A stretch of 52,655 nucleotides of DNA from Actinophytocola gossypii (GTDB lineage Bacteria; Actinomycetota; Actinomycetes; Mycobacteriales; Pseudonocardiaceae), in NCBI RefSeq assembly GCF_025165815.1, contig NZ_JAFFZE010000005.1, forward strand, positions 1-52,655, in the 5' to 3' direction. Positions 1 to 52,655 of this stretch are shown here, one piece after another. The notes beneath the pieces are model-generated. The model was not told where the DNA came from. It made no database searches and saw only the letters and a list, made by a program, of their open reading frames with translations. A program made the translations under genes and the position numbers. Position 1 is the first letter of the stretch, and every line of letters starts with the position of its first letter.

Positions 1-123
1 CGACCACCGATCGAGCTGACCGTAGGTGACAAACCGACCCGAATCCTCGATCGCGACCGCATCCGGCGTCGACCCGACCCGCACCCCGAACCGCGAAACC
101 AACGACATGGACGCGTCCCCCAT
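1..123 (-). CDS. NRPS adenylation domain, N-terminal fragment (runs off left edge)
   Basis: Only the first 41 codons are inside the window. They read as the opening of an adenylation domain: a short leader, then a LVSRF-like helix, TPDAVAI, and a VTYGQLD stretch that matches the usual start of A domains. The ATG at 121-123 is preceded by GAGGTGAAGGT, a good ribosome binding site. It lies 28 bases after the desaturase stop on the same strand, so it is the next gene of the biosynthetic operon. Substrate and later domains cannot be read. It starts without a condensation domain, like the other two A-domain proteins here. Confidence 0.8.
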   Translation of the reverse strand, partial: MGDASMSLVSRFGVRVGSTPDAVAIEDSGRFVTYGQLDRWS

Positions 124-151
124 ACCTTCACCTCATTGAGCGATGCGCGAG

Positions 152-1186
152 TCAGGCCACCTTGGGAATCGCGGATGACTGTGCGCGTGCCGTCGGCGGC
201 AGCGATCGGTAGATCTGCACCATGCCACCGAGTACCCCGCTGAGCCGGGGGAGCGCGGCGTACTCGGGGTCCTGCGCGAGGATGGCGTCGACCTCGCGCA
301 GGCGCCACATCGGCGTCCTGGGGAACAGGTGGTGGACCAGGTGGAATCCTTCGCCATCGGTCTCACCGAACAAGAAGCGGGTCCAGAACCCGTAGTCCCG
401 GTTCCACGACATGTAGAGGTCGATGCGCGGCGCGTTCTCGATGAGCGGGAAGTGCTCCATCAGCTCGGCGACCGCGCCGATCCAGACCTGGGTGGTCACC
501 AGCGGAACGAACCAGAGCAGGATCAACCACAGCCACCAGCCGCCGAGCACGGCCCACACCAGCACGGCGACGAGCAACGCGATGCGCAGGGCGCGCTCGA
601 GCGGTGCTTCAGCTTTCGACCAGATCCGGTGCCGCAGCAGGTAGAGGATGTACGAGCCGGTGGACTTCGGGCCGACCACCTTGCGCAGGTAGCGGTTCAG
701 CGCCGGGCGGCCCAGGTTGTCGCCGCACAGCCCGTTGTCCTTGTACTGGCGGTAGTCGGGATCGCGCTCCGGGTCGCCCAGACGGCCGTGGTGTTCGCCG
801 AGGTGGGACGCGCGGTACGCGGTCATGCTCTGCAGCACCGGGAACCCGCCGAAGAGGGCACCGAGGACAGTGCCGACACGGTGGTTGGCCATGAACGCGC
901 GATGCGCGGACATGTGCAGCACGCCCGCCACCGCGCGCTGCCGGCCGCCGATGAAGTAGACGGCGACCACGTACACCGGGATCGACGCCCAGAGCGCCAG
1001 GTTGTTGAACGTCCACACCGACGCCGCGCACCAGAACGCGATCCAGAACCAGTGCCGGACGAGTTCGGCGGGACCGTGCCAGTTGTCCGGACGAGACGCG
1101 ACGCGGACGGCGTCGAGAATCTCCGGAGCGAACCGATGACGAGTCCCTCGACCGCCTGACATGGTGTCGTCGATATTTGGCGACAT
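152..1186 (-). CDS. Membrane fatty-acid-desaturase-like diiron oxygenase
   Basis: A 344-residue membrane desaturase/hydroxylase. Three histidine clusters are visible: HMSAH (about 91-95), HLGEHH (about 128-133) and HLVHH (about 282-286), the pattern that binds two irons in membrane fatty acid desaturases. Hydrophobic segments lie near residues 45-80, 103-120 and 200-240. Such enzymes desaturate or hydroxylate an acyl chain at the membrane, using O2 and a reductase. Lying between two NRPS genes, 32 bases after the A-PCP-C stop, it probably tailors an acyl or polyketide part of the product. The real substrate is not evident. Start chosen at the first ATG; the Shine-Dalgarno match there (GGAG) is very close to the codon, so the start is uncertain. 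Confidence 0.85.
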   Translation of the reverse strand: MSPNIDDTMSGGRGTRHRFAPEILDAVRVASRPDNWHGPAELVRHWFWIAFWCAASVWTFNNLALWASIPVYVVAVYFIGGRQRAVAGVLHMSAHRAFMANHRVGTVLGALFGGFPVLQSMTAYRASHLGEHHGRLGDPERDPDYRQYKDNGLCGDNLGRPALNRYLRKVVGPKSTGSYILYLLRHRIWSKAEAPLERALRIALLVAVLVWAVLGGWWLWLILLWFVPLVTTQVWIGAVAELMEHFPLIENAPRIDLYMSWNRDYGFWTRFLFGETDGEGFHLVHHLFPRTPMWRLREVDAILAQDPEYAALPRLSGVLGGMVQIYRSLPPTARAQSSAIPKVA

Positions 1187-1218
1187 GCTCCGACTGTAGC
1201 CAACTCCACCGTTACGAT

Positions 1219-4200
1219 CTAGGAGCTGAGATCACCTCGCGCGGGCCGGTCGAGGAGCGTGCCGATCGGCTGGTCCGGCCCGGTCAGCGCCGCATCCAGA
1301 ATGGCCAGCAGGTCGGCCCGCCACCGCGCGGCGGACTCCGGGTCGAAGGCGTCGGCGGCGTACTCGATCTCGCCGACCAGGCCGGTCGATTCGTGCCGCG
1401 CCGTCCAACTCAGTGCCGTCTTCGCCGTTCGAGAATGCACGAAATGCTCGACGATGGTCAGCCCGGCGATGCCGTCGAGGCTGTCGAGCGGTGTCGACTG
1501 GAATCCGAACATTGCCTGGAAGATGGGGTTGTCGCCGGCCCGTGAGCTGCGCGAGGACGCCTCGACCACATCGACGAAGGGCAACTCCTGGTTCGTCAGG
1601 GCTTCGGTCATCGCCACGTCGACGTCGGCGACCACATCGCGAAAGCTCATGGTTTGGTCCAACCGGGCGCGCACCACGACCATGTTCATCAGGTACCCGA
1701 TGATGTTCTCGGTACCTGGGCGGTTGCGGCAGGCGACCGGCAGACCGACCACCGGCTCGTCCGTGCCGACCGCACGGCCCAAGGCGAGGAAAAAGGACGC
1801 GAGCAGGACGGTGAACGGAGTCGACCGGCACTCGCGGGCCACGCGCTCGACGGCCGCGGTGTCGATGGCCGACGGCGGCACCCGCAGCGCGAAGCCGGCC
1901 GAGCCGGCGCGGCGGGGCCCGGTGGTACGACCCGCTCGGTCCGCCGGCAACGGCGCGAGCGCGGGAGCGTCGGTCAGCTGCGCCGACCAGTAGGCCCGCT
2001 GCGCCGCCGCGTCCGGCCCCGCCAACCAGCGTTGCTGCCACGCGACGTAGTCGGCGTACCGCACGGTGATGTCCGGCAGCGGTCTGCCTTCGTAGAGCGC
2101 CGTGAGCTCACGCCAGAACACCGCGAGCGACCAGGCGTCGAACGCCGCGTGGTGCACGTTCAGCAACCACAACCATTCGCCGTCGAGCTGGAACGCGGAC
2201 GAGCGCAGCAGCGGTCCCCTGCCCAGGTCGAAGGGCACCTCGGCCGCGGCCTGCGCGCGGTCGGCGGCGTCCGCGAAGTCGTCCGCGCGGACGACCTCGG
2301 TCCGGACCGGCTCGGCGGGCTGGATGTGTTGCCACACCGAGCCGCCCTTCCGGACCAGCACCGTTCGCAGCGCCTCGTGCCGGGCGACGATGGTGGTCAG
2401 GGCGGCGTCCAGGCGTTCGAGGTCGAGCGGTCCGGTGATCTGGTAGCACACCGGGATCGCGTACAGGGGCGCACCTCGGTTCACCTGGTCGAGGTACCAG
2501 AGGGCCTGCTGCGCACGCGACGCCGGCTGCCACTCGTCGCGGCTCGCGGCGGGAACGATCGCCTGCTCGGGGGTGCCGGCGGCCCGCAGGCGCGTCACCG
2601 CCGCGGCGATCCCGGCGACGTGCGGGGCCGCGCGGAACTGCGCGAAGGTCAGCGCCACGCCGGTCACCTCGGCGACCTGGCTCAGGATCCGCATGCCCTG
2701 CAGCGAGTCCACGCCTACCGAGAAGAAGTTCTCGTGCCGGTCGTGCACCGGCACGCCGCGGACGTCGGCGACGACCCTGGCGACAGCGCGCTCGAGCGTG
2801 GTCATGGCCGCGTCGTCGAGACCTCCGGCTCGTGCCCTGCCGACCGGCGGCAGGGCGGCGCGGGACACCTTCCCGTTCAGCGGCGAGCGCGGGATCTTCG
2901 CCATCAGCACGATCGCCGACGGCAGCATGGACTCGGGCAGCCGCTCGACGAGCCCGGTCCTGAGCCCCGCCTCCGACACGTCGGGTCCGGCCTCGACGTA
3001 CGCGACGAGGGACGATCCCGTTGCCGGGTCGTCGACCACGACGGCCACGGCATCCTTGACGCCGTCCAGTTGGTGCAGCGCGCTCTCCACCTGACCGAGT
3101 TCCACCCGGCTCCCACGGATCTTCACCTGGCGGTCGGAGCGGCCGAGGAAGGAGAGCGTGCCGTCGGGTGCCCGGGCGGCGCGGTCGCCGGTCCGGTACA
3201 TCCGTGCCCCGGGCCGACCCTGCGGGTCGGGGCGGTAGCGGTCGGCGGTCATCGCCGGGGCGCCGTAGTAGCCGCGGGTCACCGGCGGGCCGCCCACCCA
3301 CAGGTCGCCGGGCTCGCCGTCGGGTACCGGCAGCAGCTCGTCGTCGAGGATGTACAGCGCCGCCCGCGCGAACGCACGGCCGAGCGATACCAGGGCATAG
3401 TCGGAACCGTCGGAACCGCCGATGCCGTCGCGGGCGGGATGGTGCAGGGCGACGCTGATCGAGGTCTCGGTCGGCCCGTAGTCCGACACCCAGTTGATCC
3501 GTTCCGCCCCCGGAACCTCGTACCAGGCCGCCAGCTTCTCGACGAGGATCTTGTCGCCACCGATGAACACGGTGCGCAGGCTCGGTGGCAGGCGCACCGC
3601 GCCGGCCACCAGGTCGTCGACCCACAGGTGCCAGTAGGCGCTCGGCAGGCTGACCATCGTCACCGACAGCCGCTCGACGAGGCTGGTGAACTCCCAGCTG
3701 GTGAACTTGCGCTGGGCGGGCATCACCACCGCACCGCCGGCCAGCCACGCCGGGAGGATCTCCTCCAGCGCGGCGTCGAAGGCCATCGCCGTGGACTGCA
3801 GCGAACGATCCCGCGGGCCGAGGGACAGTTGGTCCCGCAACGCCAGCGCGTGGTTGGCGAAGCTCGCGTGCGTGGCCGCGACCAGCTTGGGTTTGCCCGT
3901 CGAGCCCGACGTGAACACGCAGTACGCGAGGTTCGCCGGGTACACCTTCACCGGCGGCAGGACCGTGGGCGGGCCCGACAGGTCGAGGCCGTCGAGGTCG
4001 ATCGTCCGAACTCCCGCGAGTTCCACCGCGACGGGACCGTTGCCGATCAGCAAGGTCACCCCGGCGTCCGAGACCATGCCCTCGGCGACGTCGCGCGGCA
4101 GCGACGCGTCGATCGGGACGTACGCCCCGCCGGCCTTCCAGATCGCGAACATCGCCACCAGGAGCAGTGGCGAGGGCTCCATGCTCACGCCTACCAGGCG

Positions 4201-4380
4201 TTCGGGCCGCACCCCGAGTTCGACGAGCAGGTTGGCGAGCACGGTCGCCCGCTGGTCGAGTTCGCGGAAGGTGTGGCTTCCGCCGTCCCAGGCCACCGCC
4301 TCCGCGTCCGGGGTCTGCTCGACCTGCGCCTCGATGAGCCGGTGCACCAGGCTCGATCCCGGCTCCATGACCGGCTTCAT
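1219..4380 (-). CDS. NRPS, A-PCP-C
   Basis: A 1053-residue nonribosomal peptide synthetase protein. The adenylation domain covers about 1-510 (TSGSTGKPK near 157-165, YGPTET near 301-306, YRTGD near 395, NGKV with the catalytic Lys near 504). The carrier domain follows with SVGVDSL, attachment Ser near 559. A condensation domain comes last, with an intact HHAAFDA motif near 743-749. There is no N-terminal C domain, so aminoacyl transfer to the next partner relies on its own C-terminal C domain. Manual pocket reading gives roughly D-A-E-S-F-G-D-I-S-K, with acidic residues at two variable positions. The ATG overlaps the amidinotransferase stop (ATGA at 4377-4380), implying translational coupling, and a longer upstream reading frame is not needed. 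Confidence 0.88.
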   Translation of the reverse strand: MKPVMEPGSSLVHRLIEAQVEQTPDAEAVAWDGGSHTFRELDQRATVLANLLVELGVRPERLVGVSMEPSPLLLVAMFAIWKAGGAYVPIDASLPRDVAEGMVSDAGVTLLIGNGPVAVELAGVRTIDLDGLDLSGPPTVLPPVKVYPANLAYCVFTSGSTGKPKLVAATHASFANHALALRDQLSLGPRDRSLQSTAMAFDAALEEILPAWLAGGAVVMPAQRKFTSWEFTSLVERLSVTMVSLPSAYWHLWVDDLVAGAVRLPPSLRTVFIGGDKILVEKLAAWYEVPGAERINWVSDYGPTETSISVALHHPARDGIGGSDGSDYALVSLGRAFARAALYILDDELLPVPDGEPGDLWVGGPPVTRGYYGAPAMTADRYRPDPQGRPGARMYRTGDRAARAPDGTLSFLGRSDRQVKIRGSRVELGQVESALHQLDGVKDAVAVVVDDPATGSSLVAYVEAGPDVSEAGLRTGLVERLPESMLPSAIVLMAKIPRSPLNGKVSRAALPPVGRARAGGLDDAAMTTLERAVARVVADVRGVPVHDRHENFFSVGVDSLQGMRILSQVAEVTGVALTFAQFRAAPHVAGIAAAVTRLRAAGTPEQAIVPAASRDEWQPASRAQQALWYLDQVNRGAPLYAIPVCYQITGPLDLERLDAALTTIVARHEALRTVLVRKGGSVWQHIQPAEPVRTEVVRADDFADAADRAQAAAEVPFDLGRGPLLRSSAFQLDGEWLWLLNVHHAAFDAWSLAVFWRELTALYEGRPLPDITVRYADYVAWQQRWLAGPDAAAQRAYWSAQLTDAPALAPLPADRAGRTTGPRRAGSAGFALRVPPSAIDTAAVERVARECRSTPFTVLLASFFLALGRAVGTDEPVVGLPVACRNRPGTENIIGYLMNMVVVRARLDQTMSFRDVVADVDVAMTEALTNQELPFVDVVEASSRSSRAGDNPIFQAMFGFQSTPLDSLDGIAGLTIVEHFVHSRTAKTALSWTARHESTGLVGEIEYAADAFDPESAARWRADLLAILDAALTGPDQPIGTLLDRPARGDLSS

Positions 4381-5504
4381 ACGTAGGACTGCAGCTCGCC
4401 GCGACGGCGGACGTCGACTGTCGCGCAGTGGAACGAACCGCCGAAGCTGTTGAAGTTGCGGAACGGGCAGAGGACCGGGGTGATGCCCCAGCTCTCGGCC
4501 AGCCGCCGCATCGGCTCGTCCTGCGCCTCCACGAGCATGTGCTCCTCGTCGATCATCAGCACGTTCATGTTGATCCACTTGCTGGTCATGTAGAGCGGGT
4601 GGCTGTCCGGGATGACCGGTGGCGGCGCGGCTCGCACCTCCCAGTCCTTCAACAGGTCGGGCACCTCCGGCACCCGCTCGGGCTGGATGAGCAGCTTCCC
4701 GGGAGCGAGCGGCACCAGGCTCGCGTCGATGTGCATCGGGTGGTCGTCGTCGAGCGTGACCTCGTGGACGCGGTAGTCGTCGCCGAGGTGCCGGCGCAGC
4801 CATTCGATGCCCATCGCATTGGTGACGTGGCTGCGCTGGGCGAAGATGTCCCGGCCGAAGCGCATGAAGTCGGCCGCGTCGAAGGTCGGCTCGAACTCCG
4901 TGATCACCGAGCGGAACGGCTCACCGTCGGGCTGGTCGGTCCAGCCCTCGACGTACAGCTCGTCGGTCAGCTCCGGCATCGGCGCGGAGGCCCAGCGCGC
5001 CCCGCGCCGGAAGTACTCCTTCAACAGCGGTCGGAACGCCGACGACGCGTGGTGCCGCGACCGCCAGGACATCGGCGCTTCGATGATCTCGTCACCGACG
5101 ACGAGCAACAGGTCGCGCGGCATCGCGTCGTACAGCCCGGTGCTCGACCAGCCGGGAACGCCGTACGAGACGGAGTGATCGCGCGGTTCCGGCCGACGCA
5201 CCACGACGCCCATGCTCACCAGGATGTCCGCGAGCTGATCGAGCTCGTCCCGCGCGGCGGCCACCTGATCGGCCGGGAAGGGTTGCCCGGCCCGCTGCCG
5301 GAAGACCTCGCGCTGTGCGGGCGACAGCGGCGCGCCGACGGCGACGTGCCACGGCGGGAAATGGGCGTTGTCGACGATGCCGACAATGACTTCCTCGAGC
5401 GGATCCCACTCGTTGTAGGACTCGACCGGACCGGACGCCGCGGTCGCGGTGCCGAGAGCCTGGTCCAAGTCGTCGATCACGGTGTCTGTCCGGTCGCCGG
5501 CCAA
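4377..5504 (-). CDS. L-arginine:glycine-type amidinotransferase
   Basis: A 375-residue soluble enzyme that moves an amidino group from arginine to an amine, giving a guanidino compound plus ornithine. It matches animal AGAT and the cyanotoxin enzymes SxtG/CyrA over its whole length. The catalytic triad is present: Asp in FDAADF (about 209-212), His in PMHIDA (258) and Cys in GSFHCAT (360), followed by the typical DVRRRG. The start is a TTG at 5504 with AGGGGG six bases upstream; a GTG eight codons later is possible. It is translationally coupled to the A-PCP-C gene, which suggests that this A domain loads the guanidino product. The amino acceptor (glycine or another amine) cannot be told from sequence. 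Confidence 0.93.
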   Translation of the reverse strand: MAGDRTDTVIDDLDQALGTATAASGPVESYNEWDPLEEVIVGIVDNAHFPPWHVAVGAPLSPAQREVFRQRAGQPFPADQVAAARDELDQLADILVSMGVVVRRPEPRDHSVSYGVPGWSSTGLYDAMPRDLLLVVGDEIIEAPMSWRSRHHASSAFRPLLKEYFRRGARWASAPMPELTDELYVEGWTDQPDGEPFRSVITEFEPTFDAADFMRFGRDIFAQRSHVTNAMGIEWLRRHLGDDYRVHEVTLDDDHPMHIDASLVPLAPGKLLIQPERVPEVPDLLKDWEVRAAPPPVIPDSHPLYMTSKWINMNVLMIDEEHMLVEAQDEPMRRLAESWGITPVLCPFRNFNSFGGSFHCATVDVRRRGELQSYV

Positions 5505-5597
5505 TCTGAACCCCCTACTCCGCTGACCCTCAGGTCGTGGATCTAGCTTAGTTGTACGTTCGGTCGGATGATCAACATGCGATGGCAGCTGGGACCA

Positions 5598-8500
5598 TCA
5601 ACGGCCTTGGCGTAGCTCGCCGAGCGGGACGGTGGGGTTGGACAGCACCTGCTCCACCGTGGCCGCCAGGTCCGCCGCGTACGGCGCGAGGTCACTGGCC
5701 TGCGACAGCTCCGAGAGGATCTCGAACCCGGTGCCGTGCTCCTCGACGGTCACCAACGCCGGCCGGGGCATGTGCTCGCGCGGCAACGCCAGTGGTGCGG
5801 CCGGGAACCCGAACAGGTCCCCTGGACTCTCGTACGCGTAGTCGAACGCGATGAAGGCGGCGGGAAGTTGGCGGTAGCGCCGCTCCTGCAACAGCCGGTA
5901 CAGGCCGGCCGTGGCGTCCGAGGTGTCCACCAGCTGCGCCTGCACGTCCCTGGTCACGTCCGTCACGCTGTGACTGTCGGGGAGCTCCACGACGACCGGT
6001 AGCTGGTCGACGCAGAAGCCGACGAGCGGCTTGCCCGCGTAGTGCGGTTGCCCGGTCCGGTGGGCCATCATGATGGCCTGCGGGACCCCCATGAGCAGCG
6101 ACGACGCCACCGCCACCACCGACAGCGCCGCAGTGTGCATCGTGGACCGGCCGGCGCGGGACAAGCCACGCAGGTCGGCCAGGCGCTGCTCGGAGAACGA
6201 GTCGACGCGGCTGACCGGGACGAACGGCCCGGTACCGTCGATCATCCGGCCCGCCGTCCAGTACCTGTCCAGCTTCGGCCGCCACACCGCGGCGTTCGCG
6301 TCGAACCGGGCGTCCTCCTCGGCTCGCTTGGACCGCGCGTACGCCAGGAAGCTGGCGGGCGTGGGTAGGGCCTCGCTCGCCGCATCCCCCAGGTAACAGG
6401 ACGACAGTTCCGACCACAGAACCTCGAACGACCAGCCGTCCGCCACCGCGTGCGGCGCGGTTGCCTGAACGAACGAGGTGTCGCCGGTCCGCACGAGCTG
6501 GAACTGGAACAGCGACGGGACCGACATGTCGACCGGCCGGTTCGCGAACCGGCTGAGGATGGCCTCGACGTCCTCAGCCGACGCGTCGCTCATGGCGCAC
6601 GTGGTCAGCTTCGGAACGGCGCTGGCGACGCAGTTCTGGGCGGCGCCGTCCTGGTCGAACCCGATCCGCAGCGCCTCGTGCCGTTGCGCGACCGTCGCGA
6701 TCGCGTCCGCCAACCGCTGCTCGTCGATCGCGCCGTCGACCCGGCGCACGTCGGACATCTGGTAGGAGGCTCCGCGCTCGCCGCCCAGTTCGCTGCTCAT
6801 CCACAGCAGCTTCTGACCGTCGGTGAGCGGAGCCTCGCCGACGACCCGCGCTGGGTCGTCGGTGGTGTCGGCGGGGTCGGGGGTCGGCGGTTGCGGTGAC
6901 CGCGGCCGTGCTGGCGCCGCGCTGGTTCCCGGCCACAGGCCGCTCGCGGCGATCTCGGCCGCGGTGTCGGCGACGGTCCGCACGATGCGTTCGCGGTCCG
7001 CGTCGTCGTGCGCCGCGCTGAGAAAGCAGGTACGCCCCTCCCACACGTACACGCCGCGGCTGAGCAGGCCGAGGAAGAACATGTTCTCCGCGCGCTCGGA
7101 GCCGCCGACGTTGATGCGGAACAGGGACGAGAAGCTCTCGACCGTGACCGGATAACCGTGCGCCGCCGAGTGCGAGTTGATCGCCTCGGCCAGGTCCGCG
7201 GTCCGCCGGTTGAGGTCGGCCTGCAGCCGGGGCGACACCTTCTTCAGGTATCCGATCATGTGCTGCGCGACGGCCATCGCCATCGGTTGCTTGCTGAACG
7301 TTCCGGAGAACACCATGCTCGGCCGTTGCGGCAGTTCGCCCTGCCGCCAGCGACCGCCGTCGATGGGCGCCATGAACTCCGCGTCGCCCGCGATGACTCC
7401 GATGGGCATGCCGCCACCGATGACCTTGCCGTAGGTGACCAGGTCCGGGCGGACGCCGAAGTACCCGGCCGCGCCCGCCGGGTGGCACCGGAAGCCGGTG
7501 ATGATCTCGTCGAAGATCAGGGCGGCACCCAGGTCGCTGGTGAGCGTGCGCAGCCGCCGCAGTAGCTCGCCGGGCTGGTATCCGGGACGTCGGCTCTGGA
7601 CCGGCTCGACCAGCACCGCCGCCAGCCGTTCGCCGTAGAACTCGAGGATGGGGATCGCCGACTCGTCGTACGGGACGACGATGACGTCCTGGACCATGCC
7701 GGCCGGCGTGCCCCGGCCGAGGGTCGTCGTCTCGCCCGGCAGCCCACCGGCCCGAGGAGCCACCATGACGCCGTCGAACGTGCCGTGGAACGAACCGGTG
7801 AACACGGCGATCAGGTCTCGTCCGGTCCTGGCGCGAGCCGCGCGCACCGCCGCCATCACCGCCTCGGTTCCCGAGGTGGCGAAACCGACCCGGTCGACCC
7901 CCGTCAGTGACGCGATCCCGCGGGCCACGTCACCCGCGGTCGACGACTGCGGGCCGAGCAACAGTTCGGAGGGATCGAAGGAGCTCAGGGCCTGCCGCAC
8001 CGGTTCGGACGCGTGTCCCAGCATGGTGACGCCGAAGCCCATGCACAGGTCGAGGTACTCGCAGCCGTCCACGTCGACGAAGTGCGAGCCCTCACCATGG
8101 ACCCCGACCACCGGGTAGCTCACCTCGCGCCGGCCCGTACGCAGCGAGAACACCACGTTCCGCTGGTCGACGAGCGTGTACCGGTCCTCCTCGGTGACTC
8201 GTTTCGACACCGGGGTGCGCCTGGCCCACTCCTGCTCCTCCTCCGCCGGGAGCGCGGCGGTCTCCTCGAGCGACCGGGCGGGCTCGGACGGCGGAGCCGG
8301 GGTGCGGACCGGCGCCGGGGCCGCGGCGGGCGCTGCACCGTCGCCCGTCGGGTGCCAGCTCGCCGGCACGATGCCGGCGAGGTGCTCGGCCAGGAGGGCG
8401 GGCGAATCCCGCTCGAAGTACAGCAGACGGATGTCGACGGCGACCCGGAACTCGGCCGACAGCGCGTCCGCCAGCTGAATGAGCAGGAACGAGTCGTACC

Positions 8501-11276
8501 CGATGTCGATGAAGGACGCGTTCGGCGCCACCTCCTGCGTCGTGCGTCCCACCAGCTTCGCGACGACCCGGCGGATGCCTTCTTCGATGCTGTGGCGGTC
8601 CGCGTTCGGCAGCGGTTGCGCCGGCGCCGGGCTTGGTTCTGCCGACATTGGCTCCCTCTCCTCGCCGCCTCGGTCGACGTCGCCTCGGTCGACGTCGCTG
8701 CGGTCGAACGCGTAGGTGGGGGCATGGACGACCGCCGGCGCGCCGTCCGCGCGGTGCTTTGTGGTGGTCGGGAGCACCTGGTCGTGCCCGGCCGTCCAGG
8801 CCGTCGCGAGCAGCCGGGCGCGCGAGTTCGCGTCGTACCCGGCCTGGTCGGCGGTGGTCATGGCCACCGCGTCGGTACCGAACACGTCCTTGACGAACGG
8901 GGTGACGCCCGTGCTGGAGTCCAGGACGACGGCCAGGTTCGCGCCGTCCGCGTGCAGCGCGCTCATGGCGTCACCGAACCGGACCGTCCGGATCAGCTGG
9001 CCGGCCCAGAACGCGGGGTCCCGGGCAGTCGCCTCGTCGAGCCAGCCGCCGGTCGTCGGCGACATCAGTCGCAGCGCCGGGGCCCGCAGGTCGAGCTGGG
9101 CCCAGGTCTCGGTGTACTTCTCGACGAACGGCCGCAGGACCGCGCTGTGGAACGGGTGCGCGACCGGAATCCGGACCGAGGCGACCCGGTCGGCCCGCAA
9201 CTCGGCGGCGACGGCCTCCACCGCGAGCGACTCGCCGCTGAGGATGCAGTCCTTGGCGCCGGGCACGATCGCCACCGAGACACCGTCGCGGAGGTACCGA
9301 GGCACCGAGTCCGCCGGCAGCCGCACGCGGATCATCGCGCCGGCCGGAGCGTTCGCCAGGATGCGGGCCCGATCGGTGATCGCGGCCGCGGCATCGGCCA
9401 GGGTGAACACCCCGCCGACCACGCCGGCTGCGACCTCGCCGAGGCTGTAGCCGCACAGCGACCGGGGCTGGATGCCGTCGGCGAGCAACGATCTCGCGAT
9501 CGCCACGGATCGGACGAGCATCGCGAGCTCGGTGATCCGCGGCGTGGCCTCCGCCGCCGGCGCACCGGTGAGCCGGGCCGCCACCAGCGGCCGGTCCTCG
9601 ACCGCCAGACTCGACAAAGCCGCCGAGAACACGTCGGCGAATCCGTCGATCTCGTCCTCGGCCACGGTCAGGTCACCGAGCGCGGTCCCCTGGCCGGGGA
9701 ACACGAGCACGGTGTGGTGCTTCTTCTTCGCCCGCCGGATCCCCGTTCGCCACGTGCCGACATGCTCGGCGCGCCGCACGACGACAACCGCCTCCCGGTG
9801 GGCGAGCACCCGCCGGCCCGTCGTCATCGTGTGGGCGAGCCGGCCGAGAACGTCCGGGTTCCCGGTGGCGAAGTCCGTCACGCGGTTCGCCGTGTCCTCG
9901 GCGCTGCGCGGCGACGCGGCGCTGACCGGCAGCACGTGGACGCCGTCGCTCGGCAGCTGGGCCGGCTCGGGCACCGGCGCCTGTTCGAGGACGAAATGCG
10001 CGTTGGTGCCACCGACACCGAGCGAGCTCACGCCGGCCAGTCGCGGACGTCCGTCGTCCTCCCAGGGAGTCGAGTCGCCGGGAACGAACAACCGAGCGCT
10101 CGGCGTGATCCGCGGATTGAGCCGCGCGAAGTTCGCGACCGGGGGAATCCGGCCGTGGCCGAGGACGAGGGCGGTCTTGATCAGTCCGACGATGCCCGCC
10201 GCGGGACCGAGATGGCCGACGTTCGCCTTGACCGCGCCGATGGCGCACCGCGTCCCGTCGACACCGAGTGCGCGTTCGAGGGCCTCCCACTCGACGACGT
10301 CGCCGACCTCGGTGGCGGTGCCGTGGGTCTCCACGTAACCGATGTCGCCCTTGTCCACCCCCGCGGCGGCCAGCGCCTCGCTGACGACCTGGCTCTGCTG
10401 GTTGACGCTCGGCGCCGTGAACCCGACCTTTCGCTTGCCGTCGTTGTTGATGGCGCTGCCGCGGATGACGGCGTGGATCGCGTCGCCGTCGGCGAGCGCG
10501 TGGTCGAGTCGCTTGATGACGACCGCCCCCGCCCCACTCGCCGAGATCGTGCCACTGGCGGAGGCGTCGAACGGGCTGCAGCGGCCGTCGGCGGACCAGA
10601 TGCTGCCTTCCTGGTGGTAGTAGCCACCCCGCTGGGGGTGCTCGACGTTGACGCCGCCCGCCACGGCCACGTCGGACTCACCGGACAGCACGCTCTGGCC
10701 GGCGAGGTGCAGTGCGACCAGCGAGCTGGAACAGGCGCTCTGCACGGTCATCGAGGGCCCACGGAGGTCGAGGGCATAGGCGATCCGGGTGGACAGGAAG
10801 TCGTGGTCGAGCAGCGCGACCCAGTTGATCGCCTCCGACGACTTGAGCGGCCTCGTCGCGTCGCCGTACCTCGGGTCGCCGACGCGCTCCAGGACCGTGA
10901 TCGGCGACGCGGCGCCCCCGGCGGCGAACAACCCGATCCTGCCGGGATGGCGCAGCGGGTCGCACCCGGCGTCCTCCAGCGCCTCGAGGACGACTTCGGT
11001 CATGACCCGGTGATTGACGTTGATCCCCTGGGCCTCCCCGGCGGTGATGCCGAAGGCCGCGTGGTCGAACTCGTCGTGGTGCTCGATCGGCGCCGCGACG
11101 GGGACGTAGCGGTTTCCCACCTCCGCCGGGAGGCTGATCCCCTCGCGCCGGCGATCCTGCTCGGTGACCTCCACCATGCCGGTCGCACCGGCCTCGACAT
11201 TGGCCCACAGCGCGCGATAGTCGTTGGCACCGGGAACTCGGCACGCCATCCCCACGATGGCCAGTGGCTCACGCAT
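5598..11276 (-). CDS. Hybrid PKS-aminotransferase-NRPS megasynthase, KS-AT-ACP-AMT-C
   Basis: About 1890 residues. KS: VQSACSSSL with the active Cys near 182, VETHGTA His near 318, KANVGHL His near 355; the VQ-AC form is typical of KS domains that accept peptidyl or aminoacyl substrates. AT: FPGQG, GYSLGE and HPFHS, pointing to malonyl-CoA. ACP: GYDSF, Ser near 929. Then a class III (glutamate-semialdehyde aminotransferase-like) domain with FDEIITGF and PLP Lys in TYGKV near 1284, and a C domain with PHAVADG. There is no KR, DH or C-methyltransferase. As in McyE and mycosubtilin synthase, the beta-keto group should be transaminated to a beta-amine before condensation. Start set at the second ATG (11276), which has GAAGG upstream; an in-frame ATG at 11288 is the alternative. 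Confidence 0.92.
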   Translation of the reverse strand: MREPLAIVGMACRVPGANDYRALWANVEAGATGMVEVTEQDRRREGISLPAEVGNRYVPVAAPIEHHDEFDHAAFGITAGEAQGINVNHRVMTEVVLEALEDAGCDPLRHPGRIGLFAAGGAASPITVLERVGDPRYGDATRPLKSSEAINWVALLDHDFLSTRIAYALDLRGPSMTVQSACSSSLVALHLAGQSVLSGESDVAVAGGVNVEHPQRGGYYHQEGSIWSADGRCSPFDASASGTISASGAGAVVIKRLDHALADGDAIHAVIRGSAINNDGKRKVGFTAPSVNQQSQVVSEALAAAGVDKGDIGYVETHGTATEVGDVVEWEALERALGVDGTRCAIGAVKANVGHLGPAAGIVGLIKTALVLGHGRIPPVANFARLNPRITPSARLFVPGDSTPWEDDGRPRLAGVSSLGVGGTNAHFVLEQAPVPEPAQLPSDGVHVLPVSAASPRSAEDTANRVTDFATGNPDVLGRLAHTMTTGRRVLAHREAVVVVRRAEHVGTWRTGIRRAKKKHHTVLVFPGQGTALGDLTVAEDEIDGFADVFSAALSSLAVEDRPLVAARLTGAPAAEATPRITELAMLVRSVAIARSLLADGIQPRSLCGYSLGEVAAGVVGGVFTLADAAAAITDRARILANAPAGAMIRVRLPADSVPRYLRDGVSVAIVPGAKDCILSGESLAVEAVAAELRADRVASVRIPVAHPFHSAVLRPFVEKYTETWAQLDLRAPALRLMSPTTGGWLDEATARDPAFWAGQLIRTVRFGDAMSALHADGANLAVVLDSSTGVTPFVKDVFGTDAVAMTTADQAGYDANSRARLLATAWTAGHDQVLPTTTKHRADGAPAVVHAPTYAFDRSDVDRGDVDRGGEEREPMSAEPSPAPAQPLPNADRHSIEEGIRRVVAKLVGRTTQEVAPNASFIDIGYDSFLLIQLADALSAEFRVAVDIRLLYFERDSPALLAEHLAGIVPASWHPTGDGAAPAAAPAPVRTPAPPSEPARSLEETAALPAEEEQEWARRTPVSKRVTEEDRYTLVDQRNVVFSLRTGRREVSYPVVGVHGEGSHFVDVDGCEYLDLCMGFGVTMLGHASEPVRQALSSFDPSELLLGPQSSTAGDVARGIASLTGVDRVGFATSGTEAVMAAVRAARARTGRDLIAVFTGSFHGTFDGVMVAPRAGGLPGETTTLGRGTPAGMVQDVIVVPYDESAIPILEFYGERLAAVLVEPVQSRRPGYQPGELLRRLRTLTSDLGAALIFDEIITGFRCHPAGAAGYFGVRPDLVTYGKVIGGGMPIGVIAGDAEFMAPIDGGRWRQGELPQRPSMVFSGTFSKQPMAMAVAQHMIGYLKKVSPRLQADLNRRTADLAEAINSHSAAHGYPVTVESFSSLFRINVGGSERAENMFFLGLLSRGVYVWEGRTCFLSAAHDDADRERIVRTVADTAAEIAASGLWPGTSAAPARPRSPQPPTPDPADTTDDPARVVGEAPLTDGQKLLWMSSELGGERGASYQMSDVRRVDGAIDEQRLADAIATVAQRHEALRIGFDQDGAAQNCVASAVPKLTTCAMSDASAEDVEAILSRFANRPVDMSVPSLFQFQLVRTGDTSFVQATAPHAVADGWSFEVLWSELSSCYLGDAASEALPTPASFLAYARSKRAEEDARFDANAAVWRPKLDRYWTAGRMIDGTGPFVPVSRVDSFSEQRLADLRGLSRAGRSTMHTAALSVVAVASSLLMGVPQAIMMAHRTGQPHYAGKPLVGFCVDQLPVVVELPDSHSVTDVTRDVQAQLVDTSDATAGLYRLLQERRYRQLPAAFIAFDYAYESPGDLFGFPAAPLALPREHMPRPALVTVEEHGTGFEILSELSQASDLAPYAADLAATVEQVLSNPTVPLGELRQGR

Positions 11277-11308
11277 TCGGGCCTTCATTCATCGGCGGGG
11301 CCGTCCGG

Positions 11309-12658
11309 CTACCGCTTGAGGATCTCGGTCAGCCCGAGCGAGTCCATCGCGTTGTCGGGCTGCCGCAGCAGGGTTGCCAGGATCTCCAGGTACGCGTCGC
11401 AGTAGCGGTCGGCGAGTCGAGGTGAGTACGCGCGCAACGCGTACTGCCAGTCCAGGGCGATGCCGGCCGCGGTGATGTCGCAGACCACGCCGAGGTCGAA
11501 CGGCCCCTGGGAGGTACGCGAGACCCGCTCCGACAGGTTGCCCTCGCCCAGGCTCAGCCCGCCGGCGGTCCCGGCGGAGAACGTCGTCCGGACCAGTTCG
11601 GCGTCGGACGGTGCGTCCTTGCGCCAGACCTCCAGCACCCGGCTGAACGGCACGTCCTGGTAGTCGATGGCATCCAGCAGACCGAGCGAGACGTCGGCCA
11701 GCGTGTCGGTGAACGTCCTGGACAGATCGACCCGCGACCGGGGCACGACCGTGTTCGCCAGCATCCCCACGGTGCGCGCGAATCTCGGGCCGCGACTGCT
11801 GGTCGTGACCCCGATGCACACGTCGTCGCCGCCGGTCGCGGCGGCGATCATGACGTTCATCGCGCCGAACAGCACGGCGAACGGCGTCGACTCGGCACGG
11901 CGCGAGAACGCGGACACCGCGGCGGCCAGCTCGGTGTCGAGCGTCATGCTCACCAGCATGGTGGCGAACGGTGCGGTGGAAACCGAGGTGGAGTCTCCCG
12001 GCAGCACACTGCCGATGGCTCCCGCGAGCCGTTCGCTCCAGTACGCCAGGTCCGCACCGGCCGCGTCGTCGGCCAAGCCGGCGAGCTGCTCGGTCACGAA
12101 GGCGCGGTATCCCGGCACGGCCGGCTCGGGGTCGGGCGTCGTGCCCAGCCGGGCCGAGCGGTAGAACTTCCCGAAGTCGTCGACGACGACCGCTATCGAG
12201 ATGCCGTCACAGACGATCTGGTGAGCGGCCAGGACCAAGCCGGTCCGGTCGTCCGACAACAGCATGACGGTGAGCGTGATCGCCGGCCGGGCGGTCAGGT
12301 CGAACGGCGCGTCGGCCGCGGCGCTGATGGCGGATTCCAACCGCTCGGCCTGCTCGGCACCGGACAGCGTCCGCAGATCGACCACGTCGATCGGGATGCG
12401 CTCCGGATCGGGGCTGACGATCTGCACGACGCCGTCCGCCGTCTCGTGGAACGTCGTACGCAGGGCTTCGTGGCGGCGCGCCGTTTCGTGCAAGGCGAAC
12501 CTGGCGGCGGCGAGGTCGAAGACGCCTTCGAAGAAGTAGACCTCCGGCATGACGTAGGCCGGGCTCTGCGGGTTGTGCCGCCAGAAATTCCAGATCGGTT
12601 CTTGCAGCGGGCCGAGTGGGAACGGTGTCGCCGGTTCGTCGGCACCCGTGCCCGTCAA
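11309..12658 (-). CDS. Free-standing condensation domain with altered HHxxxDG motif
   Basis: A 449-residue protein that is a single C domain: an N-terminal FPLGPLQEPIW-like C1 motif, RHEALRTTF, and a C-terminal MLANTVVPRS-like motif. The core motif reads HQIVCDG (codons CAC CAG), so the second His, normally the catalytic base, is Gln. The Asp and Gly are kept. It probably starts at TTG 12658, overlapping the TGA of the A-PCP gene; no better start precedes the domain. Its place between an A-PCP and the PKS suggests it could join the amino acid on that PCP to a donor, or act as a recruiting or non-catalytic domain. Whether it still condenses is open. Confidence 0.88.
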   Translation of the reverse strand: MTGTGADEPATPFPLGPLQEPIWNFWRHNPQSPAYVMPEVYFFEGVFDLAAARFALHETARRHEALRTTFHETADGVVQIVSPDPERIPIDVVDLRTLSGAEQAERLESAISAAADAPFDLTARPAITLTVMLLSDDRTGLVLAAHQIVCDGISIAVVVDDFGKFYRSARLGTTPDPEPAVPGYRAFVTEQLAGLADDAAGADLAYWSERLAGAIGSVLPGDSTSVSTAPFATMLVSMTLDTELAAAVSAFSRRAESTPFAVLFGAMNVMIAAATGGDDVCIGVTTSSRGPRFARTVGMLANTVVPRSRVDLSRTFTDTLADVSLGLLDAIDYQDVPFSRVLEVWRKDAPSDAELVRTTFSAGTAGGLSLGEGNLSERVSRTSQGPFDLGVVCDITAAGIALDWQYALRAYSPRLADRYCDAYLEILATLLRQPDNAMDSLGLTEILKR

Positions 12659-14415
12659 TGCACGACCCGGATGAGCTTGCAGAGGTTCCGGGTGTTGCGC
12701 GCCTGGAAGAAGTCCCGCAGTCGCACCCGCACGCCGAGTTCTTCGCGAATCTGAGCCAGGATGTTCAGCGAGTCCAGCGAACTGAGTCCCAGTGTGAAGA
12801 AGTCGTCGTCGATCGAGCAGTGGCTGTCCAACGTCGTGCGCACGATCGTGATGACTCGCCGCTCGACGTCGCTCAGGCCGGCGTCGTCGTCCTCGGCGTC
12901 CGGCGCGTCGGTCTCCGCCGGCTTGACCAGTGTCGCGAGCGCCGAGACGTCAACCTTCCCGCGTTCGGTCACCGGCAGGGACTCCACCCGCCGAAGGATC
13001 GCGGGCACCTCGTACGCGGGCAGTTCACTCACCAGGTGGTCGCGGACACTCGCCTCGCTGCCGTCACCGTCACCGTTGCCGACGTAGCAGGCGACCAGGA
13101 TCGGGTTCGGTGCGTCGCGGTGGACGAACGCGACCGACTGGGCGACGGCGGGATGCCGATTGAGGACGGTCGAGATCTCGGTCAGTTCGATCCGCCGGCC
13201 GTTGACCTTGACCTGGTCGTCCAACCGACCCAGGAAGCTGTAGGCGCCGTTCGACGACGGCTTCACCAGGTCGCCGGTCCGGAACAGCCGCGACCCGGGC
13301 GGACCGGACGGGTTCGGAACGAATCGCTCGGCGGTCAGCCGCGGGTTGTTCAGGTAACCGCGTGCGACACCCGCGCCGCCCACGTACAGGTGTGCCGGCT
13401 CGCCGTCGACCGCGGGGTCGAGATCGGCGTTCCCGTACAGCTGAACGTGCACCCCGGGCAGAGCCGCGCCGATCGGCGCCTCGACGAACTCGTCGTTGTC
13501 CAACCGGCCGCCCGTCGCCGCGACGGTCGTTTCCGTCGGCCCGTACTGCACCATGACCGTGCAGCCGTTCGCGACCAGGGTGCGGACGAGGTTGTTGGGC
13601 ACCGCTTCGCCGCCGATGAATCCGAGTCGCACGTTCGAGTCGGGCAGGTATCCCGCGCCCAACAATCCCGAGTACCACGACGGCACGCCACTCAGGACCG
13701 TGACCTTGTGTTCCGCGATGCAGTCGATGTGGTCCTGCCAGGAGCCTTCGGTCAGGTCCGGTGCGACGACGAGCTCGGCGCCCGCGGCGAGCAGCAGAAC
13801 GGGGCGGAGCGACGCGTCGAAGGACAGGTCGGCCGACAGCAGCACCCGCTGGTCGCCCTCGCGGTGCACGCCCGGCTGGGTCACCAGGTCATGGAGATAC
13901 TTCGTGTAGTTGTCCAACGCGCCGTACTCGACGCCGACGGGCTGCGGGACGCCCGTGGAGCCGGACGTGCAGATGGCATAAGCGAGATTCCGTTCGGTCG
14001 CGCTCGCGCCGTGCGCCCGGGTGCGTGCCTCGCCCAGGCGCCGGACCCGGAGTCCGGATTCCCCCGGCATGCCGGGCGTCGCCCCGGCGTCGGCCGGCTC
14101 CAGGACGAAGGTGGCCGACTCGGCGAGGACGAGCTCACGCCGGCGCTCTGGCCAGTTCTTGTCGACCGGCAGGTACGCCGCCCCGGCCATCCAGATGGCA
14201 AGCACCGCGACGACCGGGTTCCCGCCGCGCGGCAACACTGTCGCGACCACGTCTTCCGGGCCGACACCCTGAGCCAGCAGGAGATCGCTGACGCCCCGCA
14301 CCGTCGACAGCAGATCGCCGTAGTCGAGGGATCCTTCGCCGGCGCGCAACGCGGCTCGGCGTGGGTCCCGTGCGGCGATATCGCTGACTCGCTCGAGCAG
14401 GAACGTTGCGGTCAC
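12655..14415 (-). CDS. NRPS, A-PCP
   Basis: A 586-residue adenylation-carrier didomain. Motifs: CTSGSTGVPQP (150-159; the usual PKG is PQP), SFDAS (198-202), YGPTETTV (291-298), FRTGD near 378, RGKV near 485 with the catalytic Lys, and a carrier motif TLGLSSL near 541-547 with Ser 546. The LGLSSL form is closer to ACP-like carriers than to the common GGDSL. Manual pocket reading is about D-A-R-G-F-G-Q-V-A-K, which I cannot assign. It is the first gene of the leftward operon: GTG start with GGGGGGAG six bases upstream. It overlaps the downstream C domain gene by four bases. It activates an amino or hydroxy acid and holds it as a thioester. Confidence 0.9.
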   Translation of the reverse strand: MTATFLLERVSDIAARDPRRAALRAGEGSLDYGDLLSTVRGVSDLLLAQGVGPEDVVATVLPRGGNPVVAVLAIWMAGAAYLPVDKNWPERRRELVLAESATFVLEPADAGATPGMPGESGLRVRRLGEARTRAHGASATERNLAYAICTSGSTGVPQPVGVEYGALDNYTKYLHDLVTQPGVHREGDQRVLLSADLSFDASLRPVLLLAAGAELVVAPDLTEGSWQDHIDCIAEHKVTVLSGVPSWYSGLLGAGYLPDSNVRLGFIGGEAVPNNLVRTLVANGCTVMVQYGPTETTVAATGGRLDNDEFVEAPIGAALPGVHVQLYGNADLDPAVDGEPAHLYVGGAGVARGYLNNPRLTAERFVPNPSGPPGSRLFRTGDLVKPSSNGAYSFLGRLDDQVKVNGRRIELTEISTVLNRHPAVAQSVAFVHRDAPNPILVACYVGNGDGDGSEASVRDHLVSELPAYEVPAILRRVESLPVTERGKVDVSALATLVKPAETDAPDAEDDDAGLSDVERRVITIVRTTLDSHCSIDDDFFTLGLSSLDSLNILAQIREELGVRVRLRDFFQARNTRNLCKLIRVVH

Positions 14416-14586
14416 TTATGTCTCCCCCCAGATCGTGGCTGTCTGCCGAAGACAAGGTCCCGAGCGATGCTACCGTGTTGGCCGAACGCCACGATAGAAG
14501 ATCTTTTGGCGCCTGTTGGTCGAATCGGGCGAGACTGTCCACGCGCGAATGCCGGTGCGTGAGCCTGAGCAGCTGAGAGGAGAGGC
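14416..14586. promoter_or_regulatory. Divergent promoter region of biosynthetic operon and exporter
   Basis: 171 bases between the A-PCP start and the first ABC gene, which diverge. It must hold the promoters of both transcripts and would be the natural binding place for a cluster regulator. Both genes have strong ribosome sites (GGGGGGAG leftward, GAGAGGAGAGG rightward). I see no clear palindrome or consensus -35/-10 pair, and no regulator gene lies in the cluster part that is visible. Confidence 0.5.
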
Positions 14587-16332
14587 GTGGCCCCGTTCAC
14601 GCACCGCATCCCCGAGCTCGGGCCAGAAGGGATCGATCACCGATCGGCTGCCAGGTACTTTCTCGGGCTCATCGCGCTGCAGAAGGCCAGCACGGCCTGG
14701 GGCGTGGTGACCTCCGGAGTGTGGAACGTCAGCCAGGCGTTCATCCCGGTCTTCATCGGTCTGGCGGTGGATCGCGGTATCACCGGTGGTGACACCGGTG
14801 AACTGATCCTGTGGTCCGGCGTCGTCTTCGTACTCGGCCTGGTGCGAGCGGGGGCGGGAGTCGCGTTCTACCGACAGACGATCATCACCCGGACCGTGTC
14901 CAGTGGCCTGACGGTGCAGCTGATCACCCGGCATGTCACCAAGCTCGGCCGCTCGCTGTCGCGCGAGCACGACGTCGGCAACCTGACCGCGACGGTGACC
15001 TCGGACGTGACCACCATCGGACTCGGGCTGCTGCACGTCGGCCGGGTCCTCGGCTCGGTCGTGGCCGTCATCGCCGTCACCATCATCATGCTGACGATCT
15101 CGGTACCGCTCGGCCTTCTGGTCCTGGTGACGGTTCCCGCCCTCCTCGCGCTCAGCGGGCTGCTCCTACGAACCCTGCACCGGAACCAGGACGCCTACCG
15201 GTCGCAGCAGGGAAAGTTGGCGGTACGAGCCGTCGACATCGCGTCGGGCCTGCGGGTGCTGCGGGGGGTCGGCGGCGAAAAGCACTTCTCGGCGGCTTTC
15301 CATTCCGACTCCGCACAACTGCGGGTCGCCGACACCGAGGTGTCCCGGGCCGAGTCGAGTCTCGATTCGGCCCGCATCCTCGTACCGGCACTGATCACGG
15401 CGATCGTCACCTACGCCGCGGCGCGCTTCGCGCTCGACCAGCAGGTGACGATCGGCGAGATGGTGGCGTTCTACGGATTCGCGGTCTTCCTCGCCCTGCC
15501 CCTCGACGACATCATGATGGGCGCGAGCCAGGTGACCCAGACGCTCGTCTCGGCCGGTCGGGTGACGGCGTTGCTGAACACCGAAGTGCCGGACCGGACG
15601 CGCCCGGACACGCCCACCGGGGACTGGCACGGGGCCCGCCTCGTCGATCCGGTATCCGGATTGGACGTACCACCGTCGACGCTGATGTCGGTCGCCTGCG
15701 CCGATTCTTCCGATGCCGACCTGCTCGCTCAGCGGTTGACGCGCTCCGACGACTCCGGCGAGGTCACCCTGGGCGGCGAGCGGCTCGATTCGCTGCCGAT
15801 CTCGGTCGTGCGTTCCCGAGTGCTGCTGGCGCACAACAGCGACCGGTTCTTCGGTGAAACCGTGCGCCACGAGATCGCACCGTTCGCGTCGGCCGGTCCG
15901 GAGCGGATCGCGGCCGCTCTCGAGGTCGCCTGCGCCGGGGACGTCATCGAAGCCCTTCCGGACGGCCTGGACACGAAGATGCACGGGCGCGGCCGCACGT
16001 TCTCCGGCGGTGAGTTGCAACGACTGCGACTCGCCCGCGCGATCCTGGCCGACGCCGAGATCACGTTGCTGGTCGAGCCGACCAACGCGGTCGACGCGTA
16101 CACAGAGGACGCCATCGCCGCGAACCTGGCCAGGTACCACCGCGCTCTTCCGGACGGCCGGAGCACGATCGTGTTCACGGTGAGTCCACTGCTGCTGCAG
16201 CACGCGCAGCTGGTCGCCTACGTGGTCGACGGTCGCGTGGTGGCCACCGGGAAGCACCACGAGCTGCTCGAACAGCACCCCGGCTACCAGGACCTGATGA
16301 TGCGCGACGAAGCCGCGGTGGTCGACGACTGA
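14587..16332 (+). CDS. ABC exporter half-transporter with degenerate NBD
   Basis: A 581-residue half-transporter: an N-terminal six-helix membrane domain (about 20-320) and an NBD. The signature motif is intact (FSGGELQRLRLAR, about 472). The Walker A loop is lost; the matching stretch reads SVACADSSDAD. The Q-loop Gln is His/Asn (LLAHNSDRFF), Walker B lacks its Asp (LLVEPT) and the H-loop His is missing (FTVSP). It therefore cannot bind ATP normally alone, but gives the C-loop for its partner. GTG start with GAGAGGAGAGG upstream. The stop overlaps the next ABC gene by one base (TGATG). Divergent from the NRPS operon, so it probably exports the product. A fusion or pseudogene is unlikely because the frame is full length. 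Confidence 0.9.
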   Translation: MAPFTHRIPELGPEGIDHRSAARYFLGLIALQKASTAWGVVTSGVWNVSQAFIPVFIGLAVDRGITGGDTGELILWSGVVFVLGLVRAGAGVAFYRQTIITRTVSSGLTVQLITRHVTKLGRSLSREHDVGNLTATVTSDVTTIGLGLLHVGRVLGSVVAVIAVTIIMLTISVPLGLLVLVTVPALLALSGLLLRTLHRNQDAYRSQQGKLAVRAVDIASGLRVLRGVGGEKHFSAAFHSDSAQLRVADTEVSRAESSLDSARILVPALITAIVTYAAARFALDQQVTIGEMVAFYGFAVFLALPLDDIMMGASQVTQTLVSAGRVTALLNTEVPDRTRPDTPTGDWHGARLVDPVSGLDVPPSTLMSVACADSSDADLLAQRLTRSDDSGEVTLGGERLDSLPISVVRSRVLLAHNSDRFFGETVRHEIAPFASAGPERIAAALEVACAGDVIEALPDGLDTKMHGRGRTFSGGELQRLRLARAILADAEITLLVEPTNAVDAYTEDAIAANLARYHRALPDGRSTIVFTVSPLLLQHAQLVAYVVDGRVVATGKHHELLEQHPGYQDLMMRDEAAVVDD

Positions 16333-18101
16333 TGAGTGTGCACATGCTTCCCGTCGCCGACCGGCGGACGGTTCGCCGGTTCGTGGTCACGCTCACGCGG
16401 CACCACCGGCGAGAACTGGTACTGGTGCTGGTGCAGTACGGGATCGCCGCGGCCAGCGGCCTCGTCGGGCCCAGGCTGATGGGCAACATCGTCCAGGGCG
16501 TGCGCGACGGTACGGCGACCACGGGCGACATCACGGCGATCGCCGGCGTGCTCATCGGATTCGTTCTGCTGCAGGCCTATCTCATCCGCGTCGCCTTCCG
16601 CGCGGCGGGCCGGCTCGCCGCTACCGTCCTGGGCGAGATCCGCGAGAAGTTCGTCGACGACACGCTCCGGCTTCCGCTGGCCGTCGTCGAGCGAGCCGAC
16701 AACGGCGATCTGGTGAACCGCGCTTCGCGAGACGTGAACTCGCTGCGCCGAACCGCGCAGAAGGCGATACCTCAGGTCATCGAATGCGCGGTGTGGATCC
16801 TGCTCAGTCTCGGCGCGCTGCTGCTGGTGTCCTGGATTCTCCTGCTGGCGGCCCTGGTCGTGGTGCCGCCCCTGCTGATCGTCCTCCGGTGGTACCTGGC
16901 CCGCAGCTACGACGCGTTCCTGAGTGAAGCCGAAGCGTCCGCCCGCATCACCGAAAGTCTGACGGCGACCATCCAGGGCGCGACCACCGTCGAGGCGTAC
17001 GGCCTGGAGGCCGACCGCGTCGACAGCACGGACCGCGACACCCGGGTCTGGTACCAGGCGGTCGACCGGACGCTACGGCTTCGCTCGGTCCTGTACCCGG
17101 TCCAGGAGTTCCTCTTCGTCCTGCCGCTGCCCGTCGTCCTGCCGCTCGGGGCCTACGCCTACAGCCAGGGCTGGGTCGACCTGGGCCAGGTCACCGCCGC
17201 GACGCTCTACATCCTGCAGGCGATGATCCCGCTCGAGACCATGCTCAGCTGGGTGGCCATCCTCCAGCAGGGCAAGGCGTCCCTGGCGCGCGTACTCGGC
17301 GTCGCGGAGACAGAAGAGACCGAGCCGACGCCCACGAGCAACGGCGCCATCTCCTCGTCCGACCTGTCCGCGAGCGGTGTCCACTTCGCGTACGAGGACG
17401 GCCCGGAGGTGCTGCACGGGATCGACCTCGCGGTGCGGCCAGGAGAGCGGCTCGCCATCGTCGGTCAGACCGGAAGCGGCAAGTCGACGCTCGCCCGGTT
17501 GCTGTCCGGGGTCTACCGCCCGCACGTGGGCGACGTGCGGATCTCCGGGGTGCCGCTGCACGAGATACCGCCGCACGAACTACGCCGGCACGTGATGTTG
17601 GTGACCCAGGACCAGTACATCTTCGGCGGCTCGCTCCGGGAGAACCTCGAGATGTCCGCCTCCCGCGCCGACTGGGACGAGCGGGCGCATCCCGACGACC
17701 GCGCGCTGTGGCGGGTGCTGGAGACGGTCGGCGCGAGCGACTGGGTCGCCGACCTGCCGGAGAACCTGGACACCGCGGTCGGCGTCGGCGGGGAGTCGCT
17801 CACCGACGCGCAGGCGCAACAGCTGGCCCTGGCCCGCCTGTTGTTGGCCGATCCGCCGGTGGTCATTCTCGACGAAGCGACCTCGCAGATCAGTCCGGGT
17901 TCGGCCAGAAGCCTCGAGCGGGCGCTCGGGACCGTACTCGAGGGCCGCACCGTCATCGCGATCGCACACCGCCTGCACACGGCATACGACGCGGACCGGA
18001 TTGCCGTGATGGACCACGGGCGGCTCGTCGAGGTCGGTTCCCACCAGGAACTGCTCGACCAGGACGGCATCTACGCCCGGCTGTGGTCGAGCTGGCTCTG
18101 A
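16332..18101 (+). CDS. ABC exporter half-transporter, catalytic partner
   Basis: A 589-residue half-transporter with a membrane domain (about 20-310) and an NBD. Walker A is intact (GQTGSGKS near 378), as are the Q-loop (VTQDQYIF), Walker B with its Glu (VVILDEATS) and H-loop (IAIAHRL). The signature motif is degenerate: SLTDAQAQQLALAR in place of LSGGQ. This is the reverse of the partner gene just upstream, so the two should form a heterodimer with one complete and one dead ATP site, as in TmrAB or BmrCD. Probable role: export of, or resistance to, the cluster product. The start is fixed by the one-base overlap with the upstream stop. Confidence 0.92.
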   Translation: MSVHMLPVADRRTVRRFVVTLTRHHRRELVLVLVQYGIAAASGLVGPRLMGNIVQGVRDGTATTGDITAIAGVLIGFVLLQAYLIRVAFRAAGRLAATVLGEIREKFVDDTLRLPLAVVERADNGDLVNRASRDVNSLRRTAQKAIPQVIECAVWILLSLGALLLVSWILLLAALVVVPPLLIVLRWYLARSYDAFLSEAEASARITESLTATIQGATTVEAYGLEADRVDSTDRDTRVWYQAVDRTLRLRSVLYPVQEFLFVLPLPVVLPLGAYAYSQGWVDLGQVTAATLYILQAMIPLETMLSWVAILQQGKASLARVLGVAETEETEPTPTSNGAISSSDLSASGVHFAYEDGPEVLHGIDLAVRPGERLAIVGQTGSGKSTLARLLSGVYRPHVGDVRISGVPLHEIPPHELRRHVMLVTQDQYIFGGSLRENLEMSASRADWDERAHPDDRALWRVLETVGASDWVADLPENLDTAVGVGGESLTDAQAQQLALARLLLADPPVVILDEATSQISPGSARSLERALGTVLEGRTVIAIAHRLHTAYDADRIAVMDHGRLVEVGSHQELLDQDGIYARLWSSWL

Positions 18102-18117
18102 CTCAGTCCCGGCGTCG

Positions 18118-18561
18118 CTACGCCCGGTCGAAGACGAGGTCGAAGTCCTTGCGCCAGGTCGCGCCCCGGTCGTCGGACGCCTCCCAGCGGCCGTCGATGC
18201 GGTCCGGGCCCACCTCGGCGACGAACCGCTGGAACATGTCCGGGTCCTCGCGGCTCAGCGTCCAGTGTGCGCCGTCGAAGGTCATCGGGTAGACGCGGCA
18301 GGCGCCGCGTTCGTCGTGGTACAGGGCCACGTACTGGTCGTTCGCGTCGCTGCGGCCCAGGACCAGGACCATCTCGCTGGTGGCCTTGCCGACCTCGCCC
18401 TCCATCGTCCAGCGGAAGACCACGAAGGCGTCGCCGAGCCACTCGCCCGTCGCCGAACCGGATACCTCGAGGTCGGCCGGTTCCAGGAACCACGCGTTTC
18501 GCAGCGTCGTTCGCCACGTTCCGGTCAGGACGTTCAGGTGCTCCATCGGCTCGCTGCGCAT
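18118..18561 (-). CDS. DUF1579-like hypothetical protein
   Basis: A 147-residue protein with no signal peptide. The opening (NVLTGTWRT), GEWLGDAFVVFRW and repeated strands resemble small beta-barrel proteins of the DUF1579 type, which have no known reaction. It converges on the exporter gene with a 16-base gap, so it belongs to the flank rather than to the biosynthetic cluster. ATG at 18561 has GGGAGAC upstream. An ATG five codons later is possible. Function not recognised. Confidence 0.7.
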   Translation of the reverse strand: MRSEPMEHLNVLTGTWRTTLRNAWFLEPADLEVSGSATGEWLGDAFVVFRWTMEGEVGKATSEMVLVLGRSDANDQYVALYHDERGACRVYPMTFDGAHWTLSREDPDMFQRFVAEVGPDRIDGRWEASDDRGATWRKDFDLVFDRA

Positions 18562-18667
18562 CGGTGTCTCCCGGGGGTCGTAGAACGCCGGTCACGAACC
18601 GGCCAATTGTGGCCGGTGGCGCATCGATAGGGTGAATCCCGGGGTCGGCGGTGGCGAGAGGGACGAT

Positions 18668-20842
18668 GTGAGCAGCCACTTCGGGGCGTTGCTGCGGGAG
18701 CTTCGACGGCGGGCGGGGTTGACCCAGGAAGCCCTGGCCGACCGGTCCAACCTCGGTGTGCGCACCGTTCGTCGACTGGAGACCGGGGACGGGGCGGACC
18801 CTCGGGTCGCCACCGTTCGGCAGTTGGCCGACGCGCTGGGGCTCGCGGACACCGAGCGGGTCGAGCTGCTCGCCGCCGCCGGGCACGTCACGGCCCAACC
18901 ACCGACACCGGCCGCCCCGGTGGACGACGGGCTGGGCGGCGCGGCCCGCCAGCTCGCGCACGCGGTCCGCACTCGGTGGCAGCGCGAGGAGGAGCAGCGC
19001 CAGATCCACGACCCCTTCCCGCTCCCGGTCCGCTGGGAGACCCTGCCGCCCGACCTGACCGACTCCTGGGCGAACATCCGCCAGGTCCGCGCCCAGGACA
19101 CCGCCACCCCCCTCGACCTGGCCGGGCAGCTCGACCACATCGTCGACGTCTACCGGCGGATCCCGTCCGGGCGGCTGGTGGTGCTCGGGCAGGCCGGCTC
19201 CGGGAAGACCATCCTCACCCTGCGCTTCGTGCTCGACCTGCTCGGGAACCGTGCGACCGGGGACCCGGTGCCGGTGATCTTCGGGCTCGGCGCGTGGAAC
19301 CCGAACACCACCGGGCTGCGGGACTGGCTGATCGAGCAGCTGCTGCGGGACCACCCGGCGTTGAGCGCTCCCGGACCGGACGGCACCACCCTGGCCGCCG
19401 CCCTCGTCGAGACCGGGCGGGTGCTGCCCGTGCTCGACGGCTTCGACGAGATCGCCGCCGGACTGCACCGGGCCGCGCTGGCCGCCCTCAACGGCACCAC
19501 CCTGCCGCTGCTGCTCACCAGCCGCCCGGACGAGTACGCCGCCGCGGTCGCCGGGACCGACGTGCTCACCGCCGCGGGCGGCGTGCGGCTGACCGACCTC
19601 ACCATCGACGACCTCGCCGGCTACCTCCCCCGCACCACCCGCAAGGCCGAGTGGCACACCGTCCTCGACGAGCTCCGCGACCATCCGCACCTCGCCACCG
19701 TGCTGGCCACCCCGCTGATGGTCGGCCTCGCCCGCACCATCTACAGCGACACCCCCGACCACGACCCCACCGAACTCCTCGACACCACCCGGTTCCCCAC
19801 CTCGGCCGCCGTCGAGGAGCACCTGCTCGGCCGGTTCGTCCCCACCGTCTACCGCTACCAGCCGGAGAACCGGCGCTTCGACCCCGACCACGTCCAGCGG
19901 TGGTTCGGTTACCTCGCCCGGCACCTGCACCGGCTCGGCACCCGCGACCTCGCCTGGTGGCGGGTCGGCACCTCCACCCCGCGCTGGGTCCGCGTCCTGA
20001 TGATCGCGGCCGTCGTCGGGTCGATCGTCGCCGCGGTGGACATCGTCGTCGAGGGGATGGTGCTCGGCGCGACGACGTTGTACCTGGTGTCCTTCGGGAC
20101 CGTGTTCGGGCTCGGCACCGGGCTGGCGTTCGGGCTCGCCTACGGCCTCGCGACCAGACGGACCGAGCACGAGCCGTCCCGGGTCCGGCTGCGGTTCGGC
20201 CGGATGACCAGGCCGTCGGGCGTGCGGCACCGGTTCGGGATCGGGCTCGGCCTCGGCTTCATGGTCGGGATCGGCTACATCATCGTCCGCGACGTGCTGC
20301 CCTGGCTCCTGTTGCGCGACGCGCTGTCGCCGCTCGTTGCCGTCGCGGACTCGCTCCTGTTCGGGACCATCTTCGGTCTCTCGGCGGGGTTCGTCGCCGC
20401 GCTGTCGGCCCTGTTCGAGACACCGCTGGACATCGAGTCGGTCGCCAGCCCGGCCGACCTGCTGCGCGCCAACCGCTCCACCGTGCTCGTCCAGGCGCTC
20501 CTGGTCGGGCTCTCGTTCGCGGTCGTGGCCCAGCTCGTCGGCCGGCTGGTGGTCCTGCTGGCGAACCTGCTGGTGGCCCCCGCCGAGTTCGTGCTCGCCC
20601 CGCTGTACACGATTCTGATCGGGATCATCGGCGGCCTCGCCGGCGGGTTGGGGTACGCGGTGAGCCTGACCGCGTGGGGCCAGTGGGTGGTGCTCGCGCG
20701 GCTGTGGCTGCCGCTGACCGGCCGGCTGCCCTGGGGCCTGCCGGCCTTCCTGGACGACGCCTACCGGCGCGGGGTGCTGCGGCGCGCGGGTGCGGTCTAC
20801 CAGTTCCGGCACGCCAGGCTCCAGGACCACCTGGCGCGCTGA
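18668..20842 (+). CDS. XRE helix-turn-helix - NACHT NTPase - membrane protein
   Basis: About 724 residues. Residues 1-70 form an XRE-type HTH (LRRRAGLTQEALAD..., VRTVRRLE). A linker with PLPVRW precedes a NACHT-type STAND NTPase: Walker A GQAGSGKT near 174, Walker B VLPVLDGFDEI near 252-262, and a sensor TSRPDEY. The C-terminal third carries about eight hydrophobic helices and ends in AVYQFRHARLQDHL, a tail common to this actinobacterial family. Start set at GTG 18668 (GAGAGGGA upstream), which begins directly with the HTH; an earlier in-frame start at 18632 is less likely. DNA-binding, NTP switch and membrane parts in one chain suggest a sensor or an immune-type NACHT, but no target is known. 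Confidence 0.85.
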   Translation: MSSHFGALLRELRRRAGLTQEALADRSNLGVRTVRRLETGDGADPRVATVRQLADALGLADTERVELLAAAGHVTAQPPTPAAPVDDGLGGAARQLAHAVRTRWQREEEQRQIHDPFPLPVRWETLPPDLTDSWANIRQVRAQDTATPLDLAGQLDHIVDVYRRIPSGRLVVLGQAGSGKTILTLRFVLDLLGNRATGDPVPVIFGLGAWNPNTTGLRDWLIEQLLRDHPALSAPGPDGTTLAAALVETGRVLPVLDGFDEIAAGLHRAALAALNGTTLPLLLTSRPDEYAAAVAGTDVLTAAGGVRLTDLTIDDLAGYLPRTTRKAEWHTVLDELRDHPHLATVLATPLMVGLARTIYSDTPDHDPTELLDTTRFPTSAAVEEHLLGRFVPTVYRYQPENRRFDPDHVQRWFGYLARHLHRLGTRDLAWWRVGTSTPRWVRVLMIAAVVGSIVAAVDIVVEGMVLGATTLYLVSFGTVFGLGTGLAFGLAYGLATRRTEHEPSRVRLRFGRMTRPSGVRHRFGIGLGLGFMVGIGYIIVRDVLPWLLLRDALSPLVAVADSLLFGTIFGLSAGFVAALSALFETPLDIESVASPADLLRANRSTVLVQALLVGLSFAVVAQLVGRLVVLLANLLVAPAEFVLAPLYTILIGIIGGLAGGLGYAVSLTAWGQWVVLARLWLPLTGRLPWGLPAFLDDAYRRGVLRRAGAVYQFRHARLQDHLAR

Positions 20843-20862
20843 CCCTCTTTCCCCTGGTCACC

Positions 20863-20888
20863 GCCCCCGGCCAGAAGTGGCCGGGCGG
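20863..20888 (+). terminator. Hairpin after the NACHT gene
   Basis: CCCGGCCA and TGGCCGGG (20866-20873 and 20878-20885) form an 8-bp perfect stem with a GAAG loop, 23 bases after the NACHT stop. There is no long T run, as is usual in actinobacteria. It separates the NACHT gene from the T7SS operon that begins at 20959. Confidence 0.55.
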
Positions 20889-20958
20889 CTGGCCTGGTTC
20901 CGCGCGCCCGCCCGAGGACACGATTCGACCGGCAGGCAACAGGGGAAGGGGACTCCGG

Positions 20959-22134
20959 GTGACAAGCGGGGACGGGTCCGGCGTCAACTGGGACGCCTAC
21001 ACCCACGACGAGCTGTACCGGATGCTGTGGGAAGGCGCCGACGTCGCGGACGTGAGCGCGGTCGCCGACGAGTGGCGCCGGCACGGCGTCGCGCTGACCG
21101 ACCAGGCCGCGCGGCTGCGGGACGAGCGGACCGCGCTGCTCGGCTGCTGGCACGGCGAGGCGGGCGAGGAGGCCGCGCACCGGCTCGGCCGGCTGGCCGA
21201 CCGGGTCGACGAGATCGCCGCGCACGCCGCCGCCGGCCAACGCGCCGCGCAGGACGCCGCCGACGCGCTGGCCAAGGCACGGGCGATGATGCCGCCACCG
21301 CCGGCGGACCCGACCACGTTCGCCCCGGCACCGGCCGCCGTACCGTCGCCGGGCTCGTTGGCCCCGGCGCCGATGGGCGCCTCGACACCCGCGCCGACCG
21401 ACCAGTTCGCGACGGCGCCGAACTCGTTCGCGGATCTGGGGCAGAGCTACGCGGGCATGGGCCAGACCTTCGCCGACCTGGGGCAGAACTACGCGGCCCT
21501 GGGGCAGGACATGGCCCAGACCTACAAGACCATGGGGCAGAGCTACGCCGACCTGGGGCGGAACATGGCCCAGACGTTCGGCGGGTCCCAGCCCACCTCG
21601 GGCTCCGGCACGGCGTTCAACGCCATCGACACCGGCGGGTACAGCATGTACTACGGCGCCGACGGCGCCGCCCAGCAGAAGGCCCAGGCCGTGCACGCCA
21701 TGCGGACCTACGAGTCGAGCCTGCGCGCCGGCGACGACCTGATCGCCAGCACCAGCCCGTCCAGCGTCACCCCCATGCCCTTCGGCAACAACCCGGTGGT
21801 CACCGCACCCCCCAGCGGAGCCCCGACGGGCCCCGGCGTGCCGTGGCAACAGCTTGTCGGGGGCGGGGGCGGTCCGCTCCGGGTGACCACCCCGACCCCC
21901 GGCCCCGGTCCCGTCGCCGGTCTGCTGCCGCCCGTTCCCGGCGCCGCCCCCGCGACGGTCGCCGGCGCCGTGCCCGACGCGGCCTCCGCCCGCCCCGGCG
22001 GCCACGGCGTCATGCCGCCGGTCGCCTCGCGCGGCCGGGAGAGCGAGGACGAGGAGCACCGCAACCGCATGCCCGTCATCGACCGGGAGCTGTTCGTCGT
22101 GACGACGCGCACCAGCTCCTCGGTCATCGGCTAG
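20959..22134 (+). CDS. WXG/PPE-like T7SS substrate with heptad repeats
   Basis: A 391-residue protein. The N-terminal ~100 residues are helical with a WXG-type turn (CWHGEAGEEAAH), as in T7SS WXG/PPE proteins. A Pro/Ala linker follows, then seven-residue repeats of the form YADLGQN (about 157-206), then a Gly/Pro-rich tail ending in RTSSSVIG. It is the first gene of an operon with EspC-like, EspG and YbaB-like genes, so it is probably a T7SS substrate bound by the EspG at 22472. GTG start at 20959, after AGGGGAAGGGGA. No membrane helix is seen. The exact substrate role is not known. Confidence 0.78.
   Translation: MTSGDGSGVNWDAYTHDELYRMLWEGADVADVSAVADEWRRHGVALTDQAARLRDERTALLGCWHGEAGEEAAHRLGRLADRVDEIAAHAAAGQRAAQDAADALAKARAMMPPPPADPTTFAPAPAAVPSPGSLAPAPMGASTPAPTDQFATAPNSFADLGQSYAGMGQTFADLGQNYAALGQDMAQTYKTMGQSYADLGRNMAQTFGGSQPTSGSGTAFNAIDTGGYSMYYGADGAAQQKAQAVHAMRTYESSLRAGDDLIASTSPSSVTPMPFGNNPVVTAPPSGAPTGPGVPWQQLVGGGGGPLRVTTPTPGPGPVAGLLPPVPGAAPATVAGAVPDAASARPGGHGVMPPVASRGRESEDEEHRNRMPVIDRELFVVTTRTSSSVIG
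21427..21576 (+). repeat. 21-bp tandem repeats inside the WXG/PPE-like gene
   Basis: Four 21-base units (21427-21510), a 12-base ATGGCCCAGACC spacer, two more 21-base units (21523-21564) and a second copy of the 12-base spacer (21565-21576). Each unit encodes [FY]-A-[DGA]-[LM]-G-Q-x. The last block repeats the order unit-spacer at larger scale. Such heptads suit a coiled coil or a rod-like linker, and copy number could vary between strains. Confidence 0.85.
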
Positions 22135-22151
22135 AACGTCCAGGAGCAGCC

Positions 22152-22475
22152 ATGTCCGAGTACCGCATCGACCCCGACGAGCTGGCCGAGCGGATCACCG
22201 CCCTCACCGCGCTCGCCGACGAGACCGGCGCACTGGTGGCCTCCGCGGGCAAGCTCGCCGAGCACCTGCCGATGCTCGGCACCGCCCCACCCGCCCAGCA
22301 CTCCGCGGCCCGGCTGAGCGCGGCCGCCGGCCCGGACGGCCTCACCGGCGCCGTCCGCGCGGCGAACGCCGAGCTGGACGGCTTCCACCGCGCCCTGCGC
22401 GCCACCGCCGACAGCTACGCCGCCACCGACGCCACCGCCGAGACGACCCTGCGCACCGCCGAGGACCGGTCGTGA
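22152..22475 (+). CDS. EspC-like T7SS secretion-associated protein
   Basis: A 107-residue, mostly helical protein, in the size and style of EspC/DUF2580 proteins encoded beside ESX substrates. Near the C-terminus DSYAATDA carries a YxxxD element, the T7SS export signal. There is no WXG turn. ATG at 22152, 18 bases after the previous stop, with AGGAGC upstream. It overlaps the EspG gene by four bases (GTGA). Confidence 0.72.
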   Translation: MSEYRIDPDELAERITALTALADETGALVASAGKLAEHLPMLGTAPPAQHSAARLSAAAGPDGLTGAVRAANAELDGFHRALRATADSYAATDATAETTLRTAEDRS

Positions 22476-23254
22476 CCACGACGGTCGCCGAGTCGGTCCA
22501 GTTCGGACTGGTCGAACTGGACCTGCTCGCCACGCACGCCGGGGTCGGCTTCCCGTACCCGCTGCGGGTGCCGTCCTTCGGCCGGGTCGCCGAGGACCGG
22601 GACAGCCTGCTGGCCACCGCCGGGTACACGCTGCGCGAACGCGGGCTCGCCGACGAGCACGGCCCCACCGGCACCGCCGCCGACCTGGTCGCCGCGCTGC
22701 GCGAGCACCGCGGCACGGTCGACGTCGTGGTCGTCCGGCCCGGCGGCGCGACCGGAGCCGTCGCGCTCCCGCACCGCACCGGCGTGGTGGTCTGCGACCA
22801 GGTGCTCGACGACGACCTCGCCGCCACCGTCCGGGTCCGGCGGGTCCCGCGCGCGGCCCTGGCCGACGAGCTGACCGCCCTGATCCCGGACGTTCCCGCC
22901 GCGCCGACGTTGCCGATCACGCTCCCGCCCGGCGTGGTCGGCGACGCGCTCCGGCTGGTCGACCAGGACGAGGCCGCCACCCGGCAACGCCTCCGCGACC
23001 TCGTGCGCGACCAGGGCGGCGACCCGGGCGTCGTCGACCAGCTCGCCGGCCTGCTGCCGAGCATCACCGGCCGCGGCCAGCTCGGCGCGACCCGACGCAC
23101 CGACGCCGGCACCGTCCGCGCCGGCACCGATCTGTCCTGGTTAGACGGTCCACAGGGGAGGGTCCGGATCGACCAGGCCGACGACGGCTGGACGAGCGTC
23201 AACGCGCTGCGCCCGGCCGAGCTGCGGACCGCGATCACCGCGGCCGCCGAATAA
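22472..23254 (+). CDS. EspG-family T7SS chaperone
   Basis: A 260-residue protein of the EspG family (ESX secretion-associated). These cytosolic proteins bind the tip of PE/PPE-type substrates and keep them soluble until they reach the ESX membrane ATPase. Support: overall length, the opening FGLVELDLLATHAGV, the central VDVVVVRPG strand and the C-terminal VRIDQADDGWTSVNALRPAELRT-type region. GTG start overlaps the upstream stop, so it is co-translated with its likely clients. No eccB/C/D or mycP gene is in the window, so the secretion apparatus must be encoded elsewhere. Confidence 0.82.
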   Translation: MTTTVAESVQFGLVELDLLATHAGVGFPYPLRVPSFGRVAEDRDSLLATAGYTLRERGLADEHGPTGTAADLVAALREHRGTVDVVVVRPGGATGAVALPHRTGVVVCDQVLDDDLAATVRVRRVPRAALADELTALIPDVPAAPTLPITLPPGVVGDALRLVDQDEAATRQRLRDLVRDQGGDPGVVDQLAGLLPSITGRGQLGATRRTDAGTVRAGTDLSWLDGPQGRVRIDQADDGWTSVNALRPAELRTAITAAAE

Positions 23255-23279
23255 GGGGATCAAGAAGGGGAAACACGAA

Positions 23280-23639
23280 ATGGACACAGCACGACGATCG
23301 GCCCGAGACTGGCTCGCGGACTACGACGCCCGCCTCACCCGTGCCGCCGAGGGGGCCGAGGCGGCCAGCGCCGGCCTGCGGGAGGTCGGCGGAACCGCGA
23401 GCTCGCCGCGCGGTGAGGTGACCGTGTCGGTCGGCGCCAGCGGAGCGCTCGAGGACCTGCGGCTGACACCGGCCGCCCGCGCCCTCGAGGCCGACGCCCT
23501 CGCCCGGCTCATCCTGAACACCGCGCGACAGGCCCAGCACGCCGTCGGCACCCAGGTCATCGACATCATGACCCGGTACCTGGGCGACGGGCCGGCGCTC
23601 GACATGGTCAAGGCCAACCTCCCGGAGGTGGCCAAGTGA
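23280..23639 (+). CDS. YbaB/EbfC-family protein in T7SS operon
   Basis: A 119-residue YbaB/EbfC-like protein: an N-terminal helix, then SPRGEVTVSVGASGALEDL, the beta hairpin typical of the family, then a C-terminal helix. Classical YbaB binds DNA as a dimer, but versions next to EspG genes are common in actinobacteria and their role there is not established. ATG at 23280, preceded by AAGAAGGGGAAA. It overlaps the next gene by four bases. The paired order EspG-YbaB recurs in decayed form at 33340-34050. Confidence 0.82.
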   Translation: MDTARRSARDWLADYDARLTRAAEGAEAASAGLREVGGTASSPRGEVTVSVGASGALEDLRLTPAARALEADALARLILNTARQAQHAVGTQVIDIMTRYLGDGPALDMVKANLPEVAK

Positions 23640-23938
23640 CCGGCTTCGGCACCTCACCCGACCAGCTGCTCGGTCACGCCGGCACTCTCGGCGGCGTCGC
23701 CGACCGGCTCATCGACGTCGGCGGCCGGCTGCCCGACGGGCTCGGCGAGGCGTCCCTCGGCGCGTTCGCCCAGTTCCTGACCGCCGGACTCGGCGGGGCG
23801 ATGGGCCAGACCAGGGACGCCTACACCCACGCCGCGTCCGCCGTGGACACGATGGGCATGGGGCTGCGGCAGGCCGCCGACGACTACCGCCGCGTCGACG
23901 ACGACCACGCCGGCACCTTCGAGGGGGGAGTCCGATGA
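23636..23938 (+). CDS. EspC-like small T7SS protein
   Basis: A 100-residue helical protein that starts at a GTG inside the upstream stop (GTGA). It has Gly-rich turns and a C-terminal DDYRRVDDDH, in which YRRVD fits the YxxxD T7SS export motif. There is no WXG turn, but it could pair with the WXG protein just downstream. It overlaps that gene by four bases (ATGA). Confidence 0.72.
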   Translation: MTGFGTSPDQLLGHAGTLGGVADRLIDVGGRLPDGLGEASLGAFAQFLTAGLGGAMGQTRDAYTHAASAVDTMGMGLRQAADDYRRVDDDHAGTFEGGVR

Positions 23939-24813
23939 GCACGGCGACCGAGGTGGCGACGACGGAGCAACCGGCGGCCAAGGAACAGCCCACCACCGCC
24001 GAGCTGCTGGTCGAGCTGCGGCTCACCACCGACGCGGTGCGCGGCAAGGCGTGGCTGTCCGGCGAGATCACCGGGTCGACGGCGACGCTGAGCGCGCTCG
24101 GCTCCACCGAGAACCCGCTGACCGGGCTCTCCGGCGCCGGCCTCGACTGGCTGATGCCGATGGTGTCGTTCCTCGAGGAGCCGCTCAACCAGCTGCGCGG
24201 CAACCCCGACCCGGTCGCGGCCGGCGCCGACGGCTTCGACGGCGCCGGGCGAGACACGGCCACCGTGGCCGACGACTACCGCCGCTCGACCACCGAGGAG
24301 ACCGACGAGTGGGCCGGCGAGGCCGCCGACGGCTACCGCGCGGCCGGTGCCCAGCAGGCCGACGGGCTCGCCGCGCTCGGCGAGGCGAGCACCACGGTCG
24401 CCAGCGCCGTAGCGGGTGCCGGTGAGGTGGTCGCGCAGGTCGTCGACATCGTGACCCGACTGGTCGCCGAGGCCGTCGGGAAGATCGTCCCGATCATGAC
24501 CCAGGCGGTGGCCGCCGCTCCGGCGACGTTCGGCCAGAGCATCGTCGCGGCCATCCCGCAGTGCGTCGGCATCGCCGTCGACTACGGCCAGCGGATCCTC
24601 GGCAAGCTGGCGGCCCTGCTGGCCAGCGGGGACAACCTGCTCAAGCTCGTCGACGCCGCGCTCGCGGTCCTCGACCTGGTCAAGCAGGTACTGACCCCCA
24701 TCGGCCAGCAGAGCACCCAGCCAGAGCAGCAGCAGACCACCCAGCCGGAAGACCAGCAGACCACCGAGCCGGACGACCAGCCGAGCACGGACCGCGAAGA
24801 GGAGCTCGTGTGA
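23935..24813 (+). CDS. WXG-domain T7SS substrate with Gln/Thr/Glu-rich tail
   Basis: A 292-residue protein. After an acidic leader, a helical region holds a WXG-type turn (DEWAGEAADGY, about 122-132). A long alanine/valine-rich helical segment follows (about 150-250) and may insert in or cross a membrane. The tail is a low-complexity run of QQTTQPE/DQ units. It probably travels through T7SS as a partner of the EspC-like protein encoded just before. Its stop overlaps the serine hydrolase start. Confidence 0.75.
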   Translation: MSTATEVATTEQPAAKEQPTTAELLVELRLTTDAVRGKAWLSGEITGSTATLSALGSTENPLTGLSGAGLDWLMPMVSFLEEPLNQLRGNPDPVAAGADGFDGAGRDTATVADDYRRSTTEETDEWAGEAADGYRAAGAQQADGLAALGEASTTVASAVAGAGEVVAQVVDIVTRLVAEAVGKIVPIMTQAVAAAPATFGQSIVAAIPQCVGIAVDYGQRILGKLAALLASGDNLLKLVDAALAVLDLVKQVLTPIGQQSTQPEQQQTTQPEDQQTTEPDDQPSTDREEELV

Positions 24814-25913
24814 CCAGGAAGATCACCCGGTGGTTGGTGACCGCCGCGCTCACCGCCACCGCCGGCACCGCGTTCGCCGCCCCCGCCCAGGCGGCCGACC
24901 ACCCGGACACCCAGACCGTGCTGGACCAGTACCTCCTGCAGGCCGGTCCCGGCGCCGCGGTGTACGCCGGCGACGGCACCGAGTCGTGGACGGTCGCCAG
25001 CGGAACGTCGAGGTTCGGCGCGAACCGGCCGATCGAGGCCACCGACCACTTCCGGATCGCCAGCCAGACCAAGACGTTCGTCGCGACCACCGTGCTGCGA
25101 CTGGTCGACGAGGGCCTGGTCGACCTGGACGCGCCGATCGAGACCTACCTGCCCGGCGTGGTCGGCGGCGAGCACTACGACGGCAACGCGATCTCCGTCC
25201 GGCAGCTGCTCCAGCACACCAGCGGGATCGCCAGGGACGCGATCAACGCCCAGGCCAACCCGGACGGCACCTTCGACCTCGCCGAGCTGGTCCGGGCCGG
25301 CCTGGCGCAGGCGCCGCAGTTCGCCCCCGGCACCGGCTACGGGTACTCGAACATCAACTACCACGTGCTCGGCATGCTCATCGAGGCGATCACCGGCCAG
25401 CCGTACGCGGACGCGGTCGCCGACCTGGTCATCGAGCCGCTCGGCCTGACCGCCACGTCGGTCCCGGCCCCGGGCGACCGGTCGCTGCCCGACCCGTACG
25501 TGCACGGCTACCAGGGCGTCCGCATCGGCTCGTTCCAGTTCTGGATCGAGACGACGTCGAACCTGGAGATGACGTACGCGGCGAGCGCGGGCGCCATGAC
25601 GTCCACGCTGACCGACCTGGCGACGTTCCACAGCGAGCTCGACACGCTGCTGTCCCCGGCGTCGCTGGCCGAGATGCGTACGACCGTGCCCGGCGCGCAC
25701 AACCTGGACTACGGCCTGGGCATCATGCGCCTGAACCTGTCCTGCGGCGGCGAGGCCTGGGGCCACGCCGGCAACCTCACCACCGGCCACTCCTCGGTGA
25801 CCATGGTCACCGACGACGGCCGGTACGCCTCGATGACGACGAACACGTTCCCCGCCGGCGAGAACGCACCGACCCGGTACGACGTGCTGGGTACCGCCCT
25901 GTGTGAGGCCTAG
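24810..25913 (+). CDS. Secreted serine hydrolase, beta-lactamase / DD-peptidase fold
   Basis: A 367-residue class C-like serine hydrolase with a Sec signal peptide (about 1-29, cleavage near AQAAD). Catalytic motifs are SQTK (Ser 85, Lys 88), YSN in GYGYSNINY (about 182) and a late HAG near 320. These fit esterase, D-aminopeptidase or DD-carboxypeptidase activity outside the membrane. The substrate cannot be set from sequence. GTG start inside the upstream T7SS stop (GTGTGA) couples it to the WXG operon, which is unusual because its own export is by Sec. Confidence 0.87.
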   Translation: MTRKITRWLVTAALTATAGTAFAAPAQAADHPDTQTVLDQYLLQAGPGAAVYAGDGTESWTVASGTSRFGANRPIEATDHFRIASQTKTFVATTVLRLVDEGLVDLDAPIETYLPGVVGGEHYDGNAISVRQLLQHTSGIARDAINAQANPDGTFDLAELVRAGLAQAPQFAPGTGYGYSNINYHVLGMLIEAITGQPYADAVADLVIEPLGLTATSVPAPGDRSLPDPYVHGYQGVRIGSFQFWIETTSNLEMTYAASAGAMTSTLTDLATFHSELDTLLSPASLAEMRTTVPGAHNLDYGLGIMRLNLSCGGEAWGHAGNLTTGHSSVTMVTDDGRYASMTTNTFPAGENAPTRYDVLGTALCEA

Positions 25914-25937
25914 CGGCCCACGCACTACCGTGGGTGG

Positions 25938-26756
25938 ATGCGGGTACTGATCACGGGTGCCGCGCGGGGGATCGGGGCCGCGCTCGCCAGGCGGCTGGCC
26001 GGGCGGGGCGCGCGGGTGGCGCTGTGCGGGCTGGAACCGGAGACACTGGCCGGCGTCGCGGACGAGTGCGGGGCGCCGTGGCGGGAGTGCGACGTGGCCG
26101 ACCGGGACGCCGTGGAGCTGGCGGTCGGGGAGCTGGCCGGCGAGCTGGGCGGACTGGACGTGGTGGTCGCGAACGCCGGGATCGCGCGGCAGCTCGCCGT
26201 CGTCGGCGGTGACCCGGAGGTGTTCGAGCGGACCATGCGGGTCAACACGCTCGGCACGTACTACACGCTGCGCGCGGCCGGCCAGCACGTGTCGCACCGG
26301 CGCGGGTACGCGCTCGCGGTGTCCTCGCTCGCTGCCGCGGTGCAGCTGCCGCTGCTCGGCGCCTACAGCGCGTCGAAGGCCGCGGTCGAGGCACTGGGCA
26401 ACACGCTGCGCGTCGAGCTGGCGCCGTCCGGAGCCCGCGTCGGCGTGGCCTACTTCGCCGAGCTGGACACCGACATGACCAGCCGCGGCTTCGGCACCCG
26501 CGCGGCGGCGGCGCTCACCGGCGGCGGCACGGTCACCGGCACCGCGCCGCTGGCCGGTGCGGTCGACGCGCTGGAGCGCGGTATCGCCCGGCGGGCCAGG
26601 CGGATCGTCTCGCCGCGCTGGGTCGGTCCGCTGCTGCCGCTGCGGATGGCGGTGCAGCCCGTGGTGGAACGGCACCGCCGGTCGCACGTCGCGGCCGCGC
26701 TGGAGATCGCCCGCACCGAGGACGCGCCGTTCACGACCCCGCAGCCGGACTCGTGA
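25938..26756 (+). CDS. Short-chain dehydrogenase/reductase
   Basis: A 272-residue classical SDR. Cofactor motif TGAARGIG at 7-14, NAGI at about 82, catalytic Ser in AVSSLA and the YSASK motif near 147-151. The C-terminus carries an extra 60 or so basic and hydrophobic residues, which fits membrane-associated SDRs. The substrate is unknown. It overlaps the next gene by four bases (GTGA), so the two are probably one functional pair. Confidence 0.9.
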   Translation: MRVLITGAARGIGAALARRLAGRGARVALCGLEPETLAGVADECGAPWRECDVADRDAVELAVGELAGELGGLDVVVANAGIARQLAVVGGDPEVFERTMRVNTLGTYYTLRAAGQHVSHRRGYALAVSSLAAAVQLPLLGAYSASKAAVEALGNTLRVELAPSGARVGVAYFAELDTDMTSRGFGTRAAAALTGGGTVTGTAPLAGAVDALERGIARRARRIVSPRWVGPLLPLRMAVQPVVERHRRSHVAAALEIARTEDAPFTTPQPDS

Positions 26757-27316
26757 CCGCCGGCGTGCGTCCTGGCTCGCGGCGCGAGGTCGGACTGTTC
26801 ACCTGGGTGGCCGCGCGGGTCGCCGGCCGGGTGGCGGGCACCGGGCCGCTGAACCTGTTCCTGGTCCTCGGCCGGCACCGTCGGCTGTTCCGGGGCTGGC
26901 TGCGGTTCGCCGGCCGCCTGATGCCGGGCGGCGTGCTGCCGAGGCGGGAGACGGAGCTGGTGATCCTGCGGGTCGCGCACCTGCGGGAGTGCGCCTACGA
27001 GCTGGCCCACCACCGCCGGCTGGCCGCCCGCGCCGGCGTCTCCGAGGCCGACGCCGAGCGGGTCGTCGCCGGACCCACGGCCGACGGCTGGACGTCCCGC
27101 GAACGCGCGCTGCTCGCCGCCACGGATCTGCTGCACCACGAACGCGACCTGTCCGACGAGGCGTGGCGGGCACTGTCCCGGCACCTCGACGAGCGGGAGT
27201 GCGTCGAGCTGTGCCTGCTGGTCGGCCACTACGAGCTGCTGGCGACAGCGATCGCCGCGCTCCGGATCGAACCGGAGCGCGGCGATCGCGGTCAGGTACG
27301 GCGCCGGGCGAGGTAG
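26753..27316 (+). CDS. Carboxymuconolactone decarboxylase / AhpD-like protein
   Basis: A 187-residue all-helical CMD-family protein. The family core is visible as ETELVILRVAHLRECAYELAHH, with Glu, one Cys and the His pair; the second Cys of AhpD-type CxxC is absent, so a peroxidase role is doubtful. GTG start within the SDR stop. The last ~25 bases overlap the convergent anchored-protein gene, and an 18-bp hairpin lies inside its 3' end. Likely a small-molecule lyase or hydrolase linked to the SDR. Confidence 0.85.
   Translation: MTAGVRPGSRREVGLFTWVAARVAGRVAGTGPLNLFLVLGRHRRLFRGWLRFAGRLMPGGVLPRRETELVILRVAHLRECAYELAHHRRLAARAGVSEADAERVVAGPTADGWTSRERALLAATDLLHHERDLSDEAWRALSRHLDERECVELCLLVGHYELLATAIAALRIEPERGDRGQVRRRAR
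27248..27289. terminator. 18-bp perfect hairpin inside the 3' end of the CMD gene
   Basis: Bases 27248-27265 and 27272-27289 are exact inverted copies (GCGATCGCC...CCGG), with the six-base loop ATCGAA. It lies just past the stop of the leftward gene at 27292 and inside the last codons of the rightward CMD gene. It can therefore end leftward transcripts while also being coding. No T run is present. Confidence 0.75.
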
Positions 27317-28143
27317 ACGGTCGCGCCGCCGGCGAGCAGGAGCACGGCGCCGATCGACACCGGAAGGATCGTGCTCACCCCGGTCCTGGCCAGCACGTCG
27401 TCGTTCGCCGCGGGCGTGACGCCGCCCCGGGCGTCGCCGCCGCCTGGGGTCTCGGTGGTCGTGGTCGGCGGCTCGGTGGTCGGCTCGGTGGTCTCCGGGG
27501 GAGTGGTCGGCGCGCCGCCGGCGGTGCACGTCGCCTGGGAGAGCACGACGTCCGCGCCGGCGATGCCGCCGATCGGGCCGCCGACGGTCACGTGCACGGC
27601 GTTCACCGTCAGCGTGTCGCCGGTGCGGATCTGCTCGCCGATCCGGACCGTGGCGACGTCGAGGACGTTGATCGTCGCGGGGGCGGTGACGTCGATCCGC
27701 TGTCCGAGCACGGTCAGCTCCGCGATGTTCGACTCGCCGGTGAGGCCGTCGGGGCCGGCCTGGCACTCCGCGGTGACCGCCTTGGCGCTGAGGACGCCCT
27801 GGACGACGGCCTGGGCGATGTCGGCCCGGCTGGTGAGCACGCCGTCGCCGTCGACGTCGGAGGCGGCGTCGAGCACGCTCGCGCTGACCAGGCCGGCGAG
27901 GTCGGGCCCGATCCGGGCGACCGACTCGGCGCCGCCGTCCGGGTAGCTGACGCTCGGGCGCGGGTCGATCTCGACCAGCGGCGCGTCGAGGAGCTCGGTG
28001 CGCACGGAGAGCGCGAACGCGGAACCGCTGGGGCCGTCCGGCGGGTCGGCGGCGGCCGGGCCGGTGCTCAGCAGAGCGGCCAGCACGGTGGCGCCCGCGA
28101 GTCCGCCCACGGTGGTCAGGGAACGACGCAAGGTCAACTCCAC
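27292..28143 (-). CDS. Sortase-anchored (LAxTG) cell-wall protein, choice-of-anchor type
   Basis: A 283-residue exported protein. Signal peptide about 1-32 (cleavage after AAADPP region), a beta-rich body with two Cys (about 123 and 206), a Pro/Thr linker (TTPPETTEPTTEPP), then LARTG, a hydrophobic helix and RRRT at the end. LAxTG is the recognition motif of class E sortases of high-GC Gram-positives, so it should be joined to the cell wall. The body resembles choice-of-anchor surface proteins; ligand unknown. GTG start at 28143. It converges on and overlaps the CMD gene. Confidence 0.82.
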   Translation of the reverse strand: MELTLRRSLTTVGGLAGATVLAALLSTGPAAADPPDGPSGSAFALSVRTELLDAPLVEIDPRPSVSYPDGGAESVARIGPDLAGLVSASVLDAASDVDGDGVLTSRADIAQAVVQGVLSAKAVTAECQAGPDGLTGESNIAELTVLGQRIDVTAPATINVLDVATVRIGEQIRTGDTLTVNAVHVTVGGPIGGIAGADVVLSQATCTAGGAPTTPPETTEPTTEPPTTTTETPGGGDARGGVTPAANDDVLARTGVSTILPVSIGAVLLLAGGATVYLARRRT

Positions 28144-28579
28144 TTCTGAGCTGTGATCGGGGAATGCGGCCCAGAATCGCTCCCACCGATGGCCCAGTCA
28201 ATGGTCGGAGCTGCGACGGAGCGTGGTCGAAAACAGCCCGGAAAGTGTCTGTGTCCGATGGTCGACACTGCCCGTTCCCCCAGGTCCGCCACGGAAGAAG
28301 CACCAAAGCCCGATGCCCTGAGTCGTTCGAGGAGCGTTACTAGGCTGTTCGGGTGATACAACCGTGATGTAGCTCATGTCGGACTGGTCGAAAATCGGAA
28401 TGCCGCCGTGAACGCCTTTCCGGTCATTTGATAAGGGGCCATCCGCCGCGACCGGCGTGGCCGCCCCGGGATGACAGGTGAATCGATAACCAGATGTCGA
28501 TCGGTCCCGAAACCTTCCCATGGGGTGCCCTCGTGTGTTCGGATGGTCACAGCAGGTTGGTGTGACAGATGGAGGCAAA
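28144..28579. promoter_or_regulatory. 436-bp divergent intergenic region
   Basis: It separates the leftward anchored-protein gene from the rightward M23 peptidase gene and is richer in A/T than its surroundings. It should hold both promoters. Short open frames on either strand lack ribosome sites and codon bias. Because actinobacterial wall hydrolase genes often carry a c-di-AMP (ydaO) riboswitch, I looked for its conserved boxes and did not find them. Confidence 0.5.
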
Positions 28580-29428
28580 GTGAAACGGACACGATGGTTC
28601 GCGGCATTAGTCGGCGCGGCACTCGTCGCCACCACGGTCGTCAACGTGGTCGGTACCCCGCAGGCCAGTGCCGCGCCGGCGTTCCAGATGCCCTTCCCCT
28701 GCGGGCAGACGTGGCAGGGTCAGACCAGGACCAACCACAGCCCGGCGAACGCGGTGGACTTCAACCGCACCAACGACTCCGGTGACCCGGTGGTCGCGTC
28801 GGCCGGCGGCACGGTGTCCAGGGTCGCGAACGAGGGCAACACGAGCTACGGCCGGTGGATCGAGATCAACCACGGCAGCGGCTGGACCAGCCGGTACGCT
28901 CACCTGTCGGTGCAGCGCGTCAGCGTGGGCCAGAGCGTCTCGAAGGGCCAGCGGATCGGCGACGTCGGCAACACCGGCGGGTCGACCGGCGCGCACCTGC
29001 ACTACGAGCAGCGCTCCGGCGGCGTCGCGGTGAAGATCAGGTTCAACGGCTCCCAGATCTACTACTGGGGCACCCGCAGCTACACCAGCAACAACTGCGG
29101 TGGCGGCGGCAACCCGTACACCCCGCAGGAGGTCTGCGGCTCCGGCTACTCGGTGATCAACTCGCACCGGCTCGGCGACGCAGGGCGGGTCTACCTGCTG
29201 TACAACTCCGGCAAGAACTGCGTGGTCACCATCAAGACGACCAACGTCGGCAAGGCGACCCCGATGTCGGCCTTCCTGGAACCCCAGGGCGGCACCCGGG
29301 GGACCGACTCCGGCTCGTTCTCCTACTACGCCGGGCCGGTCGTCAAGTCCGCCCCCGGCACCTGCGTCAAGTGGGGCGGTTCCGTCGGCTCCGCCAGCTA
29401 CACCAGCCCGTGGGAACACTGCGGCTGA
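28580..29428 (+). CDS. Secreted M23 family metallopeptidase
   Basis: A 282-residue exported peptidase. Signal peptide 1-32 (ASAAPA). The LytM/M23 zinc site is visible: H53 and D60 in NHSPANAVDF, H108 in RYAHLS and H141 in GAHLHYE. These enzymes cut peptide bridges in peptidoglycan or other Gly-rich proteins outside the cell. About 110 residues after the peptidase (GNPYTPQEVCGSGY...) hold two Cys pairs and resemble the small spore-coat/wall-binding modules added to actinobacterial secreted enzymes. GTG start chosen because GGAGG lies five bases upstream; an earlier in-frame start at 28520 has no such site and would spoil the signal peptide. Confidence 0.9.
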   Translation: MKRTRWFAALVGAALVATTVVNVVGTPQASAAPAFQMPFPCGQTWQGQTRTNHSPANAVDFNRTNDSGDPVVASAGGTVSRVANEGNTSYGRWIEINHGSGWTSRYAHLSVQRVSVGQSVSKGQRIGDVGNTGGSTGAHLHYEQRSGGVAVKIRFNGSQIYYWGTRSYTSNNCGGGGNPYTPQEVCGSGYSVINSHRLGDAGRVYLLYNSGKNCVVTIKTTNVGKATPMSAFLEPQGGTRGTDSGSFSYYAGPVVKSAPGTCVKWGGSVGSASYTSPWEHCG

Positions 29429-29433
29429 CCCGG

Positions 29434-29467
29434 TGAACCGGGGCGGGCCGGCGCCCGCCCCGGTTCA
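29434..29467. terminator. Bidirectional 15-bp hairpin terminator
   Basis: TGAACCGGGGCGGGC and its exact complement flank a CGGC loop. The hairpin begins six bases after the M23 stop, and its right arm contains the stop codon of the convergent esterase, so one structure can serve both genes. Confidence 0.85.
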
Positions 29468-30997
29468 GTTCCAGAACCCGCAGTGGTGCTCGGCCGCGAG
29501 GTCGACCGGGCGGATGTCACCGGGCGCCAACGACCGGGTGTACCCGGTGTCGAACTCCGGCCACCCCGGGATCCGGCCCGTCTCGGCGAACGTCGTCCAG
29601 TCCTCGATGATCCGGTCCGACAGCCGCTGCTGACCCGCCGTGAACGGCGGCGCCATCCCGCCGAGGTCGAACAACGACCACAGGTCCGACGCGTGCTGCG
29701 CGCCCATCGGCATCGTCGGCGGCAACGGCGACAGCGGCGGTGCCTGCGGGTCGGCGTACTCGTACTGGAACACCCTGGTGTGCCGGGCCAGCTTCCGGGA
29801 CGTCGCGTACTGCGAGCACGCCCACTTCCGGTCGGTGACGATCGCCGACCAGGCCAGCGCCGCCGAGTCGTAGTCCGACCGCGGGTACTCGGCCCGGACG
29901 GCGGCCTCGTCGTCCCCGAACGTCGCCGCGAGGACGGCGTCGTAGGTCCGCTCGCTCATCGCCTGCCCGCCGTCGTAGATCGAGGTCGACGAGGTGGCCT
30001 CGTTCCGGGTGTTGCCGGCCAGCACCGGCACTCGGTGGAACCAGCCGCGCCGCACCGCGTCGGCGGGGTGCAGCGGCAGCACCGGCGTCCCGTAGGCGGG
30101 CTTGATGAACTTCCGCTGCACCGGCATCAGCGCGTCCACCGACAGCCCCCGCAGACAGGCCAGGGCGGTCGTGGGGTCTCCGCACCCGAGATCCGCCGCC
30201 ACCCGCCGCCCCTGCTCCTCGACGCCGCCGACCGGCGGAAAGATCGACGCCGCCCGCTCGCCCCGGTACTCGAAGTTGTCCAACCAGGACAGGTCGCACG
30301 ACCCGCTCTGCATGATCGCCCGGTCGAACAACCCGGCCGCCGAGGGCGAGGTCAGGTGTGCGCAGGCGCTGATCCCGCCCGCCGACTGCCCGGCCACGGT
30401 CACGTTCCCCGGGTCCCCGCCGAAAGCCCCGATGTTGCGCCGCACCCAGCCAAGCGCCGCCTGCTGATCCCGCAGCCCGAACGTCCCCGACCCCTTCAGT
30501 TCCGGATGCCCGAAGAACCCGAACACCCCCAGCCGGTAGTTGACGGTGACGACCACGACGTCCCCCCTCGCGGCGAGCCGCGTCGCGTCGTAGCTGCCGC
30601 CGGCGCCCATGTAGAAGCCCCCACCGTGCAACCACACGACGACCGGTCGCCGGTCCTGCCCCGCCGGCGCGGTGACGTTGAGGTAGAGGCAGTCCTCGCT
30701 CCGGCTCTCCTCCGGCAACTCACCCCGGTGTTGCGCACAGGCCGGTGCGGGCCGGGTCGCGTCCCGAACACCCCGCCACCGCTGCGCCGGCGCCGGATCC
30801 CGCCACCGCAGCGCCCCCACCGGCGGCGCCGCGTACGGAATCCCCCGGAACACCACCGCGTCCCCGTCCACGGTTCCCCGCACCAGCCCCGTTTCGGTCC
30901 GCGCCAGGCTCGGATCGGTCCCCGCACTGGCCGGAACCCCGCCCACCAGCCCGAACACCACCGCGACCACCGCCGCGCACCGCTGCCACCCGTTCAT
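29465..30997 (-). CDS. Secreted type B carboxylesterase
   Basis: A 510-residue carboxylesterase/cholinesterase-family hydrolase with a signal peptide (1-25, ASAG). Motifs: RGIPYAAPP, EDCLYLNV, the oxyanion HGGGF, and the nucleophile elbow GQSAGG with Ser near 205; acid and His follow in the second half (HASDLWSLF near 440). It hydrolyses an ester outside the cell; natural substrate unknown. ATG at 30997 opens directly on the signal peptide. Convergent with the M23 gene and sharing its terminator. Confidence 0.92.
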   Translation of the reverse strand: MNGWQRCAAVVAVVFGLVGGVPASAGTDPSLARTETGLVRGTVDGDAVVFRGIPYAAPPVGALRWRDPAPAQRWRGVRDATRPAPACAQHRGELPEESRSEDCLYLNVTAPAGQDRRPVVVWLHGGGFYMGAGGSYDATRLAARGDVVVVTVNYRLGVFGFFGHPELKGSGTFGLRDQQAALGWVRRNIGAFGGDPGNVTVAGQSAGGISACAHLTSPSAAGLFDRAIMQSGSCDLSWLDNFEYRGERAASIFPPVGGVEEQGRRVAADLGCGDPTTALACLRGLSVDALMPVQRKFIKPAYGTPVLPLHPADAVRRGWFHRVPVLAGNTRNEATSSTSIYDGGQAMSERTYDAVLAATFGDDEAAVRAEYPRSDYDSAALAWSAIVTDRKWACSQYATSRKLARHTRVFQYEYADPQAPPLSPLPPTMPMGAQHASDLWSLFDLGGMAPPFTAGQQRLSDRIIEDWTTFAETGRIPGWPEFDTGYTRSLAPGDIRPVDLAAEHHCGFWN

Positions 30998-31100
30998 CCC
31001 GTGCCCCCTTTCGTCGCCCCCAGTCCACCGCGACCGCGCCCCGGGCCACCAGCGCCCAAAGCAGCCGACGATGTCGACGAAAGTCTGATTCGGGCGGCGG

Positions 31101-31523
31101 TCAGTCGCCCGAGCGCGGCAGGGGAGTGCCGACCGGCACCAGCTCGGCGACATCGGGATGTGCCTCGGCCAAGCCCTGGTCGAACGTGACCAGGCGTCCG
31201 TCCCGCTGACGGGCGACCTGTGCCAGGTAGGTGTCGGTGACCTGCCGGTGCCCGATGACCCCGGTGAGTGGAACGTCGCGATAGGACACGTCGTCGGCCC
31301 AGAACTCGTGCCGTCCGTCCTCGGCGAGCGCGGCGAGGATCGCCTGCGCGGTCACCGCCGACTGGCCTTCGCGGATCAGCAGCCGAACCAAGCTGCTCTG
31401 GGTGATCGGGCAGGTCGCGAACGGCTCGTCGGTTTTCGCGAGCCACGTCTCCGCGGCCGGGTGATGCACGTGGTCGACGACCACCAACGCGATGAGCACG
31501 TTGGCGTCGAGCAGGTTGGTCAC
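31101..31523 (-). CDS. vapC: PIN-domain toxin (VapC-like)
   Basis: A 140-residue PIN ribonuclease. Acidic residues that hold Mg2+ are visible: Asp in LLDANVLIA, Glu in the central helix region, Asp in TDTYLA and Asp in TFDQGL. VapC toxins cut tRNA or rRNA and block translation until the antitoxin neutralises them. The GTG start overlaps the stop of the antitoxin gene by four bases, the usual antitoxin-first order. Confidence 0.88.
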   Translation of the reverse strand: MTNLLDANVLIALVVVDHVHHPAAETWLAKTDEPFATCPITQSSLVRLLIREGQSAVTAQAILAALAEDGRHEFWADDVSYRDVPLTGVIGHRQVTDTYLAQVARQRDGRLVTFDQGLAEAHPDVAELVPVGTPLPRSGD

Positions 31524-31762
31524 GAGTCGTCGTCCAGCGAACGCACGTCCTCGGTGGTGACGACGGTGCCGAGCCGGACGACGGGCAGGCCGGTGGTGCT
31601 GCTGCGGGTCACCGTCGTGCTGCCGCCGCCCTGACTGAGCCCCCGACGCATCAGGTCGGCGACGGTCTCGCTGAGCGTCCGGGACGTGTCCCGCGCGATC
31701 GACAACGCCTGCCGATGCAGATCGTCCGGGAGATCGACGGTGGTTCGCACACCCCTAGACAT
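31520..31762 (-). CDS. vapB: Ribbon-helix-helix antitoxin (VapB-like)
   Basis: An 80-residue antitoxin. The N-terminal RHH DNA-binding unit is clear (VRTTVDLPDDLHRQA, then LSETVADLMRRG). The C-terminal tail, which would wrap the PIN toxin, is polar and probably flexible. It precedes and overlaps the toxin gene and should repress the pair's own promoter at 31763-31825. ATG at 31762. Confidence 0.86.
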   Translation of the reverse strand: MSRGVRTTVDLPDDLHRQALSIARDTSRTLSETVADLMRRGLSQGGGSTTVTRSSTTGLPVVRLGTVVTTEDVRSLDDDS

Positions 31763-31864
31763 CAGCGCATCACGGTGTGCTGATGATGCAATTCGGTTGA
31801 TCCACCCTGTTCCTACGGAGGATCGTTGCCCCGGTTGATCTTCCGGCGGCCTGGGGGACCGAAC

Positions 31865-32641
31865 ATGACCTACAAGCACAGCAGTGCCGAGAAGGCGGAC
31901 ATCGCGAAGCGGTTCACGATCCTGCGCACCCAGGTCGGCTCCGGCGTGCACGGGGTGTCCATCGACGACCAGGACGACCGCGACGAGATGGGCATCTGCG
32001 TCGAGCCAGCCGAGTACGTCGTCGGCCTGCGGCGGTTCGAGCAGTACGAGTACCGCACCCAGCCGTTCGGTCATCGTTCCGGGCCGGGGGACCTCGACCT
32101 GATCGTGTACTCGCTGCGGAAGTGGATGCGCCTCGCGCTACAGGGCAACCCGACGGTGCTGCTGCCCCTGTTCGTGCCAGACACCGAGGTCGTGGAGATC
32201 GACCGGCACGGCCGGTACCTCAGGGCGCACCCCGAGCTGGTGCTGTCCCGGCAGGCGGGGGAGCGGTTCGTCGGCTACCTGCGTTCCCAGCGCGACCAGC
32301 TCCTCGGCCTCAAGGGCAGGAAGCACACCAACCGCCCCGAGCTGGTCGAGCGGTTCGGGTTCGACACCAAGTTCGCATACCACATGGTCCGCCTCGGCGT
32401 GCAGGGCGTCGAACTGCTGACCGACGCCCACGTCACCCTCCCGATGCCCGACGAGTGGCGCACGTGGCTCCGCGAACTCCGCCGAGGCGAGCACACCAAG
32501 GAGGAAGCACTGGCCGCCGCCGACGACCTCGAGGCACGACTACTGACCCTGCTCGACACGAGCCACCTGCCCCCGAAACCCGACCACACCGCGGCCGACG
32601 CCTGGCTCATCGACGTCTACCGCTCCACCTGGGACTCCTGA
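31865..32641 (+). CDS. Pol-beta superfamily nucleotidyltransferase (RlaP-like)
   Basis: About 258 residues. The N-terminal motif GSGVHGVSIDDQDDRDEMG fits the GS...DxD signature of the YcgL/RlaP group of DNA polymerase beta-like nucleotidyltransferases, followed by helices with LGLKGRKH and KFAYHMVRLG. Related proteins act on RNA ends or are linked to RNA repair and phage genes, but this one's substrate is unknown. It stands alone between two toxin-antitoxin pairs. Start at ATG 31865 (GGGGGA upstream); an in-frame TTG at 31826 with GGAGG close by is a real alternative and would add 13 residues. Confidence 0.82.
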   Translation: MTYKHSSAEKADIAKRFTILRTQVGSGVHGVSIDDQDDRDEMGICVEPAEYVVGLRRFEQYEYRTQPFGHRSGPGDLDLIVYSLRKWMRLALQGNPTVLLPLFVPDTEVVEIDRHGRYLRAHPELVLSRQAGERFVGYLRSQRDQLLGLKGRKHTNRPELVERFGFDTKFAYHMVRLGVQGVELLTDAHVTLPMPDEWRTWLRELRRGEHTKEEALAAADDLEARLLTLLDTSHLPPKPDHTAADAWLIDVYRSTWDS

Positions 32642-32642
32642 C

Positions 32643-33047
32643 TCAGGTGGGTGCGTGCGTCGGTAGTCCGACGTCGCGCGCGGCCGTGGCGAGTTCGTGG
32701 TCGTAGGTGACGAAAGCGGTCAGGTCGCCCCGAAACGGGTCGGCGGTGGCGAGGTGCACGGCGTCGAGCGAGCCCAGCTTCGCTGTGCGGTATGTCTTCG
32801 CCCGCGCCAGCACGGTGCTGGTCAGGTCGGCGACGTACACGCCGTGCACTGCCTGGTCGACCAGGTATGGCACCCGCTCGTGGTCGACTCCGATCCGGAG
32901 CAGTGCGCGGGTGATCTCCAGTTCGGCGAGTTCGCTCGTGAGCAGTTCGGTGTCCGGCGGCAACCGCTGACGCCAGGACCGGAGCGCGTCGGTCTCCGCT
33001 TCGCGCTTGATGAACTTCAGCAAGACGCACGAATCGAGATAGATCAC
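32643..33047 (-). CDS. PIN-domain toxin
   Basis: A 134-residue PIN ribonuclease with YLDSCVLLKF at the N-terminus, SELAELEI, LGSLDAVHLATA and FVTYDHELATAA, which together give the four-acid active site. GTG start overlaps the Phd-type antitoxin stop by four bases. It ends one base from the convergent nucleotidyltransferase stop. Confidence 0.88.
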   Translation of the reverse strand: MIYLDSCVLLKFIKREAETDALRSWRQRLPPDTELLTSELAELEITRALLRIGVDHERVPYLVDQAVHGVYVADLTSTVLARAKTYRTAKLGSLDAVHLATADPFRGDLTAFVTYDHELATAARDVGLPTHAPT

Positions 33048-33331
33048 CGGTTGCGCTCCCGATCGCGATCCGCGATCAGGAGATCGGTGAGGCTTTCTGT
33101 TTCGGGCACAAGGTCATCGACGACATCCGGCATGCCGGACTGGGCCGGAGCGCGCACCTCCCCGTTCGCGACCAGTTGGTGGAGCATGTCGCCCGTTCGC
33201 GGTTCGGGCACCATGCGGAGCACCGGTCGCCCCCGGTCGGTCACGAGGATGCTGTTCCCGGCGCGGACACGAGCCACCGCTCTCGACGGGTTCTGGTTCA
33301 GCTCTCGCAGACCGATTGTCTCCACGGGCAC
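33044..33331 (-). CDS. Phd/YefM-type antitoxin
   Basis: About 95 residues. The N-terminal IGLRELNQNPSRAVARVRAG and LVTDRGRPV elements are the Phd/YefM DNA-binding fold; the C-terminal part (LLIADRDRERNR) should bind the toxin. Three starts are possible: TTG 33334, GTG 33331 and GTG 33325; I chose 33331 because AGGT lies six bases upstream. It is paired with the PIN toxin and probably self-repressing. Confidence 0.85.
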   Translation of the reverse strand: MPVETIGLRELNQNPSRAVARVRAGNSILVTDRGRPVLRMVPEPRTGDMLHQLVANGEVRAPAQSGMPDVVDDLVPETESLTDLLIADRDRERNR

Positions 33332-33339
33332 CAATGTAC

Positions 33340-33765
33340 CTACAAGACGTAGTTATGACCAGTGCGGGGAAGCGCCGGGTCGCGGCCCTGAGTCATCCTG
33401 CCTTCTTCGGCTTGTACGCGTCCTCGTCGACCGGGTACGACCTCACGCATGCGCGCGGCGACCTCGGCGGACGCCGTGGCCCGCGCCGCCAGCACGGCCG
33501 AGGTGAGATCGGCCGACAGCTGCTCGGTCCTGGGCCGCCTGCGGTCGACCGGTGCGATCGTGACGGCCACGAGCGCGCCCGCACCGGTCACCGTCGCCGT
33601 CACCCCGCCCGCGCTCGCCGTGAACCGCTTCGCGGCCAGTTCGGCGGTGACCCGGTCCAGCCGGTCGGTCAGATCCCGTGCCTCGCGGTCCGCGCCGTCG
33701 GCGAGCCGGGTGAGCTCGGCGATCGCGGAGTCGGTTGCGTAGTCGATGGCGGAGTCGCCGGTCAT
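33340..33765 (-). CDS. YbaB/EbfC-like protein with probably frameshifted C-terminus
   Basis: The first ~110 residues are YbaB/EbfC-like: a long N-terminal helix, FTASAGGVTATVTGAGALVAVTI, then a C-terminal helix ending AARMREV. Beyond that the frame turns rare in G/C third positions and reads PGRRGRVQAEEG. One base over, the same DNA reads PVDEDAYKPKKAG and stops at 33393-33395, with G/C third positions in most codons. One extra C in the CCC run near 33433 would explain it. The gene is next to an EspG remnant, the same order as at 22472-23639. ATG at 33765. Confidence 0.65.
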   Translation of the reverse strand: MTGDSAIDYATDSAIAELTRLADGADREARDLTDRLDRVTAELAAKRFTASAGGVTATVTGAGALVAVTIAPVDRRRPRTEQLSADLTSAVLAARATASAEVAARMREVVPGRRGRVQAEEGRMTQGRDPALPRTGHNYVL

Positions 33766-34050
33766 CGCCGCGTCCTTTCCTCGGTTAGTTCGTCGAGCAG
33801 TTGGTCGACCTGGGCCACCAGCTGGACGCCGGTGGCCGGGGTGAACGCGACCCACCCGTCGCGCCGCAGCTGCAGGAAGCGGCCCGCAGGGGTGTCGTGG
33901 TAGCCGACGACCCGCCGCGCGGCACGCAGCCGTCCGTCCCGGTCCGCCCGGCGGGCGCTGAACTGCCCGCGCGCCAGCGCGCCAGCGCACATCCGGCCGA
34001 CCGCGCGAGCGTCCGCCGGGCGCTCGCCGAGCGTGATCAGGCTCTCGGCT
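33762..34050 (-). pseudogene. C-terminal remnant of an EspG-family gene
   Basis: The frame ending at 33762 reads as the last ~95 residues of an EspG protein: SLITLGERPADARAVGRM, GQFSARRADRDGR, VVGYHDTPAGRFLQLRR, DGWVAFTPA, QLVAQVDQLLDEL. The family is normally about 250 residues, and the first ~150 are missing. The match stops near 34050, where the sequence passes straight into a fragment of an exonuclease gene on the other strand. The stop overlaps the YbaB-like start (ATGA), so the old operon joint is preserved. Confidence 0.75.
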
Positions 34051-34060
34051 CGACACCGCC

Positions 34061-34473
34061 ATGGGTTTGCACCGGCGCTACCTCCGCGCGCTCGCCCAGA
34101 CGGCGTGGCAGGACGGCGTGGTCACCGAGGCTGAGCGTGCGGACCTGCTGGCGGTGGCGGGTCTTCTCGGCCTGACACCCGATGACGTCGACTCCGTCCT
34201 GACCGACGCCCGCAGTGAGCAGCACCCACCGAAGTGGGGGGCCTTTCGCCTGCAACCGGGGGACACCGTCGCGTCACCGGCCAGATGACGACCCAACGCG
34301 ACGAGTGGGAGACCCGAGCGGCGGCCTTCGGTCTCACCGTCACGGCCGGCGGCGTCACCAAGCGCACGCGCCTGCTCGTGGCCGCCGACCCGGACTCCCT
34401 GTCCGGCAAGGCCGGCAAGGCCCGGCAGTACGGGCGAGGACGCCTTCGCCACCCTGCTCGACCAGCTTCGCTG
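34061..34473 (+). pseudogene. Remnant of exonuclease / DNA polymerase III epsilon-like gene with BRCT domain
   Basis: It reads as the C-terminal third of actinobacterial exonuclease-BRCT proteins: HRRYLRALAQTAWQDGVV and TEAERADLLAV (TerB-like helices), FRLQPGDTV, then MTTQRDEWETRAAAFGL and TKRTRLLVAADPDSLSGKA (BRCT). The frame changes near 34275, and returns to the first frame near 34434, where EDAFATLLDQLR and TGA end it. The exonuclease domain is absent. Two frame changes plus the lost N-terminus make it a pseudogene. Confidence 0.75.
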
Positions 34474-34481
34474 AGCTGACC

Positions 34482-37400
34482 TCACGTCCGACGGCTGTAC
34501 CGCCGCTCACCCCGCGGGCCGCGGCGGTCCAGCAGGCCACCTTCGTAGAGCGCGCGGAGCAGATCCTGGGCATGGTTGGCGCTCACCCGCAACGCCGTGC
34601 GCACGTCGGCGTTGTTGATCGACCGGCCGGCGGCCAGCTCCCACACCGCACGCAGCTCGGGGTCGTCGAGCACCTCGGGTTCGGCACGCTGCTGTTCCGC
34701 TCGCGGCTCGGCGAGCACGTACCGCGTCCCTCGACGCTGTCCCTGCTTGTCGAGTAGTCCTTCGGCGACCATGGCCGCGAGCGTGGTCCGAGCCGCGTCG
34801 GCGTCCACCCCGAGAAGGTCCCGAACGATCTCGTTGGTCAGCGCCTGCCGACCGGCCGCGTGCAGCACCCGGGCACGGTCCTCGTCGGTCACCACCGTTC
34901 TGGTGGCCCACAGCCTCTCGGGCTCGCCGGTGGACGCCACACTTCCTGGCAGGACGTAACGCGTACCGCGGGTCTGACCGGTCCGTTCCAGCAACCCGGC
35001 CGAGACCATGCGCGTCAGCACCTCGCGTGCCTCCGCGGTGGTCATCCCGTACTCCTCGGCGACCTGGGCCGACGACAGCGGACCGGCGTTGGCCAGCGTC
35101 GTCAATGACCTGGTCAGCTCGTCGTGCGTCAGGTCCGACACCGTGGGAGACGGTGGCGGTGGCGCCGTCACCACGGGGTCGATGGGAACGGCGACAACCG
35201 GCACCGACTCGACGGCTTCGATCTCGTCGGGCTCGAGGTCGTCCTGCACGGCCTCGTCTGGCGCCAGTGCGGTCCTCGTCGGGGTCCACACCGTCTCGGG
35301 AGCGTCGGTTCCGGTGGCGTGTGGGCCGATGCCCAACCGGTCGAGCGTGGGCCACAGCGACGACAGCGCGCGTTCGCGATTCAGGTAGTACTGGGACTCT
35401 CGCACCCGCCAGAACGTCCAGCCGCAGCGCTTCAGCTCCTGTTCGCGCTGGAGGTCGGCGGCGCGCTGTTCCGGGGTGGTGTGGAAGGCGTCGCCGTCGC
35501 ACTCAACGGCCAGCTTGCCCGCTGCCCCGGTCACCACCAGGTCGATCCTTCGGCCGTTGGTCTCCACCTGCGGGGTGACGTGGTACCCGCGTGCGCTGAT
35601 GTCGAGGAACACGCGCTGTTCGAACAGCGAGTCGAACGGTGGCTGCCGGACGTCGGCTGAGACGTCGGTGAGTGCCGGCGACAGCGGTGCCGAACCGGTG
35701 CTCAGCATGTAGGTCAGCAACGAGTGGCGCAGGTCGTTGGTGCGCAGCAGATCGGCGGTTACCGAGTGGAACAGCCAGAGTTGGTCCTGAGCTCTGGAGG
35801 CGGCCACGTTGAACCGGCGACGAAACTCGTCCCGGGTCAGCGCCGCGAAGTTCTGTTCCGGCGCGACGACCAGCGACAACCACACCACGTGTCGTTCGTC
35901 GCCCTGGAAGTCTGGTGGCGTGCCGACCCGGAAGCGCCGCCGGTCCCAGTCCTCGGCACTCATCCGTGCGCTGATCTCGGCCGTGATCACGTCCACCTGG
36001 GACTGTCCCTGCAGCACCACCACACCGAACGTCTTGCCCTCGTACGCCGGGTCCTCGAGACAGGCCAGCACGGAGTCCGCGATGGCCCGCGCCTCCGCGG
36101 GATTGGTCAGAGTGGCGTTCTGCCCCTCGACATAGCCACCGTCCACGTAGGTGGTGCGCAGCGGGGGCAATCTGTCGGCGCCGAACTGCCGCACCGGGAC
36201 GAGCGGGGCGTCGCGGTAGAACTCGTTCGACGACCAGGCGATGATCTCCGGCATACACCGGAAGTGCTCGCGCAGGCGGACCATCTGTCCGAAGCGGGAG
36301 CGCAGCATCGAGAAGACGCTCGACTTCGGGGTGAGGTCCGCCCGAAGGTACTGCGGGACGTCCGGCAACTCGGTGTCCAACCGCTGGAAGATCGGGTCGA
36401 GCGAACCGGCGCCGATCTCGGGGGGCGTGCACTGCTTGTCGTCGCCCACCACGATCACCCGGGGTGCCAGCCACAGCAGGAAGCTGCTGGTCAGCTCCGC
36501 CTGGCTGGCCTCGTCCACGATCACCACGTCGAACGCGTTGGGTTCGGCCGGGATCGACGCGAGCACCTGCTGCACCGGCATGACCCAGGCAGGCACGGCT
36601 CCCTGGGCGACGACCATCGCCTCCCGGGCCGCCTGCCGGAACTTCTCCGCGTACTTGCCGGTGCCCTTTCCGACGTTCGCCATGGCCGACCGGTAGCTCT
36701 GCAGGGCTTGCACCTGGCGAGCGCTCATCCGCTCCATCGAGGCCTTCCATGCCTTGGCTGCGGCGAGGTCGACGGTCAGCACGGAGACGTCCCGCACCGT
36801 CGAGTGCAACTCGGCGTCGAGCTGGTCCTCCAGGCCGGGCTGGGCTCGTTGGTCGAGCCACGTCCTGGCGCACGCCCACGCCCACGCCGATGACCACCGC
36901 GTGAGCCGCGCCGACCACGCGGGGTCGTCCGGCGTTTCGGCCAGCATGATGCGCAGTCCGGGCGCGGCGGCGGCGAGCCGCTGGTCGAGCTCATCGCAGA
37001 CGTGCTGGTCGCGCTGCTGGGTCCGCGCGTGCTCCAGGCTGATCAATGCCTCGACGTAGCGGTGCGGATCCATCGTCTTGATCGCGTCCGCCACGGCCAT
37101 CAGCTCCGGTGGCCGTGCGGTCGTGGGAACCAGTGCGAGTACCTCATCGGCTGTGCGGTCCACCTCGGCCCGTGCCAAGGCGGCCTGCATGCTGTCCGCC
37201 ACGGCGCTCGTCACCGAGCCGATCAGGTCCAGACGTTCAACCGACGTCAGCGGAGGGCGAGTCGTCGCGGGCAGGACGGACAGGGGTTGCACGAGTTCGG
37301 TGCGGGCAGCGAGTACCGCGTCGACCAGCGAGCAGACGTGCCGAACCTGCCGCAGGCGCTCCACCAGGGAGCCGCGGTCCAGGTCCAGTGCAATCGTCAG

Positions 37401-39734
37401 CCCGAGGGGCGCGAACCCCATGGCGAGAATCCTGGCCAGCGCCAGGACCCGCAGGTGCCTGGCGGCGGTGGTGGCCGTCTCGCTTGTGCTCGGCACGGTG
37501 CCCGCGACCAGGACGGCGTCGCCGAGGGCTTCGACGGCCTTCTGCTCGTCGCTCTTGAACACCTTGCGCAGCTGCCCACCGGAACCGAGGTGTGCGGCGA
37601 ACCGTTCGAAGACGCCGGCACCGATCTCCGGATCGAGGCCCGATGACACCGACACCTGGACGAAACCGGCGTGCTGGTCGTGCGCGATCGCATCGTCGAC
37701 GAGCGGGAGCTGCCCGGTCGCGCGCTGCCACAGGTGCAGTGAGGTGCCGGCGAGCAACGAGTCGGTGAGGTGGAGTGCCCACGCGGCGTCGGTGGGCGCG
37801 GCGCGTAGGGCGGCGGTCGCCTCCGCGGTCCGGCGGCAGGCGGCGTCGAGGTCGTGCAGTACCTGGCCGGGCAACGCACCGAGGACGGCGACCAGCCCGC
37901 TCGCGTCGTCGGCCCGCACGGAGTCGCCCCGGGCGACGGTCTCGGCCTGCTTCGCCAACCACGTGTCGGAAGGGAGCGAGCCGGTCTTCGGAATCCGTTG
38001 GTCGCGACGCGAGCGGCGCTGGTCGCTTCCGGTGCGCATGAGTTCGACCAGCTGGAGGATCTCGCTCGACGAGAGCGGCTCCTGGCCCGAGACCTGTCCG
38101 GGGATCCAGCCGTCGACCTCGGCGTTCGCGGTGGACTGCCTGGCAATGTCCGCGAGCGTGCCGCCGTATCCGGGTGCGATCTCGGGATGCCGGTACGTCT
38201 CCGACTCGCGCAGGGCGCGGATGTCCTCGACGATCCTGCTCTGTCGAGCCCGAGCGCCGCCGCGCCGCGCGGTCAGGTCGGCGATCCGCCGAGCCACCGC
38301 CGCCGGGTTGAAGTCGGTCTTCGCGCCAGCCAACGCCGCGACGCTGCGAGCCAGGTCGGAGTTGCCCCGTGCGGACGCGTCGGTGAGCGAGACGCAGAGA
38401 TCCTGCATCTGCGGTGGCAGCTTGTCCCGCAGGACCCGCAGGGCCTGCGCCTTCTCGGCGGTCACCAGGATCCGCTGCCCACTGGCCAGCAGCGCGCTGA
38501 CCAGGTTGGCGATCGTGTGGGTCTTGCCGGTGCCAGGAGGACCCTCCACGACGACGCCGCTGTCGCCGCCGAGCCGGCCGATGATCTGCGCCTGGTCGTC
38601 GTTCGCGGGCAGCGGGAAGAGCGGGTCCTCGGCCAGCGCGGCACCGCCGACCTCGCCGGTGCGTTCCAGCCACGCCAGCCGGTCCGCCGGCTCGATAGCC
38701 TCGACGAGCTGGGCCAGGCCAAGCGGAACGGGAGTGTCCTCGTCGTTGAGCGACTTGGTGATCGCGTCGTAGTACTCCCGGAGTGCGAACGCTCCACGCC
38801 GGCGGGCCACCAGGGCCGGAGCGAACCCGAGCTGGGTGGTCTGCCCGCTCGGCAGCGCCCAGTCATCGCTCACGGTGTGCCCGGTCACCAATGCCCGCCC
38901 GGCCCACTCCTTGAGGTACGCGACCGCGGCCGGGTCCAGCGGCGAGGACACCGTCTCCAGCAGGCGATCGCGCAGAACCGCCGTACCGCTCTGGTCGAAC
39001 ATCTCCAGACCGGCCAGCACCTCCTCGGCCTCGATGCGGACGGCGCTCTCCGGCATGAGCGTGCACACCATGGCGCCGGACTGCTGGTCCTGCTCGACGC
39101 TGACGGCCTGGGTGAGCAGGTGCACCCGGACACCGGCCTCACCTTGTTCGCCGGGAGCGTGCAGCAACCCGGCGGCGACGACGATCTCGATCGACTCCGG
39201 GCGTTCCTGCGCGATCCGGTGCAGGTCGAACAGCTTCTGGAACAGCTCGGCGCGCGGCCGTCGCCGACGTTCCTCGGCCGCCCAGGGCCGCCAGTCGCGC
39301 ATCCAGGTCGAGAACTGCCGGGTCACGTCGGGGTGATCGGCGATCGAGCTGGGCCGGCTCGCCCCCGGCAGGACGACGCGGTCCCGCAGTACAGGTTCGT
39401 CGAGCGACCCCTTGACGCGCTCGACCCAGGGGACAACGACCCGTGGGCAGGGCGGCTCGGGATCGCGCCGCACCCGGTCGGCCCGCAGGATCTCGTCGCC
39501 CGGCTCGGTCGCGGTGCGCACCGGAAGGTGCTCGGCCGCGTCGGCGAGCAGCAGCATCTCCTCGTAGGCGGTGATGGACCGGATCGGCCGCGTCTTGGCG
39601 ACGGCGAGCTGCCGGAGCACACCCATGAGCCGGCGGACCTTGTCGCGCAACACGGGATCGTGTTCAGGGAGGTGGGCCACGGAAATCCCGTCCTTGCCGT
39701 GTGGACCATCAAAGTGGTGGTGCCCGAGCAGCAC
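34482..39734 (-). CDS. SF1 helicase with Vsr-like endonuclease and three winged-helix repeats
   Basis: About 1750 residues. Walker A GPPGTGKTHT near 396 and Walker B IVDEASQAE near 1070, then VGDDKQCTPPE, mark an AAA_11/AAA_12-type SF1 helicase with a long helical insertion between them. Near 1375-1460 lies a PD-(D/E)xK nuclease of the Vsr/DUF559 (MTES_1575) kind: FEQRVFLDI, RRIDLVV, KLAVECDGDAFH, WTFWRVRES. The C-terminus has three winged-helix units, two ending RGTRYVL. Such helicase-nuclease proteins are known in antiphage systems, for example the Hhe type. GTG 39734 is the longest start; GTG 39680 (before HLPEHDP) is equally likely. It should cut or unwind foreign DNA; not tested. Confidence 0.88.
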   Translation of the reverse strand: MLLGHHHFDGPHGKDGISVAHLPEHDPVLRDKVRRLMGVLRQLAVAKTRPIRSITAYEEMLLLADAAEHLPVRTATEPGDEILRADRVRRDPEPPCPRVVVPWVERVKGSLDEPVLRDRVVLPGASRPSSIADHPDVTRQFSTWMRDWRPWAAEERRRRPRAELFQKLFDLHRIAQERPESIEIVVAAGLLHAPGEQGEAGVRVHLLTQAVSVEQDQQSGAMVCTLMPESAVRIEAEEVLAGLEMFDQSGTAVLRDRLLETVSSPLDPAAVAYLKEWAGRALVTGHTVSDDWALPSGQTTQLGFAPALVARRRGAFALREYYDAITKSLNDEDTPVPLGLAQLVEAIEPADRLAWLERTGEVGGAALAEDPLFPLPANDDQAQIIGRLGGDSGVVVEGPPGTGKTHTIANLVSALLASGQRILVTAEKAQALRVLRDKLPPQMQDLCVSLTDASARGNSDLARSVAALAGAKTDFNPAAVARRIADLTARRGGARARQSRIVEDIRALRESETYRHPEIAPGYGGTLADIARQSTANAEVDGWIPGQVSGQEPLSSSEILQLVELMRTGSDQRRSRRDQRIPKTGSLPSDTWLAKQAETVARGDSVRADDASGLVAVLGALPGQVLHDLDAACRRTAEATAALRAAPTDAAWALHLTDSLLAGTSLHLWQRATGQLPLVDDAIAHDQHAGFVQVSVSSGLDPEIGAGVFERFAAHLGSGGQLRKVFKSDEQKAVEALGDAVLVAGTVPSTSETATTAARHLRVLALARILAMGFAPLGLTIALDLDRGSLVERLRQVRHVCSLVDAVLAARTELVQPLSVLPATTRPPLTSVERLDLIGSVTSAVADSMQAALARAEVDRTADEVLALVPTTARPPELMAVADAIKTMDPHRYVEALISLEHARTQQRDQHVCDELDQRLAAAAPGLRIMLAETPDDPAWSARLTRWSSAWAWACARTWLDQRAQPGLEDQLDAELHSTVRDVSVLTVDLAAAKAWKASMERMSARQVQALQSYRSAMANVGKGTGKYAEKFRQAAREAMVVAQGAVPAWVMPVQQVLASIPAEPNAFDVVIVDEASQAELTSSFLLWLAPRVIVVGDDKQCTPPEIGAGSLDPIFQRLDTELPDVPQYLRADLTPKSSVFSMLRSRFGQMVRLREHFRCMPEIIAWSSNEFYRDAPLVPVRQFGADRLPPLRTTYVDGGYVEGQNATLTNPAEARAIADSVLACLEDPAYEGKTFGVVVLQGQSQVDVITAEISARMSAEDWDRRRFRVGTPPDFQGDERHVVWLSLVVAPEQNFAALTRDEFRRRFNVAASRAQDQLWLFHSVTADLLRTNDLRHSLLTYMLSTGSAPLSPALTDVSADVRQPPFDSLFEQRVFLDISARGYHVTPQVETNGRRIDLVVTGAAGKLAVECDGDAFHTTPEQRAADLQREQELKRCGWTFWRVRESQYYLNRERALSSLWPTLDRLGIGPHATGTDAPETVWTPTRTALAPDEAVQDDLEPDEIEAVESVPVVAVPIDPVVTAPPPPSPTVSDLTHDELTRSLTTLANAGPLSSAQVAEEYGMTTAEAREVLTRMVSAGLLERTGQTRGTRYVLPGSVASTGEPERLWATRTVVTDEDRARVLHAAGRQALTNEIVRDLLGVDADAARTTLAAMVAEGLLDKQGQRRGTRYVLAEPRAEQQRAEPEVLDDPELRAVWELAAGRSINNADVRTALRVSANHAQDLLRALYEGGLLDRRGPRGERRYSRRT

Positions 39735-39818
39735 TCCCTGCCTGCATCGTCAGTGCACCACGCAAACGTCACACGCGCACGCGAGATTCGTCCGATCGGG
39801 CTAACCGGTCGGACGGGC

Positions 39819-40141
39819 TCAGAACAGGTCCGGTGGCAGTACCTCGGCCAGGTTGCGCAGTTGAACAGGCGAGGCGTGTCGGGCCACGAAATCTCGAAGC
39901 GACAGCGGGTCGGCACCGAATCGCTCCTCGTATCGGGCGCGAAGGTGCTGGGACGGCCTGGACAGCAGATTGGTGACCACGGGGTGCCGACGCGCAGGAA
40001 ACGTATTGGTTTGTCGCCAGCCACCCATAGCTCGGGCCTGCGCCCGGACCGGTCGAGCGCGAGGTGAACGAGGTCTGCGGTCACAGTGCGTTTGCGCATC
40101 TTGTCGCCGCCGGACCATAGCGAGAACTTGAACTCGGCCAC
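39819..40141 (-). pseudogene. Small gene with one frameshift upstream of the helicase
   Basis: From GTG 40141 one frame reads plausibly (AEFKFSLWSGGDKMRKRTV, LVHLALDRSG, AGDKPIRFLRVGTP). Near 39987, at a CCCC run, coding sense moves to the next frame (VVTNLLSRPSQHLRARYEE, FGADPLSLRDFVARHAS, LRNLAEVLPPDLF) and stops at 39819. One C missing from the run would give a single product of about 107 residues. It could be a true mutation or a base-call error. It lies 85 bases before the helicase on the same strand, so it may be that system's small partner. The family is not recognised. Confidence 0.55.
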
Positions 40142-40290
40142 GCTGTCCGAATCGGAAGCTCGCCGATATGCGAATCCATGGTTTGCGTGTTGTGGAACAG
40201 TTCGGCCTCAACGCATCAAAGGACGCAGAGAAGTATCCGCGCGTATGGTCGACGAGTGGTGGAAGATCTGGACCTCACGGCCAGGATTAA

Positions 40291-40602
40291 CCCGCGAAAT
40301 CGCTGGACTTGAGCGAGTTGGTGATCGCGCGTGTCAGCAAACACAGGTTTACCGGTGTGGGTGCCGACTGGTCAGGCGGGTGGACCGACCTCGACCTGCG
40401 CCACGGGTTCTACGACACGCGCCAGGGGCGGCGGTTCACGATCGACCCCACTGTGCAGGTCGAGATCCTCGATCGGTTGCTGGAGCTGAAGCTTCAAGTG
40501 TTACGACGAAGAGGTCAAGGCCGGGCGGCACGCCATCAGGCGCAAGAGCGCCAAGGCTGCGGCCCGCCCGTAGCCGAGGAGGGGACGCTGTTCTTTGGCT
40601 GA
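40291..40602 (+). pseudogene. C-terminal remnant of a DNA methyltransferase
   Basis: The frame after a TAA at 40288 reads LDLSELVIARVSKHRFTG, FYDTRQGRRFTIDPTVQVEILDRLLEL. The last motif is typical of the end of Eco57I/type IIG-like DNA methyltransferases, which go on with LNxxxYxEEVxxG. Here that continuation (NFKCYDEEVKAGRHA) is in another frame, and the last residues (AEEGTLFFG) return to the first. Two indels and the missing catalytic domain make it a remnant. Confidence 0.6.
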
Positions 40603-40775
40603 TCGGTGAGGCGTCTCCGGTCAGGGCCGTTCGGTGCTGGCGATGATCATATCTCGGCAGGTCAGCAGCGTAGCCGTGCTCACCGAGCGGTGGCCAGAGG
40701 CGGCCGTCATCAAGCGCTACCGCGAGCGCGTCAAGCGTCGCAGCACGCGCGTTACAGCCTCGGCAGGAATCGGTA

Positions 40776-43109
40776 TCAGGTCGGCCACCTGGACCGCTGG
40801 TACTTCAACGCTTCCTGGCCTTCCAACTCCTGCGTCGAGTTGTTGATTCGCACGAGGAACTTCGGCTTCTTGTCGCCTTTGAGTGGTGTTGTCGCGAACA
40901 CTGGCGTGGCGGACGGACCGACATCGATCCGGGCCACGGTGCCCTCGTCGAACTGGCCCATCTGGACGCTCAACTCCGCCGCGCTGGCCTTGCCGAGGGT
41001 TCGGGCGACCACCTCGGTGAGCCAGAGCTCCCAACCGTCCTGGTCGCGCTTCGAGACGAACGGGAAGTCCTCCTCGATTCCGACTACGCCGCCCTGGTCG
41101 TTCACGCCGACGAGCAGCGTGCCGCCGTGTGCGTTCATGAACCCGGCGATGGTCTTGACCACGCCCCATTCGATGGCCGGGTCCTTTTCGCCGGTGGCCA
41201 GGTTCTTTCGCCCGGTTGACTTGAACTCGGCGACCTTGCTCTCCTGGGCGTCGATCACCGCCTGGATGCTCGACCGGACGTGCTCGGCACCCAGCCTGCT
41301 GTCGGCGTACGGGCTCTCGGACCGGTCGGCGGTGCGGTTGACCGGCTTCCCCATCGCTTCCGCGATCTGTTTGAGGAGTCGTTCGAAACGGGTGTTGAAG
41401 AACGCCGCGAAGTCGTCGCGGCGCAGGGCGACCGAGTCGATGTCGTGTGAGCGCAGGATCGCGTCCAGGTCCGCCGGTTCGATGCGCTCGTTGCTCTCCA
41501 GCCGCGCCAGGTACTTGCTCGGCGCGCTGGCGCCCATCCGCCGGATGGTGTGCGCGTCGATCGCGGTCTTGTTGACCACACAGTTCGCGATTCGGTCCGC
41601 GACACCGTTGGTCGCGCACCATCGCTGCGGGAAGATGTGGTGAATGTCGATGGCGTCGTCGAAGTAGGCGTGGATGTCGATCGTGTTGCCCGTGCGGAAG
41701 TCGCGCCCGCCCCGCTTCATCTGCAGCGCGTAGATTCCCTTGTACGCGGCACTGTTGCGGGTGCGCAGGGTCAGTAGGCGCTGTGCCTGGAACTGCGCCT
41801 CACGCACAGTTCGCGGCTCGTCCTCCGCGTTGAGCACCCACGCGGTCACGTCCTGCAGGTCGATCGCGAACCGGGTCTCCGTGGAACCGCCGTACATCTC
41901 GCCGAACACCCCGCACCAGTACCACTGCCGCAGCATCTGGTGAATACCGTGCCCGTCCGCCTGCTCGCCGAGCACGGCGAAGATCGCGGCGAGCGGCACG
42001 AGTTGGGTCGCGTACGGGAGGTCGGGAGCCTTGTAGATGTGTTCGGCGTGCAGGAACCGGACGACCCTGCTGAGCGCCTCGGTGGCCTGGTCGGCCCACT
42101 TTCGGTAGTCCTCCAACCGAAGGTTGAGGATGTCTCGGCGCTTGCAGGACACGGCGGGTGGCTTGTCGTCGCCGGGCTTGTCGGCGAGGTGGCGCCGTCG
42201 ACGGTCGAACGTCGAGAGCAGGGCCAGGATCTGGAGGAAGTAGGTGGCTTCGAACCGTTCGAGCAGGGTGTGCTCGGTCAGGCGGGCCGATCGTTCGTCC
42301 CAGTCCGTGCGCAGGTTGAAGTCGTCGGCCGCGTAGGTCGCGGTGAGCAGTTCGAACACGGTGAGGGACACGCCCCCGGTGTTGACCTTCTCGAAGACCT
42401 GGCAGACCGCCTCCTTGGGCGTGGACTTCGCCAACTCGATCGTCGGCACCTGGTACCGCTCGAACGCGTTGATCACGCCTTCCTGGAAGCGGCGCCACTT
42501 GCCGAACCGCTCTTCCAGCGTCCCAGGACCGTGCTCGAGGTAGGTGAACTGCCACGCGCCCTTGGCCTCGGAGTCGAAGACGATGCCGAGCGGGAACATC
42601 TCGCTCGCGACCTGCTTGTCCCTGGTCGACACGTCCGTCGTGGTCTCGCCGAGAAACGTTCGCGCCACGCCGCCCTCGGGAACACTGACGATCGCGTCCT
42701 CCGGATCCTGGTTGGGATCCAGGCACTTGTTGATGTCGGCGAAGTACACCCTGGAGAGCTTGTTCCGCCGGTCGTCCCGCGTGGGAACCGGATTTCCCGA
42801 CCGGAGCGCGAGATAGAGCGAGGTCATTCGCTGCTGGCCGTCCAGCAGCAGGACCTCGGGCTCGACGGTTCTCGCGAGGTCGACCCCCTCCAGCGGCCGC
42901 GGCCGGAACCGGACGTCGGGGTTCCCGGTGCGCAGCGTCATAACGGCGCCGATCGGGTAGGACAGCGAGATCGAGACGAGCAGACTCTTGATGTGGTTGT
43001 CGTCCCAGACCCAACCGCGCTGGAAGTCAGGCAGTTGCAGGCTTCCGCTTCTGGCCTGGTCCAACAGTTGGCCGAGCGGAACCTCGTCGCTGGTGAACTT
43101 CTTCTCCAC
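40776..43109 (-). CDS. GmrSD-like DUF262-HNH nuclease fused to an AlbA_2 domain
   Basis: About 777 residues. N-terminal DUF262 (GmrS-like, ParB fold): LPDFQRGWVW near 26-35 and LLLDGQQRMTSLYLAL near 88-103. A DUF1524-type HNH nuclease follows, with IDIHHIFPQ near 487 and NKTAIDAHTIRRM. The last ~155 residues form an AlbA_2/Schlafen-like domain: ESKVAEFKST near 622, AGFMNAHGGTLLVGVND. Classical GmrSD enzymes are NTP-stimulated type IV systems that cut modified phage DNA; the added AlbA_2 part is not in that scheme. Start set at GTG 43109 (GGAG five bases upstream), where family homology begins; ATG 43160 would add 17 residues. Beside the helicase-nuclease it fits a defence island. Confidence 0.85.
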   Translation of the reverse strand: MEKKFTSDEVPLGQLLDQARSGSLQLPDFQRGWVWDDNHIKSLLVSISLSYPIGAVMTLRTGNPDVRFRPRPLEGVDLARTVEPEVLLLDGQQRMTSLYLALRSGNPVPTRDDRRNKLSRVYFADINKCLDPNQDPEDAIVSVPEGGVARTFLGETTTDVSTRDKQVASEMFPLGIVFDSEAKGAWQFTYLEHGPGTLEERFGKWRRFQEGVINAFERYQVPTIELAKSTPKEAVCQVFEKVNTGGVSLTVFELLTATYAADDFNLRTDWDERSARLTEHTLLERFEATYFLQILALLSTFDRRRRHLADKPGDDKPPAVSCKRRDILNLRLEDYRKWADQATEALSRVVRFLHAEHIYKAPDLPYATQLVPLAAIFAVLGEQADGHGIHQMLRQWYWCGVFGEMYGGSTETRFAIDLQDVTAWVLNAEDEPRTVREAQFQAQRLLTLRTRNSAAYKGIYALQMKRGGRDFRTGNTIDIHAYFDDAIDIHHIFPQRWCATNGVADRIANCVVNKTAIDAHTIRRMGASAPSKYLARLESNERIEPADLDAILRSHDIDSVALRRDDFAAFFNTRFERLLKQIAEAMGKPVNRTADRSESPYADSRLGAEHVRSSIQAVIDAQESKVAEFKSTGRKNLATGEKDPAIEWGVVKTIAGFMNAHGGTLLVGVNDQGGVVGIEEDFPFVSKRDQDGWELWLTEVVARTLGKASAAELSVQMGQFDEGTVARIDVGPSATPVFATTPLKGDKKPKFLVRINNSTQELEGQEALKYQRSRWPT

Positions 43110-43246
43110 GGATTCTCCAGGTAGGTGGAACAGAATGCCTCGTCCGGCTTTCTCCTCCATCGTCCCCGGGCGCCCACCAGTTACGGGAAGGCCGCCAGCC
43201 AGCCGCGCACATGGATGCGGCCGGCTACGGGCGTGGTGTCTCTGCT

Positions 43247-43432
43247 CTACCGGCTGACGTGCCGCAGTAGTGCGGTCAGACCGGCGCGGGTTCCCGTCAA
43301 CACGGTTGCGTCCGGATTCTTGCTGTCGCGCAAGGCGAACCGGTCGCCGTCCAGCAGCGCGGCCTCCACGCAGTTGCCGCCGCCGGTGCCTCCGCTGCCG
43401 GAGAAGCTGCTTTTGCGCCAGACGAGGGTCAT
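43247..43432 (-). CDS. DUF397 small protein
   Basis: A 61-residue DUF397 protein with the family opening WRKSSFSG, the NCVEA core and VALRDSK-like RFALRDSKNP. In streptomycetes and relatives these sit beside XRE regulators (WhiJ-type pairs) and affect development or antibiotic production; the one-to-one role is unknown. It follows the XRE gene by 22 bases on the same strand. Confidence 0.92.
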   Translation of the reverse strand: MTLVWRKSSFSGSGGTGGGNCVEAALLDGDRFALRDSKNPDATVLTGTRAGLTALLRHVSR

Positions 43433-43454
43433 GGAAATCCTTCCGGGTTTTGTC

Positions 43455-44339
43455 CTACCCGCAAGTCTCCCCGGCGGCCTTGATGGCGTCCAGCGACTCG
43501 GCGGGGGACAGTGCGCGTTCGGTAAGGATGCCCCACCGTTGCAGCAGTTCTCGCACGTGCTCACGATCCTCGATGTACATCGATCCGCCCTGTCCTTCCG
43601 CGTAGCCGAAGTCGGGGATCGGGTCGGGCAGGGTGAGGATCGTGAACGGACCGTCCAGAGCTGGGGTCGCGCCGGCCGAGCGGGGAAGCACCTGAATGGT
43701 GATGTGCCTGGCCTCGGCCGCGTCGACCAGTCTCGCAATCTGGCCACGCATCACCGACGGCGTGCCAACGGGCGTGCTGAGCACCGTCTCGGCGAGGATC
43801 ACGTGGTACTTCAGCGGCTTCGGCCGGTTGAGGACTCGCTGGCGGGCCATGCGAGCGAGCACCCGGCGTTCGGTCAGTTCGAAGTCCAGTGCGGGGTTGG
43901 CTCCGATGATCAGCGCCCTGGTGTAGTCCGGCGTCTGAAGTAGGCCAGGCACGACCTGTGTCTCTATCTGGCGGGCGGCGAGCAGGGTGGCTTCGACGTG
44001 GAGTAGCTGCTGGAAGTCCTCCGGCAGGTCCTTGCGGATCGCCAGCCAGTAGCCGCGCTTGTCCGCCCGTTCGGACAGGCCCATGATCCACTCGCGGGTG
44101 TTCGCGTCGGTCACCTCGTAGGCGTCGAGCAGCCGCTCCACGTCGAACGACTTCACGCCCTGTTGCCGCGTCTCGATCCGGCTGATCTTCGACGTTGACC
44201 ACTTGCCGCCGATCTTCGCCAGCCGCTCGACCACCTCCTCCATCGTCAACCCGTGCTGTTCCCGCAGCTGGCGCAGCGTCTCGGTGAGCTGCCAGCGCCG
44301 CACGGTCGCCGTCACGACCCACTCGTTCTCGTCAGGCAT
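43455..44339 (-). CDS. XRE-family regulator with DUF5753 domain
   Basis: A 294-residue regulator. HTH near 15-70 (LRQLREQHGLTMEEVVERLA, WSTSKISRIE) and a DUF5753 body with EATLLAARQIETQVVPGLLQTPDYTRAL, typical of this actinobacterial family. It probably controls itself, the DUF397 gene and the divergent genes at 44444. ATG 44339 has GGGGG seven bases upstream; an in-frame GTG at 44375 lies across a palindrome and is less likely. Confidence 0.92.
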   Translation of the reverse strand: MPDENEWVVTATVRRWQLTETLRQLREQHGLTMEEVVERLAKIGGKWSTSKISRIETRQQGVKSFDVERLLDAYEVTDANTREWIMGLSERADKRGYWLAIRKDLPEDFQQLLHVEATLLAARQIETQVVPGLLQTPDYTRALIIGANPALDFELTERRVLARMARQRVLNRPKPLKYHVILAETVLSTPVGTPSVMRGQIARLVDAAEARHITIQVLPRSAGATPALDGPFTILTLPDPIPDFGYAEGQGGSMYIEDREHVRELLQRWGILTERALSPAESLDAIKAAGETCG

Positions 44340-44359
44340 CGCTACCCCCGTTCGAGTGG

Positions 44360-44379
44360 AAAATGGGATTCCCACTTTT
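44360..44379. promoter_or_regulatory. Candidate operator palindrome of the XRE regulator
   Basis: TGGGA-T-TCCCA (44364-44374) is a perfect inverted repeat around one base, with AAAA on the left and cTTTT on the right. It lies 21 bases before the XRE start codon and 65 bases before the divergent gene, a fitting site for a dimeric repressor. No experiment or second copy supports it. Confidence 0.5.
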
Positions 44380-44443
44380 CAGTCCAAGGTCTGATGAGCG
44401 ACCGTAGTTTACGGCAGGTGATGGTTCGAACACGGGATGTGGC

Positions 44444-44731
44444 ATGAGCGAGTTGACAGCGATGTGCGGCGAGGACGAGTTCGCCGAGCTGATGAAGGAA
44501 CTGATCGACGAGGAGGCGCCTCGGCTGTTCGCCGTGGTTCAGGAGCTCGGCGAACGAGTTGACGGCCGGATAGCCGCGTGGGGCATGGCCTTCGCAGACC
44601 ACGTCGAGGTCATCGCCGACTGCGGCACTCGCCTCAGCCTCCGCGATCCGGACCGCGCCTGCCACCTTCTCAGCCTCGCCCCGGACGTCACTGCCCGGCT
44701 GGTCTGGATCACCCCACCGACCCCGGAGTGA
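44444..44731 (+). CDS. Hypothetical 95-residue acidic protein
   Basis: No family is recognised. The chain is acidic at the N-terminus (CGEDEFAELMKELIDEE), then predicted helical, and holds FAVVQELGERVDGRIAAWGMAFADHVEVIADCG. It has three Cys and no signal peptide or membrane helix. It is divergent from the XRE gene across the candidate operator and starts a run of three small genes. A decayed second copy is present near 49340-49466, which shows the gene is a mobile or duplicated unit. ATG 44444; ribosome site weak. Confidence 0.65.
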   Translation: MSELTAMCGEDEFAELMKELIDEEAPRLFAVVQELGERVDGRIAAWGMAFADHVEVIADCGTRLSLRDPDRACHLLSLAPDVTARLVWITPPTPE

Positions 44732-44734
44732 CTT

Positions 44735-44938
44735 GTGTCCGCCGACGTCAGTTGGGGCCACTCGGTCCTCGAACCCACCCGAGGACACGTGCGCGATCCG
44801 GACACCTACCTGGTCGGCGGCGTGTCGGTCGGCTTCGCGATCTGCGGCGCCTGGCTGGTCGCCGACCTCCCCGACCAGCACGGCACGTTCCCGAGGTGCG
44901 CGACCTGCCTCGACCTGCTCGACGAGCGCTCACCATGA
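44735..44938 (+). CDS. Small Cys-rich protein, zinc-ribbon-like (1)
   Basis: A 67-residue protein with ICGAWLV, a ~20-residue spacer and PRCATCLDLL, a C-x(n)-CxxC pattern that could bind one metal ion with an added ligand. It resembles the next gene product in layout. GTG start three bases after the previous stop; its stop overlaps the next start (ATGA). The start of a decayed copy appears after 49466. Confidence 0.6.
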   Translation: MSADVSWGHSVLEPTRGHVRDPDTYLVGGVSVGFAICGAWLVADLPDQHGTFPRCATCLDLLDERSP

Positions 44939-45150
44939 CCGGTCCGCCGCTCGGCGACCCCACCTGGCGGCGCGGCTTGTTCACCGCCCGCCATCACGTC
45001 GTCATCACCACGGCCGATCGGATGACCTTCCACGGCCTGACGATCGTCTGGTCGCTGTGCGGCCGCGCCACCGTCGACGAACCGAACCCGGTGGGCACCG
45101 ACCTGTCACCGTGCGACCGCTGTCTGTACCTGACCTGGGACACTCGGTGA
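44935..45150 (+). CDS. Small Cys-rich protein, zinc-ribbon-like (2)
   Basis: A 71-residue protein with SLCGRATV, a ~20-residue spacer and SPCDRCLYL. The pattern CG-x(n)-PC-x2-CL is shared with the product just upstream, so the two are probably diverged tandem duplicates. ATG overlaps the upstream stop. No function can be assigned; a small regulator or partner of the XRE system is possible. Confidence 0.6.
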   Translation: MTGPPLGDPTWRRGLFTARHHVVITTADRMTFHGLTIVWSLCGRATVDEPNPVGTDLSPCDRCLYLTWDTR

Positions 45151-45184
45151 AACACCATCTGGTCGTCCGACGACGTATGAGGTC

Positions 45185-46189
45185 GTGCAGCTCCTGGTTG
45201 GCGGGAAAGTCAAGGACAAGCGCCGTGACGCGTGGCTGGCGTCGTTGGCTCATCGTCTCCAGCCGGGCGAGCAGGTCCTGGCTCTCGTACGCAATGGCCT
45301 CCTGCGCCCGCTGTGCGACGGCCTGGCAGTCACCAATGCCCGCATCCTCGCCTTCTACGGTGCCGAGGTCGAGTTCAACGGCGCGCGGCTGGAGGTCTTC
45401 GCGAGCGACCTCGCCCGGGTCGAGATCGACCTTCGCCGGGGCAGCCATTACCTGGTTGCCCATCGCCGGTCCGGGGACGAACTGGTCCTCGGCTCAGTCG
45501 ACAAGCAGGACGCCACCGCGGTGCGTCAGATCGCCGAACAGCTGTGCATGACGGGCACTCCGACCGACCTGCAGGGCCCGGTGCTGGCGCAGGTCGCCGA
45601 GGTGTCGGTGGGACGGGACCGGTGGGACCAGGTCGAGGTCATCGGCAACGCGCCCAGCGAGGAGGCCTGGCAGACCCTTCGCGACCACGCCACACCGGAC
45701 GAGGCGCCGTTGTTCGTCATCGGTACTGGGGCAGGTGGCGTATTCGCGGCCTTCACTGACCGCTGCATGATCGTCAAGGTCGGGGCGCTCACCGCGATCA
45801 CGGCCGACAGCCGCGGCGACGGTCGGGCAACGACCTTTCCCTACGGCGAGATCACCGCCATCGAGTACAAAGCGGGCCTTGCTTCCGGCGTGCTCGAGAT
45901 CCTGACGCCGGGCCACCGCGGCACCGCCGACGCGAACGACATCTCAACCTTGTCCAACACCCTCCCCCTGTCCACCACGATCTACCGCCAGGTGGCATCG
46001 CGACTTGATGAGCTACGGGCCAGGATCACCGAGGCCAAGCGGCTGACAGCGAACGTCCCCGTGTCAGGCCAGAGCACGCTCGTCGACGAACTGGCGAAAC
46101 TGGCCACCCTGCGTCAGCAGGGGGTCCTCACCGAGGTCGAGTTCGCCGCGGCCAAACAGGTCGTAATCAGCCGTCACGGCAGCGCCTGA
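45185..46189 (+). CDS. PH-like repeat protein with C-terminal SHOCT domain
   Basis: A 334-residue cytosolic protein. Two beta-rich segments (LQPGEQVLALVRNGLL...VTNARILAF near 22-60 and FVIGTGAGGVFAAFTDRCMIVKVG near 178-200) look like paired bacterial PH-type domains. The last ~33 residues (LVDELAKLATLRQQGVLTEVEFAAAK) are a SHOCT oligomerisation module. Role unknown. GTG 45185 is the only start near the domain edge. Its 3' end overlaps the convergent EspG gene by 16 bases. Confidence 0.75.
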   Translation: MQLLVGGKVKDKRRDAWLASLAHRLQPGEQVLALVRNGLLRPLCDGLAVTNARILAFYGAEVEFNGARLEVFASDLARVEIDLRRGSHYLVAHRRSGDELVLGSVDKQDATAVRQIAEQLCMTGTPTDLQGPVLAQVAEVSVGRDRWDQVEVIGNAPSEEAWQTLRDHATPDEAPLFVIGTGAGGVFAAFTDRCMIVKVGALTAITADSRGDGRATTFPYGEITAIEYKAGLASGVLEILTPGHRGTADANDISTLSNTLPLSTTIYRQVASRLDELRARITEAKRLTANVPVSGQSTLVDELAKLATLRQQGVLTEVEFAAAKQVVISRHGSA

Positions 46190-46935
46190 ACCATGCGCTC
46201 CAGGTGCCGTACCAGCTCGACCCGTCCCGCCGGTTCCACTCGCACCTGGTCGTCACTGTCGAACAGCAGGACGAAACGCCCTTCGCTGGTGTCGGTGTAC
46301 CGCACCGGTCGCGGGTAGCGGTGTCGGCGTCCCAGTTCGTCCCGTTTCGCCACCGACAGCTCCCCGTGTCCGGTCGTTGGCAACGCGGCGAGCCGCTGCG
46401 CGTCCCGCACCTCCGGCCCGGCCCGCCGGACTCCGACCCCGGCCGGCGTGCGCTGCCGCCCGTCGCGCCGGGTCGCTCGCACCTCGGCCGGGGACACCGT
46501 CAACGCCCCGCCCCGTCCGGCCGGCATGTCCGGTGTTTGCGCGACGAGTCGTTCCGCGAGCCGGGTGGAGTTGACGGAGGTCAGCCAGATCGTGGAGCCC
46601 GGCTGGTTCACGGCGAGCACGGCTTCCTTGCCGATTCTTCCGGCGAGCACTCCGATGGTCTGCTCGTCGTGTGCGATCCAGCCGTAGTACTCGACCCGCG
46701 GCCTGCACAGCACGGTGAGCGATCCGGCGACTTCCCGTTCGAGCTTGCCGTGGCGGTCCCGCCACCCCAGCTCGGTGAGCATGTCGTGTCCCTGCCGGCG
46801 TAGCGCGTCCTGCCCGGCAGGCGGCAGCCATAGGGCTTCCGGAGCGAGTGTCTTGTGCAGTTCGCCGAGGTTCGCGTCCGTGACCAGCCACGCCAGTAGC
46901 GACGCCGGCACCCGAACCGGCGCTGGCAGCACCAT
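46174..46935 (-). CDS. EspG-family T7SS chaperone (second locus)
   Basis: A 253-residue EspG-type protein: opening ASLLAWLVTDANLGELH, a middle region EREVAGSLTVLCRPRVEYYGWI, and the C-terminal RYTDTSEGRFVLLFDSDDQVRVEPAGRVELVRHLERM that pairs with the 33762 remnant. It should guard the WXG/PPE-like product encoded one base upstream. Last gene of a four-gene leftward operon. Confidence 0.82.
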   Translation of the reverse strand: MVLPAPVRVPASLLAWLVTDANLGELHKTLAPEALWLPPAGQDALRRQGHDMLTELGWRDRHGKLEREVAGSLTVLCRPRVEYYGWIAHDEQTIGVLAGRIGKEAVLAVNQPGSTIWLTSVNSTRLAERLVAQTPDMPAGRGGALTVSPAEVRATRRDGRQRTPAGVGVRRAGPEVRDAQRLAALPTTGHGELSVAKRDELGRRHRYPRPVRYTDTSEGRFVLLFDSDDQVRVEPAGRVELVRHLERMVQALP

Positions 46936-46936
46936 G

Positions 46937-48169
46937 TCAGTCGTCCTCGTCGCCGATCGTTGGCGGCGCGGTGAGGACGTCGGTGTCGAACAACTCGTCC
47001 GGGTCACCGCCTTCCAGCCACTCCGGCCGCTTGTGCTCGGTGTCCTCGCCGTCGCGGCCCCGGCCCGAAGCCCCCATCGGGAACCCGCCCGCCGTCGCGC
47101 CGCCTCGCCCGGCCGCCGCCAGTGGCCCGGCTGCTGGCCCTGACCGTGTGCCCGAACCATGGGGCTCCGCCCCGACACCAGCGGCCGGTCCTCCCGGCAC
47201 CGCACCGCTACGCGCTCCGAAGCCGCTACCGGGGCCGCCACTGCCGAACCCGCGACCGCCGAATCCACCGCGTGGTGAACTCGGGGCGCCATCCGGTCCC
47301 GTCGCGACGACACCCAGGCCAGGCGCCGGTCCACCGGTCGTTGCACCGGGCACCCGAGCCGCTCCGGGCTCCGCCGGGGAAACCGGTTGACCGGGCACGA
47401 ACGTCTCCGGCGTGGTGGTGCCACCGGGTACGGCGGCCCTCCCCGGTGTGGCGCTGCCCGCGTGCGACGTGCCGGCGTCGGGGGCGTCCGGGACCGCATG
47501 CCCAGGACCGTCGACTGACGCGCCAACGGGCGTGGGGTTGCCCCCACCCATGCGCGGACCGGTGCTCCCACCAAATCCTCTGCTGCCGACCTCGGTGTCG
47601 GCGGCAGAGCCGGCTGAACCCGTTGTGGTTCCTTCGGCGGCGATCCCGATCCCGATCCCGGTCAAGTCGTCGCTCAGGGTGCCGTAGCTGCCCGGCAGGT
47701 TGGTGATGTTGTACGCGGACGCGCCGGAGTAGCCGTTCATCACGTCCACGTTGTTCTGCGCCGCCACACTGTGCTCGTCGACCTGCTGTTCGTGGTCGAA
47801 CACGGCCCCAGGGATGACGAGAACCTGCATCGGATTTTCCAGCTTCGGCTTCGGTGGCACGGGCACCACCCGTCCCTTCGCCTCACTGAACGACCCCGCC
47901 TGTCGCCCGGTCAGATCCTGGGCTGTGGACAGCGCCATGCTGGCCTGTTCGTGCTCGGCGGCCAGTGGCTCCGCTCCCCGTCGGGCGAACCCCGCCGCCT
48001 GCCCCTGCCAGGCCGACTCCATCCGACCGGCCAACCGCCGAATCTGTTTGGCCCGTGTGCTGTAGGTCTTGGCGATGCTGCTCACCATGTCGGCGCCGCC
48101 AGTGAGCCCAGCCGGCCCTTTGCCTTCCTGGAAGTTCCGGTAGATGGCGTCGCCACTCATGCCGAACAT
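46937..48169 (-). CDS. WXG/PPE-like T7SS substrate, Gly/Pro-rich tail
   Basis: A 410-residue protein. Residues 1-160 are helical with a WXG turn (AWQGQAAGF near 54-62), in the style of PPE-domain proteins. The rest is Gly/Ala/Pro rich (GGFGGRGFGSGG) with an acidic end (FDTDVL...DEDD). Start ATG 48169 is fixed by its ATGA overlap with the lipoprotein stop. Likely exported by T7SS with help from the downstream EspG. No YxxxD element is obvious. Confidence 0.8.
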   Translation of the reverse strand: MFGMSGDAIYRNFQEGKGPAGLTGGADMVSSIAKTYSTRAKQIRRLAGRMESAWQGQAAGFARRGAEPLAAEHEQASMALSTAQDLTGRQAGSFSEAKGRVVPVPPKPKLENPMQVLVIPGAVFDHEQQVDEHSVAAQNNVDVMNGYSGASAYNITNLPGSYGTLSDDLTGIGIGIAAEGTTTGSAGSAADTEVGSRGFGGSTGPRMGGGNPTPVGASVDGPGHAVPDAPDAGTSHAGSATPGRAAVPGGTTTPETFVPGQPVSPAEPGAARVPGATTGGPAPGLGVVATGPDGAPSSPRGGFGGRGFGSGGPGSGFGARSGAVPGGPAAGVGAEPHGSGTRSGPAAGPLAAAGRGGATAGGFPMGASGRGRDGEDTEHKRPEWLEGGDPDELFDTDVLTAPPTIGDEDD

Positions 48170-48798
48170 CAGCGGGCCTCTTGAATCGTCGTCAACGCCG
48201 CCGCCGCCACCTGCTTGGCCCGATCGCAGGAACCGGACGCGTCCAATTGGCCTCCTTCGGTGGCTCGAAAGGCCAGGGTGTCGCTGATTCCCACGTACAC
48301 GGTGCACATGCCCGATGAACGAAGGTCTGGACTGTTGGCGAACACGGCGGGATACTGGTCCACCTCGACCGGCCGGAAGTCTTCGAACTGCTCGCGACCG
48401 CGATAGATGTCGGACAAACCGTCCTTGTTGCCCGTGATGAAGCCGACGCCTATCGTGCTGCCGAGTTCTGCTGCAGCGTGCCAGACACAGAACGGGCCGG
48501 ATCGTTCCGCCACGGAACCCGTGGTTTCCGGGATTCCTGGCCTGGTGACGTCGAATGCTGCTAGCTGCGTCTGAGTGAGAACGGCGCACGGATCGGCGAG
48601 AAACCGGCTCGCATCCAACGGGTTCTCGACCTCGGGGTCGGTCGAAGGGTCCGTCGTTCGACTCTCTTCTGCTCGGCCGGAGGAAGTTTGTGGAATAGGA
48701 GTGCCGTCCGCGTCCGTAGAGCACGCTGTGCCGGCAAGAGTTACGAACGCCAGGCTCAAAGCCGGAAGGATGCGGGACTTTACTACATCATTCCACAT
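48169..48798 (-). CDS. DUF3558 lipoprotein
   Basis: A 209-residue lipoprotein. The N-terminal helix ends in LAGTAC, a lipobox, so Cys 26 should be lipidated. The DUF3558 body has PCAVLT, FCVWHA and CTVYVG, with Cys residues that probably pair. DUF3558 genes are very frequent beside T7SS loci in Pseudonocardiaceae. ATG 48798 lies 11 bases inside the upstream gene. Confidence 0.88.
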   Translation of the reverse strand: MWNDVVKSRILPALSLAFVTLAGTACSTDADGTPIPQTSSGRAEESRTTDPSTDPEVENPLDASRFLADPCAVLTQTQLAAFDVTRPGIPETTGSVAERSGPFCVWHAAAELGSTIGVGFITGNKDGLSDIYRGREQFEDFRPVEVDQYPAVFANSPDLRSSGMCTVYVGISDTLAFRATEGGQLDASGSCDRAKQVAAAALTTIQEAR

Positions 48799-49150
48799 CG
48801 ATTTCTCGCATTCGTACAGCGCCCGACTCGTCGTCCGAGGAATACTGTTTCTTGGTGGCGGTCAGCTTCTCTATATAAGCTCGAGCGTATGCGCTCATGT
48901 TCGCGTTATGTGTGATTGCCTTGTCCAATGAATGATTCATGGCGGCTGGCTGGAGATCGCTCATGATGTCCTTGGCGGGCGGCTCGATGAGGCTCTGCGC
49001 TTGGACAAGCACCTGCCTGTCGAACTCGATGTCGTCGCGGATCATGGTCCATTCCTTGATGACATGGTCCAGTTCCTCCAGCGAAGCGAAGAAGTAGCCG
49101 CCGCCAGAGATGGCCTCGCCGGCTCTGCCCAGTACGTGGTCGTCCGTCAC
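48788..49150 (-). CDS. Helical T7SS-locus protein, PE/ESX-like size
   Basis: A 120-residue helical protein with no signal peptide. It lies first in the DUF3558-WXG-EspG operon, the place usually taken by an ESX- or PE-like partner; the sequence itself gives no clear WXG motif, and a helix-turn-helix pair around LIEPPAKD is likely. GTG 49150 is chosen because GGGGAGG lies six bases upstream; an in-frame TTG at 49174 has none. Confidence 0.7.
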   Translation of the reverse strand: MTDDHVLGRAGEAISGGGYFFASLEELDHVIKEWTMIRDDIEFDRQVLVQAQSLIEPPAKDIMSDLQPAAMNHSLDKAITHNANMSAYARAYIEKLTATKKQYSSDDESGAVRMREIDVE

Positions 49151-49339
49151 CCCATACCTCCCCAGGTCGGGCAAATCCTACTGTTCGTGTTCCCCTCAGC
49201 ACTCGGCGCACCTGAGGGTACGACGGAACTCCCTGATCGAGGACCGCTTCGCGCAGACTCACCCGTCCGGAGGACGGCGGCACTGTGTCGGTGTGGCTGG
49301 CTGCGCCGGTGACCAGGTTGATAGCCGTCGCTTGGGGGA

Positions 49340-49500
49340 GGACCGAGACCGCGCCTGTTCGCCGTCGTCGGCGGACGATCCCGACAGCTGGATAGCTACG
49401 TCGGGCGTCGCCTTCGCCGATCGTGTTGAGATGACCGCGGAGTGCGGCTCACTGGCATCGAAGTGACCGTGTGGGCGTAAGTCAGCTGGGGTGTGCGGTG
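49340..49500 (+). pseudogene. Decayed copy of the 44444-44735 gene pair
   Basis: DNA here aligns by eye with the gene at 44444: TGTTCGCCGTCGT, GGATAGC..CGTCGGGC, GCCTTCGCCGATCGTGTTGAG, ACCGCGGAGTGCGGC. In protein terms PRLFAVV is in one frame and GVAFADRVEMTAECG in another, ending with TGA at 49464-49466. Right after it, GTGTGGGCGTAAGTCAGCTGGGG matches the start of the 44735 gene (GTGTCCGCCGACGTCAGTTGGGG) with a stop inside. Frames are broken, so it is a relic of a duplicated block. Confidence 0.65.
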
Positions 49501-49603
49501 CTGGCGGACGAGCGGAGGCACGGGTTTCGGTCGCCAGCCGAGATCGTGCCGGTGCCACTTCCGTGACTACCAGCTTGGCGGGCGTGGCCACTAGGGTGGG
49601 ATC

Positions 49604-49996
49604 GTGCCTGGACGGGAGCCGACGCCTGAGGACGGCCCCCTGTTTCGATCGGCTCATGAGCACGCGGACGCCGTCGACCGGGCGGGGCCGGGTGCTGAGC
49701 GTCGGAAGGCTTGGACCCGCTTCATCCCGTCCGCTCTGGTCGCCCTCGCCGAGGGGTTCCTCCGCGAGGCGATGATCACGGGTGCGGTGCTGTTCTCGGT
49801 CATCGCCGCCGTGATCGGCGCGACCTCGGGTGAGGTGGCCTGGGCGGTCGCCTGTGTGGCCTCGGGGGTGGTCGGTGTCGTGCTCGTCCTGGTCGCGGTG
49901 GCACGACACTGGTCGTTCGGGCGCCAGTGGGCCGTGCTCCTCGGTGTACTCGCGCTTCAGGTCGCGCTGATGGTCACCTTCTGGCAAACAAGTTAG
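49604..49996 (+). CDS. Small membrane protein
   Basis: A 130-residue protein. After a polar ~45-residue start, three membrane helices follow: about 58-75 (MITGAVLFSVIAAVIGA), 80-100 and 108-127. No family is recognised. GTG 49604 follows GGGTGGGA. It lies before the third WXG locus on the same strand. Confidence 0.65.
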   Translation: MPGREPTPEDGPLFRSAHEHADAVDRAGPGAERRKAWTRFIPSALVALAEGFLREAMITGAVLFSVIAAVIGATSGEVAWAVACVASGVVGVVLVLVAVARHWSFGRQWAVLLGVLALQVALMVTFWQTS

Positions 49997-50080
49997 TCGT
50001 TTTCGCGTTCCGCACCTGTGGCGTCGCTCGCCGTGACATGCTCGCCGAGTCCCATCGAAGGCGGGTATGAGGGGGAGCTC

Positions 50081-50950
50081 ATGGCGGACTTCACGGTGGA
50101 ACTCAGTGACCTGCGGGGTTGGGCTGACCAGGTCGAGCGAGGTTCTGGCGACCTGGAGGCGGCCCACGGCTATGCCACCAGCAACATCGCCGACGCCGAC
50201 TTCGGCCGGATCCTCGAGCTGATCACCGACGACTACCAGGCACTTCTCACCGCCTTCCACACCGTTCTCCAGGCCGACGCCGCCGGCCTCGACCGCGCGA
50301 TGTCGGCACTCGACGCCAGCGCCGACACCTACCAGGCGGCGGACGACCGCTCCCGGAACCGGTTGACGGAAATAGACGGTCAGACCGCCGACATCACCGA
50401 CGACGGGGCCGCGAACGGGTTCACGGACCAGGCCGCGGCCGCCGCCAAGCTGACGCCACCGACCGATGGTGGCGAAACGCTTCCCGAGGTGTCCTTCGGC
50501 TGGATCCTCGACAAGGTGTGTGAACTCGTGGTCTGGGTCGGCGGCCCTGATCCGCGCGAGTACGTCACCCAGTGGATCGCCGGCGACGTGGCGAAGGCGT
50601 CGCGCCAGGTTTCCGCCTGGGAACATGTCGCCGACTGCGTCGACGCGGTCGACGTCAATCTCGACTCGGGTCGCGCCGCGATCACCCGCACCTGGACCGG
50701 CGCCGCGTCCACCGCCTCGGCCTCCCACATGGACCTGTGGAGCACCTGCCTGACCGAACAGAGTTCGGCCATGCGGCAGGTCGCCGCCCATCTTCGGGAC
50801 GCCGTCGACCAGGCGGTCAAGATGGCCCAGGTTGTCGTCGACATCATCAAGACGGTGATCAGCCTGGTCTCCGCCGCGCTCAGCAACGCCGCGATTCCCG
50901 CCTACGGCCAGTGGAAGCTGATCAAGACCGTCAAGAGGCGATCACCATGA
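50081..50950 (+). CDS. WXG-type T7SS protein (third locus)
   Basis: A 289-residue helical protein. The first ~100 residues resemble EspC/ESX-like helices with DTYQAADD (YxxxD export element) near 88. A second helical part holds a WXG turn (TWTGAAS near 207). A short hydrophobic stretch (VVVDIIKTVISLVSAALS) is near the C-terminus. ATG 50081 has GGGGGAG upstream. It is followed by a 45-residue gene with an ATGA-type overlap. Confidence 0.78.
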   Translation: MADFTVELSDLRGWADQVERGSGDLEAAHGYATSNIADADFGRILELITDDYQALLTAFHTVLQADAAGLDRAMSALDASADTYQAADDRSRNRLTEIDGQTADITDDGAANGFTDQAAAAAKLTPPTDGGETLPEVSFGWILDKVCELVVWVGGPDPREYVTQWIAGDVAKASRQVSAWEHVADCVDAVDVNLDSGRAAITRTWTGAASTASASHMDLWSTCLTEQSSAMRQVAAHLRDAVDQAVKMAQVVVDIIKTVISLVSAALSNAAIPAYGQWKLIKTVKRRSP

Positions 50951-51084
50951 TCAACAGTGCGCGCAAGGTCATCATGGTCTTCTGGAACGCACTCAACATG
51001 GTCAAGGCGCTCTTCATCGCCGCGATCAGCACCTTCAGTGCGGAATCGCTGCCGCCGGCGCCTTCGGCGCAGGTCCCGGCGTGA
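50947..51084 (+). CDS. 45-residue protein with one hydrophobic helix
   Basis: A short product with a hydrophobic helix (VIMVFWNALNMVKALFIAAI) and a Pro/Ser end. ATG 50947 overlaps the WXG gene stop, and its own stop overlaps the next start (GTGA). The tight overlaps on both sides make it likely to be real. It may be a membrane link for the neighbouring WXG product; no family is known. Confidence 0.6.
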   Translation: MINSARKVIMVFWNALNMVKALFIAAISTFSAESLPPAPSAQVPA

Positions 51085-51449
51085 CCGGTGACTTCTCCGG
51101 CCTCGCGGACGACTTTCGCGCTGCCGCCGCCGAACTCGATCGGGTAGTCGCCCAGGCCAGGCAGGACCTGGCTCGCTTTCGACGTGAGAACCAGCCCACG
51201 CAGGCGGAGCTGCGACAGCTGCAGGACGCGGCGCTGCGGGGAGAGCTCGGCTTCGACATGGAAGAGCTGGCACGCCGGGTCGACGAAGGCCGAGACGACT
51301 GGAGCGCGATCTTCTCCGGCGAGTCACCCAACTCGGTCCTGCTGCGTGGGCTGCTCACCCGGGTGATCGACGAGAACCGGGAGGCAGCCCGCACCGCGAT
51401 CGAAGATGATCCCGACTTCGACCCGTTCCCACCGCCCGAGGACCTGTGA
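51081..51449 (+). CDS. Helical T7SS-locus protein
   Basis: A 122-residue acidic, helical protein (LADDFRAAAAELDRVVAQARQDLARFR) with likely coiled-coil parts and an acidic, Pro-rich end. No WXG or YxxxD element. GTG start inside the upstream stop ties it to the WXG operon. Family not recognised; it may be the chaperone or partner, as no EspG is present here. Confidence 0.68.
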   Translation: MTGDFSGLADDFRAAAAELDRVVAQARQDLARFRRENQPTQAELRQLQDAALRGELGFDMEELARRVDEGRDDWSAIFSGESPNSVLLRGLLTRVIDENREAARTAIEDDPDFDPFPPPEDL

Positions 51450-51453
51450 TGGG

Positions 51454-51482
51454 GGTTTGCCAGCGTCGGGCGGCGGCAAACC
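51454..51482. terminator. Hairpin between WXG locus and thioredoxin
   Basis: GGTTTGCC (51454-51461) and GGCAAACC (51475-51482) form an 8-bp stem with a 13-base loop, five bases after the upstream stop and 28 bases before the thioredoxin start. Confidence 0.55.
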
Positions 51483-51510
51483 TCACCGAACACGACCTGA
51501 GGAGGCCGCA

Positions 51511-51879
51511 ATGGCGACCGTCGAGCTGACTACGGAGAACTTCTCCGACGTGGTCGGCAACGAGGGCACGGTGCTGATCGACTTCTGGGCCGCCTGGTGC
51601 GGGCCGTGTCGGAGTTTCGCGCCGGTGTTCGAGAAGGCGTCCGACGACCACGGGGACATCACCTTCGGCAAGGTGGACACGGAGGATCAGACCGAGATCG
51701 CGCAGGCGTTCGGGATCTCCTCCATCCCGACGCTGATGGCGGTGCGGGACGGGGTCGTGCTGTACGCGCAGCCGGGGGCCCTGCCGGCACCGGCGCTGGA
51801 GGAGCTGATCGGCAAGGTGCGGGACGTGGACATGAACGAGATCCGCGCCGCCATCGAGGCGGAGCAGGACAACGCCTGA
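51511..51879 (+). CDS. Thioredoxin
   Basis: A 122-residue cytosolic thioredoxin. WAAWCGPC is at 26-33, the cis-Pro is in SIPTLMAV near 72 and the fold is complete. It reduces protein disulfides. The C-terminus (VDMNEIRAAIEAEQ) is about 12 residues longer than E. coli thioredoxin. ATG 51511 has GAGGAGG upstream. No reductase gene is next to it. Confidence 0.95.
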   Translation: MATVELTTENFSDVVGNEGTVLIDFWAAWCGPCRSFAPVFEKASDDHGDITFGKVDTEDQTEIAQAFGISSIPTLMAVRDGVVLYAQPGALPAPALEELIGKVRDVDMNEIRAAIEAEQDNA

Positions 51880-51937
51880 CGTTTCAACACGCCTGGTCGG
51901 CGGAAACCTTCATCCAGCAGAAGGAGGTGGCACGACG

Positions 51938-52333
51938 ATGCCAGCGTCACAGGAACTGCCCAGCACACTGCAACGGTCCTCGAAGAAGGCCCAGCGCACC
52001 TGGAGCAAGGCCCACGACTCCGCCGTCGAGACCTACGGCGAGGGCCAGCGCGCCCACCGCACCGCGTTCGCCGCGCTCAAGCACAGCTTCGAGAAGGTCG
52101 GCGACCACTGGGAGGCCAAGGACAGCAAGGGCCCCTCGGACAAGCAGGCGAAGCGACGCACGGCCAAGCAGGGCAACACCGCCGGCGGGGTGGACGCCAA
52201 CGCCTCCAAGCAGCACCTCTACGACCGGGCCAAGCAGCTCGACGTCCGCGGCCGCTCCTCGATGAACAAGCAGGAGCTGGTCAAGGCCATCGAGAAGGCC
52301 AACAACCGCAAGACCGCCAAGGCCCGGAGCTGA
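51938..52333 (+). CDS. ChaB-like protein with C-terminal Rho_N/SAP-like motif
   Basis: A 131-residue basic protein. The N-terminal ~60 residues (LPSTLQRSSKKAQRTWSKAHDSAVETYG, then AHRTAFAALKHSF) match ChaB. The end (LYDRAKQLDVRGRSSMNKQELVKAIEKAN) is a Rho_N/SAP-like nucleic-acid-binding unit. ChaB was named as a cation transport regulator in E. coli, but the fold suggests DNA or RNA contact. ATG 51938, with AAGGAGG ten bases before. Confidence 0.88.
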   Translation: MPASQELPSTLQRSSKKAQRTWSKAHDSAVETYGEGQRAHRTAFAALKHSFEKVGDHWEAKDSKGPSDKQAKRRTAKQGNTAGGVDANASKQHLYDRAKQLDVRGRSSMNKQELVKAIEKANNRKTAKARS

Positions 52334-52335
52334 CC

Positions 52336-52590
52336 ATGACCGACCCCCGCTCCGAGCAGGACGGCGACCTGGAGCTGGACGCCGAGCCCCCGTACGAGGA
52401 CCCGCGCGCCTGGCGCGACCACGACCCGGACCTGGCCGAGAACGCCGACCCCGACCCGGCCGAGCAGCTCACCGTGCCGGGCGGGGGCGGCGAACCCGGC
52501 GACACCGAGCCCACCGCGATCGCCGAGGAGTACGACCCGGCCTACCCCGGTGGCCCGGAACAGGACGCCGTCCGCGTGGACGAGGAGTGA
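52336..52590 (+). CDS. Acidic, disordered hypothetical protein
   Basis: An 84-residue protein made mainly of Asp, Glu, Pro and Gly, probably unfolded. ATG two bases after the ChaB stop suggests one transcript; a very acidic partner beside a basic DNA-binding protein is plausible, but this is a guess. No family recognised. Confidence 0.6.
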   Translation: MTDPRSEQDGDLELDAEPPYEDPRAWRDHDPDLAENADPDPAEQLTVPGGGGEPGDTEPTAIAEEYDPAYPGGPEQDAVRVDEE

Positions 52591-52655
52591 ACCGGGCCGA
52601 GGACGGCCACCATGGTGGGGATCGTCAGCATGATCAGGATCGCGCCCAGGACGTC
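52542..52655 (-). CDS. Possible C-terminal fragment of a membrane protein (runs off right edge)
   Basis: The leftward frame from the window edge to TAG at 52542-52544 reads DVLGAILIMLTIPTMVAVLG followed by a polar tail, with G/C in nearly every third position. This looks like the last membrane helix of a convergent gene overlapping the acidic protein gene. Only 37 codons are visible, so it is tentative. Confidence 0.35.
   Translation of the reverse strand, partial: DVLGAILIMLTIPTMVAVLGPVHSSSTRTASCSGPPG

Follow-up and report, generated by a model that had tools for sequence, protein, structure and literature searches.

A split NRPS-PKS cluster of Actinophytocola gossypii that probably makes a small peptide with a beta-amino acid, a modified arginine and a chlorinated threonine

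Introduction

In MycA of the mycosubtilin cluster, a class-III PLP aminotransferase follows the ACP and a C domain comes next, which is the domain order of the locus presented here, and we take the McyE module of microcystin to have the same layout. The mycosubtilin and microcystin modules start from a fatty or phenylacetate-type starter. The guadinomine cluster of Streptomyces sp. K01-0509 can be likened to our locus as an actinobacterial NRPS-PKS system with an amidinotransferase, and it involves aminomalonyl-ACP and a carbamoylated cyclic guanidine. We analysed a window of 52,655 nucleotides (contig C27 of the A. gossypii assembly) and compared it with related genomes. Judged from its genes, the cluster probably makes a small peptide in which a beta-amino acid is combined with a modified arginine and a chlorinated threonine.

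Gene content and extent of the cluster

Profile searches indicated that NRPS-PKS genes on the minus strand fill positions 1-14415 of the window. The seven items listed by the first-pass annotation were all recovered by Pfam (match threshold 1e-3 for window proteins) and structure-sequence searches, in the order it gave and on the minus strand, although what it called another A domain is present in the window only as the first 41 codons of the gene.

12655..14415, minus strand: A1-PCP, 586 codons (AMP-binding 4.9e-51, PCP 2.1e-11; PCP Ser kept)
11309..12658, minus strand: free-standing C, 449 aa (C 8.2e-59)
5598..11288, minus strand: KS-AT-ACP-AMT-C, 1896 aa
4377..5504, minus strand: AGAT-family amidinotransferase, 375 aa (phmmer to solved structures)
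1219..~4380, minus strand: A2-PCP-C (A 1.9e-68, PCP 1.3e-9, C 2e-77; Pfam search with the ORF taken from an upstream start at 4803)
152..1186, minus strand: GntB-like membrane diiron-type hydroxylase, the "desaturase" (PF00487 8.8e-36)
1..123, minus strand: start of a free-standing A gene (ATG at 123; cut by the contig end)
14587..16332, plus strand: ABC exporter half 1, in 7/7 clusters
16332..18101, plus strand: ABC exporter half 2, in 7/7 clusters

A 102-aa ORF at 3-308 is in another frame than the free A gene and had no Pfam match. The idea that the ABC pair is a siderophore importer was rejected, because the best 60 structures listed for each half were exporters, including the a-factor exporter, P-glycoprotein and MsbA; MsbA was also the best NCBIfam model, below its cut-off. 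The XRE-NACHT gene at 18632-20842 was discarded as a cluster member, since it had no match in the 4 + 3 compared stretches.

The cluster is truncated in the window because base 1 is the end of contig C27, and the window was rejected as the whole cluster since this end cuts the free A gene. The remaining genes were found on contigs C25 and C23. Lying outside the window, they encode a SyrB2/CytC3-type halogenase, Thr-type A domains, a second membrane hydroxylase, a GntC-like PLP enzyme (on C25), and C-PCP and C-PCP-PCP-TE proteins (on C23). Every cluster gene of the three contigs is present at 65-93% identity in one 33-kb locus of G107, a member of the same family whose genome is one contig; this locus has one free A gene against two here. 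This single locus indicates that the C25 and C23 genes are part of the window cluster, and the window would cover about half of a single NRPS-PKS cluster, some 34 kb in total. Over 133 bases, the free A gene start in the window is 99% alike to the one on C23, and C25 holds two free-A C-terminal halves with Thr-like letters, 92% alike to each other. For C25 between C27 and C23, the succession of A and SDR, shared with G107 and Catellatospora, speaks for the forward orientation, whereas the hydroxylase, GntC-like and methyltransferase block of C25 matches G107 only in reverse orientation, so that an inversion has taken place.

The beta-amino acid module and the free C domain

Pfam recognised KS (1.4e-56), AT (7.8e-18), ACP (7.7e-10), class-III aminotransferase (5e-42) and C (3e-28) in the protein at 5598-11288. 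Thus one chain holds all parts of a PKS-aminotransferase module with catalytic residues: the KS C-H-H and the ACP Ser are kept, and the PLP Lys of the AMT lies in GKVIGGG. The AT has the motifs GYSLGE and HPFH, the latter of which we take to mark a malonyl-type AT, and the C domain reads PHAVADG. The AMT matched the MycA structure 6kfm at 354.8 bits and ACP-AMT matched 6kfu at 372.4 bits. A mycosubtilin-type unit with its catalytic residues argues for a beta-amino acid, whose presence in the predicted product is well supported, as had been proposed from the first reading of the sequence.

In the free C protein, the HHxxxDG motif reads HQIVCDG, with Gln in place of the second, catalytic His, and no PCP was found in this protein. 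Since the identical change occurs in three genera (the window organism, Catellatospora and G107), it has the look of a stable redesign. All four remaining C domains retain the second His.

Conservation and substrate codes

Together with the window, six other genomes share the core genes and an identical A2 code, giving seven clusters (window, G107, G177, Catellatospora, Lentzea, S. bluensis and Actinomadura). The core found in all seven comprises the amidinotransferase, A2-PCP-C, KS-AT-ACP-AMT-C, the ABC pair, the second hydroxylase and the GntB-like gene, which in Catellatospora lies at the end of a separate contig. A sample of the phylum yielded no additional GntB-like gene (1 of 396 at 1e-40, the window's own). 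Neither a description of the cluster nor any paper combining amidinotransferase, desaturase, halogenase and NRPS was found in searches of the open-licence PubMed Central literature, so the earlier remark that no such actinobacterial cluster had been described stands as far as these searches reach, but the core is not confined to this organism.

The A2 letters are DAESFGDIS, in which Glu239 and Asp322 suggest that A2 loads a cationic, probably guanidino, residue; this supports the expectation of a guanidine-bearing peptide. The code is identical in all eight genomes found with a GntB-like gene, namely the seven clusters, which share it by descent, and G179, the only separate context. In G179 the GntB-like gene and the DAESFGDIS domain are 23 kb apart, and its genome gave no amidinotransferase match. 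The A1 letters are DARSFGQVA; Asp235 is usual for A domains of alpha-amino acids, and Arg239 is odd for a guanidino acid.

The halogenase matched CytC3 at 509 bits, SyrB2 at 443 bits and TIGR01762 at 444.7 bits (cut-off 226.3), and it has HxA in place of HxD/E (WHQAATF). On the same contig are the A-domain letters DFWNVGMVH; we take DFWNVGMVH(K) to be the Thr code and assume the A-domain position rules likewise. With the halogenase in two and the Thr letters in five of the seven clusters, chlorothreonine is not a trait of the family. The letters of A1, A2 and A3 are absent from the main text of one code survey (PMC12283262), which says little because the Thr code is missing from that text too.

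The best NCBIfam model for the membrane enzyme at 152..1186 was the arginine gamma-hydroxylase GntB (NF041365), with 227.8 bits against a cut-off of 380. Its three His boxes (HMSAH, HLGEHH and HLVHH) agree with a membrane diiron fold, and the suggestion of tailoring by a membrane oxygenase is upheld, albeit below the GntB cut-off.

Discussion

The amidinotransferase had no Pfam match at 1e-3, and phmmer against solved structures returned HsvA (1.5e-118) and human AGAT (8.5e-118), with an SxtG chain also among the matches. It keeps the Asp/His/Cys triad (FDAADF, PMHIDA, GGSFHC) and Met302, and has His at the Asn300 position; the roles of the triad and Met302 are those given in text of PMC3684758 and PMC4887976. 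The sister clade of the seven cluster enzymes holds G009, G031, G039 and Actinoplanes. In G009, G039, G031 and Pseudoalteromonas the gene lies directly beside a second-type hydroxylase, and with the neighbours scanned in part, two of these four places outside the cluster family have ornithine-using neighbours. These are an ornithine cyclodeaminase-family gene ~1 kb from the pair, on the other strand, in G031, and a fused Lys/Orn N-monooxygenase next in line in Pseudoalteromonas. In the window cluster no ornithine-using gene was recognised. The pairing needs 3 changes on the amidinotransferase tree, and the sister clade includes Actinoplanes aureus, whose 21-kb locus shows no hydroxylase of this kind. 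The diperamycin authors, in text of PMC10888640, propose ornithine supply by their amidinotransferase.

The first-pass annotation regarded this enzyme as making a guanidino (amino) acid, either as the starter of the line or as the substrate of A2. Its gene does stand directly before A2-PCP-C, in the same direction, in 7/7 clusters, the triad and Met302 are kept, and according to PMC4887976 the homoarginine-making AmtA also has His at the Asn300 position. The same text reports that this position is not diagnostic for a glycine acceptor and that swapping the two differing flap residues of AmtA left its acceptor unaltered, so the flap match says little. The guanidino starter is doubtful because the A2 code is constant even in G179 without an amidinotransferase match, and because relatives of the enzyme are encoded next to the second hydroxylase, in two places with ornithine-using enzymes close by; the A1 letters also fit a guanidino acid poorly. 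We consider it more likely that the amidinotransferase and the second hydroxylase would together turn arginine into (hydroxy)ornithine.

The top models GntB and GntC also raise the reading that the two enzymes make L-enduracididine for loading by A2, and a close GntC-like gene is present in 5/7 clusters. However, both enzymes miss their cut-offs (GntC-like, 261.6 bits against 415 for NF041364), and the GntC structure (161.3 bits) is outscored by another aminotransferase, 3op7 (191.9 bits). The GntC residues N52, T84 and H250, which serve the gamma-OH and guanidine according to text of PMC10367076, are Tyr, Val and Val in the GntC-like enzyme in an alignment read by eye, while K219, S25, R346, D186 and Y189 are kept. 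Moreover, the A2 code is unchanged in S. bluensis and Actinomadura, which have no close GntC-like gene, and this gene adjoins the second hydroxylase in 5/5 cases and not the GntB-like gene. On its substrate residues and its distribution against the A2 code, it was rejected as proof of enduracididine, a route that we consider improbable. The lost His of the free C might point to a decaying, inactive cluster, but this is very improbable: the other checked active sites are present, including the second His in the other C domains, all cluster genes persist in G107, and the His change recurs in three genera.

Our best explanation as a whole, with a probability of about 0.5, is a split NRPS-PKS line that joins hydroxyarginine, a beta-amine and chlorothreonine, with the amidinotransferase in an ornithine-type role. 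A1-PCP would load an amino acid, which would be passed straight to the KS, since the free C protein lacks both the catalytic His and a PCP. KS-AT-ACP would extend the chain with malonate, AMT would convert the beta-keto group to an amine, and the next C would couple the beta-amino acid to the arginine-type residue on A2, which is probably gamma-hydroxyarginine from the GntB-like enzyme. C-PCP and C-PCP-PCP-TE may then incorporate Thr and one more residue and release the finished chain, with the Thr-type free A domains and A3 serving their carriers in trans and the halogenase chlorinating carrier-bound Thr. The amidinotransferase and the second membrane hydroxylase would supply (hydroxy)ornithine, and the ABC pair would export the product. 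From sequence we predict hydroxyarginine, Thr (4-chloro-Thr in the window cluster) and a beta-amino acid.

A broader reading, which we hold tentatively and at somewhat less than even odds, is that the clusters represent an undescribed product family in at least four actinobacterial families. In it, a GntB-type hydroxylase would feed hydroxyarginine to DAESFGDIS, the first recognisable code for it; a separate amidinotransferase-hydroxylase cassette, common to unrelated clusters from Pseudoalteromonas to Pseudonocardiaceae, would make hydroxyornithine by amidino removal; the PKS-AMT module would give the beta-amine, and Thr would be chlorinated in two genomes. Such a conserved family yields testable substrate predictions, for example an A-domain code that tracks a membrane arginine hydroxylase. 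It would also call for caution in genome mining against taking each amidinotransferase gene for a guanidine maker, as the useful product of such an enzyme may be ornithine rather than the guanidine. The undivided copy in G107 makes product discovery practical, and copies in the named strains S. bluensis JCM 4729, Lentzea xinjiangensis and Catellatospora bangladeshensis aid it.

Compared with the known systems, the KS-AT-ACP-AMT-C protein is encoded by a stand-alone gene in a split NRPS, unlike the mycosubtilin and microcystin modules, and it appears to receive its substrate from an amino acid A-PCP, bypassing a C domain that seems inactive. GntB and GntC of guanitoxin gave the best curated models for the hydroxylase and the PLP enzyme, but both proteins fall below the equivalog cut-offs and three GntC substrate residues are lost. 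The halogenase resembles SyrB2 and CytC3 in its scores, its HxA motif and the Thr letters on the same contig, whereas the Thr-type A domain here is free-standing and has no PCP of its own. The amidinotransferase shares sequence family, catalytic triad and Met302 with AGAT, HsvA, SxtG and AmtA, yet the seven cluster enzymes form a clade of their own (100/100).

Gene content and continuity of the cluster

The window is contig C27 of the Actinophytocola gossypii genome (7.38 Mb, 53 contigs), and the cluster is interrupted at its left end. The domain set that the first-pass annotation had described in positions 1-14415 was recovered, with its last A domain reduced to 41 codons. The cluster genes on C27 and on two further contigs, C25 and C23, are as follows.

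Cluster genes on three contigs of A. gossypii
C27, 14415 to 1, minus strand: A1-PCP, free C, KS-AT-ACP-AMT-C, amidinotransferase, A2-PCP-C, membrane enzyme of desaturase fold (GntB-like hydroxylase)
C27, left end, minus strand: free A gene, initial 41 codons only
C27, divergent from the biosynthetic genes: two ABC exporter halves
C25: mycofactocin-type SDR, two methyltransferase-like genes, MbtH gene, halogenase, second membrane hydroxylase, PLP enzyme
C23: C-PCP, C-PCP-PCP-TE, free A3, then mycofactocin genes

The amidinotransferase gave no match in a Pfam search at 1e-3, and it was assigned on the basis of phmmer matches to HsvA, human AGAT and SxtG (each 1.2e-110 or better). The C25 halogenase scored 509 bits with CytC3 and 443 bits with SyrB2 and has the HxA motif, and the top NCBIfam model of the PLP enzyme is GntC. 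The active sites checked were in place (KS C-H-H, AT Ser, ACP Ser, PLP Lys of the AMT, amidinotransferase triad, PCP Ser, TE GWSFGG and the His boxes), with the sole exception of the free C, where HHxxxDG is HQIVCDG. The second His of this motif is retained in the remaining four C domains, two of which are otherwise altered (PHAVADG, HHAAFDA).

The free A start of the window matches the opening 133 bases of C23 (minus strand) at 99% identity. C25 (8662 bases) carries at both ends inward-facing C-terminal halves of free A genes, 92% alike at the protein level. Because A starts lie at the ends of C27 and C23 and C-terminal halves at both ends of C25, the assembly seems to have been broken by two free A genes, which would place C25 between C27 and C23. 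That the three parts form one cluster was confirmed by genome comparison, since the one-contig genome G107 (7.12 Mb; of the same family, probably the Pseudonocardiaceae) carries all their cluster genes in a single 33-kb locus at 65-93% identity. The family assignment is drawn from Lentzea, labelled Pseudonocardiaceae in the amidinotransferase tree, whose locus shares its coordinates with that of G062, a genome ranked within the family. This locus has a single free A gene and one block inverted relative to C25, so C25 may lie in either orientation.

A mycofactocin maturase and MftR lie on C23 (L001 9975-12244), about 3.4 kb beyond A3, and the mycofactocin-type SDR is on C25; judged by eye, the Catellatospora cluster, too, seems to have an MftC-like ORF close by. 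Elsewhere in the window are a large helicase with an MTES_1575 nuclease domain (34482-39734, minus; PADLOC candidate defence model PDC-S37, 3.1e-60), a GmrSD_N fused to a Schlafen AlbA_2 domain (40776-43160, minus; PDC-M55C, 6e-26) and, adjoining the exporter genes, an HTH-XRE and NACHT protein (18632-20842, plus), which had no match in the stretches searched from seven relatives.

Conservation across genomes

Scanning the genome collection for the amidinotransferase gave 53 loci. Those of Catellatospora, S. bluensis, Actinomadura and Lentzea are 81-84% identical, and the next one reaches 61%. Read as 60-kb stretches, all four have, besides the amidinotransferase itself, A2-PCP-C, KS-AT-ACP-AMT-C, the ABC pair and the second hydroxylase. 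These four genomes and that of the window each have a single GntB-like gene, which in Catellatospora lies at the end of a separate contig. With G107 and a further genome, G177, the clusters number seven. A close GntC-like gene always adjoins the second hydroxylase and occurs in five (A. gossypii, Catellatospora, Lentzea, G107, G177), and a halogenase was present in two within the stretches read (A. gossypii, G107). The C domain preceding the KS lacks the catalytic His in 3/7 (window, Catellatospora, G107) and retains it in 4/7.

In the amidinotransferase tree (57 rows) the seven members form one clade (100/100), sister to those of G009, G031, G039 and Actinoplanes. Any amidinotransferase was found at 1e-3 in 17 of 100 relatives; a search of the bacterial family (390 genomes, 1e-60) found the GntB-like gene in five, and one of a phylum sample (396 genomes, 1e-40) in a single genome, the window's own.

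Specificity of the A domains

Specificity letters were obtained by alignment. The A2 code, DAESFGDIS, does not vary among the seven clusters and recurs in G179. In this genome the GntB-like gene lies 23 kb from such an A domain, the 60-kb stretch examined shows no match to KS-AMT, and a search of the whole genome gave none to the amidinotransferase. Because G179 keeps the code and the GntB-like gene without an amidinotransferase, the A2 substrate seems to track the GntB-like enzyme rather than the amidinotransferase. By the A-domain reading rules, Glu239 and Asp322 indicate a probably cationic substrate, and on our reading hydroxyarginine is predicted. The G179 region (G179:C1:425001-485000, L099-L101) is a different large NRPS locus, which also holds two halogenase-like genes (33-38%).

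The C25 halves read DVWNVAMVH and DFWNVGMVH, the latter of which we take to be the Thr code. Thr-type letters were found in five clusters (A. gossypii on C25, S. bluensis, Actinomadura, G107, G177); Catellatospora has DFFSIAMVH at this position, and none were seen among the Lentzea A-domain codes read. A1 (DARSFGQVA) is the same in Catellatospora and G107, with one change in G177, and A3 (DPFYLALIT) is the same in Lentzea, G107 and G177, with one change in S. bluensis.

Role of the amidinotransferase

The amidinotransferase was initially considered to provide a guanidino starter, and its position immediately ahead of A2 in 7/7 clusters favours this view. However, its relatives in G009, G039 and G031 directly adjoin a relative of the second hydroxylase, as does a more distant one in Pseudoalteromonas, and ornithine enzymes lie near two of them. 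In G031 an ornithine cyclodeaminase-family gene follows about 1 kb further on, on the opposite strand; in Pseudoalteromonas the next gene encodes a Lys/Orn N-monooxygenase fused to an FMN-binding protein, presumably a piperazate pair. No ornithine enzyme was found among those neighbours scanned in G009 and G039. Searches of the whole genome gave no GntB-like gene in Pseudoalteromonas or in G009, which is listed in the family search; in G039 and G031 the gene is absent from the 40-kb stretches. Actinoplanes aureus, of the sister clade, has no such hydroxylase within its 21-kb locus, and the pairing requires three changes on the tree. In Pseudoalteromonas luteoviolacea (L017 851-12008) the amidinotransferase, membrane hydroxylase and fused protein run in one direction with a haem-oxygenase-like enzyme, an ORF, PhzF, a cupin and an NRPS.

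For the diperamycin amidinotransferase, ornithine supply was proposed by its authors (PMC10888640). Given this proposal, the hydroxylase pairing and the ornithine-type neighbours, we prefer the view that the enzyme may supply ornithine or hydroxyornithine (probability about 0.45), ranked above the guanidino starter, which appears rather unlikely; the remainder falls to neither.

Comparison with described clusters

The first-pass statement that no such actinobacterial cluster had been described held in searches of the open-licence literature, which gave no description; this literature misses most subscription papers, and a named product may still exist. We infer all substrates and the cluster product. 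What the sequences show is the gene set, residues, linkage and conservation. The cluster belongs to the hybrid NRPS-PKS kind, as a variant of which these searches gave no description.
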